Virus record (IMG/VR): IMGVR_UViG_3300033156_000256
Span: 1-48,558 of that record
Source: a virus
Strand: one strand, 5' to 3'
Length of the DNA: 48,558 nucleotides
Shown: positions 1-48,558 of the stretch, piece by piece
How the letters are laid out: every line of letters starts with the position of its first letter
How positions within the stretch are numbered: position 1 is the first letter of the stretch
Notes under the pieces: model-generated
Database searches by the model: none
Seen by the model: the letters and a program-made list of their open reading frames with translations, nothing else
Told to the model about the DNA's origin: nothing
Position numbers and translations under genes: made by a program

Positions 1-92
1 TTCTCTACCTTGTTTGCACGGCTACTGTCGCCTCTTCGTCTGAGGCTGTTCAGGCGGGGACTTTGTGTGTAATTGTGACGAAGACGTGCTAA
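1..92 (+). CDS. 3' end of the 165-aa head protein gene (duplicate of 48445..48536)
   Basis: This is the last 30 codons and stop (TAA at 90-92) of the gene whose full copy lies at 48039..48536. It is partial only because the circle was opened here. The sequence is identical in both copies, so it should not be counted as a second gene. Confidence 0.9.
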   Translation, partial: LYLVCTATVASSSEAVQAGTLCVIVTKTC

Positions 93-114
93 TGGAGGTG
101 AAAAGTGGCTAACA
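1..114. repeat. Terminal direct repeat, left copy (circular closure)
   Basis: Bases 1-114 are identical to 48445-48558. The repeat runs through the 3' end of one gene and into the start of the next, and it has no gene-border or promoter character of its own. It is therefore best read as the overlap left by assembling a circular or circularly permuted molecule, not as a biological terminal repeat. Unique length is 48,444 bp. The physical ends (headful, cohesive or short terminal repeats) cannot be decided from this. Confidence 0.95.
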
Positions 115-500
115 ATCAATTTCCATCGCGGGCTTATGATGGAGTTGATGTCAAAACGCTGAACGTCTACTTTGAGACGACTGCGGCTGCTCAGGATAAA
201 AACATCCTCATCATGTATGTGAATCAGGCCATCCAGATTGTGGGTGCCCGCATCATGTTTGAGGCGCTAGATGATTTCGCTAATGGTGTTGACATCGATT
301 TGGAGAAAGATGACGGGACTACCGAGACTGTCCTGGCTAGTTACGATACAGATGGCGACACCGCTGCGGATACTATCTATCGTATGGTTCCTGCTGCGTC
401 ACAGATTGTCGAGGCGGGCGTTTGGCTTCAGCTTCGTGTAGACGATGACGAGGATGCGGCTTGTATCGGACACTTGGCGCTAGACTACATCGTTCTATAA
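105..500 (+). CDS. Small virion protein downstream of the capsid gene, hypothetical
   Basis: This 131-aa protein has a GTG start at 105 with a GGAGGTG ribosome site at 94-100. On the closed circle it follows the 165-aa head protein by 12 nt and the major capsid gene by two genes. The protein is acidic, with alternating hydrophobic and Thr/Ala/Asp-rich segments typical of small beta-rich head or neck proteins. No domain is recognised. Its place between capsid and adaptor genes suggests a decoration, head-completion or head-fibre role; that is inference from position only. A GC-rich stem-loop follows the stop codon. Confidence 0.75.
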   Translation: MANNQFPSRAYDGVDVKTLNVYFETTAAAQDKNILIMYVNQAIQIVGARIMFEALDDFANGVDIDLEKDDGTTETVLASYDTDGDTAADTIYRMVPAASQIVEAGVWLQLRVDDDEDAACIGHLALDYIVL

Positions 501-506
501 TAAAAG

Positions 507-529
507 GGGGAGTGGTATCCCCACTCCCC
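507..529 (+). promoter_or_regulatory. GC-rich stem-loop directly 5' of a ribosome binding site
   Basis: Nine-bp perfect stem (507-515 pairs with 521-529) with loop TATCC, 7 nt after the upstream stop. It is followed not by a U-run but, within 10 nt, by the GGAGGGAGAGG ribosome site of the gene at 549. The same arrangement recurs at five leftward-operon junctions. It could be an RNA processing or stability element, or a leaky terminator. Confidence 0.7.
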
Positions 530-548
530 GTATAATAGGAGGGAGAGG

Positions 549-959
549 ATGAAGAAGTATGTAGCGTACTACGATAATATCTATCTAGTGGCACTAAACG
601 AAGAGAAGACGAGTGAGCATCGCGTCACTGAGCGAGACGATAAGGGCCGCCCAGGGACCATTCGCTTCTTTGGAAACTCTCCTCTTGGTGATGGGGAGAT
701 GACATATGGTACTTTGGTTCTAAATGCAAAGAAGTGGAAGGAGTGGTTTGGTAGACGCAAAAAGCTGCCTGGGTTTGAGACACACGAGAGGGCAGCGGAG
801 ACGTTAGTCTCCAACTATCCCAGCATCAACTACGGCTGCCCCCTCTGCACGTTTCAGACGAAGAGCCGAGAGGAGCATGATGCTCATATCTTCGAGCATA
901 TCAACAAGTTTATCTCGCAGTTTAGAATAGAAGAGGTGGAAGATGACGAGACTGAGTGA
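549..959 (+). CDS. C2H2 zinc-finger protein in the head-tail gene block, hypothetical
   Basis: This 136-aa protein starts at an ATG with GGAGGGAGAGG just upstream. The C-terminal part holds a classical-looking finger, C-x2-C-x12-H-x4-H (CPLCTF at about residue 97, ending in HIFEH), followed by an acidic tail rich in Glu and Asp. The first 90 residues are basic and unrecognised. C2H2 fingers are uncommon in bacterial phages, but this genome has a second such gene at 26534 with two fingers, so a shared DNA- or protein-binding function is possible. It lies between structural genes, but nothing in the sequence shows whether it is in the virion. It overlaps the next gene by 17 nt. Confidence 0.8.
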   Translation: MKKYVAYYDNIYLVALNEEKTSEHRVTERDDKGRPGTIRFFGNSPLGDGEMTYGTLVLNAKKWKEWFGRRKKLPGFETHERAAETLVSNYPSINYGCPLCTFQTKSREEHDAHIFEHINKFISQFRIEEVEDDETE

Positions 960-1299
960 GAAGACCATCAGCCTGGCTGCCCCTCCAGGGCTGTTGGCGA
1001 CTGCGCCTTGGATTTGCTCTGGGCAGTTGACGGCTGCGGCTGTAGTGAGCGACGGCCCCTGTCGGCTTGGAGCTATCTTAGTGGAAATAGACGACACCGA
1101 CCAGGATGCTGTTGTTACAGTATATGATAGTGCCAACAACAGCACAACGGGAAAGGAGGTGCTAGGCATCTTTACAGCCAATCTGGTAGCTAAACAAAAC
1201 AGCCAGCTATACGTTTTTCCGCTGCCTGGCATCGAGTGTGCACAGGGCATTTACATCACGGTGTCGGGAAACGTCAAGGTTTTCGTTTACTATCGTTAG
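943..1299 (+). CDS. Small beta-rich structural protein, hypothetical
   Basis: This 118-aa protein has an ATG start inside the 3' end of the zinc-finger gene (17-nt overlap), with GAAGAGGTGG upstream. It is mostly short hydrophobic beta-type segments with Gly/Pro turns and few charges, ending in aromatic FVYYR. No family is recognised. Size and position just before the adaptor-like gene would suit a head-completion, decoration or fibre-attachment protein. That is inference from neighbours. Confidence 0.75.
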   Translation: MTRLSEKTISLAAPPGLLATAPWICSGQLTAAAVVSDGPCRLGAILVEIDDTDQDAVVTVYDSANNSTTGKEVLGIFTANLVAKQNSQLYVFPLPGIECAQGIYITVSGNVKVFVYYR

Positions 1300-1308
1300 G
1301 AGGAAGAG

Positions 1309-2100
1309 ATGGCCAAACGGGGGGTGCTATACACTCTCGGCCAGATTGTTGATGACTTGAGCATTCGTCTGGACGATGAGAGCGATACAAGATGGACAGA
1401 AGCACAAAAGCAGCTTGCTGTCAAGGTGGCTGTCAGGCGTGCGCGTGGCAGATGGTGGGAAGAGCGTTTGGATGATACGAATACTTATGACGACACGACT
1501 TTTCGCTATTCGCTTCCTCCTGCCTGTGAGTCTGTAGAGGCGCTATACTTTGAGCCTATATCCAGTGACCTGCCCCGCGTTTTTGTCTCGCCATCTCGTT
1601 GGCATATTGAGGGCACCACACTGGTGTTTGACAAGCCCTTCCACACTTACGACGGCAAGACGCTTTACATCCACTATCTGGTGTATCTAGCTAATCTGCT
1701 AGATGTCACAGCCAACGACGGCTCCATCTCTGGTAACACCCTAACATCATCAGGTTCTACTTTCGTTACTGACGGCGTACAAGAGGGAGACGAGGTGGAG
1801 ATAAGCGGGGATAGCGGGGGGCCTTATTATGTCTCCTCTGTAGATAGCGAAACGCAGCTTACACTACACAAAAGCCCGACAGCGGGTGATAGCAAGACGT
1901 TCTATGTTGCCCGCTATACGGACATGCCTTACGAATACCTTATCTACGCTGCTATGGCGGAGCTTTATGAAATGGCAGCGCGCAATCGCCCAGGTATAGA
2001 GGTAGAGGAGAACATTCGATGGGCTACCTACTACCGCCAGTTGGCAGACCAGGCCCTCCGTTCACAGGCCCGTCATCCCAAGCCGCTTAGGAGGTTCTAG
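1309..2100 (+). CDS. Head-tail adaptor / tail tubular A-like protein (predicted)
   Basis: This 263-aa protein has an ATG start after AGGAGGAAGAG. It has an N-terminal helical part, a central beta-rich insertion (about residues 135-200) and a C-terminal helical segment rich in Ala/Tyr/Glu (EYLIYAAMAELYEMAARN) followed by a basic tail. Helices around a beta insertion, the length and the position between capsid-side genes and the large nozzle-like protein match adaptor or tail-tubular-A proteins that plug the portal in short-tailed phages. No diagnostic motif is seen, so the call rests on layout and general shape. The stop codon overlaps the next start by one base. Confidence 0.55.
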   Translation: MAKRGVLYTLGQIVDDLSIRLDDESDTRWTEAQKQLAVKVAVRRARGRWWEERLDDTNTYDDTTFRYSLPPACESVEALYFEPISSDLPRVFVSPSRWHIEGTTLVFDKPFHTYDGKTLYIHYLVYLANLLDVTANDGSISGNTLTSSGSTFVTDGVQEGDEVEISGDSGGPYYVSSVDSETQLTLHKSPTAGDSKTFYVARYTDMPYEYLIYAAMAELYEMAARNRPGIEVEENIRWATYYRQLADQALRSQARHPKPLRRF

Positions 2101-5100
2101 TGGGCCAGACAATACCTGATAAGCGACGTTATGTCATAGGAGACTGGACTAACAAGCCGACGCGCAGAGCGGTGTCATATACTCCATCTTCTGACATGAC
2201 ACTGCGTCACTTCTCCTTCGTCGCTGCCAGGATAAACAACCCTCATATACACATCGGCTCTGGCAGCCTTAATGAGTTAAACTCTATCGAGTGGGAGATT
2301 CGTACTGACGCAGGCTCAGGAAACAAACCAGGCACCTCCTCTTCGTCTTTGCTGGCCAGCGGCTCCTTCGATTGGCGCTATTCGACGAGCTGGAAGATAG
2401 GCCGCCCCATCAAGTACACAATCAACCTGCCTTCTCCCCTCGCTTTGACGGGAGGGACTAGGTATTGGTTTATCCTCAAGACGGCTGGCGACGAGTCAAA
2501 AGCGCGCTATCCTCTTGCCTGGTTTAGTACTTATGTGTCTGGTGCTGACGACGAAGTAGATGATAGCGTCTACTCGTCGTACTACTTGTCGAACGCCTGG
2601 GCTGACGGCGACAACACGTACAATCTAACGTTGTACATACTTGATGAGCAGGCAGGCTCTAAGTGGCACGTTGTCATTGACGGCAACGGTTACATGCAAC
2701 CAGACAGGTATAAAGGCTATCGTTGTGAGCAGGCCAGCACGGGCCTTGCTCAGTCGCGTGGAGGCCAAAGCGAGTACAGCCAGCTTAGGTATCCTTACTC
2801 TAACCTGTCTCAGGACAGTTGGACATCTGGCGCTGGACAGCTTCAATATGAGGATTTGAACGCCTTTCTTCACGCGGAGAATCTGGACACCCTCGTGCCA
2901 GACCAGATGATTATTGGCCCGAAAGTGCACTGGACAGGCGTCGAAACAGACGACCCTTACTACGACCCTGACACAACGACTGCCAGGCCCTTCCCAGACT
3001 TAGAGTACAGCTCCCCGACGGCGGCAGCGAAGTATATCGCCCAGAAGTTTACCACGCCAGCGGGCGGCACTACCGTCGCTCGTGTTGCTATTAAGCTGGC
3101 ACGAATGCCTTGGCAGCGAGACCATACGGTGTCGGTAGCCATCTATACCGACGACTCTGGAAAGCCTGGCTCGTTAGTAGGTTCTTGGGCGGACATCGCC
3201 AAGAAAACCTATAACTGGGGCTGGCAGTTTGCCACCCTTTCCGCCTCTTTGTCTGGCAGTACAAACTACTGGTTGATGGTGAAGACGAGCCAGGGTACGA
3301 CGGGCTTACCAGAGTATCGGTTGACATACGGCCCTGATGATTACAGCGGCGGCACTGCCAAGTACAGCACCGACGGAGCAGACTGGTCAAACGACCTGAC
3401 GGACTATTCTCTCGCTTTCCTTATCAACTTTGGCCCTGCTGGGGCTATGGATGGCGTCGTCAATGGTATTCTCTATGGCAGCGTTAATGACACAGACACT
3501 CTCGCCGCTATTGCAGGCGACAAAGTATATACTTGGGATGAGACAAACCAGCACTGGGACAACATCTCCAATGGTATCATGGGCAAGGACACCACAGAGT
3601 TAGAAGTAAACGCTACAGATTTAATCTTTTTCGAGAATTATCTTATTGTCGCCCAGGGTTGGAATTACCCAATTCGTATTTGGGATGGCACTGAGTGGGG
3701 ACCAGGGCCAGGAACGGACTTAGTAACAAACGGAGAGTGTGAGGGAGGTTCTGGCTGGGATACGGGCAATGGTGGGAGTGTTTCCTCTGTCGACGGGGGC
3801 CAAGTTGGTAAGTGTTTCAAGCTAACAAACACCCTAGACCAGCTAGGTATGTTCTATCAGTCTATCACCGTTACCGAAGGAGACTGGTATGAGTTGACTT
3901 TCTACCACAAAAACGGAGACAGCCAGGGGAGAGCCGCTGTGGGCTTGTCTGCTGGTGCTACTGATATGTGGTATTCTGGTGCTATTTCAGACACAGAGTG
4001 GACAAAGTACCACGGCGTCTTCAAAGCAACTAGTGACACCATCTACATCTCGTTTCTTATCAACGAAGCGGTTACCAACAAATACACCTATTTCGATGAG
4101 ATTGAGCTGGTGCACCTCCCCACTATGAAGAAGTTCCACATAGGACGCGGGTATCTGTATGGCTCTGAGTCAGCTAACGAAGTCAAGTACACTAGCACCC
4201 TCAGCTCCTGGTCTGCTGCTATCACCGTCGGCGAGGACATGTACGCCATCACAGACTTTGTAAACTTCGCAGGCCGACTGTTGGTGGGCAAAGAAGACGG
4301 CATTTGGGAGATAGACGACCAGGACTTAGCCAGAGAGTACCTGCTCTTCCGCTCTCAGGCTGACCCGAACAACTGTAGAGGGTGGGCAGTGTGGAGTGGA
4401 ATGCTTTTCATTCCTGTACAGAACACCGTCTGGCGATGGCAGGGCGCTCAATACAAAGACATCGGGCCTTCAGGAAAGCGCGCTGGCCCTACAGAGAAAT
4501 GGCCTAACAAGATTAGCCGTATGACAGCACTGGCTCCTTTTCTCGCCGCCGCAGCGTCGCCCGTCATCTCCGCTAATAAGGGCGGGTTGATGGTTTACAA
4601 CGGTATGGGCTGGCATCATCTCGCCTCTGCCATTCGGCCTACTCAGGACGCACATGCCATCTGTGTTACCTCTGAGATAGGCACTGACGAAATCCGCATT
4701 TGGTGGGGTGAAGGCTCTCACATCACTTATGTCAAATACCCTACCTTTACTATCAACCGCTATGACTGGGAGAATGCCGACTATAACACATTAGGGGGAT
4801 TATACATCGGCTCTTGGTGGGACGGCGGGTTGAAAGACGCCTTAAAGTTTTGGAATCGTCTCACTCTCATAGCCGACATACCAGACAACACCTCTATCGA
4901 GGTGTATTGTGCACGAGACGGAGAAGATTGGGAGAGCATGACAGACGTTGCCTTCTTGGGGGAGTTCAGAAGCTATAACCAAGATGACAATGGCGAGTTT
5001 ACTGTCATGTTCCCTGACGGCATGAAAGCGAAGTCCATCCAGCCCATCTTCATCCTCAACACAGAGGATGATAGCGTTACTCCACGTATCAAAGCCTACA

Positions 5101-5399
5101 ATGTGGAGTCTGTAGTACGTCAGCCGCCAGTGTACGTCTACACTTTCCGCATCCTATTGGCCGACAACGTTACCAGAATGGATGGTAGCAAGGAGAGCAG
5201 CCGTTCAGCCAACACGATGTGGGAGGAGCTACAACGGGCGGCTGCCAAAGACGAGCCTATCATCATCAGCTTTCCCTCTAAGTCTATTCGTGGCTTTATC
5301 AGTTACTTGAGAGAGGAGACATATCAATACAAGCCTGATGGTATGGGAAACGAAGTATGGGAAAGAATCGCCGTCGTAAGCGTCGTCGAAGCGACATAA
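2100..5399 (+). CDS. Large beta-propeller tail nozzle-like protein with embedded sugar-binding-like domains
   Basis: This 1099-aa protein has a GTG start overlapping the previous TAG by one base. Two related beta domains occupy about residues 30-150 and 305-445; each carries a D-[DA]-x-S/G-x-KPG turn and a 'T-x-YW-[FL]-x-[VL]-K-T' strand. From about 450 to 540 and 670 to 930 there are repeated short blade-like segments with W and G (VYTWD, IRIWDG, GIWEID, TVWRWQG), resembling the propeller of tail tubular B/nozzle proteins. A jelly-roll like a family 4/9 carbohydrate-binding module is inserted at about 540-675 (NGECEGGSGWDTG to YFDEIEL). The likely role is the distal tail channel with host-glycan contacts. 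Homology to gp12-type nozzles is inferred from layout and composition. Confidence 0.6.
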   Translation: MGQTIPDKRRYVIGDWTNKPTRRAVSYTPSSDMTLRHFSFVAARINNPHIHIGSGSLNELNSIEWEIRTDAGSGNKPGTSSSSLLASGSFDWRYSTSWKIGRPIKYTINLPSPLALTGGTRYWFILKTAGDESKARYPLAWFSTYVSGADDEVDDSVYSSYYLSNAWADGDNTYNLTLYILDEQAGSKWHVVIDGNGYMQPDRYKGYRCEQASTGLAQSRGGQSEYSQLRYPYSNLSQDSWTSGAGQLQYEDLNAFLHAENLDTLVPDQMIIGPKVHWTGVETDDPYYDPDTTTARPFPDLEYSSPTAAAKYIAQKFTTPAGGTTVARVAIKLARMPWQRDHTVSVAIYTDDSGKPGSLVGSWADIAKKTYNWGWQFATLSASLSGSTNYWLMVKTSQGTTGLPEYRLTYGPDDYSGGTAKYSTDGADWSNDLTDYSLAFLINFGPAGAMDGVVNGILYGSVNDTDTLAAIAGDKVYTWDETNQHWDNISNGIMGKDTTELEVNATDLIFFENYLIVAQGWNYPIRIWDGTEWGPGPGTDLVTNGECEGGSGWDTGNGGSVSSVDGGQVGKCFKLTNTLDQLGMFYQSITVTEGDWYELTFYHKNGDSQGRAAVGLSAGATDMWYSGAISDTEWTKYHGVFKATSDTIYISFLINEAVTNKYTYFDEIELVHLPTMKKFHIGRGYLYGSESANEVKYTSTLSSWSAAITVGEDMYAITDFVNFAGRLLVGKEDGIWEIDDQDLAREYLLFRSQADPNNCRGWAVWSGMLFIPVQNTVWRWQGAQYKDIGPSGKRAGPTEKWPNKISRMTALAPFLAAAASPVISANKGGLMVYNGMGWHHLASAIRPTQDAHAICVTSEIGTDEIRIWWGEGSHITYVKYPTFTINRYDWENADYNTLGGLYIGSWWDGGLKDALKFWNRLTLIADIPDNTSIEVYCARDGEDWESMTDVAFLGEFRSYNQDDNGEFTVMFPDGMKAKSIQPIFILNTEDDSVTPRIKAYNVESVVRQPPVYVYTFRILLADNVTRMDGSKESSRSANTMWEELQRAAAKDEPIIISFPSKSIRGFISYLREETYQYKPDGMGNEVWERIAVVSVVEAT

Positions 5400-5890
5400 C
5401 CTTTCCAAAAAGCTGGACAGATGTTAGGGACAGAATAGCTACCTCTGATACGCCTATTCTGAAGTGGAGGCGCGCACCTAAAGGGAGACCAGAGCCAAGA
5501 GGCACGCGCCTGCGCAAGTATGGCCTAACGCCCGAACAGCGTCTAGCGCAGTATGCGCCCGAAGGCACGACGCCAGAGCGTATGGTGTTTGGCTGGCTTA
5601 AAACACATAACTTTATCTTTGACTTCCAGCAGCCCGTCTTGGGCGGAAGAGTGCCTGGTGGTGCTGTTGTTGATTTCTTTGTTTACGACTTACATCCGCC
5701 CCGCATTCTGCGCATTATGAGTTATTGGCACAAGCCACTAGCGGTGCAGTGGGCAGACGAGATTCAAAGAGAGACTTTACTAGACTTAGGCTTTATTGTA
5801 GAAGACATCGAAGAGTGGGAGATAAACACGTATGAGAAGTTAGACAGTAAAATGAGGGAGGTGTTATATGGAGCGCCAAGACGCTACTAG
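5357..5890 (+). CDS. Vsr/DUF559-like endonuclease-fold protein in the tail cluster
   Basis: This 177-aa protein overlaps the nozzle gene by 43 nt and the fibre gene by 23 nt. The N-terminus is strongly basic (RRRKRRR). From about residue 75 it shows a small PD-(D/E)XK-type pattern: TPE-R at the first helix, then GGAVVDFFVYD with the strand Asp, then YWH (as in the WH pair of Vsr-like nucleases), then a Q-R-x-x-L-L-x-x-G-F helix-strand and a final E-W-E-I. The typical second acidic residue before YWH is not obvious, so activity is uncertain. Similar small proteins with a YWH motif do occur in phage structural operons (recollection). The role is unknown. Confidence 0.55.
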   Translation: MGKNRRRKRRRSDITFPKSWTDVRDRIATSDTPILKWRRAPKGRPEPRGTRLRKYGLTPEQRLAQYAPEGTTPERMVFGWLKTHNFIFDFQQPVLGGRVPGGAVVDFFVYDLHPPRILRIMSYWHKPLAVQWADEIQRETLLDLGFIVEDIEEWEINTYEKLDSKMREVLYGAPRRY

Positions 5891-7073
5891 ACTAGAAGAG
5901 CTAGAGGAGAGACTGGACAGGCTGGAGGCTTTGCTCGACAGCTTAGGAATTACGCTTGGCCAAAAGGCCAGACTGAGAGGGAGCAATTGGGAAGTGTCTG
6001 AGTATCAGATTGCCCAATGGGTGCCTGGTACTACACTGCCTCTTGGAGATGGTTCTCAGTATGCACGTTTCGTTAATGGTGGCTTGGAAATACGTGGTGG
6101 AAAGTTCGACTTGCGCGCCAGTTTAAATGATACTTCTGAAATACGTGTCGGTGATACTGGGACTCCTGGCGTAGACTATAACGGCATGAGGCTTTATACT
6201 GATGGAACTACATGGGCCTTTGAGACAGAAAAAGATGGCAGCCTTGTTTTCCATTTGGATGAAGATGAACTAAGCATTTATGGAAATGTGGGAATTGGGA
6301 TTGACTGCCCAACTGGACCCACAAGCAGACTAGACGTGCAGGCTGCTAGTGGTGGCGACTACGTACAGCGATGGCTCGCTGATGATGGAACTATCATAGG
6401 GACTTTTTATATTGGACTTAGTAATGAAGGTAGAATAGAAGTTAAAAATGGCTCTTCTCAGGATAGAGCACTTCTCAGTGCAGTCGGAGATGAAGGTTCT
6501 ATCAGTTTGATGGACTCGACAAACACAAAACAGATTTTTCTCTACGCAGGGGGGGACTCTTATTTTCTTAGTGGCAATCTAGGCATTGGTACAAGTTCTC
6601 CTTCCGACATCCTACACATCGTTTGCCCAAGCGGAAAGGGGCTTACTCTTGCAAAGGCTGACGCGCAGACGCAAGAGACGACGATATTCACCATCGGGCA
6701 CTCTAAGTTTCAGGACCAGGAGTTTGCCGACGGCTCCCCTCGCCGAATGCTGTTTATGGCAGGAGGAAGCGACTTTCAGGTTCTGAACCAAGCAGGCTCA
6801 CAATACATCGCCAGGTTTACTAGCTCGTACATTGGACTTTACTTGTCAGGTACAGAGAAGATGAGGCTCAATGCTACGGGCCTAGGAGTATTGACCAACG
6901 CCCCGACAACTGGATTAGATGTAGACTCGGATAAGATACGCATACGTACATCTAAGACGCCCGCCTCAGCGGGTGCTGCTGGTAACCCTGGCGACATCTG
7001 CTGGGACAGCAATTACCTTTATGTTTGTGTTGCTACCAATACTTGGAAGAGAGTAGCTCTCAACTCATGGTAG
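5868..7073 (+). CDS. Tail fibre/appendage protein
   Basis: This 401-aa protein has an ATG start after GGGAGGTG. Residues 5-30 form a Leu/Glu-rich coiled coil suited to trimerisation. The rest is beta-rich, with the repeated fibre motif GN[VL]GIG followed by a Pro and then LDV/LHI (about residues 139 and 240), and a weaker third copy near 340. This pattern is common in phage tail fibres and in beta-helical shafts preceding endosialidase-type chaperones. The C-terminus (GDICWDSNYLYVC to KRVALNSW) matches a small knob found at the end of many fibres. No chaperone domain follows, so no autocleavage is expected. Its job is probably receptor contact. Confidence 0.8.
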   Translation: MERQDATRLEELEERLDRLEALLDSLGITLGQKARLRGSNWEVSEYQIAQWVPGTTLPLGDGSQYARFVNGGLEIRGGKFDLRASLNDTSEIRVGDTGTPGVDYNGMRLYTDGTTWAFETEKDGSLVFHLDEDELSIYGNVGIGIDCPTGPTSRLDVQAASGGDYVQRWLADDGTIIGTFYIGLSNEGRIEVKNGSSQDRALLSAVGDEGSISLMDSTNTKQIFLYAGGDSYFLSGNLGIGTSSPSDILHIVCPSGKGLTLAKADAQTQETTIFTIGHSKFQDQEFADGSPRRMLFMAGGSDFQVLNQAGSQYIARFTSSYIGLYLSGTEKMRLNATGLGVLTNAPTTGLDVDSDKIRIRTSKTPASAGAAGNPGDICWDSNYLYVCVATNTWKRVALNSW

Positions 7074-8551
7074 AGTTAAGCGTTCACCTAGAGCGTCTAG
7101 AGACGCCTATAACTCCCATCATCAAAAACTCTAAGCTGGAGTGGGTATACATCGTCAACCCACCAGCCGAAAACCCCTTCCCAGGTAAGAAGGTTGTGGG
7201 CAGGTTTGTCTTAGACGAAGAGCAGAGCCTCATCGCCCAAGGCGCTCTCGGTGCAGCGCGTTGGTGGGAGCTAAATGCAGAGCGCGTGGCACAGGCCAGG
7301 TATCTCTACGCCATCGTCGTCTGCAACGAACCAGTAGGAGACTGGCCTGTTGTCAATGAGTACATGAAAGCCTGGCAGGACATCTGTAAGCTCTCCTTCC
7401 CCTACCTCAAGACGGTTGTAGGAAACTTTAGCGCGGGCTGTCCAGAGCCAGAGGAGGCGCGATTCTTTGCCTCCTCTATCAAGGAGGCCGACTACATCGG
7501 CTTCCACGAGTACTGGGTGCCAGAGCATTGGGAGAAGGCAACCATCTGGGCTGGCTGGTTAATGGGCCGATACAAAAAGTTTATGAACCATCTCCCTCCC
7601 AGTCTAAGAGACAAGAAGATTCTCATAACCGAGACGGGCTGTGATGGTTTGACGTTAGAAACTCTAGGAAAACCTAATAAGGAGGAGGGGTGGAAAAAGT
7701 TCTACTCCTCTCCGCAGGCTTACTTAGTAGACTTGACAAAATATAAGAATCTCCTAGACTTACGAGTACAGGCTGCCTTCGTCTTTGGTGGTGGGCCTTG
7801 GCCTAGATGGACGAGCTATGAAGTCACACCAGAGTTGATGGAAGGCATCCTAGCACTAAATGAGGAGGTAGAGATGCAAAACCCAATCAGAATCAAAAAG
7901 CCAGACGGTACCATCGAGGTGATGGAGCTTGAGGAGTATCTTGCAGGAGTACTCCCAAAGGAGATTTACCCTACCTGGCCTCCTGCTATTCTGGAGGCTC
8001 AGGCCATAGCAGCTCGTACCTATGCGCTGGCGATGCGCGGTAGGCATCAGGACGAAGGTTTTGACTTGTGTAGCACAAGCCATTGTCAAAACTACTCCGA
8101 TAAGCGTGTACCCTCTTGTACTCTTGCAGTAGAGGCTACAAAAGGTATTGTAGGCATTCATAAGCAGACGGGACTGGTTGTGCCTACCTACTATTCTGCC
8201 TCTTGTGGTGGCCATACTAAGGGCGATTGGGGCGATTACTTAAAGGAGTGGACAAACTGCCCTTGTGCCCAGTATGGTAAGCCTGTGAAGGGACACCAGA
8301 ACGGTTTATGCCAGTGGGGTGGGAAGGCACTAGCTGACTATGGCAAAAACTGGATGGAGATTCTCGACTCGTACTACGACCTGCGTTGGGTAGGAGACTA
8401 TGGACGGGGCGAGGAAATCGTTATGGAGCCTTCTGAGTCCCTAAATGAAAGGCTGACAAACCTAGAAAAAGAGGTTCAGCTTCTGAAAGAGGCTTATTCC
8501 CAGTTGAAGCTAATCAAAACGACGCTCGTTGTATACGGGGAGGAGGGATGA
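7067..8551 (+). CDS. Two-domain cell-wall lysin: GH-A-like barrel plus SpoIID/LytB domain
   Basis: This 494-aa protein starts at ATG 7067 (overlapping the fibre stop), preferred over an upstream TTG in frame because GGAAGAGAG precedes it. Residues about 25-265 look like a TIM-barrel glycoside hydrolase: CNEP (Glu 88) and ITETG (Glu 189) fit acid/base and nucleophile of clan GH-A. Residues about 270-440 are a SpoIID/LytB domain (EYLAGVLPKE with Glu 299 as catalytic candidate, then AIAARTYAL, and YYSASCGGHT). In the family this cleaves denuded glycan strands. A coiled coil ends the protein. With the holin-like genes it forms the lysis block, though it could also be tail-borne. A strong internal ribosome site precedes codon 270. 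Confidence 0.8.
   Translation: MVELSVHLERLETPITPIIKNSKLEWVYIVNPPAENPFPGKKVVGRFVLDEEQSLIAQGALGAARWWELNAERVAQARYLYAIVVCNEPVGDWPVVNEYMKAWQDICKLSFPYLKTVVGNFSAGCPEPEEARFFASSIKEADYIGFHEYWVPEHWEKATIWAGWLMGRYKKFMNHLPPSLRDKKILITETGCDGLTLETLGKPNKEEGWKKFYSSPQAYLVDLTKYKNLLDLRVQAAFVFGGGPWPRWTSYEVTPELMEGILALNEEVEMQNPIRIKKPDGTIEVMELEEYLAGVLPKEIYPTWPPAILEAQAIAARTYALAMRGRHQDEGFDLCSTSHCQNYSDKRVPSCTLAVEATKGIVGIHKQTGLVVPTYYSASCGGHTKGDWGDYLKEWTNCPCAQYGKPVKGHQNGLCQWGGKALADYGKNWMEILDSYYDLRWVGDYGRGEEIVMEPSESLNERLTNLEKEVQLLKEAYSQLKLIKTTLVVYGEEG
7864..7876 (+). promoter_or_regulatory. Internal ribosome binding site and start in the lysin gene
   Basis: GGAGGT at 7864-7869 lies 4 nt before an in-frame ATG at 7874, exactly at the border between the hydrolase barrel and the SpoIID domain. 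Translation from here would give a free 225-aa SpoIID protein. The match is as good as those of real gene starts in this genome. Confidence 0.5.
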
Positions 8552-8554
8552 GAG

Positions 8555-8971
8555 ATGGCACAAAGCAAACTTAAGATTCTTCAAGAGGTGCAGAATGTAC
8601 TGAACATGGGTGACAAAGAGCTGGAGATGTTGCCTAACGTCATCAAATCGCTGATTGCGGAAGCCACTATTCCTCCAGCCAGCTTAACTCTCGTGTTCAA
8701 CCCGCTCACTGGCCAGATTAAACAGGTTACCGTCTCGGAGACACGGCCTAGTGCCCAGCGGTACATGATGATTGCACGAATCCTCCTCCAATTGTCGCAG
8801 CGATTCAACGAATTAGCGGTGGAGGTGAAAGATGTGGGTAAAGAAGAGGGAGTGGGAGGAGCTGAGGGGCCACGTGGAGACGATGAACCACGAGCTGGGG
8901 CAGGTTCAGACCGACATGAAGTGGGTGAAATGGCTCCTTCGGGGACTAACTCTAGCGATTTTAGCAAGTAA
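8555..8971 (+). CDS. Small protein of the lysis block, hypothetical
   Basis: This 138-aa protein has an ATG start 3 nt after the lysin stop, with GGGGAGGAGGG upstream. Residues 1-95 are an ordinary helical sequence (LQEVQNVLNMGDKELEMLP and a later LLQLSQRFNELAVEV helix). From about residue 93 the protein turns into a Gly/Glu/Pro/Ala-rich tail. That tail coincides with a second gene read in another frame (8832..9002), so its odd composition is probably forced by the overlap. Function unknown. Confidence 0.7.
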   Translation: MAQSKLKILQEVQNVLNMGDKELEMLPNVIKSLIAEATIPPASLTLVFNPLTGQIKQVTVSETRPSAQRYMMIARILLQLSQRFNELAVEVKDVGKEEGVGGAEGPRGDDEPRAGAGSDRHEVGEMAPSGTNSSDFSK

Positions 8972-9002
8972 TATAACAATTATCATAAAGCTATTCTCAT
9001 AA
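8832..9002 (+). CDS. XhlA-like small membrane protein (holin accessory), overlapping gene
   Basis: This 56-aa protein has an ATG at 8832 with a near-ideal GGAGGTGAAAG just upstream, read out of frame with the end of the preceding gene (140-nt overlap). The N-terminal half is charged and helical (EWEELRGHVETMNHEL), then a D-MKWVKWLLRG stretch leads into one hydrophobic segment (LTLAILASNITIIIKLF). This charged coil, K-W, single membrane helix layout is that of XhlA-type haemolysin/holin partner proteins of Gram-positive phages. It sits between the lysin and the multi-span holin-like gene, which supports a lysis role. It is too short for most ORF cut-offs. Confidence 0.75.
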   Translation: MWVKKREWEELRGHVETMNHELGQVQTDMKWVKWLLRGLTLAILASNITIIIKLFS

Positions 9003-9014
9003 AAGGAGGTGCTG

Positions 9015-9356
9015 ATGAGCGACGTACTCTTAGCCTTTGCGCCTCTCATCTTGGCGGCGGCCATTGTTGAGGGGGTTGTTGAGTTTGTCTTTTCTCCAGC
9101 TATGGAGGCGATGTTTCCTAAAGACGAAGAGGGGAATGCCAGGCTTCGTACTCTTCTCTTGACGTTTATTGCTATCGTCTTAGGAATCTCCATTGCGCTG
9201 GACTATGGGTTTGGTTTGCTCAAGACTTTCAATCTGCCTGTCAAGTTTCCCATTCTTGACAACATTCTAACTGGCATCTTGATAGGCCGAGGCAGCAACT
9301 TCATGCACCAGTTTGTCTCCAAGTTCATTCCTGCAACAGAGAATCGGCGGGTTTAG
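9015..9356 (+). CDS. Holin-like membrane protein
   Basis: This 113-aa protein uses ATG 9015, chosen over GTG 9009 because AGGAGGT ends 4 nt before it. There are two clear membrane segments (about residues 4-26 and 47-67, LLLTFIAIVLGISIAL) and a third weaker amphipathic one near 80-95 (ILDNILTGILIGRG). A short charged loop (PKDEEGNARLR) separates the first two. It is the last gene of the rightward operon, after lysin and XhlA-like genes, which fits a holin that opens the membrane for the lysin. The family is not assigned. Confidence 0.7.
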   Translation: MSDVLLAFAPLILAAAIVEGVVEFVFSPAMEAMFPKDEEGNARLRTLLLTFIAIVLGISIALDYGFGLLKTFNLPVKFPILDNILTGILIGRGSNFMHQFVSKFIPATENRRV

Positions 9357-9384
9357 CTCGCCCGCCGACATCTCTACCCTCCTA

Positions 9385-9421
9385 GACTGGCCCCCCGTGA
9401 GGGGGGCTGGTCGTTATTTTC
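9385..9421 (+). terminator. Rho-independent terminator of the rightward operon
   Basis: A 12-bp stem with two G-T pairs (9385-9396 with 9401-9412), six C facing six G around a GTGA loop, is followed by GTTATTTTCT. A second inverted repeat (GGCGGG/CCCGCC at about 9347-9366) overlaps the end of the holin gene just before it. This ends the late transcript. Confidence 0.8.
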
Positions 9422-9465
9422 TAGAAAGGCGCAAAAGAAGCAGAATGGAAAACATAAGTATAATC

Positions 9466-9500
9466 TGTACCAAGAAAAACCCGAAGAATCCGATTAGAAA
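9466..9500 (-). terminator. Weak terminator candidate for the leftward operon
   Basis: Downstream of the reductase stop, the minus strand has a short CGGA-TTC-TTCG hairpin followed by GGGTTTTTCTT. The stem is only 4-5 bp. It is the best candidate for ending the leftward transcript in the 111 bases between the two convergent operons. Confidence 0.3.
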
Positions 9501-9532
9501 CTGGATATTCTCCTCACTCATTAGATTCCCTC

Positions 9533-11110
9533 CTATGCTACTAAGTCACATACGCCAGAAGGACAAGCCAACACCTCGTCTTTTCGTGAGGCAGTCCGAT
9601 ACACAGTAAGGCCCTTTAAGCCCTTTCGCTCTGCTTCCAAGATGATTTGTATCACCTCCTCTATCGTAGTGTTGTGAGGCAAGTTGATGGTTTTTGAGAC
9701 GGCGTTATCTACAATCTCTTGAGCTGCCGCCTGCATGTCTAAGTGGGCCTGCCAAGGCATTTCTGTTGCCGTTTTAAGCACCCACTTTAACTCATCGGGG
9801 GCCTTAGTATAGGCCACAGAGCCTGTTCGGGCAATGCTCTCCCAATCATCGTCTGTGAAGGTGTACTTGTAACGCTTAGCTACCATAGAGAGAATCTCGT
9901 TTTGAGGAGCAAACTCTCCAGCCTCTACTTTCTTCACAGCACTGAAAGAGAAAAACGGCTCAATGGAATAGGAGACGCCAGCTATCATCGCAATGCTTCC
10001 AGTAGGCGCAATCGAAAGCTGGGTAGTATTTGGTACGCCCCAATTCTTCTGGCTATCATGTTCACTCACATACTCCGCAGCCTCCTTGATAGTAGTAAGC
10101 ACCTTCTTCAGAAAGACGCAAGCGTCGGCGCTGGCATAGGGAATGCCTGACAAAGCCAACGCATCGGCCAGGCCCATCACGCCCAAACCAATAGGACGAT
10201 ACTGCATCTCAAACTCTTTTATCTTCTTCAGTGGCCAGACGGTTTTGTCAAGCACCCGATTAAGCATTAACGCACCATCGTAGGCCGTATACCAGAGCTT
10301 GTTGAAGTCCATCTGATACCACGTATGGCAGGACACCAAGTTAATGCTACCCAGACAGCACGCCCCATATGGGGGAAGAGGCACCTCTCCACAAGGATTC
10401 GTCGCCTCGATACGCACCCCAAAAGGATTGTCTCTATTGATATTGTGCAAGAAGAGCACTCCAGGCTCTCCATTCTGCCAGGCACGCTTGGCAATCTCCT
10501 CTAAAATCCGCTGCGTCGTCCAACCACACGGCCAAACACGGTCAGGCTTGCTATTCATAAACTCATCAGAGAGACCTACCGACAGGTTGAAGTTTGTCAG
10601 CACCCCCTCTTGACTCTTGGCCTTGAGAAAGAGAGGCAAATCTTTATGCTCCACATTGAGCACACCCATCATCGCCCCTTGCCGCTTCCCTCCCTGGCGA
10701 ATAACATTCATCGCCTCATTCCAGAAACGAGCAAAGGAGACGGGACCAGAAGCTCTGCCCCGTGTAGTCTGGACCAGACTTCCCTCTGGACGAATGGGGG
10801 AAAAGTTAATACCAACACCCCCACCATACTTCTGAATCATCACAGTATCTGTCAAGCACTGCATGATGTCAGCAATAGAGTCTGCTATTGGCAAAACAAA
10901 GCAGCTACACATCATCGGGAAAGGACTGCCCGCGTTCATCAGAACAGGAGAGGAGGGGATAAACTGCTTAAACAGCATCCGATAGTAAAAGCCAACCTTC
11001 TCTCCCTCCCAGTCTCCCAAGAAGAAAGCCACTCGCGCACAAACATCCTCCCAGTCCTCTTCTCCTTCTCTAAGATAGCGTTGTGCAAGTAAGTCGTGTA
11101 TCGTTGTCAT
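9533..11110 (-). CDS. nrdJ: Adenosylcobalamin-dependent (class II) ribonucleotide reductase
   Basis: This 525-aa protein starts at ATG 11110, sharing a base with the polymerase stop (TGATG), with GGAGGG upstream. It reduces ribonucleotides to deoxyribonucleotides with a B12-generated radical. Motifs: CSCF near residue 69 (redox Cys), KYGGGVG at 95, TNPCGE at 238-243 (active-site Asn, Cys, Glu), ACCLGSINL at 250 and APTGSIAMIAGVS near 367. The C-terminal CPSGVC is the usual reductant-facing cysteine pair. No N-terminal ATP cone is present, and the length is short, as in phage enzymes. No small subunit is encoded, which fits class II. The host must supply or import cobalamin. Confidence 0.93.
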   Translation of the reverse strand: MTTIHDLLAQRYLREGEEDWEDVCARVAFFLGDWEGEKVGFYYRMLFKQFIPSSPVLMNAGSPFPMMCSCFVLPIADSIADIMQCLTDTVMIQKYGGGVGINFSPIRPEGSLVQTTRGRASGPVSFARFWNEAMNVIRQGGKRQGAMMGVLNVEHKDLPLFLKAKSQEGVLTNFNLSVGLSDEFMNSKPDRVWPCGWTTQRILEEIAKRAWQNGEPGVLFLHNINRDNPFGVRIEATNPCGEVPLPPYGACCLGSINLVSCHTWYQMDFNKLWYTAYDGALMLNRVLDKTVWPLKKIKEFEMQYRPIGLGVMGLADALALSGIPYASADACVFLKKVLTTIKEAAEYVSEHDSQKNWGVPNTTQLSIAPTGSIAMIAGVSYSIEPFFSFSAVKKVEAGEFAPQNEILSMVAKRYKYTFTDDDWESIARTGSVAYTKAPDELKWVLKTATEMPWQAHLDMQAAAQEIVDNAVSKTINLPHNTTIEEVIQIILEAERKGLKGLTVYRTASRKDEVLACPSGVCDLVA

Positions 11111-13275
11111 CACTCTTTACCCTCCGCCCAGGAATATCCGAAGTGAACATCGAGTGCAAAAGGCACACCCGCAATCTCAATCTCATACAGCTCTCGTAGA
11201 AACCGCTCCAACTTCTCTTTTTCCTCCTCTTTATCTGGTATTTCCACGATGACTTCATCGTGAATCTGTGCTAATACATCATACTCTCTTCGCACTAACC
11301 ATATCAGGCCATCATTAATCAACTCAGCTACTGAACCTTGAATCTCAAAGTTTAACGCCTGGCGCACACAACGCGCCTCTTTTGCCCGCTGGTCATCCTC
11401 ATCCACGATATGCGCCTTTTGCATTGCCAACTCATACTCTGCCTGCCACAACAACTCCCTTCTGCTCTGGCGTAAGTACTCTTCTGACGAAGGAGGAGCC
11501 GTCACTCGTGGCGGCTGTTGGATAAGGATAGGTTTACGCCACCTACCAAGATACGTCGTCACATACCCATAGCGCATCAGCTTCCACGTCTCTTCCTGCT
11601 TCCAAGTAGACACCCCAGAGAAGGTAGTATAAAAGTCATTAAGTAGCTCTTGTGCCTCTTCTTCTGAGATGCCAAGACGTGTTGCTAGAGACTTTGGCCC
11701 AATGCCATATATCGTACCAAAGACGATAGTCTTGGCACTGGTACGCATTCGCTTTCTCTCCTCTTCGTCTCCCTGCTCCCAAGCATCAGGCCAAAGACGA
11801 GATGCCAGCATAGCATGGATGTCCGTACCCTCTCTTACAACTTGGATGAGACGCTCATCCTGTGACATCACAGCCAGCATACGCACCTCTGCTTGCTTCA
11901 AGTCAGCTACACACAATATCTTCCCAGGTCGTGATATGAACCAGGAGCGGGGGTTATACTCCCAACCAGCCGATGTAATGGTATCAGCGCGGGGAATTGT
12001 CTGAAGAGCAGGCCCCCGCTTATGGTTCAGCTTCTTGTTCTGACTCGATACGCTAGTAGAGTACCTGCCCGTCACTGTACCCGTCTGGTTCCACTCTGGG
12101 TGTACAGTACCATCTTCCCACACTACATCAAGTAGTGCCGTCACATAGGTATTCTGTAGCTTTTCCAAACGCCGCATCTTGAATAGCGGTTCCCAAAGCG
12201 GGTCGTCTGGATAGCTTTTAGCCAGAAGCTCCAATACCTCACGCGAGACAGAATAATTGCCAGCCTGCGTCATAGGCAACCGATAGCCCTTTTCCAAAAG
12301 ATAGGCAGCAAGCTGTTGTGAGCTATTTGGGTTAGCGTCGTCATACTCTATTGACGTGAGTTTACTCCAAATAGGATGGTCTGGTAGCTCTTCATACAGC
12401 CGCTTTAACTTAGATTTGCTCAGCGACACGTTGCCACTCGCCAGATAGTAGACTTCTGGATTAGCCGTAAGTGGCACGAGATTTTGCAGCTCCTCTTGCA
12501 ACTCACTTTTAGTACCAGGATAGTTAGCAGCATCTATAACAACCCTCTCCCTCGGAGAAAGCAGCCCTACTATTTGTTGCCGATAGCTTTCGATTTCCTT
12601 TTGCACTTCTGATTGCACTTGAAGCACACGGTGCACATCCACCTGAATACCCAGCCGCTCCATCATCATCGTTACATAAGCCATAGGAGCTACGCACCGA
12701 ATATAGTACGCTCCTATTCCACGCTTGTATAGATGACCAGAAAACAACACCGCTAAGTCAAAGGTGTTGCGAACATCTGCTTTAGCATACTCAGCACGCT
12801 CTTCAGGAGTCCACTCAAGAAAATCTTCCTCCCATACGCGCTGCTCTCGGCCTAAGAAAATCCAAGAGAGGGCCTTCAAACTGAGAGCGCCCAGTTTCCG
12901 CTCTCCTACTGAAACCTTAGCACCAATCAGATTTTCGTCCACCAAAACAGCCATTGACATAGTGTCCCACCAGTACCGACATTCTCTAAAGCAAGAGGGA
13001 ATCATGTTTAGTTGACTCCACATCTCACGGTAGACAAAATACATATCGAAACTGGCATTGTGACTTATAATTACATGGTTTCCGTTGTCAAGAAGAACAT
13101 ACAGCTTCCTCCAAACATCGTAAGGAGAGTGTTCCTCAAAGTCTATATACCACTCTCCCTTCTCTGTTGCCAAAGCAACACCAATCACCTCTGCATCTAA
13201 CATATCCAAACCCGTTGTCTCGATATCGAGTGCAAAATAGTATGCCTTATGTAATGCTTTCCAAAGACTGTCCAC
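11110..13275 (-). CDS. polA: Family A DNA polymerase with 3'-5' exonuclease
   Basis: This 721-aa replicative polymerase has a GTG start and GGAGAAGG upstream. The proofreading domain is intact: DIETTGLD (D17, E19), SHNASFD near 71 and YAKADVRNTFDL near 163. Polymerase motif A is VADLKQAEVRMLA (Asp 458), motif B is R511-x3-K515-x3-FG-x2-YG, and motif C is IHDE (672-674). Residue 519, the counterpart of E. coli Phe762, is Phe. Published surveys of viral Pol I link Phe or Tyr here with lytic and Leu with temperate life styles. There is no 5'-3' exonuclease domain. Motif A has L-K where Y/S-Q-I is usual. The start overlaps the upstream gene by 29 nt. Confidence 0.95.
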   Translation of the reverse strand: MDSLWKALHKAYYFALDIETTGLDMLDAEVIGVALATEKGEWYIDFEEHSPYDVWRKLYVLLDNGNHVIISHNASFDMYFVYREMWSQLNMIPSCFRECRYWWDTMSMAVLVDENLIGAKVSVGERKLGALSLKALSWIFLGREQRVWEEDFLEWTPEERAEYAKADVRNTFDLAVLFSGHLYKRGIGAYYIRCVAPMAYVTMMMERLGIQVDVHRVLQVQSEVQKEIESYRQQIVGLLSPRERVVIDAANYPGTKSELQEELQNLVPLTANPEVYYLASGNVSLSKSKLKRLYEELPDHPIWSKLTSIEYDDANPNSSQQLAAYLLEKGYRLPMTQAGNYSVSREVLELLAKSYPDDPLWEPLFKMRRLEKLQNTYVTALLDVVWEDGTVHPEWNQTGTVTGRYSTSVSSQNKKLNHKRGPALQTIPRADTITSAGWEYNPRSWFISRPGKILCVADLKQAEVRMLAVMSQDERLIQVVREGTDIHAMLASRLWPDAWEQGDEEERKRMRTSAKTIVFGTIYGIGPKSLATRLGISEEEAQELLNDFYTTFSGVSTWKQEETWKLMRYGYVTTYLGRWRKPILIQQPPRVTAPPSSEEYLRQSRRELLWQAEYELAMQKAHIVDEDDQRAKEARCVRQALNFEIQGSVAELINDGLIWLVRREYDVLAQIHDEVIVEIPDKEEEKEKLERFLRELYEIEIAGVPFALDVHFGYSWAEGKE

Positions 13276-13627
13276 CCTTCTCCTTTCCCTCCTTTCTTGA
13301 TATCAGCTTAAAGCTCCAAACTAGCCTTCCCTTTTCTAATCCCTGGCGTAACTCCAGACCAGTAACACCAACCGCCTCCAAGAAAGCCCCCGCCCGCTCC
13401 TCGTTATACAGCATCTCCTCCTTTTGGAGTAACAACATCAAAAAGGCGATGACTCGATACAACAACTCTGTCTGCTGCTTGACATAGGCGAGAGCGTCTA
13501 ATGAGATGCGCGTAGTACCTTTCCTATTCAGCTCTGCTTGAATATCCTCAAACGTAAGGTTGCCAATCTTCAAGACAGACGCTAGAGGGACATCATCCCC
13601 CAGCATGTTCTTGAGAAACACTTCCAT
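13247..13627 (-). CDS. Replication-operon helical protein, hypothetical
   Basis: This 126-aa protein lies between the nuclease gene at 13593 and the polymerase, overlapping both (35 and 29 nt), so it is part of a translationally coupled replication block. The sequence is helical and Leu-rich (LDALAYVKQQTELLYRVIAFLMLLLQKEEML), with a Lys/Glu-rich end. The long hydrophobic helix is interrupted by charges and is more likely a helix-bundle core than a membrane span. No family is recognised. Confidence 0.75.
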   Translation of the reverse strand: MEVFLKNMLGDDVPLASVLKIGNLTFEDIQAELNRKGTTRISLDALAYVKQQTELLYRVIAFLMLLLQKEEMLYNEERAGAFLEAVGVTGLELRQGLEKGRLVWSFKLISRKEGKEKGGQSLESIT

Positions 13628-13955
13628 TGCCCTCCTCTCTCAAAGCCATTAGTAGCGACATCAAGTAACGAAAATGTCTCGCATACATGACAACGTAATC
13701 ATCCTTAGCTCGCCGACAATCTTGGTGCCAGTGAACAACAGGAATCTCAATGTTAGCATTCATTTCAGCCTGCTTCATCCACTCGTGTAGGTACTTAGGT
13801 ATCTTCTTGCGCGTCTTAACTTCGATAGCAAACAGCCCCCACACAATATCCGTAACACGCTCACCCCGAAAGAGGCGAGATACCCTCTCTGCTTTGGGAC
13901 CAATGTCACTATACCACTCTGTTAATTCCTTTTCCTTCTCTTTCCAGCTCTTCAT
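13593..13955 (-). CDS. Small PD-(D/E)XK nuclease-like protein
   Basis: This 120-aa protein shows the compact nuclease pattern: a basic helix (RVSRLFRGERVTD), then D-I-V-W-G, then FAIEVKTRKK (the E-x-K motif at about residues 44-46), followed by a helix with LHEWMKQAE and a strand PVVHWHQD. This layout is typical of small Holliday-junction-resolvase-like or VRR-type nucleases encoded by phages. It could resolve replication intermediates or nick DNA before packaging. Start ATG 13955 has GGAG about 6 nt upstream. It overlaps the next gene by 35 nt. The exact family is not assigned. Confidence 0.65.
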   Translation of the reverse strand: MKSWKEKEKELTEWYSDIGPKAERVSRLFRGERVTDIVWGLFAIEVKTRKKIPKYLHEWMKQAEMNANIEIPVVHWHQDCRRAKDDYVVMYARHFRYLMSLLMALREEGNGSVSQEHAGG

Positions 13956-13976
13956 ACCCGCTCCTCTGCCTCTACT

Positions 13977-14114
13977 CTAAGCTCGTTCAAATCTCTCACA
14001 ATATAGAATAGCCCCTTTCCCACATACCGCAACACGAGCTTCTAGCTTCTCATTTCTCTCTAACAGCTCAGCTACGCTTATCTCCAACTGTTCGATTCTC
14101 TCGTTCGGATTCAT
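13977..14114 (-). CDS. 45-aa coiled-coil microprotein, hypothetical
   Basis: ATG at 14114 is preceded by a strong GGAGGTAGAGG. The first 27 residues form heptads of Glu/Leu/Ile (ERIEQLEISVAELLERNEKLEAR), a short parallel coiled coil. The rest holds two Cys. It overlaps the upstream nuclease gene by 47 nt in another frame and fills an otherwise empty junction. The ribosome site and the coiled-coil pattern both argue it is translated. It may be a small binding partner of the neighbouring nucleases (inference). Confidence 0.6.
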   Translation of the reverse strand: MNPNERIEQLEISVAELLERNEKLEARVAVCGKGAILYCERFERA

Positions 14115-14610
14115 CCTCTACCTCCTTCCATTCCACTACTTTCACGTCTATATTCCTCATAACCAAACGCTTTGGCACAACAACGCCGCGTGTCTCCCAC
14201 GTACCGTGTCTCCCCAAACTGCCACGAGTCTTAAACCACTTGGAGCGGCGCTGGCGCATCCAACAAATACTCTCTCGCAGCCAATAACGTAACTCTGGCA
14301 ACGGCAAGAAGTATAGTCTACGCTCTGTAAGAAACACAAAACACAGAAAATCAGCGATACTACGGTCAAGTGAACCTGGTCTATCACCAGACGCTAACTC
14401 TAGAAAGAAGTAATCAGAATCATGGGTATCCACTTTAACCTCTACCCATCCATAATCAGATACCCACAAGTCAACCCCACGGCGTTGCATCTCCTTATTC
14501 CCTTCATAATCCAAGCAAGTATGCCCCCGTTCTGTCAGAAGACGTATCACTTTCAATACTCCCTGCCGCCCTACCTGCCACTGTCGGCTAAACGAGAATG
14601 CCTTTTCCAC
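14068..14610 (-). CDS. PD-(D/E)XK nuclease-like protein
   Basis: In this 180-aa protein, residues about 12-60 carry the nuclease core: GRQGVLKVIRLLTERGHTC helix, then Q-R-R-G-V-D-L-W-V (the Asp strand) and G-W-V-E-V-K-V-D (E-x-K motif), followed by YFFLE. This resembles phage Holliday-junction-resolvase/endonuclease proteins. The C-terminal half is rich in Trp/Arg (YWLRESICWMRQRRSKWF) and likely binds DNA. It overlaps the primase gene by 40 nt. It is one of three PD-(D/E)XK genes in a 3-kb stretch of the replication operon, suggesting different substrates (ends, junctions, host DNA); that is inference. Confidence 0.65.
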   Translation of the reverse strand: MEKAFSFSRQWQVGRQGVLKVIRLLTERGHTCLDYEGNKEMQRRGVDLWVSDYGWVEVKVDTHDSDYFFLELASGDRPGSLDRSIADFLCFVFLTERRLYFLPLPELRYWLRESICWMRQRRSKWFKTRGSLGRHGTWETRGVVVPKRLVMRNIDVKVVEWKEVEDESERENRTVGDKRS

Positions 14611-15515
14611 AACGCCTCCAACTTTGGTATTAAGTATTCACGCGCATCTGTTACGTCTTTTCCCCACTCGATGTCCCACGTCAGACAACAAATCTCCGTC
14701 TCATCCAACAGCTCCACTACCGTCTTATCCATCAACACCCTCTCAGAAAAGAGCCTACGCACAGCCCCTCTACCCGCCTCATCCTGGTCATACAACAAAT
14801 AGACACACTTAAAGCGGTTAAAGAAGCTCAACCAGGGCTTCCACGACGTTCCAGCTCCGCTAGGTAAAGACAAAGAGGGAAGGTTGTGCTGTAGTAGGAG
14901 GGCTGCATCTAGCTCCCCCTCAGTCAGAAAAAGTGCCTTGCTGTTGCCGTGTCGCTCTCTGAATACATCCCACGGATACAGGTAGTCGAACGTTCGATTG
15001 GCCAGCGCCCAATACTTGGGCTGCTTCTCAGTATGATAGGCGGGGTGTATTCGATACTTGCAATTGACAAGCTCATTGTTAGCAAAGTGTGGAATAGTAT
15101 AAGCCCTCCCCGTCCACCCTATCCGTAGACACTCGATAGTCTCTTTCTCTAAGCCCCTGGCCAACAGCCAATCCCAAGCGATGCCGTGTGGATAGAAGTT
15201 AACTAACTGCTGGTGAAACAGAAGCAGCTTACGCTCGTCGAGAGGGGCAGGCTCCGATTCTATACGTTCTGCCTCTTGGTGCTCAAGGAGGAAATCCAGC
15301 GCCTCCTCAAAAGAGAGCTTGTAAAACGTCCTGACGAAACGCAGCACGTCGGCATAAGCACCGCAAGAGAAACAATATACATGGTCAGGGTAGACATGGA
15401 GCGAGGGCGTATGGTCGTCATGCCAGGGACAAAGCACTTTGTTGCTACCCACGAGCTTCGTCAAATCAACATGACGTTTCAGCTCTTTGACATCAACCCA
15501 AGCCCGTCTCCCCAT
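14571..15515 (-). CDS. DnaG-type DNA primase (CHC2 zinc finger + TOPRIM)
   Basis: This 314-aa protein makes RNA primers for the replication fork. The N-terminal zinc domain shows C-x2-H ... C-x2-C (CPWHDDHTPSL near residue 29, then YCFSCG near 47), with a DVLRFV helix after it as in CHC2 primases. The TOPRIM fold follows: FLTEGELDA (Glu near 198), LLYDQDEAGRGA (D-x-D near 242) and WGKDVTD near 286. It lacks the C-terminal helicase-binding domain of bacterial DnaG, so it is short, as phage primases often are. A DnaB-like ATPase is encoded in the same operon. It overlaps the next gene by 40 nt. Confidence 0.9.
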   Translation of the reverse strand: MGRRAWVDVKELKRHVDLTKLVGSNKVLCPWHDDHTPSLHVYPDHVYCFSCGAYADVLRFVRTFYKLSFEEALDFLLEHQEAERIESEPAPLDERKLLLFHQQLVNFYPHGIAWDWLLARGLEKETIECLRIGWTGRAYTIPHFANNELVNCKYRIHPAYHTEKQPKYWALANRTFDYLYPWDVFRERHGNSKALFLTEGELDAALLLQHNLPSLSLPSGAGTSWKPWLSFFNRFKCVYLLYDQDEAGRGAVRRLFSERVLMDKTVVELLDETEICCLTWDIEWGKDVTDAREYLIPKLEALWKRHSRLADSGR

Positions 15516-15524
15516 CCTACGCTC

Positions 15525-16334
15525 CTAGTAGTAGTCTTCCTGTTGAAACTCCTCTGGCTCAATTACCTCGCCCGTAACAGCGATTCTATCACAAGCCCAC
15601 TTTACCGCGCAACCATTACAGTAGTTTAGGTTACAATGCCGCATAGAAGGAACGTTATACTCTTGGAAACCCAGTTGCAGTATTTGCCAACCCCTCTCTA
15701 CAAACTCTATAAATGCCTCTTCACTTTGCAGATACTCATGCTCGATTATGGGAATCTCCTCTCCCTTTACTTCCGTCGTTGTTCGTTGCAGTGCATACTT
15801 CCACGAGATATAGTTGATAGCAACCTGCTCCACTGGGTAACACGACCATCGAGACAGCCACGTATAAACTGCTAATTGTAACACATGCTCCAACCTAGCC
15901 GTCTTCGGTATCACTGAGCAAGTTTTATAGTCCTCTAACCTGTGCTGCTCAGGGTAGTAAACATCTATCTGCCCCGACAGCTTTATCTCTTTATGTCCAG
16001 GGACAGGCACAGTAAGACGACGCTCCCGAACCACAGACACGCCAGACGGAAAGCGCAACGAGGCCAGCCCTTCGTGAATCAGAGTGCCCCGCAACTGCGC
16101 GTAGAGCTGCCCTGGTAACACATAGTAATCAAGAATCCTAGAGAGCACCGTCTGCCGCCAAGTTAGCCCAGCTATCATCGAGGCAGTAGGAGTCCTTATC
16201 TTTCTCTCTCGAAACATAGTATAGAGAATTGCATAAGGTATCCCTCCTACGTGCCCCACTTCCAACGCCTCTTTGAGAGCATCCTCTTTACTTTGCAAAC
16301 TCCCATTCCTGATGAGTCCTTTTATCACTATCAT
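15525..16334 (-). CDS. RecB/Cas4-like exonuclease with a cysteine cluster
   Basis: In this 269-aa protein the core nuclease runs from about residue 85 to 180: RGTLIHEGL (motif I His), SGQIDVYYPEQHRLEDYKT (Asp and E-D-x-K of motifs II/III), then HVLQLAVYTWLSRW, the Q-x3-Y motif of RecB-family nucleases. Near the C-terminus, four Cys (C-x4-C-x2-C-x5-C, HCNLNYCNGCAVKWAC) suggest an iron-sulphur or zinc cluster as in Cas4/AddB-like nucleases, although in those one Cys usually lies N-terminal. It probably resects DNA ends in recombination-dependent replication or degrades host DNA. ATG 16334 has GAAAGGAG and a stem-loop just upstream. Confidence 0.8.
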   Translation of the reverse strand: MIVIKGLIRNGSLQSKEDALKEALEVGHVGGIPYAILYTMFRERKIRTPTASMIAGLTWRQTVLSRILDYYVLPGQLYAQLRGTLIHEGLASLRFPSGVSVVRERRLTVPVPGHKEIKLSGQIDVYYPEQHRLEDYKTCSVIPKTARLEHVLQLAVYTWLSRWSCYPVEQVAINYISWKYALQRTTTEVKGEEIPIIEHEYLQSEEAFIEFVERGWQILQLGFQEYNVPSMRHCNLNYCNGCAVKWACDRIAVTGEVIEPEEFQQEDYY

Positions 16335-16342
16335 CTCCTTTC

Positions 16343-16365
16343 GGGGAGAGCAACACGCCCTCCCC
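16343..16365 (-). promoter_or_regulatory. Stem-loop 5' of the RecB-like gene's ribosome site
   Basis: GGGGAG/CTCCCC, 6-bp stem (16343-16348 with 16360-16365) and 11-nt loop. In the minus-strand RNA it ends 1 nt before GAAAGGAG and the ATG. It is one of six stem-loop/ribosome-site modules. Confidence 0.55.
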
Positions 16366-16370
16366 TTCCT

Positions 16371-16682
16371 CTACTTTGATTCGACGTAATCACCCATAGA
16401 CTCAGGCTCAAAAACTATAGACCATACCCGCCTGCTAGGGTCTACAATCTTATCCACCAGCTCCACGATGGCACGCTCATAGGCCAAGTCAAGCCCCCGC
16501 TTTACATCTAGCGGGTCAAGAGGATGTCGCTTGGCTGTACCTACTGCCCGATAAAGCTGGTTATCCATCTTCACACTAGCAACCACAACCGACACGTTTT
16601 GTCTAGATAGAGCAGCAAACTCTATCTTTACTCGCTGTTTGACATCCTCTTTCACTATCCTACGCACACGTGATGGGACCAT
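16371..16682 (-). CDS. Small basic protein, DUF1876-like pattern, hypothetical
   Basis: This 103-aa protein uses ATG 16682, preferred over a longer frame (from 16799) because AGGTGG lies just upstream and it starts right after the neighbouring gene's stop. The sequence has a three-strand stretch (VSVVVASVKMDNQLYRAVG) followed by TAKRHPLDPLDVKRGLDLAYERAIVEL. This resembles the G-x-A-x-x-P-x-D ... LA-x-x-RA pattern of DUF1876-type domains from actinobacterial proteins (a recollection, not tested). Its place with replication genes suggests a nucleic-acid-linked role. Confidence 0.6.
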   Translation of the reverse strand: MVPSRVRRIVKEDVKQRVKIEFAALSRQNVSVVVASVKMDNQLYRAVGTAKRHPLDPLDVKRGLDLAYERAIVELVDKIVDPSRRVWSIVFEPESMGDYVESK

Positions 16683-16683
16683 T

Positions 16684-17373
16684 TTACCACCTACTGTTGT
16701 TTCCCAACTCTTCCTGAATCCACTCTGATGCTTCGTCCTTAGTCCAACCCTCCATGCCAGCAGGCACATCCATATCCTGCTCCTCACATAACCGCTCAAT
16801 CAACTGAATCTGACGACGTGTAATCCCCTCATCAGAGCCCCTTGACGAACGACGGCTTCGCCTAGACATAGAGCGGCGGCTGCTACGTTTGCGCGTCGTA
16901 GACTTACGTCTAAAGATATTCTTCTCTGCCTTCTGCTCTTCCATCAGCTCATTGATAAAAGCCGCCACCTCAGCACGGGTGGCATCCTCAATTCCCTCTG
17001 GCACTTTCATATCCATGTCATGGCAAAGCTGGGTGAGAAAGCTAATTTGAGAGTCTGTGGGCTTATTCTTGTGCTCCTTAATCTCCTCAGCATACTCCTC
17101 TCGCAACGTTTCCCACAACTTCACAGCAGCAGCAATGTTCTCCATTACAGCGTCTTGTGTCTCTGCTCGGAGATGTAGTTTGATATGCCCAAGCACATCC
17201 CACAAATCCGATGGCGAGTCAATCTCCAAGTTAGGATACCCCGCCGACTCCTTCACTGCATCCGACATCTCTTTTTCCACCTCCTTCTTCTTTGGCTCAA
17301 ATCCCCAGACACGCTGGGTTGCCGATTCTGCAAGCTCTTCCTTACTCAAATCCATGATACGTCCTACTGTCAT
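16684..17373 (-). CDS. Replication-operon protein with two helical repeats and an Arg/Ser linker
   Basis: This 229-aa protein uses ATG 17373, since GGAGGTAGAG sits directly before it; an upstream TTG is less likely. Two copies of a roughly 40-aa unit are visible: T-x-x-Q-I-x-[FL]-[LI]-x-x-L-C-x-x-x-D-M-x-V-P-x-G-[IM] then an EA/EV-[AS]-x-[FW]-I-x-E helix, at about residues 108-145 and 188-226. The linker between them is strongly basic (RRKSTTRKRSSRRSMSRRSRRSS). Such T-x-x-Q units occur at the ends of some phage and plasmid DNA-binding proteins. The position between helicase and nuclease genes suits a single-strand-binding or recombination accessory role (inference). Confidence 0.65.
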   Translation of the reverse strand: MTVGRIMDLSKEELAESATQRVWGFEPKKKEVEKEMSDAVKESAGYPNLEIDSPSDLWDVLGHIKLHLRAETQDAVMENIAAAVKLWETLREEYAEEIKEHKNKPTDSQISFLTQLCHDMDMKVPEGIEDATRAEVAAFINELMEEQKAEKNIFRRKSTTRKRSSRRSMSRRSRRSSRGSDEGITRRQIQLIERLCEEQDMDVPAGMEGWTKDEASEWIQEELGNNSRW

Positions 17374-17375
17374 CT

Positions 17376-18377
17376 CTACCTCCAATCATTTCTCTGGAAC
17401 CACAGCTCAACTGCTCCTGTCGCCAAATCCACAGCCAAGTCTAACTTATCCTGTGCCACATAACGCCCTTTACCCACCTCCAATACCAGATGGCGCACGC
17501 TTCCTAGCTGCTCCTTCTCTAGCCTAGCCAACAACACCAAATCCGCATCATATGTAGCCGCTACACCACTACGCATGTGCTTCGTCGTCAAAGACGACGC
17601 CTTCTGGCCCTCTCGGTTTATGTCAAAGATGCTCAATACATGACAATCCCCCCTTCGCGCCAATTCGCGCAATCTCATAGACTTCTCGCCCTGTAACATC
17701 ACCATGCTTCCATCAAACGATGGCTCCTCAATCAAACGAAAGTAGTCCACTACCACCAAACATACATCATACAACACCGACAGCTCATCAAGCACACTCT
17801 GAAAATCCAGAATGCTTCGCGCCTCAAACTCAAAGAACAGGTGCTTACCGTAGACTGTGGCCGTCAACTCATAGAGAGACTCAAAGCTACGTCGGATACC
17901 CTCCCATTCTTCAGTCCCTATCTCGGCTGGCACTTTACCCTGCAAGAGCCTACCCGCATCCAACACTAGCCCCTCCTTCTCCTGGGCTAAGCGCACCAGC
18001 AAGCGCGTCACCAGCGGAAACTCTGCCATCTCAAGAGACCAGAACACCACGATGGGGCGCTTTCCCTCTTTGTCTAATATCCGCCGTCGAACCTCATCGT
18101 CATAAGCACTGCCAGTCAAAACATAGCCCGATACAGGCCGAGCGTCTGGGTGCTCAGCAAGCCATAGTGCACCATATAGCGCCCAACCCAAAGCCAACCA
18201 ACTCTTGCCTACACCCGAATCACCAACAAGATAGGTTAGCTCTTGACGTTTCCAACCACCGCCTATCAGCTCATCAAGCTCAGGCAGGCCCGTACTCAGG
18301 CCAATGGGTTGAGTCGTCACCATCCGCTCAGCCAACATGCTGTAAAGTTGTGAAACTATATCGGAGAGGAAGGGCAT
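17376..18377 (-). CDS. DnaB/RecA-fold replicative helicase-like ATPase
   Basis: In this 333-aa protein, ATG 18377 overlaps the upstream stop (TGATG), so it is probably coupled. It contains an STGLPELDELIGGGWKRQELTYLVGDSGVGKS segment (Walker A at about residues 52-59), VFWSLEM near 110, a Walker B VVVDYFRLI near 217, and a downstream HMRSGVAATYDADLVLLARL segment typical of DnaB C-terminal domains (sensor/arginine region). The N-terminal primase-binding domain of full DnaB is absent, so this is a short helicase like those of several phages. It is likely to unwind the fork ahead of the encoded polymerase and primase. Confidence 0.8.
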   Translation of the reverse strand: MPFLSDIVSQLYSMLAERMVTTQPIGLSTGLPELDELIGGGWKRQELTYLVGDSGVGKSWLALGWALYGALWLAEHPDARPVSGYVLTGSAYDDEVRRRILDKEGKRPIVVFWSLEMAEFPLVTRLLVRLAQEKEGLVLDAGRLLQGKVPAEIGTEEWEGIRRSFESLYELTATVYGKHLFFEFEARSILDFQSVLDELSVLYDVCLVVVDYFRLIEEPSFDGSMVMLQGEKSMRLRELARRGDCHVLSIFDINREGQKASSLTTKHMRSGVAATYDADLVLLARLEKEQLGSVRHLVLEVGKGRYVAQDKLDLAVDLATGAVELWFQRNDWR

Positions 18378-18823
18378 CAAGCATCGTAGTAAACAATCTT
18401 TGTCGGGTCTACTAGCCCATGACGACGAAAGCGCATCTTAGCTGCCTGCGCCAGACGGAGACGCAGCCAGTTCTCCGAGTGTTTGTTGCAAGCCCGAAAG
18501 CCAACCGTTTTTGGGGTGCGCTGTAACAATATCGTCAAGCTCTCCGCTGTCCCAGGCCAGTAGCTGGCCCTTGACGTTTGCAACGAAAAGATTGAGAGAG
18601 CAAGACGACCATCAAGAGAGGGTAAGTAGGGCGTGGCTACCACTAGCACGGGCTTAGCAAAGAGCAACGATAGCTCTGGCCGAACGGGGTTGCGAAAAGG
18701 AACCAGTTCCGTTAGCCAAACAGTACGCCAGCCCTGTATATCAATCTCAAAAGTAGTCTCAGTAGTCTTACGTACGCGGGCTACTGCCTCAGCAACAGCA
18801 CGAGGGTGAGGGACTTTAGGCAT
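18377..18823 (-). CDS. Hypothetical protein upstream of the helicase
   Basis: This 148-aa protein has ATG 18823 with GGAGGGGGAGT upstream, overlapping the 41-aa gene by 8 nt and the helicase start by 1 nt. It is basic overall, with beta-type hydrophobic segments in the middle (LLFAKPVLVVATPYLP, RLALSIFSLQTS) and an Arg-rich helical end (WLRLRLAQAAKMRFRRHG). No family is recognised. Coupling to the helicase start could mean a loader or partner role, but nothing in the sequence proves this. Confidence 0.7.
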   Translation of the reverse strand: MPKVPHPRAVAEAVARVRKTTETTFEIDIQGWRTVWLTELVPFRNPVRPELSLLFAKPVLVVATPYLPSLDGRLALSIFSLQTSRASYWPGTAESLTILLQRTPKTVGFRACNKHSENWLRLRLAQAAKMRFRRHGLVDPTKIVYYDA

Positions 18824-18941
18824 ACTCCCCCTCCTTGAGCCAACGCCGCTGTTTACGCATCTTGCGCGCTTTCGCCTCAGCCTTGCGCTTCTTCACCCGC
18901 TCATAATACTCCTTAGCACTAAGCCTTTTCCGTCGCATCAT
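18816..18941 (-). CDS. 41-aa highly basic microprotein
   Basis: ATGATG at 18941 follows GAGGAGGCGTG. About half of the residues are Lys or Arg in one continuous helix (AKEYYERVKKRKAEAKARKMRKQRRW). It fits between two genes with 8-nt and 1-nt overlaps, which supports translation. It is probably nucleic-acid binding. No family known. Confidence 0.6.
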   Translation of the reverse strand: MMRRKRLSAKEYYERVKKRKAEAKARKMRKQRRWLKEGEYA

Positions 18942-19012
18942 CACGCCTCCTCATAGTCTTGCCAGATATTATATAGCAATCTGTCTCCCATCCAAATCAG
19001 AACGTTAGCCAT
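18941..19012 (-). CDS. Possible 23-aa coupled ORF
   Basis: Its ATG (19012) overlaps the end of the metallopeptidase gene (ATGGCTAA arrangement) and its stop overlaps the next start (TGATG). The product is amphipathic with three Trp. There is no ribosome site of its own. The exact chaining at both ends is the only evidence. It may simply carry ribosomes to the next gene. Confidence 0.35.
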   Translation of the reverse strand: MANVLIWMGDRLLYNIWQDYEEA

Positions 19013-19475
19013 CTTTAGGCTTCATCCGCTCTGCATCATACACCTTCTCTAATACATATTGTGCTACTTCCTCAGCATACCGTTCGTGCGGCCTATCACT
19101 GTAAGAGCAAAGCAGAAAAGCGAGACGAGTCTTATCGTCGGGCATGGCGTAAGCATGAGCCAGCTCATGTGCTAACACCTCGATAAACATGGAGAAAGGC
19201 ATCTGGCACTCGCCAGAATAGCACACCACTATCTTTGACACGCTGCCTGGCGCACCCAAATGCCAGCCCTCTGTCCTCTCCCCATGCTGGAAAAGAATAT
19301 GAATCTCATCTGCTTGGTAGTACTCATATTCAGGCGGATTCCGCTTGACATATGCTGCGACTAGCTTATTGCACCTCCTTACCCACTTGGCGGGGGCAGG
19401 CACAACCCCAGCCGAACCCGCCCCCACTTTCCAACTGACACTAACTACCACTACTTCCTTCTTCCCCTTTGACAT
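19005..19475 (-). CDS. HEXXH zinc metallopeptidase-like protein
   Basis: In this 156-aa protein, residues 99-110 read EVLAHELAHAYA, a zinc-binding HEXXH (His103, Glu104, His107). It is followed about 28 residues later by an E-R-Y-A-E-E-V-A-Q-Y-V helix whose Glu135 or Glu136 could be the third ligand, as in gluzincin-type and SprT/ImmA-like mini-peptidases. No signal peptide is seen, so it is cytoplasmic. An early-operon peptidase of this type could cleave a host regulator or restriction factor, or it may be a phage-repressor-type peptidase without repressor; the target is unknown. It overlaps the neighbouring zinc protein gene by 35 nt. Confidence 0.7.
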   Translation of the reverse strand: MSKGKKEVVVVSVSWKVGAGSAGVVPAPAKWVRRCNKLVAAYVKRNPPEYEYYQADEIHILFQHGERTEGWHLGAPGSVSKIVVCYSGECQMPFSMFIEVLAHELAHAYAMPDDKTRLAFLLCSYSDRPHERYAEEVAQYVLEKVYDAERMKPKDG

Positions 19476-19692
19476 ACTCTACTGCCAATCGCCAGGGACA
19501 ATAGCCCTCGTGATGAGAGGCGTCTTCAATCCAATCAATGCCAGTAACAAAAGGATTCTCACCCTCTCCCTGTTGCACCAAAGCCCAGCCGTCTACAATC
19601 GCCTTGCACATCGTGCAGTGGTAAGTAGCCCCGTTGACATGACACCAAGGACATTCTTTAGCAACCAGCTTGACAATTCCCTCTGCGTCCAT
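19441..19692 (-). CDS. Small zinc-ribbon-like protein, hypothetical
   Basis: This 83-aa protein has two CxxC pairs 12 residues apart (CPWC at residue 14, CTMC at 27), making a likely zinc knuckle, and a later HHEGYCPW segment that may add a second site. Acidic, with a Gly/Ser end. It overlaps both neighbours by 35 nt. The ribosome site is moderate (GGGAGGG 10 nt upstream). Function unknown. Confidence 0.65.
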   Translation of the reverse strand: MDAEGIVKLVAKECPWCHVNGATYHCTMCKAIVDGWALVQQGEGENPFVTGIDWIEDASHHEGYCPWRLAVEYVKGEEGSSGS

Positions 19693-20215
19693 CCTGTAGC
19701 ATCCCTCCCTTCACATAACAGTCAAAGATACGCGATACCTCTTTCGCACGCTGGCGCAAGTTAGCATCGCTAACCGCCAGCACGCCCTTTACCTTACCAT
19801 CTCCCCTCAACAACACCACATCTTGCTCATCATACGGCACGCCGCTTATGTACAATTCGACTTTAGGAACCTCATCATACGCATATAAAACGTGCTTACT
19901 GCTTACAGCCCAAAGTTGCCCCGTCTCTACACCTCGCAACGTACATACTGGAGCACCTGGTCGCCAGACATCCACAACCTCTAGCCCCTCTCCCTCTGGT
20001 AGCTCCAACATCGCCAACAGATGTCTTGCCAAATTGCTACGCAAAGGACGGATAGTCCCAAGAGGGGGAGCCGAGTCTTGCTTCAGGGCTATGACTCTAT
20101 CTGTCCAGACAAACACCCCAGCCTCTTGCACCACATACACCGTCTTGACACTGCGTAGTTTACCAAACCTACGCATCGTTTTGAGCAGACTCTCCTCGAT
20201 ATACATTGTCATCAT
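19658..20215 (-). CDS. Early-operon protein, hypothetical (beta-rich)
   Basis: This 185-aa protein has starts ATGATGACAATG at 20215 with GAAAGGATG upstream. An N-terminal helix with basic residues (SLLKTMRRFGKLRSVK) is followed by many short beta-type segments (VYVVQEAGVFVWTDRVIAL, VLYAYDEVPKVELYISGV). The pattern of a helix before repeated strands is loosely like a single sliding-clamp domain, but no motif confirms that. I do not recognise the family. It overlaps both neighbours (35 and 47 nt). Confidence 0.65.
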   Translation of the reverse strand: MMTMYIEESLLKTMRRFGKLRSVKTVYVVQEAGVFVWTDRVIALKQDSAPPLGTIRPLRSNLARHLLAMLELPEGEGLEVVDVWRPGAPVCTLRGVETGQLWAVSSKHVLYAYDEVPKVELYISGVPYDEQDVVLLRGDGKVKGVLAVSDANLRQRAKEVSRIFDCYVKGGMLQDGRRGNCQAGC

Positions 20216-20699
20216 CCTTTCGGACTGGCCCTACTAGAATCAGATTGGGCACATGCACTACCTTATCTGGCTCATATCCGTATTTCTCTCGGAACCTGCG
20301 CTTGGCCCACTCGACATCCGAGTCTGGCGTAAAGCCAAGCCACAACACACCCTTCAAGCTAGTGCCTTCAAGATTTACCACCATCACCTCCTTCTTGTGA
20401 CGATTACACCAGGCATCCCTTATTAGCTCTGTTGTCGAACCGTTACGACAATACTTTATCACCGCCTCACATGCTGCCCATGCGTTACGAAAGAAGAAAA
20501 TGTGTGCCCGAACAGCAGAGATGGCTTCGCTTTGCGAAAGCAAACCTACCCTTTGGATTGCCTTAATAAGTCGCGGATACCTAGCCAACAGCGTCTCATC
20601 CGCTAGCACCTCAGCCACAAGACGGTGGTCATCATCTGTCCAAACCCACTTGCCATACCGAGCAAGCTCCACACCCGCAAGCCAAACTTCCTGTTTCAC
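20169..20699 (-). CDS. Early-operon protein, hypothetical
   Basis: This 176-aa protein uses GTG 20699, chosen because GGGAGGG lies 5 nt upstream; the frame stays open further, but that part covers a stem-loop. Residues 1-95 are helical with many Trp/Arg/Ala (ARYPRLIKAIQRVGLL, AHIFFFRNAWAACEAVIKYC). The second half is alpha/beta and ends in a strongly charged tail. No family is recognised. It overlaps the next gene by 47 nt. Confidence 0.65.
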   Translation of the reverse strand: MKQEVWLAGVELARYGKWVWTDDDHRLVAEVLADETLLARYPRLIKAIQRVGLLSQSEAISAVRAHIFFFRNAWAACEAVIKYCRNGSTTELIRDAWCNRHKKEVMVVNLEGTSLKGVLWLGFTPDSDVEWAKRRFREKYGYEPDKVVHVPNLILVGPVRKDDDNVYRGESAQNDA

Positions 20700-20713
20700 T
20701 TTTCCCTCCCTTT

Positions 20714-20740
20714 GGGGGTGCACCAAGATAATGCACCCCC
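20714..20740 (-). promoter_or_regulatory. Stem-loop 5' of a ribosome site
   Basis: Nine-bp perfect stem GGGGGTGCA/TGCACCCCC (20714-20722 with 20732-20740), 9-nt loop, lying between the stop of the zinc-rich gene (20748) and the GGGAGGG of the gene starting at 20699. There is no U-run in the direction of transcription. Confidence 0.65.
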
Positions 20741-20747
20741 TACTTGT

Positions 20748-21437
20748 TTACGATAGCGCCCGTTCTAGCGCTTCTACCTCAAAGCCATTCTCAGCCAACC
20801 ATGCCTTGATTGCCTCGGCATCCTTCTCAGCACAGAAGATAGTCGTCGCTAGGCTAAAGATATTTGAGGTGGGCTCGATGAGAATGTACAGCCCCTCGCC
20901 AGGGGCATCTTGGCCATGCTCTGGAAGCCAATCACCCAAGTCGTTGACAAGGTGTTTCCAGCCCACATCAGAGTATCGGCCAGTCGCCCATCCATTAGTT
21001 AACTCGACGTAACCCTCTTTCAGTTTAGTATCATAGAATCCCCCCCAGCCATATGTCCTATGCCACTTACGCTTCTCAAGTATATCGTCAACCCATTCCG
21101 CATCCTCGCAATTCTCTATATCTTCTCTGATATAGTCGCCTATCTTGACAATCTCTTTCCCCTCTTGATGATAGTGTAACAACGTACTGGCATACTCTAC
21201 GTCGCTCTCATAGCACGGATAGCACAACACACCATCGGGCACACAAATCCCATCATCATAGTCAAGCCAAGCCTCACAACTCACACACTGCACCCCTCCA
21301 TTGTCCTGGATTTCCTTATCCCTCTTGGCCTTACACACATCACACATAGTCTTGTAACTCCAGCCTACCCACACATCACCCCAATCCTCGCAATCCGCAA
21401 AGTCTTTGCCGCAAATCTCGCACTTGTCCCTCGACAT
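20748..21437 (-). CDS. Cysteine-rich zinc-binding protein, hypothetical
   Basis: In this 229-aa protein, residues 1-80 contain four CxxC pairs: CEIC near 6, CDVC near 32, CVSC near 51 and CYPC near 73, consistent with two treble-clef or zinc-ribbon units. The remaining 150 residues are acidic and rich in Trp/Tyr/Gly (YGWGGFYDTKL, GLYILIEPTSNIFSLATTIF), ending in a helix. The C-terminal part may be an alpha/beta binding domain. No named family is recognised. A stem-loop follows its stop codon. Confidence 0.75.
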   Translation of the reverse strand: MSRDKCEICGKDFADCEDWGDVWVGWSYKTMCDVCKAKRDKEIQDNGGVQCVSCEAWLDYDDGICVPDGVLCYPCYESDVEYASTLLHYHQEGKEIVKIGDYIREDIENCEDAEWVDDILEKRKWHRTYGWGGFYDTKLKEGYVELTNGWATGRYSDVGWKHLVNDLGDWLPEHGQDAPGEGLYILIEPTSNIFSLATTIFCAEKDAEAIKAWLAENGFEVEALERALS

Positions 21438-21440
21438 GAT

Positions 21441-21755
21441 TCACCCCCCACCTACATGTAGTGCCCAAGGAGACAGATTACGGATGACACGCATACCGCC
21501 ACATGCCTTGACGATAAGACGCGCCAGCTCACGGTTAGCCCGAACGGTTTTCAAGTCACATGTCCCTACCCTCTCTTTCAAATAGCGCGCCACATCCTGC
21601 GGACACATGCCCAACAGCCGATAACATATCTTGGCATCTTGGCCCAAGAAGAATGACTGTTCTGGTAAAGTCTTTGTCTCAGGCAAGACTAAAAACAAGT
21701 CATGCCCAAACCCATATCCGTTCCGTTGCCACTCAATTCTAGCATCCATTGTCAT
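21441..21755 (-). CDS. Small early protein, hypothetical
   Basis: This 104-aa protein has ATG 21755 or 21749 (both behind AAAGGAG), overlapping the upstream gene by 17 nt. It has three Cys and a helical middle (YRLLGMCPQDVARYLKERVGTC), with basic residues in the second half (RANRELARLIVKACGG). No family is recognised. It ends 3 nt before the zinc-rich gene and so is part of the same transcript. Confidence 0.65.
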   Translation of the reverse strand: MTMDARIEWQRNGYGFGHDLFLVLPETKTLPEQSFFLGQDAKICYRLLGMCPQDVARYLKERVGTCDLKTVRANRELARLIVKACGGMRVIRNLSPWALHVGGG

Positions 21756-22065
21756 ACTCCTTTACGTCTAGTCCCTCATCCTTCTGATACTGTTGCCATG
21801 CCTCTTTCGCAACAAGGATAGGCTCCAATGTTATGTACACCCAAGCATCCCAACCCTTGCCGTCCCAACGCTGTACACTATAGCAGCCTTGGCGTCTTAT
21901 GTCGCCGCGTACACGATAAGACGGCTCATCCGATTGGCTGACATAGTCAAGCCAATCCTCTTTCAGAAACTTGGCGTATTCAATTGCCTCTTGCTTTGTG
22001 CGAAACCACTGCCAATCATCGGGCAAGTAGTCAAGCACCCCTACAGACACTTGCCACACTTTCAT
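21739..22065 (-). CDS. Early protein, paralogue of the next gene (copy B)
   Basis: This 108-aa protein uses ATG 22065, fixed by the 4-nt ATGA overlap with the upstream stop and AAAGGAC upstream; a longer frame is not needed. It shares one fold with the product of 22062..22331: W-x-V-x-V, then L-P-x-x-x-x-[DW], then T-K-x-E-A-I-x-x-A-K, then R-V-x-G-[DN]-I-R-x-x-G-x-Y, then W-x-G ... Y-x-x-x-E. The E-A-I-x-x-A-K helix and flanking strands suggest a small alpha/beta domain. It is clearly a tandem duplicate that has diverged. Function unknown. Confidence 0.7.
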   Translation of the reverse strand: MKVWQVSVGVLDYLPDDWQWFRTKQEAIEYAKFLKEDWLDYVSQSDEPSYRVRGDIRRQGCYSVQRWDGKGWDAWVYITLEPILVAKEAWQQYQKDEGLDVKEYDNGC

Positions 22066-22331
22066 ATCTCTTTGTCCTTTCCACCTCTTACCCTCAAAAC
22101 CTCGATTATAAAGTAGTTTTCCCATTCACCCTCATAGTTTCTCCAGTATGTTACATAAAACCCATCCTTTCGTATGTTGCCACTAACTCTATGCTCCCCG
22201 CTCTTCATAATCCTATTTTTATATTCTTTCGCTATTGCTATAGCCTCCCTCTTTGTCTTTGTGCAGTGCCTATAGTCTAGCAAGTAGCCTGGTAAACTTA
22301 CAACAACACACCAACACCCCTCACTAGCCAT
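22062..22331 (-). CDS. Early protein, paralogue of the next gene (copy A)
   Basis: This 89-aa protein has ATG 22331 behind AAAGGATAAAGGTG. It carries the same pattern as its downstream neighbour (CWCVVVSLPGYLLDY, TKTKREAIAIAKEYK, RVSGNIRKDGFYVTYW, then YFIIEVLRV), but lacks that copy's C-terminal extension. Overlaps: 8 nt with the zinc-ribbon gene upstream and 4 nt with copy B. Function unknown. Confidence 0.7.
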   Translation of the reverse strand: MASEGCWCVVVSLPGYLLDYRHCTKTKREAIAIAKEYKNRIMKSGEHRVSGNIRKDGFYVTYWRNYEGEWENYFIIEVLRVRGGKDKEI

Positions 22332-22524
22332 CACCTTTATCCTTTCGCTTGGCGAGAGGGAGCGGGGGGCACTCCCCGCTCCCCTCACCGTTCCTACCCC
22401 AACCATGCGAACGGTAGCGACGGTAGCGCTTGCACACTGGACACCACTCTTCACCGTCAAGCACTTGCCGCAATTCTGCACCGCATGTGTGACAATGCCC
22501 ACAGTACGTTACCCTTTCTTTCAT
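22324..22524 (-). CDS. Small zinc-ribbon protein
   Basis: This 66-aa protein has ATG 22524 behind AAAGGTGGTG. CGHC-x2-C near residue 8 and CPVC near residue 28 form a rubredoxin/zinc-ribbon-like site (C-x2-C ... C-x2-C), followed by an Arg/Tyr-rich stretch (KRYRRYRSHGWG) that could touch nucleic acid. The 3' third of the gene, Gly/Pro/Lys-rich, contains a 10-bp GC stem-loop, which may mean the coding end is under RNA-structure constraint. Confidence 0.65.
   Translation of the reverse strand: MKERVTYCGHCHTCGAELRQVLDGEEWCPVCKRYRRYRSHGWGRNGEGSGECPPLPLAKRKDKGDG
22358..22383 (-). promoter_or_regulatory. Stem-loop upstream of the paralogue A start
   Basis: Ten-bp perfect stem GGGAGCGGGG/CCCCGCTCCC (22358-22367 with 22374-22383), 6-nt loop, inside the end of the zinc-ribbon gene. 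On the minus strand it lies 27 nt before the ATG at 22331, ahead of AAAGGATAAAGGTG. Confidence 0.65.
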
Positions 22525-22540
22525 AATTCACCACCTTTGT

Positions 22541-22562
22541 AGGGCGGGGCATCCCCCGCCCT
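22541..22562 (-). promoter_or_regulatory. Stem-loop 5' of the zinc-ribbon gene's ribosome site
   Basis: Nine-bp perfect stem AGGGCGGGG/CCCCGCCCT (22541-22549 with 22554-22562) and CATC loop, between the stop of the gene at 22569 and AAAGGTGGTG of the gene starting at 22524. There is no U-run. Confidence 0.65.
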
Positions 22563-22568
22563 CTTTGC

Positions 22569-22925
22569 TTATTCTGCACCGACAAACACCACTACATCGG
22601 CGGGCTTGACGCTAAAGAGGACTGTTTCCTGGTCAAGCGTCTTTGCTACACGTCTAGCCAACGCGGATAGCTCTCCAAACTTTCGCTTGACTAGCGCGTC
22701 TTGCGCAAAGCTAGAGACAACAGTCACACTCTCAATAACGTCTTGCCCATCACGATTACGGTACAGGCCCACACCTTGCGTTTCCGTCAACCCGCCAAAA
22801 GCATCGTACATAACGCTCTCGACATGCCGTAACATGCTATCGCGCAAGTGGCGCGGCATAAGTGTGCCGTCTCTCGTAACTATCGGTATGTAAAACTGAA
22901 CTTCTTTATAGTTGTTGTTCGTCAT
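22569..22925 (-). CDS. Early alpha/beta protein, hypothetical
   Basis: This 118-aa protein has ATG 22925 in a 4-nt ATGA overlap with the upstream gene. Strand (EVQFYIPIVTRDG), helix (HLRDSMLRHVESVMYDAFGGLTETQGVG), strand (VTVVSSF), helix and strand give a ferredoxin-like order. 'P-x-x-x-x-x-G ... FGG-x-T ... G-x-[WY]' is a pattern I recall from small phage and plasmid proteins of unknown role. No catalytic residue is evident. Confidence 0.65.
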   Translation of the reverse strand: MTNNNYKEVQFYIPIVTRDGTLMPRHLRDSMLRHVESVMYDAFGGLTETQGVGLYRNRDGQDVIESVTVVSSFAQDALVKRKFGELSALARRVAKTLDQETVLFSVKPADVVVFVGAE

Positions 22926-23257
22926 ATGTCGCTTTCCCTTTCGACTATGCGACGCGCAACGTACTCCAAGACAATCCAAACCATTTGTGCCTTGAATTGA
23001 GTCTCGGTGTTTATGTCGCCATGCGCACAACCCGCCACAAGAGCCAAGGGTTTTGTGTAACCGTAGGCTTGCGCCATATCGCACAACACATCCCATAGCG
23101 CGTCTTTATACTCGTCGTACATCTCGGTTAGCTCATAGTCGTAAATGAAACCCCGTACACCATACGCCATGCCACGCTTTGCTATCTCTGCTATAGACTC
23201 TGCACCAGCGCGCTTTCGCAATACCCGCTCTAGCCGCTCATATGATTGTGTTGACAT
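22922..23257 (-). CDS. Small phage/plasmid protein, DUF7222-like pattern
   Basis: In this 111-aa protein, ATG 23257 follows GAAAGGAC and a stem-loop. The product is helical: RGMAYGVRGFIYDYELTEMYDEYKDALWDVLCDMAQAYGY, then a QFKAQMVWIVLEYVARRIVE helix. The 'G-[MA]-x-x-G-x-x-GFIY ... FY/MY-x-x-x-x-x-x-[IL]-W' signature matches a small family widespread on phages and plasmids (DUF7222, from memory). The role is unknown. It is followed by a 4-nt overlap with the next gene. Confidence 0.65.
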   Translation of the reverse strand: MSTQSYERLERVLRKRAGAESIAEIAKRGMAYGVRGFIYDYELTEMYDEYKDALWDVLCDMAQAYGYTKPLALVAGCAHGDINTETQFKAQMVWIVLEYVARRIVERESDI

Positions 23258-23273
23258 GTTAAGTGTCCTTTCG

Positions 23274-23303
23274 TGGGCGGTGAACCTGTAAGCCCACCGC
23301 CCA
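23274..23303 (-). promoter_or_regulatory. Stem-loop 5' of a ribosome site, in a 149-bp gap
   Basis: Nine-bp stem TGGGCGGTG/CACCGCCCA (23274-23282 with 23295-23303), 12-nt loop, followed at once by CGAAAGGAC and the ATG at 23257. The rest of the gap to 23406 shows no gene; its minus strand has a purine-rich stretch but no convincing promoter. Confidence 0.65.
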
Positions 23304-23406
23304 TATAACTACTTTCCCCCAAAACTCGCCCTCTCAATCTAGTCGCCACCCCGAGTCATGCGCGTATTCAGTTGTAAAGAAAGAGATGTTTTAGTTGTCA
23401 CCCCCC

Positions 23407-23634
23407 TTACCGATAAAAGTATGCGACACTACCAGCGTCATAGTCACGAACGTAACGCGAAAGAGTCGCTTCACGCCCTACAAGGTATCGCATAAGACGT
23501 ATAGCACTAGCTTGGGTAGCAAACTGTGCCATATGTTTTGGTAACCCGTATTCTTGCGCAAACCCCCCGTCAAGCACAACGACAGTCCAACCCGAGTCAC
23601 CTTCAGTTCGTTGTAACACCCATGTAGGTTTCAT
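23407..23634 (-). CDS. 75-aa early protein, hypothetical
   Basis: ATG 23634 is set by a 4-nt ATGA overlap with the first gene and by GAAAGGGG upstream; a longer frame without ribosome site is not used. Strand-turn-strand start (WVLQRTEGDSGWTVVVLDG), a short helix with QFATQASAIRLMRYLVGRE, and a tyrosine-rich end. No family is known. Confidence 0.6.
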   Translation of the reverse strand: MKPTWVLQRTEGDSGWTVVVLDGGFAQEYGLPKHMAQFATQASAIRLMRYLVGREATLSRYVRDYDAGSVAYFYR

Positions 23635-23834
23635 GCTGTTGCCCCTTTCAATTCTAGCAGAGTTTCCGTCTCTCGAAAGATGATGTGCGCTAGTTCTACA
23701 TCTGATAACCCCCTTTCTCGCCAAGAAGCAATCCACTTGGCAACAGCCCAAGCAGCATTGTTGTTGAGCCAAGCATACTCCAGCGTCGCTGTGACAAGAT
23801 TGTCTTTGTGTTGTTGTGTGTCTCTCTTTCCCAT
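23631..23834 (-). CDS. 67-aa first gene of the leftward operon, hypothetical
   Basis: ATG 23834 has GGGAGCGG upstream and lies about 50 nt downstream of the predicted start of transcription. The protein is helical and Trp/Ala-rich (YAWLNNNAAWAVAKWIASWRERGLSDVELAHIIFRETETLLEL). As the first gene transcribed on entry, it could act against host functions or as a regulator; nothing specific is seen. Confidence 0.65.
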   Translation of the reverse strand: MGKRDTQQHKDNLVTATLEYAWLNNNAAWAVAKWIASWRERGLSDVELAHIIFRETETLLELKGATA

Positions 23835-23891
23835 TCTTTTCCGCTCCCTTGTTCACTGCTTGCCTTTCCGATGCGGAAACCCCGCACCCTC

Positions 23892-23920
23892 ATCATAGCA
23901 CACTTGACAGATTATATCAA
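23892..23920 (-). promoter_or_regulatory. Leftward (early) promoter
   Basis: Minus strand TTGATA (23920-23915), 17-bp spacer, TATGAT (23897-23892), with TGC before the -10 making an extended -10 (GTGCTATGAT). This is close to the sigma-70/SigA consensus. Transcription would start near 23885, ahead of a small GC hairpin (23872-23886) and the first gene. The heptamer GTGCTAT is shared with the rightward promoter. Confidence 0.75.
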
Positions 23921-24075
23921 AGCAAGTTAACGATTCATTATTTGAGAATCTATTGGTGTTTACAAAAGTTTATTCAAGTTTTTCATTTCAGTACTGTAAA
24001 GTATAAAAGTTTTTAGTCCATCGGTTAGCAGTCTGCTATTAGTTTTATCTGTTTTCTCGATGGAAAGCTAAAACG

Positions 24076-24352
24076 TTTGCTGCAAAAAACTTGAGTGTCT
24101 CTTGTCAAGGCCCACCTGGACATGATTATTGTCAATTTGCAAAACTTTGCACAAAAAGTCAAAACATATGCCAAAAAAGTCAAAGAATGCAAAGAGCCTT
24201 TGCCTATAATGCAAAAGAAGGCAAAGACGGATGCAAAGGACTTTGCCTAGACGTAGAGGGAAAGGCTGATAGTTTTTGGGAGAGTTTGGCAGTTTTTGGC
24301 AGTGTTTTTGTGGTGAACACTGAACAGGGCGAAAGACGGCAAAGCACAAGCA
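24076..24352. repeat. Array of GCAAAG/CTTTGC palindromes
   Basis: Thirteen GCAAA or TTTGC words occur in 277 bp. Several pair into palindromes: TTTGC-T-GCAAA (24076-24086), GCAAA-AC-TTTGC (24139-24150), GCAAAG-AGC-CTTTGC (24189-24203) and GCAAAG-GA-CTTTGC (24233-24246). Their starts are spaced roughly 45-60 bp apart. A perfect TATAAT (24205-24210) lies one base after the third palindrome. They probably bind a dimeric protein: initiator, repressor or nucleoid-type. Confidence 0.7.
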
Positions 24353-24385
24353 AAGGGTAGAATAGAATAGTTGGTCGGCTAAATA

Positions 24386-24433
24386 TGTTTCACGTGAAAC
24401 AATGGGAGGTGGCGTGAAACATTTTGTGAAACA
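24386..24433. promoter_or_regulatory. parS: parS site plus two parS half-sites
   Basis: TGTTTCACGTGAAACA at 24386-24401 is an exact match to the bacterial chromosomal parS consensus (TGTTNCACGTGAAACA), the loading site of the CTP-dependent clamp ParB. Right half-sites GTGAAACA recur at 24414-24421 and 24426-24433. No ParA, ParB or Noc homologue is visible in this genome, so the likely binder is host ParB. A 16-bp match by chance in 48 kb is very unlikely. Confidence 0.85.
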
Positions 24434-24469
24434 TAGTTAGACGGCTAACTAATCGGTGGCTGGGGGGAA

Positions 24470-24503
24470 TAAGTATTTTAGTATATACTAAAAGTCGAAT
24501 ATG
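24470..24503. repeat. 34-bp direct repeat, copy 1, with 18-bp palindrome
   Basis: Identical over 34 bp to 24553-24586 (83 bp apart, about eight helical turns). The core TTTTAGTATATACTAAAA (24476-24493) is a perfect palindrome. It could be an operator pair, iterons or a recombination site. Confidence 0.85.
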
Positions 24504-24552
24504 GCGTAGAGCTAGTGGGAAAGTAGCGGAGAGCTAGAGTGCGTGTTGAGAG

Positions 24553-24586
24553 TAAGTATTTTAGTATATACTAAAAGTCGAATATG
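24553..24586. repeat. 34-bp direct repeat, copy 2, with 18-bp palindrome
   Basis: Second copy of the 34-bp unit; palindrome at 24559-24576. The spacer between copies carries GAGCTAG twice. The outer bases beyond the 34 bp differ between copies. Confidence 0.85.
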
Positions 24587-24621
24587 ATGGGTGGCGGCAT
24601 GTACCACACATCACCCAAATC

Positions 24622-24645
24622 GGACAATTTTTGTCCTGTTTTTAT
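24622..24645 (+). terminator. Rho-independent terminator-like hairpin inside the control region
   Basis: GGACAA-TTT-TTGTCC stem (24622-24636) followed by TGTTTTTAT. It reads on the plus strand although no coding gene lies upstream on that strand, so it may end a short non-coding transcript that would cross parS and the 34-bp repeats, or insulate the origin from read-through. Confidence 0.55.
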
Positions 24646-25047
24646 GGTAAAGTAGGCCCGCAATGTGCGCTGTCGGATACGGGTATAGGGTATAAAATAT
24701 GAGTTATTATAGAATAAATCATATAATCGGCGTGTCTCTTGACGTAATGGCGCGAGTTATGTTTAGCGGCGACGGGCATCAGGTATCAGTTCGAGTGCTA
24801 TGGCGAAGCGACTATGCGAAGTTTACATAAGGCGGCGGCGTGGCTCATGGTATCAAGGCAGGAATCAGCAGAGCAGGAATCAGGAACAGTGTGGCAGCGA
24901 TATGGGGGACAAGAGGAAAGAGGGAGAGCAGAGGAAGAGCAGGAGGTAGGGGTGAGCACGCACCACAGGAGCCAAAAACGAACTTTACATAACACCCCAC
25001 CCCGCCCAGCGGGAAGATTCCCTCTTCGTCTAGCAAAAGAGAGGAAT

Positions 25048-25099
25048 GTGTTCTCATCCAGCACCACGACTTTCTAGGCGTGGTTGCTGGGGAGAACAC
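25048..25099. other. Long imperfect inverted repeat (19 paired bases)
   Basis: Left arm 25048-25068 and right arm 25079-25099 pair in three blocks (GTGTTCTC/GAGAACAC, CCAGCA/TGCTGG, CCACG/CGTGG), separated by small bulges, with a 10-nt loop. It could be a cruciform, a structured RNA or an origin hairpin. It is not followed by a U-run. Confidence 0.65.
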
Positions 25100-25142
25100 G
25101 AGAAGAAAAGATATATAGTAATAGTATTAGTATTAAGTATAT

Positions 25143-25359
25143 GTGCTGTCCGTTGTCTATCCAGTTGCTAGTTATATATTGTCTAGTTGCTAAATAGCAC
25201 AAGTTAGTTGCTGTACAGCACCATTGGATTGGCGCGTTTCTGTACAGCACTTTATAAGTATATGTACAGCACCTAAGTAGGCTCCTGGAGTATCTGTCTA
25301 GTACTTGTAATAAGTGCTATGTGTTTACTTGATTTGACAGCTTGCAGGGGTTGTGCTAT
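25143..25359. promoter_or_regulatory. Operator cluster: GTGCTGTACAGCAC-type elements and AGTTGCT repeats
   Basis: A full palindrome TGCTGTACAGCA lies at 25209-25220. Partial copies: GTGCTGT 25143, TAGCAC 25195, CTGTACAGCAC 25240-25250, GTACAGCAC 25264-25272, GTGCTAT 25314 and GTGCTAT 25353. The direct repeat AGTTGCT[AG] occurs at 25163, 25185 and 25206, spaced 22 and 21 bp (two helical turns). The last GTGCTAT overlaps the -10 of the rightward promoter, so a bound protein would control the late operon. The binder could be the product of the gene at 25392 (inference). Confidence 0.7.
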
Positions 25360-25362
25360 CCT
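25334..25362 (+). promoter_or_regulatory. Rightward promoter
   Basis: Consensus TTGACA (25334-25339), 17-bp spacer, TATCCT (25357-25362) preceded by TGC (extended -10, GTGCTATCCT). Transcription would start near 25369, just ahead of AAAGGAGGTGAG. It would drive the whole rightward operon, since no other clear plus-strand promoter or terminator was found downstream before 9385. Confidence 0.75.
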
Positions 25363-25391
25363 TTTGGCAACTATGGTGCAAAGGAGGTGAG

Positions 25392-26021
25392 ATGATGAAA
25401 GAGATGTATGTTGACCGTCAACTGGCCGATGATTTGTGGTTTCTCATGGAAGAATCTCCAGACCCTGTAATAGACTGGACGGCGCTTTCGTGGGTATTAC
25501 TCCAACGGCATTATTCTGGCCCCTATAAGGGCTGGACGGATTGTCCCATGAAGTGGCTGGCCAAGAAGTTGCATTTGGGCTATCCACGTTTGAAAAGGGG
25601 ATTTGACAGGCTGGAAAAATATGGTATAATAGAAAAGGGTAGAGGTGAGGGTTTCAGGCGCATATTGCGCTATCGTTATCAGACGGAGAGGGAGGAGGGA
25701 GTGGCTCGCCCATCGCTAAGAGGCGACGAGTTAGGAGCTTATGGATTGGTGTGGCGCTTCAATCGACAGACCTGGAAGATGGAGGAGATGAAGGTTGCCC
25801 CCAGCGAATATGTGAGTTTTCCCACCTGTAGAGCGTGTGGGCGAGTCTACCATCCTACAGAGGGGCGTGGGCCAGAAGGGTTGTGCGCGGGCTGTTATGT
25901 GAAACAGCGTATGCGAGAGGCGCTTGAGAAGGATGAGTGGCCCCTACATATCGAGGGTCCCTATGGTACCAGGGACTGGTCGAAAAGTGTGGTGATGGAG
26001 TATCTGTGTGATGGGAGTTGA
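25392..26021 (+). CDS. Winged-helix plus zinc-knuckle DNA-binding protein (regulator or initiator)
   Basis: This 209-aa protein has ATGATG at 25392 with AAAGGAGGTGAG upstream; the frame extends further upstream, but that part covers the promoter. Residues about 25-95 look like a winged helix: WTALSWVLLQRH, then PMKWLAKKLHLGYPRLKRGFDRLEKYGIIEKGRG (two helices and wing). Residues about 145-170 have CRACG ... LCAGC, a four-Cys zinc site. First gene of the rightward operon and next to operator-like repeats, so it may be an autoregulator, late-gene activator or replication initiator. Which of these cannot be told from sequence. Confidence 0.7.
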   Translation: MMKEMYVDRQLADDLWFLMEESPDPVIDWTALSWVLLQRHYSGPYKGWTDCPMKWLAKKLHLGYPRLKRGFDRLEKYGIIEKGRGEGFRRILRYRYQTEREEGVARPSLRGDELGAYGLVWRFNRQTWKMEEMKVAPSEYVSFPTCRACGRVYHPTEGRGPEGLCAGCYVKQRMREALEKDEWPLHIEGPYGTRDWSKSVVMEYLCDGS

Positions 26022-26547
26022 GGAGAGGTTGGAGGCTCTCCGTCCCATGCTAACGAGCCGACAGCTCGAATACATATATGCTAGGCGAGAGTGTGGTTCA
26101 GACATAGAGGCGGCGCGTAAGATAGAGTGCAATCCTGCGTCGGTATCTCGTTGGAAGAAGATGCCAGCCTTTGCCGAGGCTTATGAGCTTGTGACGCAGC
26201 CTCTGGCGTTAATCCGAAAGGAAAAGGTTTCTCCTGTTATCGCGCAAAAGAAGCAGGAGTTGATGTCACAGCAGTTGGATGCTGTCATCTCTGTTCTTCC
26301 AGAGATTGTGCAAGAGAATGTGCGTCTTGCTTTGAACGCTCGTAGCGAGTCGACTCGCCTGAAGGCTATCCAAATGTTGTATGATGCGGTTGGATTCAAA
26401 GCGGAAGAGATGATGCCTGTGTCGAAGCAGAGCCAGGTGTTTGTGCAGATGCTTACTCTGATGCGTCCTCAGATAGCCGCTGAGGTTGAGAGGCGCGGGC
26501 TTCCTGTGGATGTAGTGGAGGCGGAGTACGACGATGCCGACGGTTAA
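26011..26547 (+). CDS. Terminase small subunit-like protein (predicted)
   Basis: This 178-aa protein has ATG 26011 overlapping the upstream stop. The N-terminal helix-turn-helix (RRECGSDIEAARKIECNPASVSRWKK-MPAF, about residues 25-55) resembles the 'A-A-x-x-[IL]-x-x-x-x-x-[ST]-V-x-x-W' DNA-binding domain of small terminases. A long helical region follows (LDAVISVLPEIVQENVRLALNARSESTRLKAIQMLYDAVG), suited to ring formation, and an acidic tail. The large subunit lies 4 kb downstream; such separation is unusual but tolerated. A transcription-regulator reading is also possible. Confidence 0.6.
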   Translation: MGVEERLEALRPMLTSRQLEYIYARRECGSDIEAARKIECNPASVSRWKKMPAFAEAYELVTQPLALIRKEKVSPVIAQKKQELMSQQLDAVISVLPEIVQENVRLALNARSESTRLKAIQMLYDAVGFKAEEMMPVSKQSQVFVQMLTLMRPQIAAEVERRGLPVDVVEAEYDDADG

Positions 26548-26827
26548 GCAGTGGGAGAAGACTTATCGTGCTGTGGCGGTGAAGTGTCCTTTGTGTGGTG
26601 AGTATATTGCTAGGGATGCTCTTGCCTGGCGGGTGCATATGGAGGCGGAACACTCTGCCAATTCGGATAGTTGGGCTGATACTAAGGAGCGTGGTGGTGA
26701 AGAGGGCCCCGCTGATAAGTATTGGTATGTGGTTCGTTGGCCTCAGAAGTGTTATGGTTGTGGTTCGACGTTTGCTACTGCATCGGAGCTTGTGGCACAT
26801 CTTTCCTCGGTGCACGGGGCTAGTTAG
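26534..26827 (+). CDS. Double C2H2 zinc-finger protein
   Basis: This 97-aa protein overlaps the small terminase by 14 nt. It has two eukaryote-like fingers: CPLCGEYIARDALAWRVHMEAEH (C-x2-C-x12-H-x4-5-H, residues 18-40) and CYGCGSTFATASELVAHLSSVH (C-x2-C-x12-H-x5-H, residues 73-94), joined by an acidic linker. Fingers of this sort are known from Ros/MucR-like bacterial regulators, but two in one short phage protein are rare. It may bind DNA or cap another protein in packaging. The gene at 549 has a related single finger. Confidence 0.75.
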   Translation: MPTVKQWEKTYRAVAVKCPLCGEYIARDALAWRVHMEAEHSANSDSWADTKERGGEEGPADKYWYVVRWPQKCYGCGSTFATASELVAHLSSVHGAS

Positions 26828-26865
26828 GGAAGGGAGGTGTGAAGTCTGTGTAAGGAGGTGCTGAG

Positions 26866-27684
26866 ATGAGTGGTATTGACCTGGAACGACGACATGAGCT
26901 TTGTTTGTATCCGTGTGTGCGGATTCGGACGCCCAAGGCTCTTGGCTCTGGGACGATTCTCTATGTTGAGCAGGTTGATGGTGATGTGTTCGACTGGTAT
27001 GTGTTGACTAACGAGCACGTGGTAGATAATCTCATCGAGATTAAGAAGAAGTGGAACTCGATGCTCAGGAAAGAGGTGAAGGTGGATGTCCTGGGCACGC
27101 CAACGGTAGAGGTTTTCACCTATGCCTATACTAGTCGTACTGTTGGACATAGTGGGCTTCAGGCCGAGATTATGGCTTATGACAAAGAGGAAGACCTGGC
27201 CTTGTTGAGGGTGCAGGCCCCTTATGCGTATGAGTATGTGGCGAAGCTCATTCCTCGTGAGAAGATGCGTGATTTGGTTTCGTTCATGGGTGTCTGGAAC
27301 GTGGGCTGTGGTTTGGGGCAGAAGCCAGTCATTACCTTTGGGTATCTCAGTGCCTTTGGTTGCGAGATTGAGAACAAGGACTACTTTATGATTACGGCTC
27401 CCAGCATCTTTGGGAATAGTGGTGGTGCTACCTTCCTGGAGGAGACTGGGGAGATGATTGGTGTCCCTGCGCGTATCAGTGTGACTCCGCTGGGTTTCTC
27501 GGCGGATGTGGTGACGCATATGGGCTTCAGCATCACTGCTGAGCGTATCTACCAGTTTTTGGATGACCAGATTTTCGATTTCGTGTATGGTTCGGGGCGT
27601 ACTTCTGAGGAGTGTGCGGAGGAGCGTAAGGCTAAGAGAGAGGCTGACCTGCGGCATACTGCGGAGAGGGATGAGGATGAATAA
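26866..27684 (+). CDS. Trypsin-fold (HtrA-like) serine protease
   Basis: This 272-aa protein has ATG 26866 after AGGAGGTG. The chymotrypsin-fold catalytic triad is readable in order: LTNEHVVDN (His 51), YDKEEDLALLRV (Asp 110) and FGNSGGATF (Ser 185 in GNSGG). There is no signal peptide and no PDZ domain. The C-terminal 40 residues are charged and helical (EECAEERKAKREADLRH). It sits between small and large terminase genes, where phages often encode a capsid maturation protease, but those are of other folds (S78, S49, U9). Options: a new prohead protease, a cytoplasmic regulator-cleaving enzyme or a defence-related protein. Confidence 0.8.
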   Translation: MSGIDLERRHELCLYPCVRIRTPKALGSGTILYVEQVDGDVFDWYVLTNEHVVDNLIEIKKKWNSMLRKEVKVDVLGTPTVEVFTYAYTSRTVGHSGLQAEIMAYDKEEDLALLRVQAPYAYEYVAKLIPREKMRDLVSFMGVWNVGCGLGQKPVITFGYLSAFGCEIENKDYFMITAPSIFGNSGGATFLEETGEMIGVPARISVTPLGFSADVVTHMGFSITAERIYQFLDDQIFDFVYGSGRTSEECAEERKAKREADLRHTAERDEDE

Positions 27685-27895
27685 GAAGGATGCCGCTCTC
27701 GGTGCTGCTTTACGTAAGCTCTTCAAATCTATAGATAAGAATACGGATGTTAAGGTTTACTTTTCTATTCCCCCTGGGAGTAAGGAGCCGCAGGTGTTGG
27801 TGTTGGTTACCCCTCTCTTTATGAAGTCTGGGTATGATTTGGACGAGGTGTTTGATAAGGTTGTCAGAAGGCTAGACGGTGAGGTTGGTTGTTAA
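27671..27895 (+). CDS. 74-aa protein, hypothetical
   Basis: Start ATG 27671 (GGAGAGGG upstream), or 27677. It overlaps the protease gene by 14 nt. A helix (AALGAALRKLFKSIDK) is followed by two strands (VKVYFSIPP, QVLVLVTPLF) and a charged helix (DLDEVFDKVVRRL). Coupling to the protease gene suggests a partner or inhibitor; no family is known. Confidence 0.55.
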   Translation: MRMNKKDAALGAALRKLFKSIDKNTDVKVYFSIPPGSKEPQVLVLVTPLFMKSGYDLDEVFDKVVRRLDGEVGC

Positions 27896-27962
27896 ACAAA
27901 CTGTTGTAGCTGTTGAGTAGTGTTGCTTTTTGCTTAACGGAAGTTTAATAAGAGGCTATTAA

Positions 27963-29411
27963 GTGAAAAGGGTTTTCGCTGTTCTGCTCTTTCTGCTCGC
28001 TGTTCTGCCTGCTAAGGCGGATGGAAGTGTAACGCTATGGAGGGACCATACTGTTGTTGTCTCTTGGCGTAGCTTCCATGTGGGCGATGGGAAGTTTAAT
28101 TGGGACAAGTTGGATAGGATGCTCTATGAGCGAAGGCCAGCGCATCTTATCGTTCTAAATGCCACTCCTGAAGCTGACTTGACTCCTCCTTTTGTTAGTT
28201 CTCGGATGCCTCTGATAGTTCCTCCGTTTGGTAGGTTTGCTACTGCAAGTCATATCTTTGAGGCTTGTGGGCGCAAGTGGTATGTCTCTCGTTACGATGA
28301 CTATATCTGGAGGCGCTTCTATAGGCAGATGGTAGAGGCTTTAGCTGAGCGTTATGATGGTAGTGAGTTGCTTGATTCTGTGGTAATCAGCATTGGTTTG
28401 GATGGGGAGCCGCAGTTGGTGAAGACGATAGGCGGCTGTCATCCGACCGTGCCTATTTCAGGGCTGGAGCACGCTTTTGGTAAGTTTGTCGAGGAGCTGA
28501 TTCTCTTTTATGCCGAGAAGTGGAAGCATACGCAGGTGTATGTGCAGGTGGCAGTAGGTGGAGCCTGGCGTGCGCGTTTGGCGCAGTTGGCTATTGAAAA
28601 TGGTTTGGGTGTAAAACATGCGGGGCTGACAGAGGACTTTCTTGGTTGGGCTTCCTCTGGTCTGACGGGCGATGGTAGTTTTGATGGCGTTTATCTGGCT
28701 CAGGGTAAGGTTCCTATCTGTCTAGAGACGAAGCATGGTATGGGCAGCTTAGAGCAGAAAAGAGAGATTGTTCTCGCTGGTTTGGGTATGAATCCCTCTA
28801 GGATGATTCTTCATAACGAGTATGGAGAGCTAGGTTCTGAGTTTCTGGAGTGGGTAGAGGCGCATGTAGAGGGGCTTCCTACTGTGTGGGCGTCTTATCG
28901 TGAGGTGCGTAGTGACCCTCGTTGTTGGACTGGTTATAACAAGATACGTCGCTGTGTGGACTATCGTCAGGGATATGATAACCAGGGGTTGGAAGTGACC
29001 AAACAGCAAGATGGGTTTTTGTTTACTGTAAAACAGGACTATTTCTATCCTAGCTATAGAGTATCTGTTACTTGGTATGATAAGGAGTCGTGGCGTTTTC
29101 AGTATGGTACTGAGTCGTATGAGGTGCTCTCTCATGGAAGCGGCGAGTTAGTAACGAGCGTGTTTGAGAATGTGCCTGGACAGTTCTTTTTGGAAGGGCC
29201 AGTGCAGTGGGATTTTGTAGAGGTAGAGGGAATGAAGGAGGCTCCTCCGCTTACTCCGACACCATCTCCTACTCCGACACCAACCCCTACTCCATCTCCT
29301 GTGTGTGCTCCGTGTGTTGAGGAAGTCCAGGCTTTGAGAGGATGTTTGTTTAAATTGTTTGGTGGTGAGTTGTGGGATGTTTTGATAATGGTGGTTCCTA
29401 GACAACCGTAG
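27963..29411 (+). CDS. Secreted glycoside-hydrolase-like protein with Thr/Pro linker
   Basis: This 482-aa protein has a GTG start at 27963 and a weak ribosome site (AGAGG). A clear signal peptide MKRVFAVLLFLLAVLPAKA ends in A-K-A. Residues 25-300 resemble a TIM-barrel hydrolase of the GH42/GH5 kind: NWDKLDRML, ISIGLDGEP (Glu near 155) and HNEYGELG (Glu near 286) are candidate acid/base and nucleophile. A beta domain with aromatic residues follows (about 345-410), then a Thr-Pro repeat (PLTPTPSPTPTPTPTPSP) and a short Cys-containing end with a hydrophobic stretch. Export implies it acts on the outer side: surface glycan trimming or anchoring. It is a moron-like insertion among packaging genes. 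Confidence 0.65.
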   Translation: MKRVFAVLLFLLAVLPAKADGSVTLWRDHTVVVSWRSFHVGDGKFNWDKLDRMLYERRPAHLIVLNATPEADLTPPFVSSRMPLIVPPFGRFATASHIFEACGRKWYVSRYDDYIWRRFYRQMVEALAERYDGSELLDSVVISIGLDGEPQLVKTIGGCHPTVPISGLEHAFGKFVEELILFYAEKWKHTQVYVQVAVGGAWRARLAQLAIENGLGVKHAGLTEDFLGWASSGLTGDGSFDGVYLAQGKVPICLETKHGMGSLEQKREIVLAGLGMNPSRMILHNEYGELGSEFLEWVEAHVEGLPTVWASYREVRSDPRCWTGYNKIRRCVDYRQGYDNQGLEVTKQQDGFLFTVKQDYFYPSYRVSVTWYDKESWRFQYGTESYEVLSHGSGELVTSVFENVPGQFFLEGPVQWDFVEVEGMKEAPPLTPTPSPTPTPTPTPSPVCAPCVEEVQALRGCLFKLFGGELWDVLIMVVPRQP

Positions 29412-29419
29412 GAGGAGAA

Positions 29420-29686
29420 ATGGCAACTAGGAGTAGGCTTCCCTGGGGACCTAGCAGGGAACCTAATTTTAAGGAGTGGAAGATAACTCGTCGTCCCAAG
29501 GGATTTATAAGACGAAAGAAGCAGAGGGCTCCTAATCGTTATGGTAGGGCGGTATACTACACTACCTTTTACCCTTCTGCTCCTCGTGTCAAGCCCGATT
29601 TGACTTATTCTAGTAAGTCTGGTCGTAAACGTCGTAGGACTAAATCTGCTCATCGTCGACGTAGGACTAGGCGTACTCGTAGGTAG
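29420..29686 (+). CDS. Very basic small protein 1 (QRAPNRYG motif)
   Basis: This 88-aa protein has an ATG after GGAGGAG. It is strongly basic, with an Arg/Lys-rich middle and end (RKRRRTKSAHRRRRTRRTRR). It contains KKQRAPNRYGRAVYYT at about residue 33, a motif found twice in the fourth gene of this run. It is disordered apart from that motif. It resembles protamine- or core-type DNA-neutralising proteins in composition only. Confidence 0.7.
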   Translation: MATRSRLPWGPSREPNFKEWKITRRPKGFIRRKKQRAPNRYGRAVYYTTFYPSAPRVKPDLTYSSKSGRKRRRTKSAHRRRRTRRTRR

Positions 29687-29704
29687 TTGGAAATAGGAGG
29701 AGAA

Positions 29705-29980
29705 ATGGTAACTAGACGTTATGTTAGGATTGGTGGGCGCGGGCGGCGTCGTACCCGACGGGCGGTTTCAACTGCTACTGGGGGGCCTGCTAGAAAACGT
29801 CGGTGGATGCCTCCTAATGTTCCGAGGCGTGGGCGTCCACCACGGATGCCTCCTGGCTGGCCTCATCCTTATCGGCCTAGGCCCAAGTCTAGAAAGGGAA
29901 GGACGGTGCGTCGTCCTAAGTATGGCAGGGTTACTAGGCGTGGTGTGCGAAGGACTAGAAGGGTGGCGCGTAGGCGGTAG
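29705..29980 (+). CDS. Very basic small protein 2 (35% Arg)
   Basis: This 91-aa protein starts at ATG 29705 behind GGAGGAG. It has 32 Arg and 4 Lys, and no Asp or Glu. Most of the rest is Pro, Gly, Thr and Val (RRGRPPRMPPGWPHPYRPRP). It carries no recognisable fold. Composition like that of protamines; probable DNA or RNA binding, perhaps in the virion (inference). Confidence 0.65.
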   Translation: MVTRRYVRIGGRGRRRTRRAVSTATGGPARKRRWMPPNVPRRGRPPRMPPGWPHPYRPRPKSRKGRTVRRPKYGRVTRRGVRRTRRVARRR

Positions 29981-29982
29981 AA

Positions 29983-30153
29983 ATGCCTTTTCGTAGCGAG
30001 AAACAGCGGCGCTATATGTGGTTGCATCACCCAGAGATAGCGCGGCGCTGGTCGAGAGAATACGGCTCTAAGCCTGTAAAGAGGAAGAAGAAGAGAAGAA
30101 AGAAGGGAAGAAGGAGGGCGAGGCGGAAGGGGAAGTGGCCTTCTCACACCTGA
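29983..30153 (+). CDS. Very basic small protein 3 (SEKQRRYMWLHHPEIA motif)
   Basis: This 56-aa protein starts at ATG 29983, 2 nt after the previous stop. The N-terminus MPFRSEKQRRYMWLHHPEIARRW fits a motif I know from many phage proteins (S-x-x-Q-R-R-[WY]-x-[WY]-x-x-HPEIA). The C-terminus is a Lys/Arg run (KPVKRKKKRRKKGRRRARRKGK). It is too short for common ORF cut-offs, but gene spacing and the motif make it convincing. Confidence 0.75.
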   Translation: MPFRSEKQRRYMWLHHPEIARRWSREYGSKPVKRKKKRRKKGRRRARRKGKWPSHT

Positions 30154-30193
30154 GAATCTCTCGAAGCTCGTCTCGCCCTCTTATGGAGGTGTG

Positions 30194-30559
30194 ATGGTAC
30201 AAAAGAGTAAGGGGCGTAGTACCCCTAGAAGGAAGCAGCGTGCTCCAAATAGGTATGGACAGAGCGTGTATTATACTCGTAGTAGGCGTCGTAGGAAAAC
30301 TAAGTCTGTTCCTGCGAGTCCTCGTAACCCCAAGGCTAAGTCTCGCCCTTCGTATAGGCAGACGTCGCGAAAGACGCGCTATCGTAGGCAGCGTGCTCCT
30401 AACCTTTATGGTAGTCCTGTTGGTTATACTATGTATGGTCCTGTAGTCTATCCTTATGTTCCTTGGGGAGGTTCTAGGTACGTTACTATACGTCATGGCG
30501 GTGTTTCTCGTGTTCCTCCTGCTGAGTTGCGGCGTCGTAGACAGATGGGGTGGTGGTAG
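30194..30559 (+). CDS. Very basic small protein 4 (two QRAPN-YG motifs)
   Basis: This 121-aa protein has ATG 30194 with GGAGGT just upstream. It has two copies of the motif seen in protein 1: KQRAPNRYGQSVYYT near residue 14 and RQRAPNLYGSPVGYT near 65, separated by an Arg/Ser/Lys-rich linker. A Tyr/Pro/Val-rich part (YTMYGPVVYPYVPWGG) and an RRRRQMGWW end follow. Only one acidic residue. It probably arose by duplication from the same unit as protein 1. Confidence 0.7.
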   Translation: MVQKSKGRSTPRRKQRAPNRYGQSVYYTRSRRRRKTKSVPASPRNPKAKSRPSYRQTSRKTRYRRQRAPNLYGSPVGYTMYGPVVYPYVPWGGSRYVTIRHGGVSRVPPAELRRRRQMGWW

Positions 30560-30562
30560 GTT

Positions 30563-30784
30563 ATGGCAAGACGGAAGAAGAGACGGCGTAAGGCGCACCC
30601 TGGTTTTAAGGCAGTGCAGTCGCAGATTGCGCGGCGGCAGGGTATTTCTAAAGAACGGGCTGGGGCTATTTTGGCGGCTGCTACGCGGCGGGCAAGCCCT
30701 GCGGCAAAGCGTCGTAATCCTCGTTTGAAGCGTGTGAAGGGAAAGCCTAAGAAAAAGAGACGGAGGCGGAGTAGTCGACGGTAG
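30563..30784 (+). CDS. Very basic small protein 5 (QGISKERAGAILAAATRRAS motif)
   Basis: This 73-aa protein abuts the terminase gene. A Lys/Arg run leads into a small helical unit F-K-A-V-x-x-x-I-A-R-x-Q-G-I-S-K-E-R-A-G-A-I-L-A (residues 15-40), then A-S-P-A-A-K-R-x-N-P-R-L-K-R-V, and a final basic tail. That helical unit recurs in phage proteins of many hosts (recollection). Likely DNA-binding, placed right before the packaging motor. Confidence 0.75.
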   Translation: MARRKKRRRKAHPGFKAVQSQIARRQGISKERAGAILAAATRRASPAAKRRNPRLKRVKGKPKKKRRRRSSRR

Positions 30785-32461
30785 ATGGCGGAAGCTGGAC
30801 TTCAGGGAATAGGGCATATACCCTATGAGAAGGATGAATACTGGGAGTATTGTGTAGACTATCTTGGGTATCAGTGTCTTACTAAGTCTGAAGTCTACGA
30901 GAGATTAGGGTATAAGCCTCTACCAACAATAGAGAAGATGCACCGCTCTCGTGCGATTCACCGCATTTTGGTGGGTGGAAACCGTGCGGGGAAGACGTAT
31001 GGTGCAATGATGGAGATTATTCCCTACCTGTTCTGGATAGGGACCCGTGGTTGGGTTGTCTCTGCCAATTACGAGATGGCTGAAGAGTTGAGGCGGAAGG
31101 TGGAGGATATTCTGACAGAGCGCGCTGGTATGGAGCGTGTTTTGAAGTCTACAGACCTTTCGCCCTGGCAGTTTAGCTACAGTCTCAAGAACCGTCTCTT
31201 TACGATGGGTACTGGCTCTTGGTTTCAGTTGAAGTCAGCGGAGTCGCCAGAATCTATGCATGCTGTTCCGTTGGATTGGATAGTGGTGGATGAGGCGGCT
31301 CTGTTGCCTTATATCTTGTATGATACTCGTTTAGTACCTCGTCTAGCTGACTCTGGTGGGTGGATTCTCTCTATTGGTACGTTTGAGTGGTTGCGGGGTG
31401 AATGGTTTGAGGAGTATTTTGATATAGGGCAGGTTGAGAACGACCTGAGCATTGAGTCATGGTCTCACCCTACAGAGGATAACTACCACGTCTATACGGC
31501 CAGAGGAGGGGAGACGCCAGAGGAAGTGGGCGCGGAGTATCACAAGAACTGGAAGAGGCTTGTAGAGGAAAACCCAGATGTCGAGTGGCCTCTGCGTCCT
31601 GGACAGCAGGTAATTATTTGGAATATCGACTTCGCCTGGTTGGAGGAGCAGCGCAAGCGCGTGCCCCCAGAGATTTTTGCTGCTCGTTATGAGGCGAAGC
31701 GAGCTACTAGTCCCTATATCGTCTTTCCTGATTGGAATATAGCGGATTTTGTTGATAAAGATAGGGCCTCTTTTGACCCAGAGCTTCCCGTCTTTCTTGC
31801 TGTGGACCCTGGTGGGACGTATGCTGTTGCAGCTTGTCAGTTTAAGAAGTTTCCTGATGTAGGCCAGGATAATGAGTTGACAGGTGGCTATTCTTTATGT
31901 ATAATAGATGAGGTGTATTTTCAGAGCACTGTTACGACACACGAAGTGTATGATGTTGTTTGTAATAGGGAGTGGTGGAGCAACGTAGCTAGGTGGTGTT
32001 ATCCTCACTGGCCTGGTATGCAGGGGGCTATTGATGTGGCTGCTAAGGAGCAGGCCAGGGTGTGGGAGCGTTTGGGGCATGAGGATGAGATTGTTCGTGG
32101 GCTGCATCTTATGAGGCAGAAGGTACAGCAGCAGGCTGGTATTCAGACTTTGCAGCATTTCTTGGATACCCATAGTATCTTTGTTCATCCTAGATGTACT
32201 TTTTGGAATCTGGAGATGCGGCGTTGGACATATCCGATTCCTGCGCTTCAGGGTGTCGAGACGGAGGACCCGCGAAAGTCTGAGCCGAAGGATGCTTGGA
32301 ACCATCTAGTAAAGGCAGTTATCTATTTGATTGTGAATCGTTATGGGTATTATGGGCGTAGCGGCTCTTCGGCGGTGGTTTCTCGTTTTGACGTTCGCTC
32401 TCGGCGTAAAGAGGCTAGAGAGGGCATGATGCGCGCTGTGGTAAGTAGGTTTAAGAAGTAG
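30785..32461 (+). CDS. terL: Terminase large subunit
   Basis: This 558-aa packaging motor ATPase-nuclease has ATG 30785, directly after the previous stop. Walker A is LVGGNRAGKT (residues 62-71), with an adenine-motif-like Q/Tyr region before it. Walker B is DWIVVDEA (164-171), and a coupling segment follows (SIGTFEW). The nuclease domain starts at FLAVDPGG near 340 (first catalytic Asp), with a later AIDVAAKEQAR region (second Asp) and a C-terminal WNHLVKAVIYLI helix. It is full length for the family. The basic small-protein run lies just before it and the portal 8 nt after it. Confidence 0.93.
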   Translation: MAEAGLQGIGHIPYEKDEYWEYCVDYLGYQCLTKSEVYERLGYKPLPTIEKMHRSRAIHRILVGGNRAGKTYGAMMEIIPYLFWIGTRGWVVSANYEMAEELRRKVEDILTERAGMERVLKSTDLSPWQFSYSLKNRLFTMGTGSWFQLKSAESPESMHAVPLDWIVVDEAALLPYILYDTRLVPRLADSGGWILSIGTFEWLRGEWFEEYFDIGQVENDLSIESWSHPTEDNYHVYTARGGETPEEVGAEYHKNWKRLVEENPDVEWPLRPGQQVIIWNIDFAWLEEQRKRVPPEIFAARYEAKRATSPYIVFPDWNIADFVDKDRASFDPELPVFLAVDPGGTYAVAACQFKKFPDVGQDNELTGGYSLCIIDEVYFQSTVTTHEVYDVVCNREWWSNVARWCYPHWPGMQGAIDVAAKEQARVWERLGHEDEIVRGLHLMRQKVQQQAGIQTLQHFLDTHSIFVHPRCTFWNLEMRRWTYPIPALQGVETEDPRKSEPKDAWNHLVKAVIYLIVNRYGYYGRSGSSAVVSRFDVRSRRKEAREGMMRAVVSRFKK

Positions 32462-32468
32462 AGGGAAG

Positions 32469-34277
32469 ATGACGATACAAACAGTTGATGATTTGCAAGT
32501 CAAGCTCCGTGATTTGGAGAGCTTCTATATGCAGCGCAACCAGAATATGCTCGCTTGGCGAGACTTGTATTTCATGCGCAAAGAGGCTGTCTGGTTTGAT
32601 GAGAATGGGCTGTATGTCGACCCAGAGCCAGACGAAGAGCGGATTGTGCTGCCTGTTGGTTACAATGTTGTAGAAGGCTTCCGAGAGCTTCTCTTAACGA
32701 AGCCCCCTGTAATCTCGGTGCCTCCTCCGACTGTTGAGGGGCAGATGCTGGTGCAGGCCGAGCACAACGAGCGTGCGCTTTTCGCCATCTGGGATAGGGC
32801 GCACATTTATGAGCGTCTAGTGGACAGCTTGTGGCATGGGCTAGTAGATGGCTGGGGCGTCTTGCAGGTGGTGTGGGATGCTTCGCAAATGGATGAGAGC
32901 GGCTCTCCTATCGTTGTTTTGCATCACGACCCGTACAATGTTTATGCTCTTCCTGGTGATGTTCCTGATACTTGGAAGTATGTGATTCATGCTTACCCTC
33001 GGTTGGTGGGACATATCAAGGAGGAGTGGCTTAGTAAGGTGCGAGATAAACGCAAGCGTGCGACGCGCATTGCGGAGGATGCTTTTGAGGGTTTGAAAGA
33101 TACGGAAGAGGTTACCTTTATCGACTATTGGGACGATACAATTAATGCCGTTGCTCTCTCCTTTACAGCGGATGATGGTAGGGGAGGTACGGTGTTGGAG
33201 ACTCGCTGGATAAAGGAGCCTACGAAGCACGGTTATGGCTTCCTTCCCTGGGAGATTTATCTTCCCTGTCGTCTGCCTTTCCGTACTGTAGGCGAGCGTA
33301 TGGGGGTGGGTATTCTCTACGTTATTGAGGAGATTGTAAAGTATCTTTCTCGACTGGTGAGCCAGAAGGCTACGATGGTAGGACGCTATCAGGACCCGCC
33401 GTTGGTAACGAAAACGGAGCTTGGGCCTGATTTTGAGCCAGTTAGAACGGAGCGGGGGATGCACTTGCGGTTGCGTATTGAAGAGGATGCACAGTATTTG
33501 CAGCACCCTGGCCCGATGCCGCAGATTGATTCCTTGAGTGTGCAGATAGCGGAGCAGATTGAGGCGTCTTCTCTCCCCCGCGCCTTGCAGGGAATGTATG
33601 TTGGCTCGATTTCTGGTATTGCTATGTCGCTGTTGCGTAACCCGACACTGATGAAGGTGGCTTTTCGTCAGGCAGCTATTGAGCGTGCTGCTGAGTCGTT
33701 GAACGTCAAGATTTTGAAGCTCCTGGAGCGTAAGCTAACGAAGCCGTTGTATCTCTGGGGCCGAGGGCCGACTGGTGAGGGTATTGATGTAATGATTGAC
33801 CCTGACAAGATTAGTGGTTACTATCGTAACGAGGTGAAGCTCTCGGCTAGTCTGCCAACGGATGATGCTAATACGGTTAACATGTTGGCGTCGTTGGTGC
33901 AATTGCAGATTATCAGTCGTCAGACGGCACGAGATGTGGCGCAGCAGACGCTACACGATTTGGTGCCTCAGTCGCTGATAGACGAAGAGGAGAGGATATT
34001 GGCTGAGATGATTTGGAATGACCCAGGGATGATTCAATCTCTAGCGCAAGCTGCTGCGCAGAAGTTGCAGTTGGCTTATCTTCCCAAGGGTGAGAATCCG
34101 CGTGGGGGCTATGGTGAGAAAGAGGTGACGATGCCCGCTCCTACGCTTCCGTCTCAAACGCCTGGGATGCCAGGCGGCAATACGCAGCCGAGCATGACGC
34201 AGAGGCTGCAAGAGATGGCTCAGCGCATAGCTCCGACAGGCGCAATTAGTAGACTTGTTGAGGAGAAGGTTCAATAG
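32469..34277 (+). CDS. Portal protein
   Basis: This 602-aa protein forms the dodecameric ring at the capsid vertex that DNA passes through. N-terminal helices (VKLRDLESFYMQRNQNMLAWRDLYFM) precede the wing/stem region; YNVVEGFRELLLTKPPVISVPP is the kind of segment seen in many portals, and the following HNERALFAIWDRA and W-G-V-L-Q-V-V-W-D segments also fit. A long helical portion (AEQIEASSLPRALQGMYVGSISGIAMSLLR) is likely stem/tunnel. A Pro/Gln/Gly-rich tail ends it. Size and position after TerL are normal for short-tailed phage portals. Family assignment is by layout and general pattern. Confidence 0.85.
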   Translation: MTIQTVDDLQVKLRDLESFYMQRNQNMLAWRDLYFMRKEAVWFDENGLYVDPEPDEERIVLPVGYNVVEGFRELLLTKPPVISVPPPTVEGQMLVQAEHNERALFAIWDRAHIYERLVDSLWHGLVDGWGVLQVVWDASQMDESGSPIVVLHHDPYNVYALPGDVPDTWKYVIHAYPRLVGHIKEEWLSKVRDKRKRATRIAEDAFEGLKDTEEVTFIDYWDDTINAVALSFTADDGRGGTVLETRWIKEPTKHGYGFLPWEIYLPCRLPFRTVGERMGVGILYVIEEIVKYLSRLVSQKATMVGRYQDPPLVTKTELGPDFEPVRTERGMHLRLRIEEDAQYLQHPGPMPQIDSLSVQIAEQIEASSLPRALQGMYVGSISGIAMSLLRNPTLMKVAFRQAAIERAAESLNVKILKLLERKLTKPLYLWGRGPTGEGIDVMIDPDKISGYYRNEVKLSASLPTDDANTVNMLASLVQLQIISRQTARDVAQQTLHDLVPQSLIDEEERILAEMIWNDPGMIQSLAQAAAQKLQLAYLPKGENPRGGYGEKEVTMPAPTLPSQTPGMPGGNTQPSMTQRLQEMAQRIAPTGAISRLVEEKVQ

Positions 34278-34534
34278 TGTTATCGGATAAGGCTCTGACT
34301 CGTGCTCAAGGGACGATAGAGAATGCGATGCGTCATCTTCAAGAGAGGTTTCCGATGCAGTCGGAACCTCAGCGTCAGCGTTTGACTAAGGACCAGCAGT
34401 TGGAGCTGTTTATGAATATGAGTGATGGAGATTTGGAGATTCTGCGTCAGAAGAAGGGAGATGCAGAGTTTAAGAGGTATGTGGAAGCGATGCTACGTTT
34501 AGCAAGGAGTAGAGGATATGGCGCTACCTTATGA
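34277..34534 (+). CDS. Small helical protein after the portal, hypothetical
   Basis: This 85-aa protein has a GTG start overlapping the portal stop by one base, and overlaps the next gene by 17 nt. Helical and charged (RAQGTIENAMRHLQERF, DQQLELFMNMSDGDLEILRQKKG, FKRYVEAMLRLARSR). The spacing and size would suit a small virion or assembly factor. No family is recognised. Confidence 0.7.
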   Translation: MLSDKALTRAQGTIENAMRHLQERFPMQSEPQRQRLTKDQQLELFMNMSDGDLEILRQKKGDAEFKRYVEAMLRLARSRGYGATL

Positions 34535-37500
34535 GGAGTTTCTGTATCTATTAGAAGATGAGGAAGAAAAGAAGAAGAAAGAGGAGAAGGCTAAGAAACG
34601 TCGTCGTGCTGGTCGCGGCGAGGTAGAGGGCGCTACTACTGAAGAGGTAGAGCGAGAGCAGACTAGAAAGGCTCAGGAGTCTAAGAAGCGGCGAGAAGAA
34701 AAGAAGAAAGCTGAGCCTAAACCTCAGCCTAAGCCCCAACCCAAATCTAAGCCTAAATCGAAGCCTAAGCCCAAAGGGAGAGCGAAAGAAGAGAAGGGGC
34801 CGAGGAAGCGTAAGGCGGATGAGTTAACAGAGAAGGATAAGAGACTTCTCAGTTCGATGATGATGGATATGGCTAGATATGTGGCTCAGTGGTGGGCTAA
34901 ACAACATGCTAGTCCAGAGGAGTATGGTAGGAATCCTATTGATTGGACAAGAGACCAAGTTAAGCGTCTTCTTGGTAAAGATGATGATAATGAGCCTCCC
35001 ACTGGCGGTGTTGGTGGTGGGGGCGGGCTTGTGGAGCTTCCTGAGTGGGAGCAGAATCTGGACAACATCGGTATGGCTCTTGCTCTTCTTGGGACTCTCG
35101 GCTCCGCTGGTCTGGGAGCGCCTGCTCTTGCTGCCGCTGCCGCAGGTTTCACGCCTCCTTCTCTTGAGGATTATGTTCCTGAGATGGCTGAGATGTGGAA
35201 GAACCTGGAGTGGTTGCAGGAGGCTAGAAAGCAGGAGGTTCCTGAGTATAGGTACGAAGACCTTCCCTTCTCTCCTAACGAGGCGTCTGATTTGTCTGAG
35301 GCGTATAGGGCCTGGCAGGAGTGGGCAAGTTCAGTAGGCGAAGGCTATAACCAGCCAGGCTATCAGCCCTATGAGCCTTTGTTGTCGCTTCTTGGTATGG
35401 AACCTCCTCAAGGAGTGGAAGATTGGTTTCCTCTTTCTGCTACAGAACCACTATCTGGTGCGCAGACTTTAGAGCTTCCTCCTTGGTTCCCTGAAAGCGC
35501 GGGCGTGCCTGAAGGAGAGCCTCTTGCGTTACCTGAAGGTGGTGAAGAGGGAGTGGGGAGTGAGGGAGGAGAAGGCGGGGACGAGGGCATTCCACCCTCT
35601 CTTATTAGCCCTCCTCTTCCGCCATTTGGTGGTATAGGGGAGTTGGTGGCGTATTTCGCTAAGCAAGGGCAGCAGCCTTTCCCTGAGCCTCTGCCTGGTC
35701 AGCCTGAGATTTTCCCGTGGCTTGTCACGCCAACTGGTGTGGGAGGTTTCACGGCGTTTCCTTGGTTGAATACTGAAGATGCGGCGGCTCCTGTGCCAGA
35801 GCCAGAGTTTCCTGCGTTTGACTATAGTGAAATGCCTGAGCCGTCGAAGGGTGCGTTTGAGGCTCCTGAGACAGTTACTCCGCAGGAAGTGTATGACTTG
35901 TTGAGTACTATCATGCCCGAAGGGTTAGAGACTCCTCCAGAAGCGCCCGCTCCTCAAGGGGTGTATGAGGCGCTTAGTGGCCTGGTCCCTGAAGGATTAG
36001 AAACTCCGCCTGAAATTGTCACTCCTCAAGAAGTGTATGACTTGCTTAGTACTATTATGCCTGAGCGTATGGAGCAGCCGCCTCAGCCAGAGCGTCCAGT
36101 GATGCCTGAAGAGACGATGCCTATAAGTTCGTATGAGGGCTGGATGCCTAAGCTGCTGGAGACTCCTCCTCAAACAGTGACGCCTCAGGAGGTGTATGAG
36201 ACGTTAAGTAGTTTGCTTCCTGAGCGTATGGAGCAGGCCCCTGTTGTGGTGGAGGGTGCCGATTTTGGAGAAGCTCCAGTGGTGTCTCCTGGTGGTGGAG
36301 AGATTCCTATTGAGACAGGGCCTACTGGTGGTGCTGTTCCATTTGTTGGAGAGCTTCCTGAAGGTGCCGAAGCTCCTCCTGTAGTAACAGAAGCTGGACA
36401 GGTTCCTATTGAAACTGGTGCTAGTGGTAGTGGGGTGGGTATGTGGTTGAATCTGCCACAGACTGGACCCGTCTTTATTCCGTTTGAGTATCAGCAAGAG
36501 ATGTTTCAGGGAGGTGTGCAGGCTATCGTTCCTGAGACTGGGCCTTATGGTGAGCCTATATCTGAGCCTGTAGTTGGTACTTGGTTAGTTTCGCCAGAAG
36601 TAGGCCCTGTCTTCCTTCCTATTTCTTCTCCTGAGAGGATGGAGACTGTTGTGGATAGGCCCGTAATGCCAGAGGAGACGATGCCTGTAACTTCGTATGA
36701 GGGCTGGGTGCCTGAGTTGTTGCAGACTCCTCCCCAGCCTACTGGACAGCCTGAGCCTTTCGTGGAATATCAGTTGATGTCTGTTATTCCTGAAGGATTG
36801 GAAATGCCATTGGCTCCTCCAACAGCTACCCCCCAAGTGACGGGGGAGGCTACGGTAGGTGCTGGTATTATGCCTCCTGAGCAACAACAGCAATATCTGC
36901 CTTTTGTTCAGGCTGGTGCGCAGCCTCCAGTAACTGGACAGGCTACAGTGGATGCTGGTGTTGTGCCTTCTGTGACTGGGCAGGCGACTGTAGGTGCAGG
37001 TATTGTGCCTAGTTCTGCGCCTTCTGTGGATGAGATTGCTGGAATAATGGGCGGTGCTGATAAAGAACAGCAGGAAGCTCCTCCTCCTATTCCGCCTGAG
37101 CCAGGTGCTGGTGTTCAACCCCCTGTTGGTGGTGGCGGCGGTGTCCAACCTCCTGGGACTGGTGGGGGGAGAGGTACCACTCCAGTGCCTAGTAGAGGAA
37201 GAGAGGCTGCTCCAGTATCTAATAGAGGAAGGGAGGCTGTTCCAGTGCCTAATAGGGGGAGAGAAGCTAAAGAGCTTCCGCCAGGGGTTGTTGGTCAGCC
37301 CGTTCCACCTGAGCCTGTTGGTGGTGTTGTAGGTGAGCCTGCTAGTGGTGTGATAGAACCAAGAGCAATTAGTACTGCTACTGGTGAGGCTTCTACTGCT
37401 GGCGGGGCAAGAGTCTGGAATGCGCCCCAGGCTGTGTCAGGGGGCTTTAGGCCAGGTAGGGCGACGTTCTGGCCTTGGGTGCCAGAGGATATTGTGAACA

Positions 37501-38225
37501 GCCAGGGGGAGCAGTATGCGAAGGCCCAAGACCCGTATCGTGCTGGTCGAGAAGACCAGGTATATGAGTATTGGGACCCGCTGACGGGGCAATTTTATCG
37601 TATAGATGCCCAGACTGGTGAGACGCTGACGCGAGAAGAGTACTATCGTCGTTACCATCCTGAGTACTATCAGAAAGTTTATGTTGAAGGGCGGGGAAAC
37701 CCCCCACCTCCAGAGTCACCAGTGCCATCTAATCCTCCTGCTCCTCAGAACGTCCCGAATTACGGATATGGTAGTGGTGGTTGGGGCGGGGGTGCTACGC
37801 CCGCTACACAGTCTGATATTGGCTCGCTTGCCTGGTGGCCAACCTCTTCCTCGATTCAGCCTCTCTTGCGGGGCTGGGCGAGCTGGTTGAAAGAGTTGCT
37901 TGAATCGTCTCCTGAGATGCCACCAAACCCGTTTGCGATGGACAACGAGGCGATGGCTGCTCTCTCTAATATCGACGCCAGCGGGCCTGGTGTGTATCCA
38001 GGTTATTCGACGAGTTTGGAGGTGATACAAGATTTGCAGCGTCGTTTGGGTATTGAGTTTGGAGAAGATGAAGGGCCGCTAAGTATGTGGCAGAGGGTGA
38101 TTAATGCTATTCCGAGAGCGGGTTTAGCAGAACAGCAGATGTTGGCGTCGCTCAGATACGACCCTAATACGAAGTCGTGGTATTCAGTAGACATTGGACA
38201 GTTGTTGAATCCTAAGTATACGTAA
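34518..38225 (+). CDS. 1235-aa Pro/Glu-rich repeat protein, probable internal virion protein
   Basis: The N-terminal part (residues 10-110) is a Lys/Glu/Arg stretch with a K-P-K-P ladder. The middle is Pro/Glu/Gly-rich. Several copies of a unit containing PQ-[EG]-VY-[DE]-x-L-S-x-[IL]-[MLV]-P-E occur at about 35875-36235, with an EETMP-[IV]-[ST]-SYEGW-[MV]-P segment repeated near 36110 and 36670. VTGxATVxAG is present three times (36834-37000), and N/S-RGREA three times (37190-37270). The C-terminal 260 residues look folded. No enzyme motif is visible. Sitting between portal and scaffold, it is likely a flexible internal or ejected protein. Confidence 0.75.
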   Translation: MALPYEEFLYLLEDEEEKKKKEEKAKKRRRAGRGEVEGATTEEVEREQTRKAQESKKRREEKKKAEPKPQPKPQPKSKPKSKPKPKGRAKEEKGPRKRKADELTEKDKRLLSSMMMDMARYVAQWWAKQHASPEEYGRNPIDWTRDQVKRLLGKDDDNEPPTGGVGGGGGLVELPEWEQNLDNIGMALALLGTLGSAGLGAPALAAAAAGFTPPSLEDYVPEMAEMWKNLEWLQEARKQEVPEYRYEDLPFSPNEASDLSEAYRAWQEWASSVGEGYNQPGYQPYEPLLSLLGMEPPQGVEDWFPLSATEPLSGAQTLELPPWFPESAGVPEGEPLALPEGGEEGVGSEGGEGGDEGIPPSLISPPLPPFGGIGELVAYFAKQGQQPFPEPLPGQPEIFPWLVTPTGVGGFTAFPWLNTEDAAAPVPEPEFPAFDYSEMPEPSKGAFEAPETVTPQEVYDLLSTIMPEGLETPPEAPAPQGVYEALSGLVPEGLETPPEIVTPQEVYDLLSTIMPERMEQPPQPERPVMPEETMPISSYEGWMPKLLETPPQTVTPQEVYETLSSLLPERMEQAPVVVEGADFGEAPVVSPGGGEIPIETGPTGGAVPFVGELPEGAEAPPVVTEAGQVPIETGASGSGVGMWLNLPQTGPVFIPFEYQQEMFQGGVQAIVPETGPYGEPISEPVVGTWLVSPEVGPVFLPISSPERMETVVDRPVMPEETMPVTSYEGWVPELLQTPPQPTGQPEPFVEYQLMSVIPEGLEMPLAPPTATPQVTGEATVGAGIMPPEQQQQYLPFVQAGAQPPVTGQATVDAGVVPSVTGQATVGAGIVPSSAPSVDEIAGIMGGADKEQQEAPPPIPPEPGAGVQPPVGGGGGVQPPGTGGGRGTTPVPSRGREAAPVSNRGREAVPVPNRGREAKELPPGVVGQPVPPEPVGGVVGEPASGVIEPRAISTATGEASTAGGARVWNAPQAVSGGFRPGRATFWPWVPEDIVNSQGEQYAKAQDPYRAGREDQVYEYWDPLTGQFYRIDAQTGETLTREEYYRRYHPEYYQKVYVEGRGNPPPPESPVPSNPPAPQNVPNYGYGSGGWGGGATPATQSDIGSLAWWPTSSSIQPLLRGWASWLKELLESSPEMPPNPFAMDNEAMAALSNIDASGPGVYPGYSTSLEVIQDLQRRLGIEFGEDEGPLSMWQRVINAIPRAGLAEQQMLASLRYDPNTKSWYSVDIGQLLNPKYT

Positions 38226-41200
38226 TGGCAAACATTGCAAGTGCTGGTGGTGGTGTAGGGGGCAACGTTTCTAAGGGGCAGTCTCTTCTTGAGGCTGTTC
38301 TAAAGAAGCGCGAAAAACAAAAGGTGACTGGTACTGCGACTGTGCAGGCTGGCATTCCTTCGTATGCTGATACACAGCCGCAGACTAGTGACGTTTCTAA
38401 CATTCTCTCTAAACCAAGGGACAAGAAAAAAGAGAAGAAGGCTGTCTCTGCTACTGCGGCTGTCGCAGCGGCTACTACGGGTTTCGATGTAGAAAAGCCT
38501 GATTTTACGGCTGATGATGTCTGGGCCGAGTGGCTTCAGATTTCCAAAGAGACAGAAGACGAGAGGGAGGATGAGGATGTCCTCGGCCAGCGAGATGTTC
38601 CTTGGTGGGAGTATGCTGATGAGTACCCGAAGAAGTTTACGCCAGAGGAGATTTTCGGCTCTGGCGTGGTTGATACGGCCTGGACTGAAGGGGAGATTGA
38701 AGCCTGGGCGCAGGCGGAAGTAGCAGAAGAGGCTGAGACAGAAAAGGAAGAGAAGCCTTCTCTTTGGGAGAATATTCAGGCGTGGGCGAAAAAGACGGCG
38801 GAGAAAGTGGTGGATGTTGCTGTCTCTGTCGTCGAGCCTGTGGAGGAGAACCCTGTCGAGGCGGTTCCTGCTTTCCTCAACTATCTGTGGGGCTGGCCCT
38901 TTGGAGAAGAGGATAGGGGGAAGTTTTGGAAGGCTGTTCCTTACTATGGCTTCCAGTTTGGTGAAGATGCTCTGAAGCGTGTTGTAGGGATGGCTATGGA
39001 AATGGGTACTGTGCCTCGGCTGTCTGAGGGCGGTGGCGAATGGCTTGGCCTGAAGTATGCTCTTCTGATGCAGGGCAATTATGTTGAGGCTGTTGAAGAG
39101 CAGTTTGTCCCTGGTACGATGACTGAGGAGGAGAGGGAGAGGGAGATTGAGGCTGCTAGGAAAGCGCAGGAGGAGTTTAACAGGCTTTTTGAGAAGTATA
39201 AGCAGCAGGGCCTCTCAGATACTGAGGCGATGTATCGCGCTGGCCAAGAGGCAGCGGAGAAAGAGGAGTATGGTATTGTCGCCTCTAAGCCTTGGTTTGG
39301 TGGCGAGTCTACTCCTGAATCTCCTATTCCCTGGTCTGAAGAGGTTGAGAAGGCGTGGGACTTGTCTGCTGGATTCCGCTACTCTCATGCCATTCGTCCA
39401 GAGCTGCGAGATGCGTTTCTCGACCTTCTAGAGAAGGGGGTGTCTCCTGCTGAGGCTGGTAGGCAAACAGAGGACCCGATTGTTGAGTTGGCTGCTGGAC
39501 TCCTTATGGACCCTTACTGGGTACTCCCTGTTGATAACTTGATAGTAGGAGCGGTATGGGGAGCTGTTAAGGAAGTAGCTGATGTCTTAGTAGATATAGG
39601 GCTGAAGGTGCCCGTTATCAAAGGTGGTTTGCAATGGGCTGGGGAGTTGACGGCCCGCACTAACGCTAACTATGCGGCTCGTTATGTAGACGATGCCTTG
39701 CACTTTATCAGGGGCTATGCTGATAGGATTGGTGCTGACATCTCGGAGGAGTTTGTTGAGCGGATTCTCAAGAATCCTCCTGTCGACATGTTGCGCGATG
39801 CACCGTCATACTATTGTCGTGCTATTCGTAATGCTGCTGACTATATTGATGAAGTGCTGGCGGCGTTGCGAAAGACGTTTAGTGATGATGCTTTGGAAGC
39901 GGCTATTAAGAAGAAGGCGGCGGAGCTTGCTCGTGTAACAGCCGAAAAAGTAGACCCTGATGAGATTGTCAAATTGGCTGACAAAGAGTTGTGGGACAAG
40001 GCTTTGCGTAACGCTAGTTTGAATGCTTATGCGGCGGCTGTCAAAGCGTATACGAAAGCGCACCCGACAGTCGGTAAAGTTCTTCGGGCGTCTAAGCCGA
40101 TACAAAACGTGTTGCAGTTTGGTAAGGGCCTGATGGTGGATACCTGGCTTGGTTTGCGCCCCTCTTGGAATGTGTTCAACTTTGTTGATAATCAAGTGAA
40201 GTTGTTGCTGGATGGTGTTAATCCTTTCAACAAGTTGGACAGACTACTGCAACGCTATACGACATACTCTCCTGAGATGTTGGGTGCTCTTGATGCTCTT
40301 GACACGATTCGTGGAACGAAGTTTTGGAATCTCAGTACCACAAGCCATAAAACTTATCAAGAGGCGTTACAGAAGCTGCTCCCGAAGCAGGCATTGGGTA
40401 CCTTTGGAGAGGAGCTTTTCACGGAAGCTAAGCCCTCTTTCCTCCAGAAACTTCCTATCTCTAAACAGACGATTGATTGGAATAGGACATTAGCTGGCCG
40501 TATCGAGATGCCAGCGCGTGCTAGGAAATACCTTGCCTCTTTCTTTGAGTATTTGGATAAAGGTTATGATGACATCGTTAAGCGCGTACCACAAGTCAAG
40601 ATAGGTGACACGACGTATAGGCTGTCTGGTGCTGCTGTTGAGGCGTTACGGGCGCGACTTAGAAGAGTACGCAACCCTACTGTTAATGCTGTTACGCGAG
40701 CTGTAGATGACTTACTACTAGACGGAGAGGTGGTGATTACTCCGCGTCTTGGTGCGGATTTTGGAGAGACGCTGGCGGCGTTGCCCACTGATATTGTCAA
40801 AGGAGTACAAAAGGCTCTCGATGACTTGGCGGTGCTTAGCACCCGTTCGGAAGGTAAGGTAACGCGAGCGCAGATTGTGCAGATATTTGACGATGCTGCG
40901 GAGCAGATTCGTCGAGCTTATGATGAGACAGTTCAGTCTGGCATACGGGCTTTTGAGGATACTTTGCCAGAGCTTCCTGAATCGACTGACGAGACGTATC
41001 GTCTTCTTGTCAGGTCGGAGAAGCCGTCTCTTGAAGAGCTGATGCGCGCTATTGATGACATGCCCGCTCTTGCTCGTCGGGCTTCTCTAGAAAACCAGAA
41101 GGCGTCTCAGGCGCACTGGAATAGGATTAGAAAGCTGAAGGCGGCAAAAGCGCCCCCCAGGGAGATTGCTGAAGCGCAAGACGCTTTCCTTCTTCAAGAC

Positions 41201-44200
41201 CGTCCTGCTTTTTGGGAGAAGTTCCAGCGGCTACAGCATGAGACGGCTACGCGGATTATGGACCAAGTGGATGAGCTGCTGGCTGCTGCTGGAAGGGAGG
41301 AGCGTTTTCCCAGGGAGCTGATGGAGCAGTATTTGGATGCTGGTAAGGCGCTAACGGATGCGCAGTTGGCTCAGTTTCAGGCTTGGCATGTAACGATGCA
41401 AAAGCTGCGCGCTGGTAGCCTGACGCAAGATGCTAGAGACGCTCTCTTTAACCTGACTCGTAAACAGGTAGATGAGGAGTGGGCGCGGGTCTATCCAGCA
41501 GCAAAGGCGCAAATCCATGACTCTCTTGTCCAGATTCGGGAGTGGTTTCTCCGCGATGCGTTGGATATTACTGATGTGGAGCGTCTAGAAGGGCTAGGTA
41601 AGGGAGTTGACTGGTGGCGTTTGGGCCAGCAGATTGATGATATTCCTCTCTCGTCAAAACGCCAAGTGCAACCTATGCTGGCTGATTTGGAGCGTTGGAG
41701 GGATGAGGTGTTGACTAGGAGAGTGCGCCCTGTGGAAACCTCTCCTCTTACTGCTCAGGACAAGCTGATTTTGCAACAGTATCGTGACATCTTGGCAGAG
41801 GATGTTATGTTGCTAGTTGACCAGGCAGTGGATACCGCCATAGAGGAGACGAATCATCTCTTCTTCGACTATGAAACGACACAAAACTGGATGAAACTGC
41901 TTGGGGAAGTCTATCCGTTTGTTCGCTTCCCAGCAAAAAACATTCCCTTGTGGATAGAGAAGTTTACAGAGGTTCCCCATCTGGTTGAGACGATAATCAA
42001 CCTGCGAGAGCTACAGGCAGCTTACAATAAGGATTTGCCTCCGCGTTTGCGTTATACGGTGAAGCTGCCGCAGACGCTGGTAAACCCGATGTTGGAAGCT
42101 CTAGGTTTTCATAACACGGAGCTACGTTTCAACCCGTGGAGCTTTCTCTCTATTATGCAGCAGATGCCTGGTGCTACGGCTTATTCGCAAAGGCGGCTGC
42201 TTGAGCTAACTAGAGACGATGAGGATGAGCATTGGAGCAAGAATCTGGAAGCGTTTCAGGTTATCAGTGATGAGCTGGGTTTTGGAATGTGGCCCTATCT
42301 GGAATGGGCCTTGGGCATGTTCGGTTTGTTGGGAGATGACTGGTATCCGCGTGATGCGTTGGGTACCTGGTCTCCTGTGGTAAATTGGGCGTTAAAAGAA
42401 GTCTTTGGTTATGACAAGAACTTCGACATTGACGTTGCCATGCGCAAGAACGTTCCTCTTGTGTGGAACGCCCTCTTTGGTAATACGCCTTTGGCCTGGG
42501 AACAGTTGAACCCCGATTTGATGCTTGATTGGGCGACGGGACGAGAGGTAGAGGGGCTGATTCAGAATCTACCAGACCCTGTTGTCGCCGCCTTGGTAGA
42601 CATTACGCCTGCGGATGCACGTAAAATAGTGGCTAGTTTGCAGCCAGAGCAACTGGAAGCTATTCGTCAGAAGATTCTGCCCATCTTTGATATGCCTGCG
42701 GCGCAGCAGGCGGGGGTTATCCCAACCCTCTCTCCCGAAGAGCAGGCCGTCTTTCTTTCCGAGATGCAGGCTATTGCTCAAAGGCTGGTCATCCGAAAGC
42801 GCGCTTTCTCGACGATATTTGGTAATATGACGGGCATTTATGCTCAGCCAGTGAATACTGCCGAGTATGAGGCGCGAAAAGTCAGGATGGAACGTCGTGA
42901 GCTGAAGGAGTCGATGGAGCCAGGCCAGGAGCGGCGAGATGTGATGGAGCAGTGGTATGCAGAACATCCTAAGTACTCCATGATTCAGACTTGGCGATTT
43001 GGTGAGTATCCTTGGGCGACTACAGCAGCGGGGGAAGTTGCTGAGAAGGTGGATGCTCTTGTTGATAACTATAAGACGAAGTACTACAAGTTTAACAGAG
43101 AGTGGAAGGTAGCCTACGAGAAGGCTATTGAGGAGACGTATCGTAAGTATCCTGGCAATGTCTGGAAGCTACGAGAGGTAAAGGATTCCCTCCGAAAGCA
43201 GAAGGAGGATTACATAGACATGCTCAATGAGGAGTTAAACAAGGTAGCTAAGAGCATGTTGGAAGACTACATTGCCAGGTATCCTACCGATAGACAGGGT
43301 ATTAAGGCTTTGCGAGAGGGTTGGGAAGTAGATGTTTACTCTCCTATTACTCTCTCTGAAGAAGATAGGCAGAAGTTGGCGGAGTATCGTAGGCTGCGGC
43401 CAGATGACGAAGAAGGCTATTCTCGTCTCTTCTCTGAGCTTTATGAGGAGGCGCGAAAGCGACAGCCTCCGTCGGAGAAGCGTAAAGTACCTGGTCTCGA
43501 CCAGGGGCTACAACTGAACATCGAATGGTCTCCTGTTGGGAATGTCAACTACACAGTTGAGGAGGTAGAGGATTTCCTCATCGGCTCTTTGTTGGGTGAG
43601 CTATATGACAAGGCCCCAGTTAAGGATGATTTCGCTTCTACTAAAGAGTATTGGATAGCTTATAATGAGTATCTGGACAGGCTGCCAGAAATGGCTCTAG
43701 AGACAGAGCAGGGTAAGCGGCAGGTTGAGCAGCTCATTGTCCAGGGTGTGCCAGAGCAGGCGGCGAGAGAGATTGTCGCCAGTTGGTATACGAAGGAGGA
43801 GCTGTACGACCGTTGGCAGCGGAACGATACTATCTTTGAGGCGCTAGAGTCGGTATATCAGTGGCGTTATATCTCGGAGGCTGATGACGAATGGTATGAT
43901 GAGATTCTCCCTCTGAGAGAGACAGATTATGAGACTTACCGTCTTCGTCGTGAGGATTTGCGGCTACGATATTCTGAGATACCAGCGACAGAGCTTATCA
44001 AATACATTTTGGAGGATTATCCTGGACGCTGGACGCAGGCAGAGTTGGAGCAGGCGTTTGAAGGGCTGGTGCTTCCCTCTTACTTTGACAGGATGCGACT
44101 GCGCAACTATGGCGCAGAAGCTGTTGATAGCGCCATTTGGCATTACTATGGCTTTTTAACGTCAGAGCAGAAGCGCCAGGTGCGCGAGCAGTTTGGCCCA

Positions 44201-46165
44201 ATGTTCTCGGACTACTTCCTAGACGGAGAGACGGACGACATCTCGGTGAATCTTCGTGGGCAGTGGGCCAATATGTTGGCGCAGATGGTGGGAGATACAC
44301 AGTTCGACTGGCGTAACCTGCCTGGCGTGATGGATGAGACTGAGAGGGGGGTGAATAATGAGGCGGCGCAGGAGGGCGTGCCCACGGTGCCTTTTGCTGA
44401 CACGCGAGAGTTTCAGGAGGCGCAGCGGCTGAACGACGAGTACTGGCGTCTACGTCTTGCTAATGACCCGCGTTATCAGGAGATTGCTCAAAATCCTCTC
44501 TATCAGAAGTACTTTGGCGGCTCAACAGCTAAGAGCTACTTCTGGAATCTGTACTATTCTCAGATTCCTCCTGGGCCTATCTCCAAGCCACTGAGGGACC
44601 ATCCTCTTATTGCCTTTATCTTGGATAGCGACATTAGGCAATCGGCGGCTACTAACTCTGATTATGATAGAGCGTCGAGGCAGCTTGAGGAGTGGCTCAA
44701 GGAGAATGCGAATAGGATAGCTAGAGCTGGATTGGACCCGCAGGAGTATGAGGCAGTGCGGGCGCAGATAAAAGAGTATTTCGCCATTCCACCAGAGAAT
44801 CGAGCGTTGCGGCGTCAATACCTGAACAATCACCCCCTCCTCAGAAAGTACTTCGAGGCGGCGGATGTGGCGGACGGTAAGGAGCCACGAGCTACTACCT
44901 CGCGTGGTGGAGGTAAGAAGAGGAAATCGAAAGGCTCGGAGGCGAAGGTAAAGGCAGAGACGAAAGATGTTCCTTCGCGTGTGAAAGACGCAGCCACCGC
45001 TTTCTGGAGGTTTTACTATGAGCAGGTGCCGCCTGGCTCTTTTGCTCGTACTCTGCGAGACAGTGAGGCTGTCCGTAAAGTGATGGAGACGGATGCTGAG
45101 CTGCTAACAGAGGAGGATTATCAGCTTGCCTTACAAGAAATGGAGGCGTGGCTGGAGTCGGTACGTGAAGCTCTGGAGTATTGGGACTTGAATCCCGAAG
45201 ACTACGAGTTGGTGCGAGACTTAATGGCTGAGTACTTCGCTATTCCAGAGCAGTATAAGTGGACACGACGACAGTTCTTGGAAGACAATCCTCTTCTCAA
45301 GAAGTACTTTGAGGCACAGCCCGCCATCCCACGAGAGGTAGAGGAGAGGGAGAGGGAGGTTGAGGATGCTGAGACGCTGGCACAACCGTCGCCAGAAGCA
45401 AAGGAGTATGAGACCGACTTTTGGAGACTTTACTATGAGCAGGTGCCGCCTGGCGGCTTTTCCAAAAGCCTGAGAGACTATCCTCTCATCACTCAAATCC
45501 TCTCTGGGGACAGGAGCCAGCTTACGCCAGAGGATTGGGCGCAGGCTATTGCTGTCATCCAGGAGTGGTTGCATGAATATGCTCTAATGATGGAGGCGTG
45601 GGGCTTGAACCCCGCCGACTTTGAGCAGGTGCGTAATCTGATGGGTGAGTATTTTGCCATTCCACAAGAGTATCGTTGGACTCGACGTAAGTTTTTGAAA
45701 GAGCATCCGCTTCTCAAACGATACTTTGAAGCAACGACGGATTACATCCCAGGAGCGGAACAGGAGCAGCCTCCTCTCTCGCCAGAACATCGAGCTGCTG
45801 GCGAGAGACAGAGGGAGGCGGAAGATAGGCTCGTCTCTCGTGGCGCACCATCGGCTCCGCGTCCTGTAGCTAACTATGGCCAGCTATGGCAGGCTTTCCT
45901 TGATAGGGTTGGTTCTGCCAATTTGCCAATTTTGAGGATTTTAGTAAACTATAGTAGGACAGGTTTTATGTCGCCTGATGTGTTGGCTTATTTGCGTAAG
46001 CTACATGCTGAGATTGGTGGTGGCTTGCCGTTTGAGCAGTGGTTGTCTATGCTTCAGGCGATGGCCCAAAGGCATGGAGGTGACAGAGTTTATACAAGGC
46101 GTCGAGAGGTTCCTTCTCCGCCTAAAGTGAGGTATGAAAAGACAGTTAGAGGAATAAGGAGGTAG
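38225..46165 (+). CDS. 2646-aa giant protein, probable internal/ejected virion protein
   Basis: This gene is one sixth of the genome. ATG overlaps the previous stop by 1 nt. The N-terminus (1-200) is disordered with one VTGTATVQAG unit. It is then largely alpha-helical: GLRPSWNVFNFVDNQ near residue 640, and an F-x-DYETTQNW ... PFVRFPAKNIPLW segment near 1220, resembling large phage virion proteins with 'PF-x-x-[FW]-x-x-x-N-[IV]-P' (recollection). The C-terminal third ends with three tandem repeats (about 2100-2210, 2258-2365, 2395-2503). I see no polymerase, peptidase or lysozyme motif. Giant proteins near the portal in short-tailed phages are usually injected with the DNA; that role is inferred. 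Confidence 0.8.
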   Translation: MANIASAGGGVGGNVSKGQSLLEAVLKKREKQKVTGTATVQAGIPSYADTQPQTSDVSNILSKPRDKKKEKKAVSATAAVAAATTGFDVEKPDFTADDVWAEWLQISKETEDEREDEDVLGQRDVPWWEYADEYPKKFTPEEIFGSGVVDTAWTEGEIEAWAQAEVAEEAETEKEEKPSLWENIQAWAKKTAEKVVDVAVSVVEPVEENPVEAVPAFLNYLWGWPFGEEDRGKFWKAVPYYGFQFGEDALKRVVGMAMEMGTVPRLSEGGGEWLGLKYALLMQGNYVEAVEEQFVPGTMTEEEREREIEAARKAQEEFNRLFEKYKQQGLSDTEAMYRAGQEAAEKEEYGIVASKPWFGGESTPESPIPWSEEVEKAWDLSAGFRYSHAIRPELRDAFLDLLEKGVSPAEAGRQTEDPIVELAAGLLMDPYWVLPVDNLIVGAVWGAVKEVADVLVDIGLKVPVIKGGLQWAGELTARTNANYAARYVDDALHFIRGYADRIGADISEEFVERILKNPPVDMLRDAPSYYCRAIRNAADYIDEVLAALRKTFSDDALEAAIKKKAAELARVTAEKVDPDEIVKLADKELWDKALRNASLNAYAAAVKAYTKAHPTVGKVLRASKPIQNVLQFGKGLMVDTWLGLRPSWNVFNFVDNQVKLLLDGVNPFNKLDRLLQRYTTYSPEMLGALDALDTIRGTKFWNLSTTSHKTYQEALQKLLPKQALGTFGEELFTEAKPSFLQKLPISKQTIDWNRTLAGRIEMPARARKYLASFFEYLDKGYDDIVKRVPQVKIGDTTYRLSGAAVEALRARLRRVRNPTVNAVTRAVDDLLLDGEVVITPRLGADFGETLAALPTDIVKGVQKALDDLAVLSTRSEGKVTRAQIVQIFDDAAEQIRRAYDETVQSGIRAFEDTLPELPESTDETYRLLVRSEKPSLEELMRAIDDMPALARRASLENQKASQAHWNRIRKLKAAKAPPREIAEAQDAFLLQDRPAFWEKFQRLQHETATRIMDQVDELLAAAGREERFPRELMEQYLDAGKALTDAQLAQFQAWHVTMQKLRAGSLTQDARDALFNLTRKQVDEEWARVYPAAKAQIHDSLVQIREWFLRDALDITDVERLEGLGKGVDWWRLGQQIDDIPLSSKRQVQPMLADLERWRDEVLTRRVRPVETSPLTAQDKLILQQYRDILAEDVMLLVDQAVDTAIEETNHLFFDYETTQNWMKLLGEVYPFVRFPAKNIPLWIEKFTEVPHLVETIINLRELQAAYNKDLPPRLRYTVKLPQTLVNPMLEALGFHNTELRFNPWSFLSIMQQMPGATAYSQRRLLELTRDDEDEHWSKNLEAFQVISDELGFGMWPYLEWALGMFGLLGDDWYPRDALGTWSPVVNWALKEVFGYDKNFDIDVAMRKNVPLVWNALFGNTPLAWEQLNPDLMLDWATGREVEGLIQNLPDPVVAALVDITPADARKIVASLQPEQLEAIRQKILPIFDMPAAQQAGVIPTLSPEEQAVFLSEMQAIAQRLVIRKRAFSTIFGNMTGIYAQPVNTAEYEARKVRMERRELKESMEPGQERRDVMEQWYAEHPKYSMIQTWRFGEYPWATTAAGEVAEKVDALVDNYKTKYYKFNREWKVAYEKAIEETYRKYPGNVWKLREVKDSLRKQKEDYIDMLNEELNKVAKSMLEDYIARYPTDRQGIKALREGWEVDVYSPITLSEEDRQKLAEYRRLRPDDEEGYSRLFSELYEEARKRQPPSEKRKVPGLDQGLQLNIEWSPVGNVNYTVEEVEDFLIGSLLGELYDKAPVKDDFASTKEYWIAYNEYLDRLPEMALETEQGKRQVEQLIVQGVPEQAAREIVASWYTKEELYDRWQRNDTIFEALESVYQWRYISEADDEWYDEILPLRETDYETYRLRREDLRLRYSEIPATELIKYILEDYPGRWTQAELEQAFEGLVLPSYFDRMRLRNYGAEAVDSAIWHYYGFLTSEQKRQVREQFGPMFSDYFLDGETDDISVNLRGQWANMLAQMVGDTQFDWRNLPGVMDETERGVNNEAAQEGVPTVPFADTREFQEAQRLNDEYWRLRLANDPRYQEIAQNPLYQKYFGGSTAKSYFWNLYYSQIPPGPISKPLRDHPLIAFILDSDIRQSAATNSDYDRASRQLEEWLKENANRIARAGLDPQEYEAVRAQIKEYFAIPPENRALRRQYLNNHPLLRKYFEAADVADGKEPRATTSRGGGKKRKSKGSEAKVKAETKDVPSRVKDAATAFWRFYYEQVPPGSFARTLRDSEAVRKVMETDAELLTEEDYQLALQEMEAWLESVREALEYWDLNPEDYELVRDLMAEYFAIPEQYKWTRRQFLEDNPLLKKYFEAQPAIPREVEEREREVEDAETLAQPSPEAKEYETDFWRLYYEQVPPGGFSKSLRDYPLITQILSGDRSQLTPEDWAQAIAVIQEWLHEYALMMEAWGLNPADFEQVRNLMGEYFAIPQEYRWTRRKFLKEHPLLKRYFEATTDYIPGAEQEQPPLSPEHRAAGERQREAEDRLVSRGAPSAPRPVANYGQLWQAFLDRVGSANLPILRILVNYSRTGFMSPDVLAYLRKLHAEIGGGLPFEQWLSMLQAMAQRHGGDRVYTRRREVPSPPKVRYEKTVRGIRR
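44530..45735 (+). repeat. Three tandem protein-level repeats in the giant gene
   Basis: Units of about 110 codons start near 44530, 45000 and 45410. Each has FW-[NR]-[LF]-YY-[SE]-Q-[IV]-PPG, then LRD, then EWL or AWL, then EYFAIP and [NED]-[HN]-PLL-[RK]-[KR]-YFEA. Linkers between them are charged and variable. DNA identity between copies is low, so they are old duplications. Confidence 0.85.
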
Positions 46166-46167
46166 AA

Positions 46168-46854
46168 ATGGACGAAGAGCGTAAGGTGGACGCATCGCAC
46201 GAGGAATCTGGACAATCTCCTGCGGAGACTTCAGATGAGTCTTCGTCGGTGGACTCGCCTGAGTTTGTGAAGTTGGAGGATTTTAGGGCGTTTCAAGCTG
46301 CTAAAGATAGGGAGATTGCAGCCGAACGTCGGCGTCGTCAGCAGCTTGAACAGCAGTTGCAGGCCATTGCTCAGCGATATGAGGAGTCTATTGAAGACCC
46401 TGCTCAGCGAGAGGCTCTTCGCAGGCAGCGCCTGGAAGCGCAGCTCCGATACTATCAGTATCAGGAGAATCTCGCCAAGGAGCGTAAGTATGTTGCTGAG
46501 GAGTATGGCGTGCCTGAGAAGGCGCTGACAGATGCTAAAACTCATGCTGAGTTGGTGAAGGCTGCGTTAACCTGGTTGAAGGAGCAGAGGGAAGCTGCGC
46601 TTGCCAAAGCGGAACGCCAGAAGCGACGCAAGGAAGCAGCGGAAGCGGAGGAACAAGGAGGAGATGTGGTGTCTACTGCTACTGCGTCACCTGCCGACTG
46701 GAGCAAACTAAACGCTAAGCAGATTGATGCTGAAATGGCAAGACTCAAGAAAGTCGCCCAGCAGGGCGGCTCTAAGGGTGCACGTGCGAGGGTGCAGCTT
46801 TTGAAGCTAGAGGCTTTGAAGCAGAGGAGGAGTGCTCCACGCTCTCGCGTATAA
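46168..46854 (+). CDS. Scaffolding protein
   Basis: This 228-aa protein is the assembly chaperone of the procapsid. It is highly charged and almost wholly helical: an acidic Ser/Glu-rich N-terminus, a long coiled coil at about residues 40-130 (AAERRRRQQLEQQLQAIAQRYEE, QYQENLAKERKYVAEEYGV), a second Lys/Glu helix and a basic C-terminus (ARVQLLKLEALKQRRSAPRSRV) that could bind the capsid protein. Its position 17 nt before the capsid gene is the normal one for a scaffold. No protease domain is fused. Confidence 0.85.
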   Translation: MDEERKVDASHEESGQSPAETSDESSSVDSPEFVKLEDFRAFQAAKDREIAAERRRRQQLEQQLQAIAQRYEESIEDPAQREALRRQRLEAQLRYYQYQENLAKERKYVAEEYGVPEKALTDAKTHAELVKAALTWLKEQREAALAKAERQKRRKEAAEAEEQGGDVVSTATASPADWSKLNAKQIDAEMARLKKVAQQGGSKGARARVQLLKLEALKQRRSAPRSRV

Positions 46855-46871
46855 AGTAATGGAGGTTTAAC

Positions 46872-48023
46872 GTGGCTACTGTATATCAAGGACTAGAGAC
46901 GAGTTACACTGGTGCTGTAACCGTCATTAGGCAACTAGAGTCGCATATTGATAACTATAGCCCGAAGGAGTTTCCGCTGTTGCGAAGGGTAGGTTTTAAC
47001 TCCTACTCCGAGCCTGTGACGAATACCAAGGTGGAGTGGCAGCGCGATGAGTTGATGCCGCTTACTGATGCTCTAAATGGAGCGGTGAGCAGCACTACGG
47101 ATACTCAGATTACTGTTGATAATGCTGAGTACTTTGCGTTGCATGATGTCATCTTGGTGGACAGTGAGCTGATGCTTGTTGTGTCGTCGGATGCGGATAA
47201 CAACTACTTGCAAGTCGTGCGCGGCTTTGCGGGTAGTACGGCGGCTACTCACTCGGATAATGCTGTAGTGTATCGTCTTGGTGCTGCTCGTCCCGAAGGC
47301 TCCAGTCCTGGTTGGTCGCAGCAAATCGCTGTCACCCAGCCATACAACTACACCCAGATTTGGGATGCGGTTGTGAGCATTTCGGGTACTGAGGAGGCGC
47401 TGAAGAATTATGCTCCTGATGACTTGTTGGCTTACCGTCTTGACAAGCGTATGGCTGAGCTGTATATGATGATGGAGCGTGCGTTGCTCTATAACAGCAA
47501 GCGGTATGCTGGTTCAGCGACGGCTGGCCGCATGAGTGCGGGGCTAGACTTCTTCGTGGCTGACAAGAACAATCTTTCCTCGGCGGCTATTACGTTCGAT
47601 GACATCGAGGATGCCATGCAGGATAAGTTCAGTTCGTTTGGCTTGGCGCATGTACCCGACACCTTGTGGGTAAACGCCTGGGTTAAGCGGAAGATTTCCT
47701 CGTGGGGCGCTTCGACGATTCGGACGGATAGGGCTGAGAACGTTATCGGCAACGAGATTACCGTTATCGAGACTAACTTCGGTACGCTCTCAGTAGAGCT
47801 AGACCATCTCGTGTTGCCTTCTCACGCCTGGTTGTTGAACATGTCTACGGTTCAGATGGCTCCTCTCCAGGGCCGAGGGCTGAAAGAGATTGACGCCTCG
47901 ATTCCTGGTGATGACCTGATTCGTCGACGTGTGCTGGGTGAGTACGTCTTTGTCATCAAGGGTGAGGACGGTACGAACGACGGCCTGAACGTGAAGATTT
48001 ATGGTATTAGCACGACTACCTAA
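46872..48023 (+). CDS. Major capsid protein, SU10/DUF5309-like
   Basis: This 383-aa protein has a GTG start with GGAGGT at 46861-46866. HK97-fold shell subunit of the SU10/DUF5309 type: N-terminal arm (YQGLETSYTGAVTVIRQLESHIDNYSPKEFPLLRRVG), then a KVEWQRDELMP segment before an inserted beta domain (about residues 75-140, VDNAEYFALHDVILVDSEL to VYRLG). The helical P-domain stretch follows (DKRMAELYMMMERALLYNSKR), and a strand-rich end carries NVIGNEITVIETNFG and the typical DLIRRRVLGEYVFVIKGEDG tail. It is full length; there is no N-terminal delta domain, consistent with a separate scaffold. Confidence 0.88.
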   Translation: MATVYQGLETSYTGAVTVIRQLESHIDNYSPKEFPLLRRVGFNSYSEPVTNTKVEWQRDELMPLTDALNGAVSSTTDTQITVDNAEYFALHDVILVDSELMLVVSSDADNNYLQVVRGFAGSTAATHSDNAVVYRLGAARPEGSSPGWSQQIAVTQPYNYTQIWDAVVSISGTEEALKNYAPDDLLAYRLDKRMAELYMMMERALLYNSKRYAGSATAGRMSAGLDFFVADKNNLSSAAITFDDIEDAMQDKFSSFGLAHVPDTLWVNAWVKRKISSWGASTIRTDRAENVIGNEITVIETNFGTLSVELDHLVLPSHAWLLNMSTVQMAPLQGRGLKEIDASIPGDDLIRRRVLGEYVFVIKGEDGTNDGLNVKIYGISTTT

Positions 48024-48038
48024 ATCTAGGAGGCGACG

Positions 48039-48536
48039 ATGACGGCTTATACTGGGACTGTGCAGAATATCGGTTCAAAGTTTCTGCTTGGGCCTTGGAA
48101 GCCTATCGTCGGTATCCACAATTGGAGAACCATCGCCGACTCTTATCATAACTTCCGCATCTACGTCGCGGAGTTACGAGATGAGTATGCGGCGGGGGAT
48201 TTAAGTAATAGCGACACCATCACCTGGACCATCGGAACCCTCGGCGGTTCCGAGGTCCTGGTGGGGGCCTATCTTATCCATCCGCGAGACATCGATGGAG
48301 ATGCCAATGACTATAACACCTACCAAGTAAAGATTGGCTCGACTGCTGTCTGTTCAGTCACTAAGTATGGTGTTGAGGCGGGGGTACCGCAGGAGATTTC
48401 CAGGGCTGGCAACGCTACGGCCCGTGCAGGGAGCAGGGGAGATTTTCTCTACCTTGTTTGCACGGCTACTGTCGCCTCTTCGTCTGAGGCTGTTCAGGCG
48501 GGGACTTTGTGTGTAATTGTGACGAAGACGTGCTAA
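48039..48536 (+). CDS. Small head protein after the capsid gene, hypothetical
   Basis: This 165-aa protein has ATG 48039 with AGGAGGCGACG upstream. Mostly beta-type sequence with Gly/Thr/Asp turns (TITWTIGTLGGSEVLVGAYLIHP, FLYLVCTATVASSSEAVQAGTLCVIVTKTC). The segments suggest a jelly-roll or immunoglobulin-like fold. By position it may be a capsid decoration or head-completion protein. The 3' end repeats at 1..92 because of circular closure, and the following gene starts 12 nt downstream on the circle. Confidence 0.8.
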   Translation: MTAYTGTVQNIGSKFLLGPWKPIVGIHNWRTIADSYHNFRIYVAELRDEYAAGDLSNSDTITWTIGTLGGSEVLVGAYLIHPRDIDGDANDYNTYQVKIGSTAVCSVTKYGVEAGVPQEISRAGNATARAGSRGDFLYLVCTATVASSSEAVQAGTLCVIVTKTC

Positions 48537-48558
48537 TGGAGGTGAAAAGTGGCTAACA
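48445..48558. repeat. Terminal direct repeat, right copy (circular closure)
   Basis: Identical to 1..114. See the left copy: the window is one full turn of the genome plus 114 bp. No extra sequence lies beyond it. Confidence 0.95.

Follow-up and report, generated by a model that had tools for sequence, protein, structure and literature searches.

What does a phage gain from five consecutive small genes for strongly basic proteins placed directly ahead of its large terminase gene? The locus lies in an IMG/VR virus record of 48,558 bases, the whole of which is called the window here. Genes for the capsid, portal, terminase large subunit (terL) and terminase small subunit (terS) were identified in it by profile searches, and the window represents all or most of a tailed-phage genome. 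The terS gene (26008..26547; phrog_2538, E 1.8e-8), terL (30785..32461; phrog_2, E 2.9e-22), the portal gene (32469..34277; phrog_64, E 9.4e-6, with SPP1_portal below cut-off) and a major capsid protein gene of the SU10 type (46872..48023; PF17236, E 4.5e-51) all lie on the plus strand, where a sigma-70-like promoter upstream of terS (25603..25630) agrees with the consensus at 12/12 positions and is known from that consensus match only. The other strand carries genes for a family A DNA polymerase, a primase, a DnaB-like helicase and a ribonucleotide reductase. No prophage relative of this terL was found in genome contigs.

The run occupies positions 29420-30784, between terS and terL, and comprises open reading frames of 88, 91, 56, 121 and 73 aa, designated P1 to P5. 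A sequence-only reading of this DNA had described five consecutive basic frames ahead of the terminase, one of them with 32 Arg in 91 aa, and a near-absence of acidic residues; all five are present, the Arg count is exact for P2, and the summed 429 residues include 157 Lys+Arg and 8 Asp+Glu. Individually the proteins contain 27-44% Lys+Arg and have net charges of +21 to +36. P1 to P5 are real open frames with good starts and ribosome sites, P2 starting at the ATG at 29705 rather than at the TTG with which its longest frame begins, and the ATG of terL at 30785 follows directly after the P5 stop codon. The ribosome site and start of P1 (29409-29430, plus strand) and of P2 (29694..29715, plus strand, direct repeat D4) are identical at 21/22 positions, the common sequence being TAGGAGGAGAAATGG[C/T]AACTAG. 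A gene-model script returned exactly the P1-P5 run, and on the opposite strand of the window it detected no basic run exceeding a single gene. The ratio R/(R+K) is 0.72 in P1, 0.89 in P2 and 0.76 in P4 versus 0.57 in the large proteins of the window, so the Arg bias of these three exceeds what genome composition would give.

The five proteins belong to more than one family. Common descent of all five was considered and rejected, as only the P1-P4 pair passed a shuffle test. P1 (29420..29686, plus strand; 88 aa, 23 R and 9 K, 36% K+R, net +29), which carries RAPNRYGRAVYYT, and P4 (30194..30559, plus strand; 121 aa, net +32), with a Tyr/Pro/Gly-rich and less basic C-terminus, align with z = 7 against shuffles and, judged by their sequences, are paralogues. 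The motif RAPNxYGxxVxYT occurs once in P1 and twice in P4, and the DNA encoding its RAPNxYG part forms a 44-nt direct repeat family, D1, with copies at 29521..29564 (plus strand), 30235-30278 and 30388-30431 that are 66-73% identical over the 44 nt. P2 (29705..29980, plus strand; 91 aa, 32 R, no D or E, net +36) has its ribosome site and start in common with P1, and beyond these the two are alike in composition only. Neither P3 nor P5 has a match among the other proteins of the run.

No match at all to P1, P2 or P4 was obtained in Pfam and PHROG scans, the RAPNxYGxxVxYT motif was absent from the viral and genome collections in motif scans, and no relative of P4 was found among viral contigs. 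Searches of phage records by tblastn with P1 and P4 returned nothing, a result weakened by the BLAST low-complexity filter, and P2 had no tblastn match among the fetched loci. On these sequence comparisons P1 and P4 are provisionally regarded as orphans in the searched collections; the same status is less certain for P2, since this protein was compared with Pfam, PHROGs and the fetched loci only. The description of the whole run as protamine-like suits P1, P2 and parts of P4, and fails for P5 and P3, which have predicted helical cores with basic tails. Among viral protamine-like proteins, baculovirus P6.9 resembles the Arg-rich members in its Arg richness, its almost complete lack of acidic residues and its proposed function in DNA neutralisation, but it is a protein of a eukaryotic virus and no homology is claimed; P6.9 has been described as Arg/Ser-rich and as subject to control through phosphorylation (PMC6163548), whereas P2 is Arg/Pro/Gly-rich.

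P3 (29983..30153, plus strand; 56 aa, net +21) consists of a MPFRSxxQRRxMWxxHPxxAxxW core followed by a K/R tail. Two alignments (A5 and A6) place the family core MPF.S..Q...M....P..A..W at its N-terminus, the search seed having included part of this motif, and the core with a K/R tail was found in 17 IMG/VR stretches under a strict pattern. The neighbours of these genes are usually portal, scaffold-like, major head or terminase genes, with roles read from gene order and sequence and not in every case from profile matches, and in L132 and L133 the P3-type gene is the last of a three-gene basic run. The predicted structure of P3 has two helices (pLDDT 73), and its Pfam and PHROG scans gave nothing significant.

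P5 (30563..30784, plus strand; 73 aa, net +31) has a basic N-terminal tail, an HPGFKAVQ...NPRLKRVKG core and a basic C-terminal tail. The NPRLKRVKG pattern, which was also the search seed for the family, occurs in more than 119 IMG/VR stretches among the matches listed, nearly all of them with the core HPGFKAVQxxIAxxxGxSxxxAGAILAxxxRxASxxAKxxNPRLKRVKG, and the P5 core is among the commoner small phage proteins in IMG/VR. In an alignment of 69 sequences P5 has the invariant R..S..A...NPRLKRVKG columns, and it is up to about 81% identical to its relatives over the core. P5 is thus a full member of a family that is unnamed and without a Pfam model, differing from most members, which are bare cores of about 50 aa, in its added basic tails at both ends. 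Versions with basic tails lie upstream of terS/terL in L019 and L108, Bradyrhizobium phage ppBeUSDA76-2 has a bare core upstream of its terminase gene, and the core domain is also embedded in proteins that are larger or not basic, Atu_ph07 gp544 being an example. Among 121 large genes flanking P5-core relatives, those that could be named belong mainly to major head, terminase and portal families, for which the counts overlap.

Nothing significant was found for P5 in Pfam and PHROG scans, and the families listed for the 69 core members included no convincing Pfam match and no HU-family match. An AlphaFold model of P5 has four helices with a mean pLDDT of 83 and looser tails. In a search of solved structures, mostly HU-type nucleoid proteins headed the results at E 3.3 or worse; an HU-like fold or HU/IHF membership was rejected as not significant (E >= 3.3), and the predicted resemblance is at most a lead. 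Ubiquitin matches of the P5 profile among solved structures were likewise set aside, their strong E-values being sums over polyubiquitin repeats only. In a viral library, the only significant matches were other members of the family, all uncharacterised.

A related terL is present in eight IMG/VR contigs, of which five distinct ones (L002/L003, L004, L005, L007 and L011) include DNA upstream of it. A small basic protein is encoded within 1 kb upstream of terL in all of them (5/5), with a P3-like core in three, a KCSNGKYRIG-type core in L005 and a VP2-like core in L011. The P3-like gene abuts terL in L004 and lies 0.8-0.9 kb upstream of it in L002/L003 and L007, the KCSNGKYRIG-type protein of L005 (46 aa) is encoded by a frame that overlaps terL, and so is the 74-aa protein of L011, which has the MARRKKRRR start of P5, a KRRKRRRR end and a different core, WIQRAIKHPGALRRQLGV. 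As a small basic protein is found before every one of these terL genes with differing cores, the slot is retained while the core is exchanged. Five genes occupy the slot only in the window among these relatives; the nearest relative (71% terL identity) has a P3-like gene alone there, so four of the five genes are not conserved even nearby.

The core of the L011 protein defines a family (WIQKAIKxPGALR) with more than 120 IMG/VR matches among those listed, and 39 of 53 members match PF25632, the fusellovirus VP2 profile, with a best E of 1.1e-6. The L011 protein itself scores 16 bits (E 0.015) against a curated cut-off of 27, and the profile also responds in 5 of 14 control genomes at E <= 1; the VP2 link therefore rests on the family as a whole. 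P1 to P5 had no match to PF25632 in the window at E <= 1 and none in hmmscan, and for this reason they are not classed as VP2. VP2 of SSV1 is a DNA-binding protein of the virion; unrelated viruses of archaea and bacteria encode homologues of it, and it has been reported as dispensable (PMC5748691, PMC4158269, PMC9608457), while a study in which vp2 appeared essential is also cited (PMC9608457). Fusellovirus VP2 and its phage homologues are small, very basic and scattered over unrelated viruses, and a VP2-like protein with the start of P5 occupies the slot before the related terL in L011. The likeness has limits: SSV1 is not a tailed phage, and one such protein is reported from it, as against five in the window with other cores.

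The sequence-only reading had suggested that a multi-gene virion condensation cassette would be new. Novelty of a multi-gene run is not supported, nor is this run unique, since similar runs were found in other phage contigs. When the gene-model script was applied to every locus, five or six small basic genes stood in a row in eleven fetched loci besides the window (L173, L186, L048, L053, L102, L103, L116, L128, L213, L222 and L229), some of which are near-identical. By the criterion of at least five consecutive small genes with K+R >= 24% among packaging or head genes, that of the window belongs to the basic-gene runs of phage head modules. Runs of at least five were found in 6 of 147 de-duplicated motif-bearing strands versus 0.23 expected when gene order was shuffled within loci, a figure that describes clustering and not frequency in phages at large, because the loci were chosen for holding such a protein. 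In L173, L186, L213 and L222 the five- or six-gene run includes a VP2-like WIQKAIKxPGALR protein, and an ORF of about 836 aa lies upstream of the run in L186 and L213.

A comparable run is present in the cultured Pelagibacter phage HTVC027P, in which the portal gene gp43 is followed by gp44-gp52 (L152 4905-7216); six of these have 25-42% K+R and net charges of +15 to +27, and the run includes one DUF5872-like protein, one DUF6321 protein and one with a VP2-like core. The name DUF5872 was met in the searched literature in a giant algal virus paper only. Both phages have consecutive small genes within the head module, several of them strongly basic, but the HTVC027P run is Lys-rich, follows the portal gene, draws on other families and has some non-basic members, whereas that of the window is Arg-rich and precedes terL. 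From the IMG/VR loci and HTVC027P together, the run is a recurring arrangement. A constant place before terL, which had been raised as a point to check, is not supported, as only one gene of this sort precedes terL in the nearest relatives and the other runs lie around portal or major head genes. The window stands out for its Arg richness, for the location of the run ahead of terL and for the provisionally orphan P1 and P4; the Arg-rich version is new to the searched collections, and the basic-gene run as a kind is not.

We infer that P1 to P5 are expressed, enter the virion, bind DNA and affect packaging, and we give an even chance to the run being a late, exchangeable, accessory set of small virion-associated nucleic-acid-binding proteins. 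Its location between terS and terL on one strand, and the occurrence of the same protein classes beside major head, portal and terminase genes elsewhere, argue for this reading, and the late timing is suggested by the place in the genome. P1 to P5 would be made together with the head and packaging proteins, P3 and P5 as small helical modules with Lys/Arg tails, and P1, P2 and P4 as Arg-rich chains that are probably largely disordered, P1 and P4 presumably having arisen by duplication. They would probably bind phage DNA without sequence preference, be packaged with or on it, and help to neutralise and organise it. The set would be exchangeable and probably dispensable, as reported for SSV1 VP2, and its patchy, swap-prone distribution suggests a role that is helpful but dispensable. 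Of the earlier proposal of a virion cassette, the virion or packaging role gains from the place in the packaging and head module and from the VP2-related class in a relative's slot, and neither the novelty of a multi-gene run nor a fixed place before terL is supported. Against a virion role, the terS-terL interval also holds accessory-looking genes, for secreted-looking proteins and a trypsin-like protease, so location alone is no proof of head function. The missing PF25632 matches of P1 to P5, the non-significant HU resemblance of P5, the loss of four of the five genes in the nearest relative and the P5-core domains in larger or non-basic proteins also count against it.

The same location would suit head-assembly or packaging helpers that are absent from the mature virion: basic peptides with the terminase, the portal, the scaffold or the acidic inside of the procapsid as partner, or with the concatemer as their target at the packaging motor. 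The run lies directly beside terL with immediate translational junctions, such genes in other phages adjoin portal, scaffold-like and major head genes, and P5 and P3 have predicted folded cores that simple neutralisation would not need. The cores are freely swapped among relatives with similar terL, which argues against a specific protein partner, and we regard assembly helpers as unlikely. Slightly less likely still are host-directed accessory genes, whose basic products would shut the host cell down by coating or compacting its DNA or by binding to its RNA or ribosomes: the patchy distribution, orphan P1 and P4 and paralogous duplication are typical of accessory genes, and other accessory-looking genes share the interval, but genes for host takeover are as a rule early and at a distance from the packaging module, and those considered here belong to the head module both in the window and in several independent phages. 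Small genes that evolve fast under weak constraint and have no dedicated role, or partly spurious frames, are the least probable explanation. In their favour, P1 and P4 are without a relative in the searched collections, basic tails cost little to evolve and drifted sequence could give a high Arg content; against them, the ribosome sites are strong, the genes closely packed, the P3 and P5 cores conserved, Arg use above the genome level and the clustering beyond chance.

The usual description of tailed phages is that, with a few exceptions, they pack DNA that is almost naked and balanced by cations. Set beside the favoured reading of virion-associated DNA-binding proteins, a wider proposal is tentative and rather less probable, namely that tailed phages widely carry unrecognised modular virion nucleoid proteins that are exchanged among head-module slots and coat the packaged DNA. 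These would include VP2-like proteins, P5-core and P3-core proteins, DUF5872/DUF6321-like proteins and Arg-rich orphans, with the window as an extreme Arg-rich case. If head-adjacent basic runs do encode proteins that bind DNA in the virion, a role would be given to a large class of phage ORFs now lacking annotation, with a link to the archaeal VP2 system, and the question is directly testable in cultured carriers such as HTVC027P.

Several other features of the window were recorded. The gene at 26866-27684, between terS and terL, encodes a trypsin-like serine protease (PF13365, E 3.7e-13) that may act in head maturation or be secreted; L002 has a clear counterpart in the equivalent position (1637-2476). 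The 482-aa product of 27963-29411, encoded immediately ahead of the basic run, has a signal-like segment at its N-terminus, weakly resembles a glycosyl hydrolase 42 domain (below cut-off) and contains a Pro/Thr repeat followed by a hydrophobic C-terminus. A second 12/12 sigma-70-like site, TTGACA-17-TATAAT, lies inside the terL gene at 31877-31905. The interval between portal and capsid genes (34518-46165) contains two very large genes, of 1235 and 2646 aa, in an unusual place for such genes, and the first of these had no Pfam or PHROGs match. At 24456-24586, within a stretch that codes poorly and marks a switch of coding strand and GC skew, a pair of 48-nt repeats, each with the perfect palindrome TTTTAGTATATACTAAAA, looks like an operator pair or an origin region.
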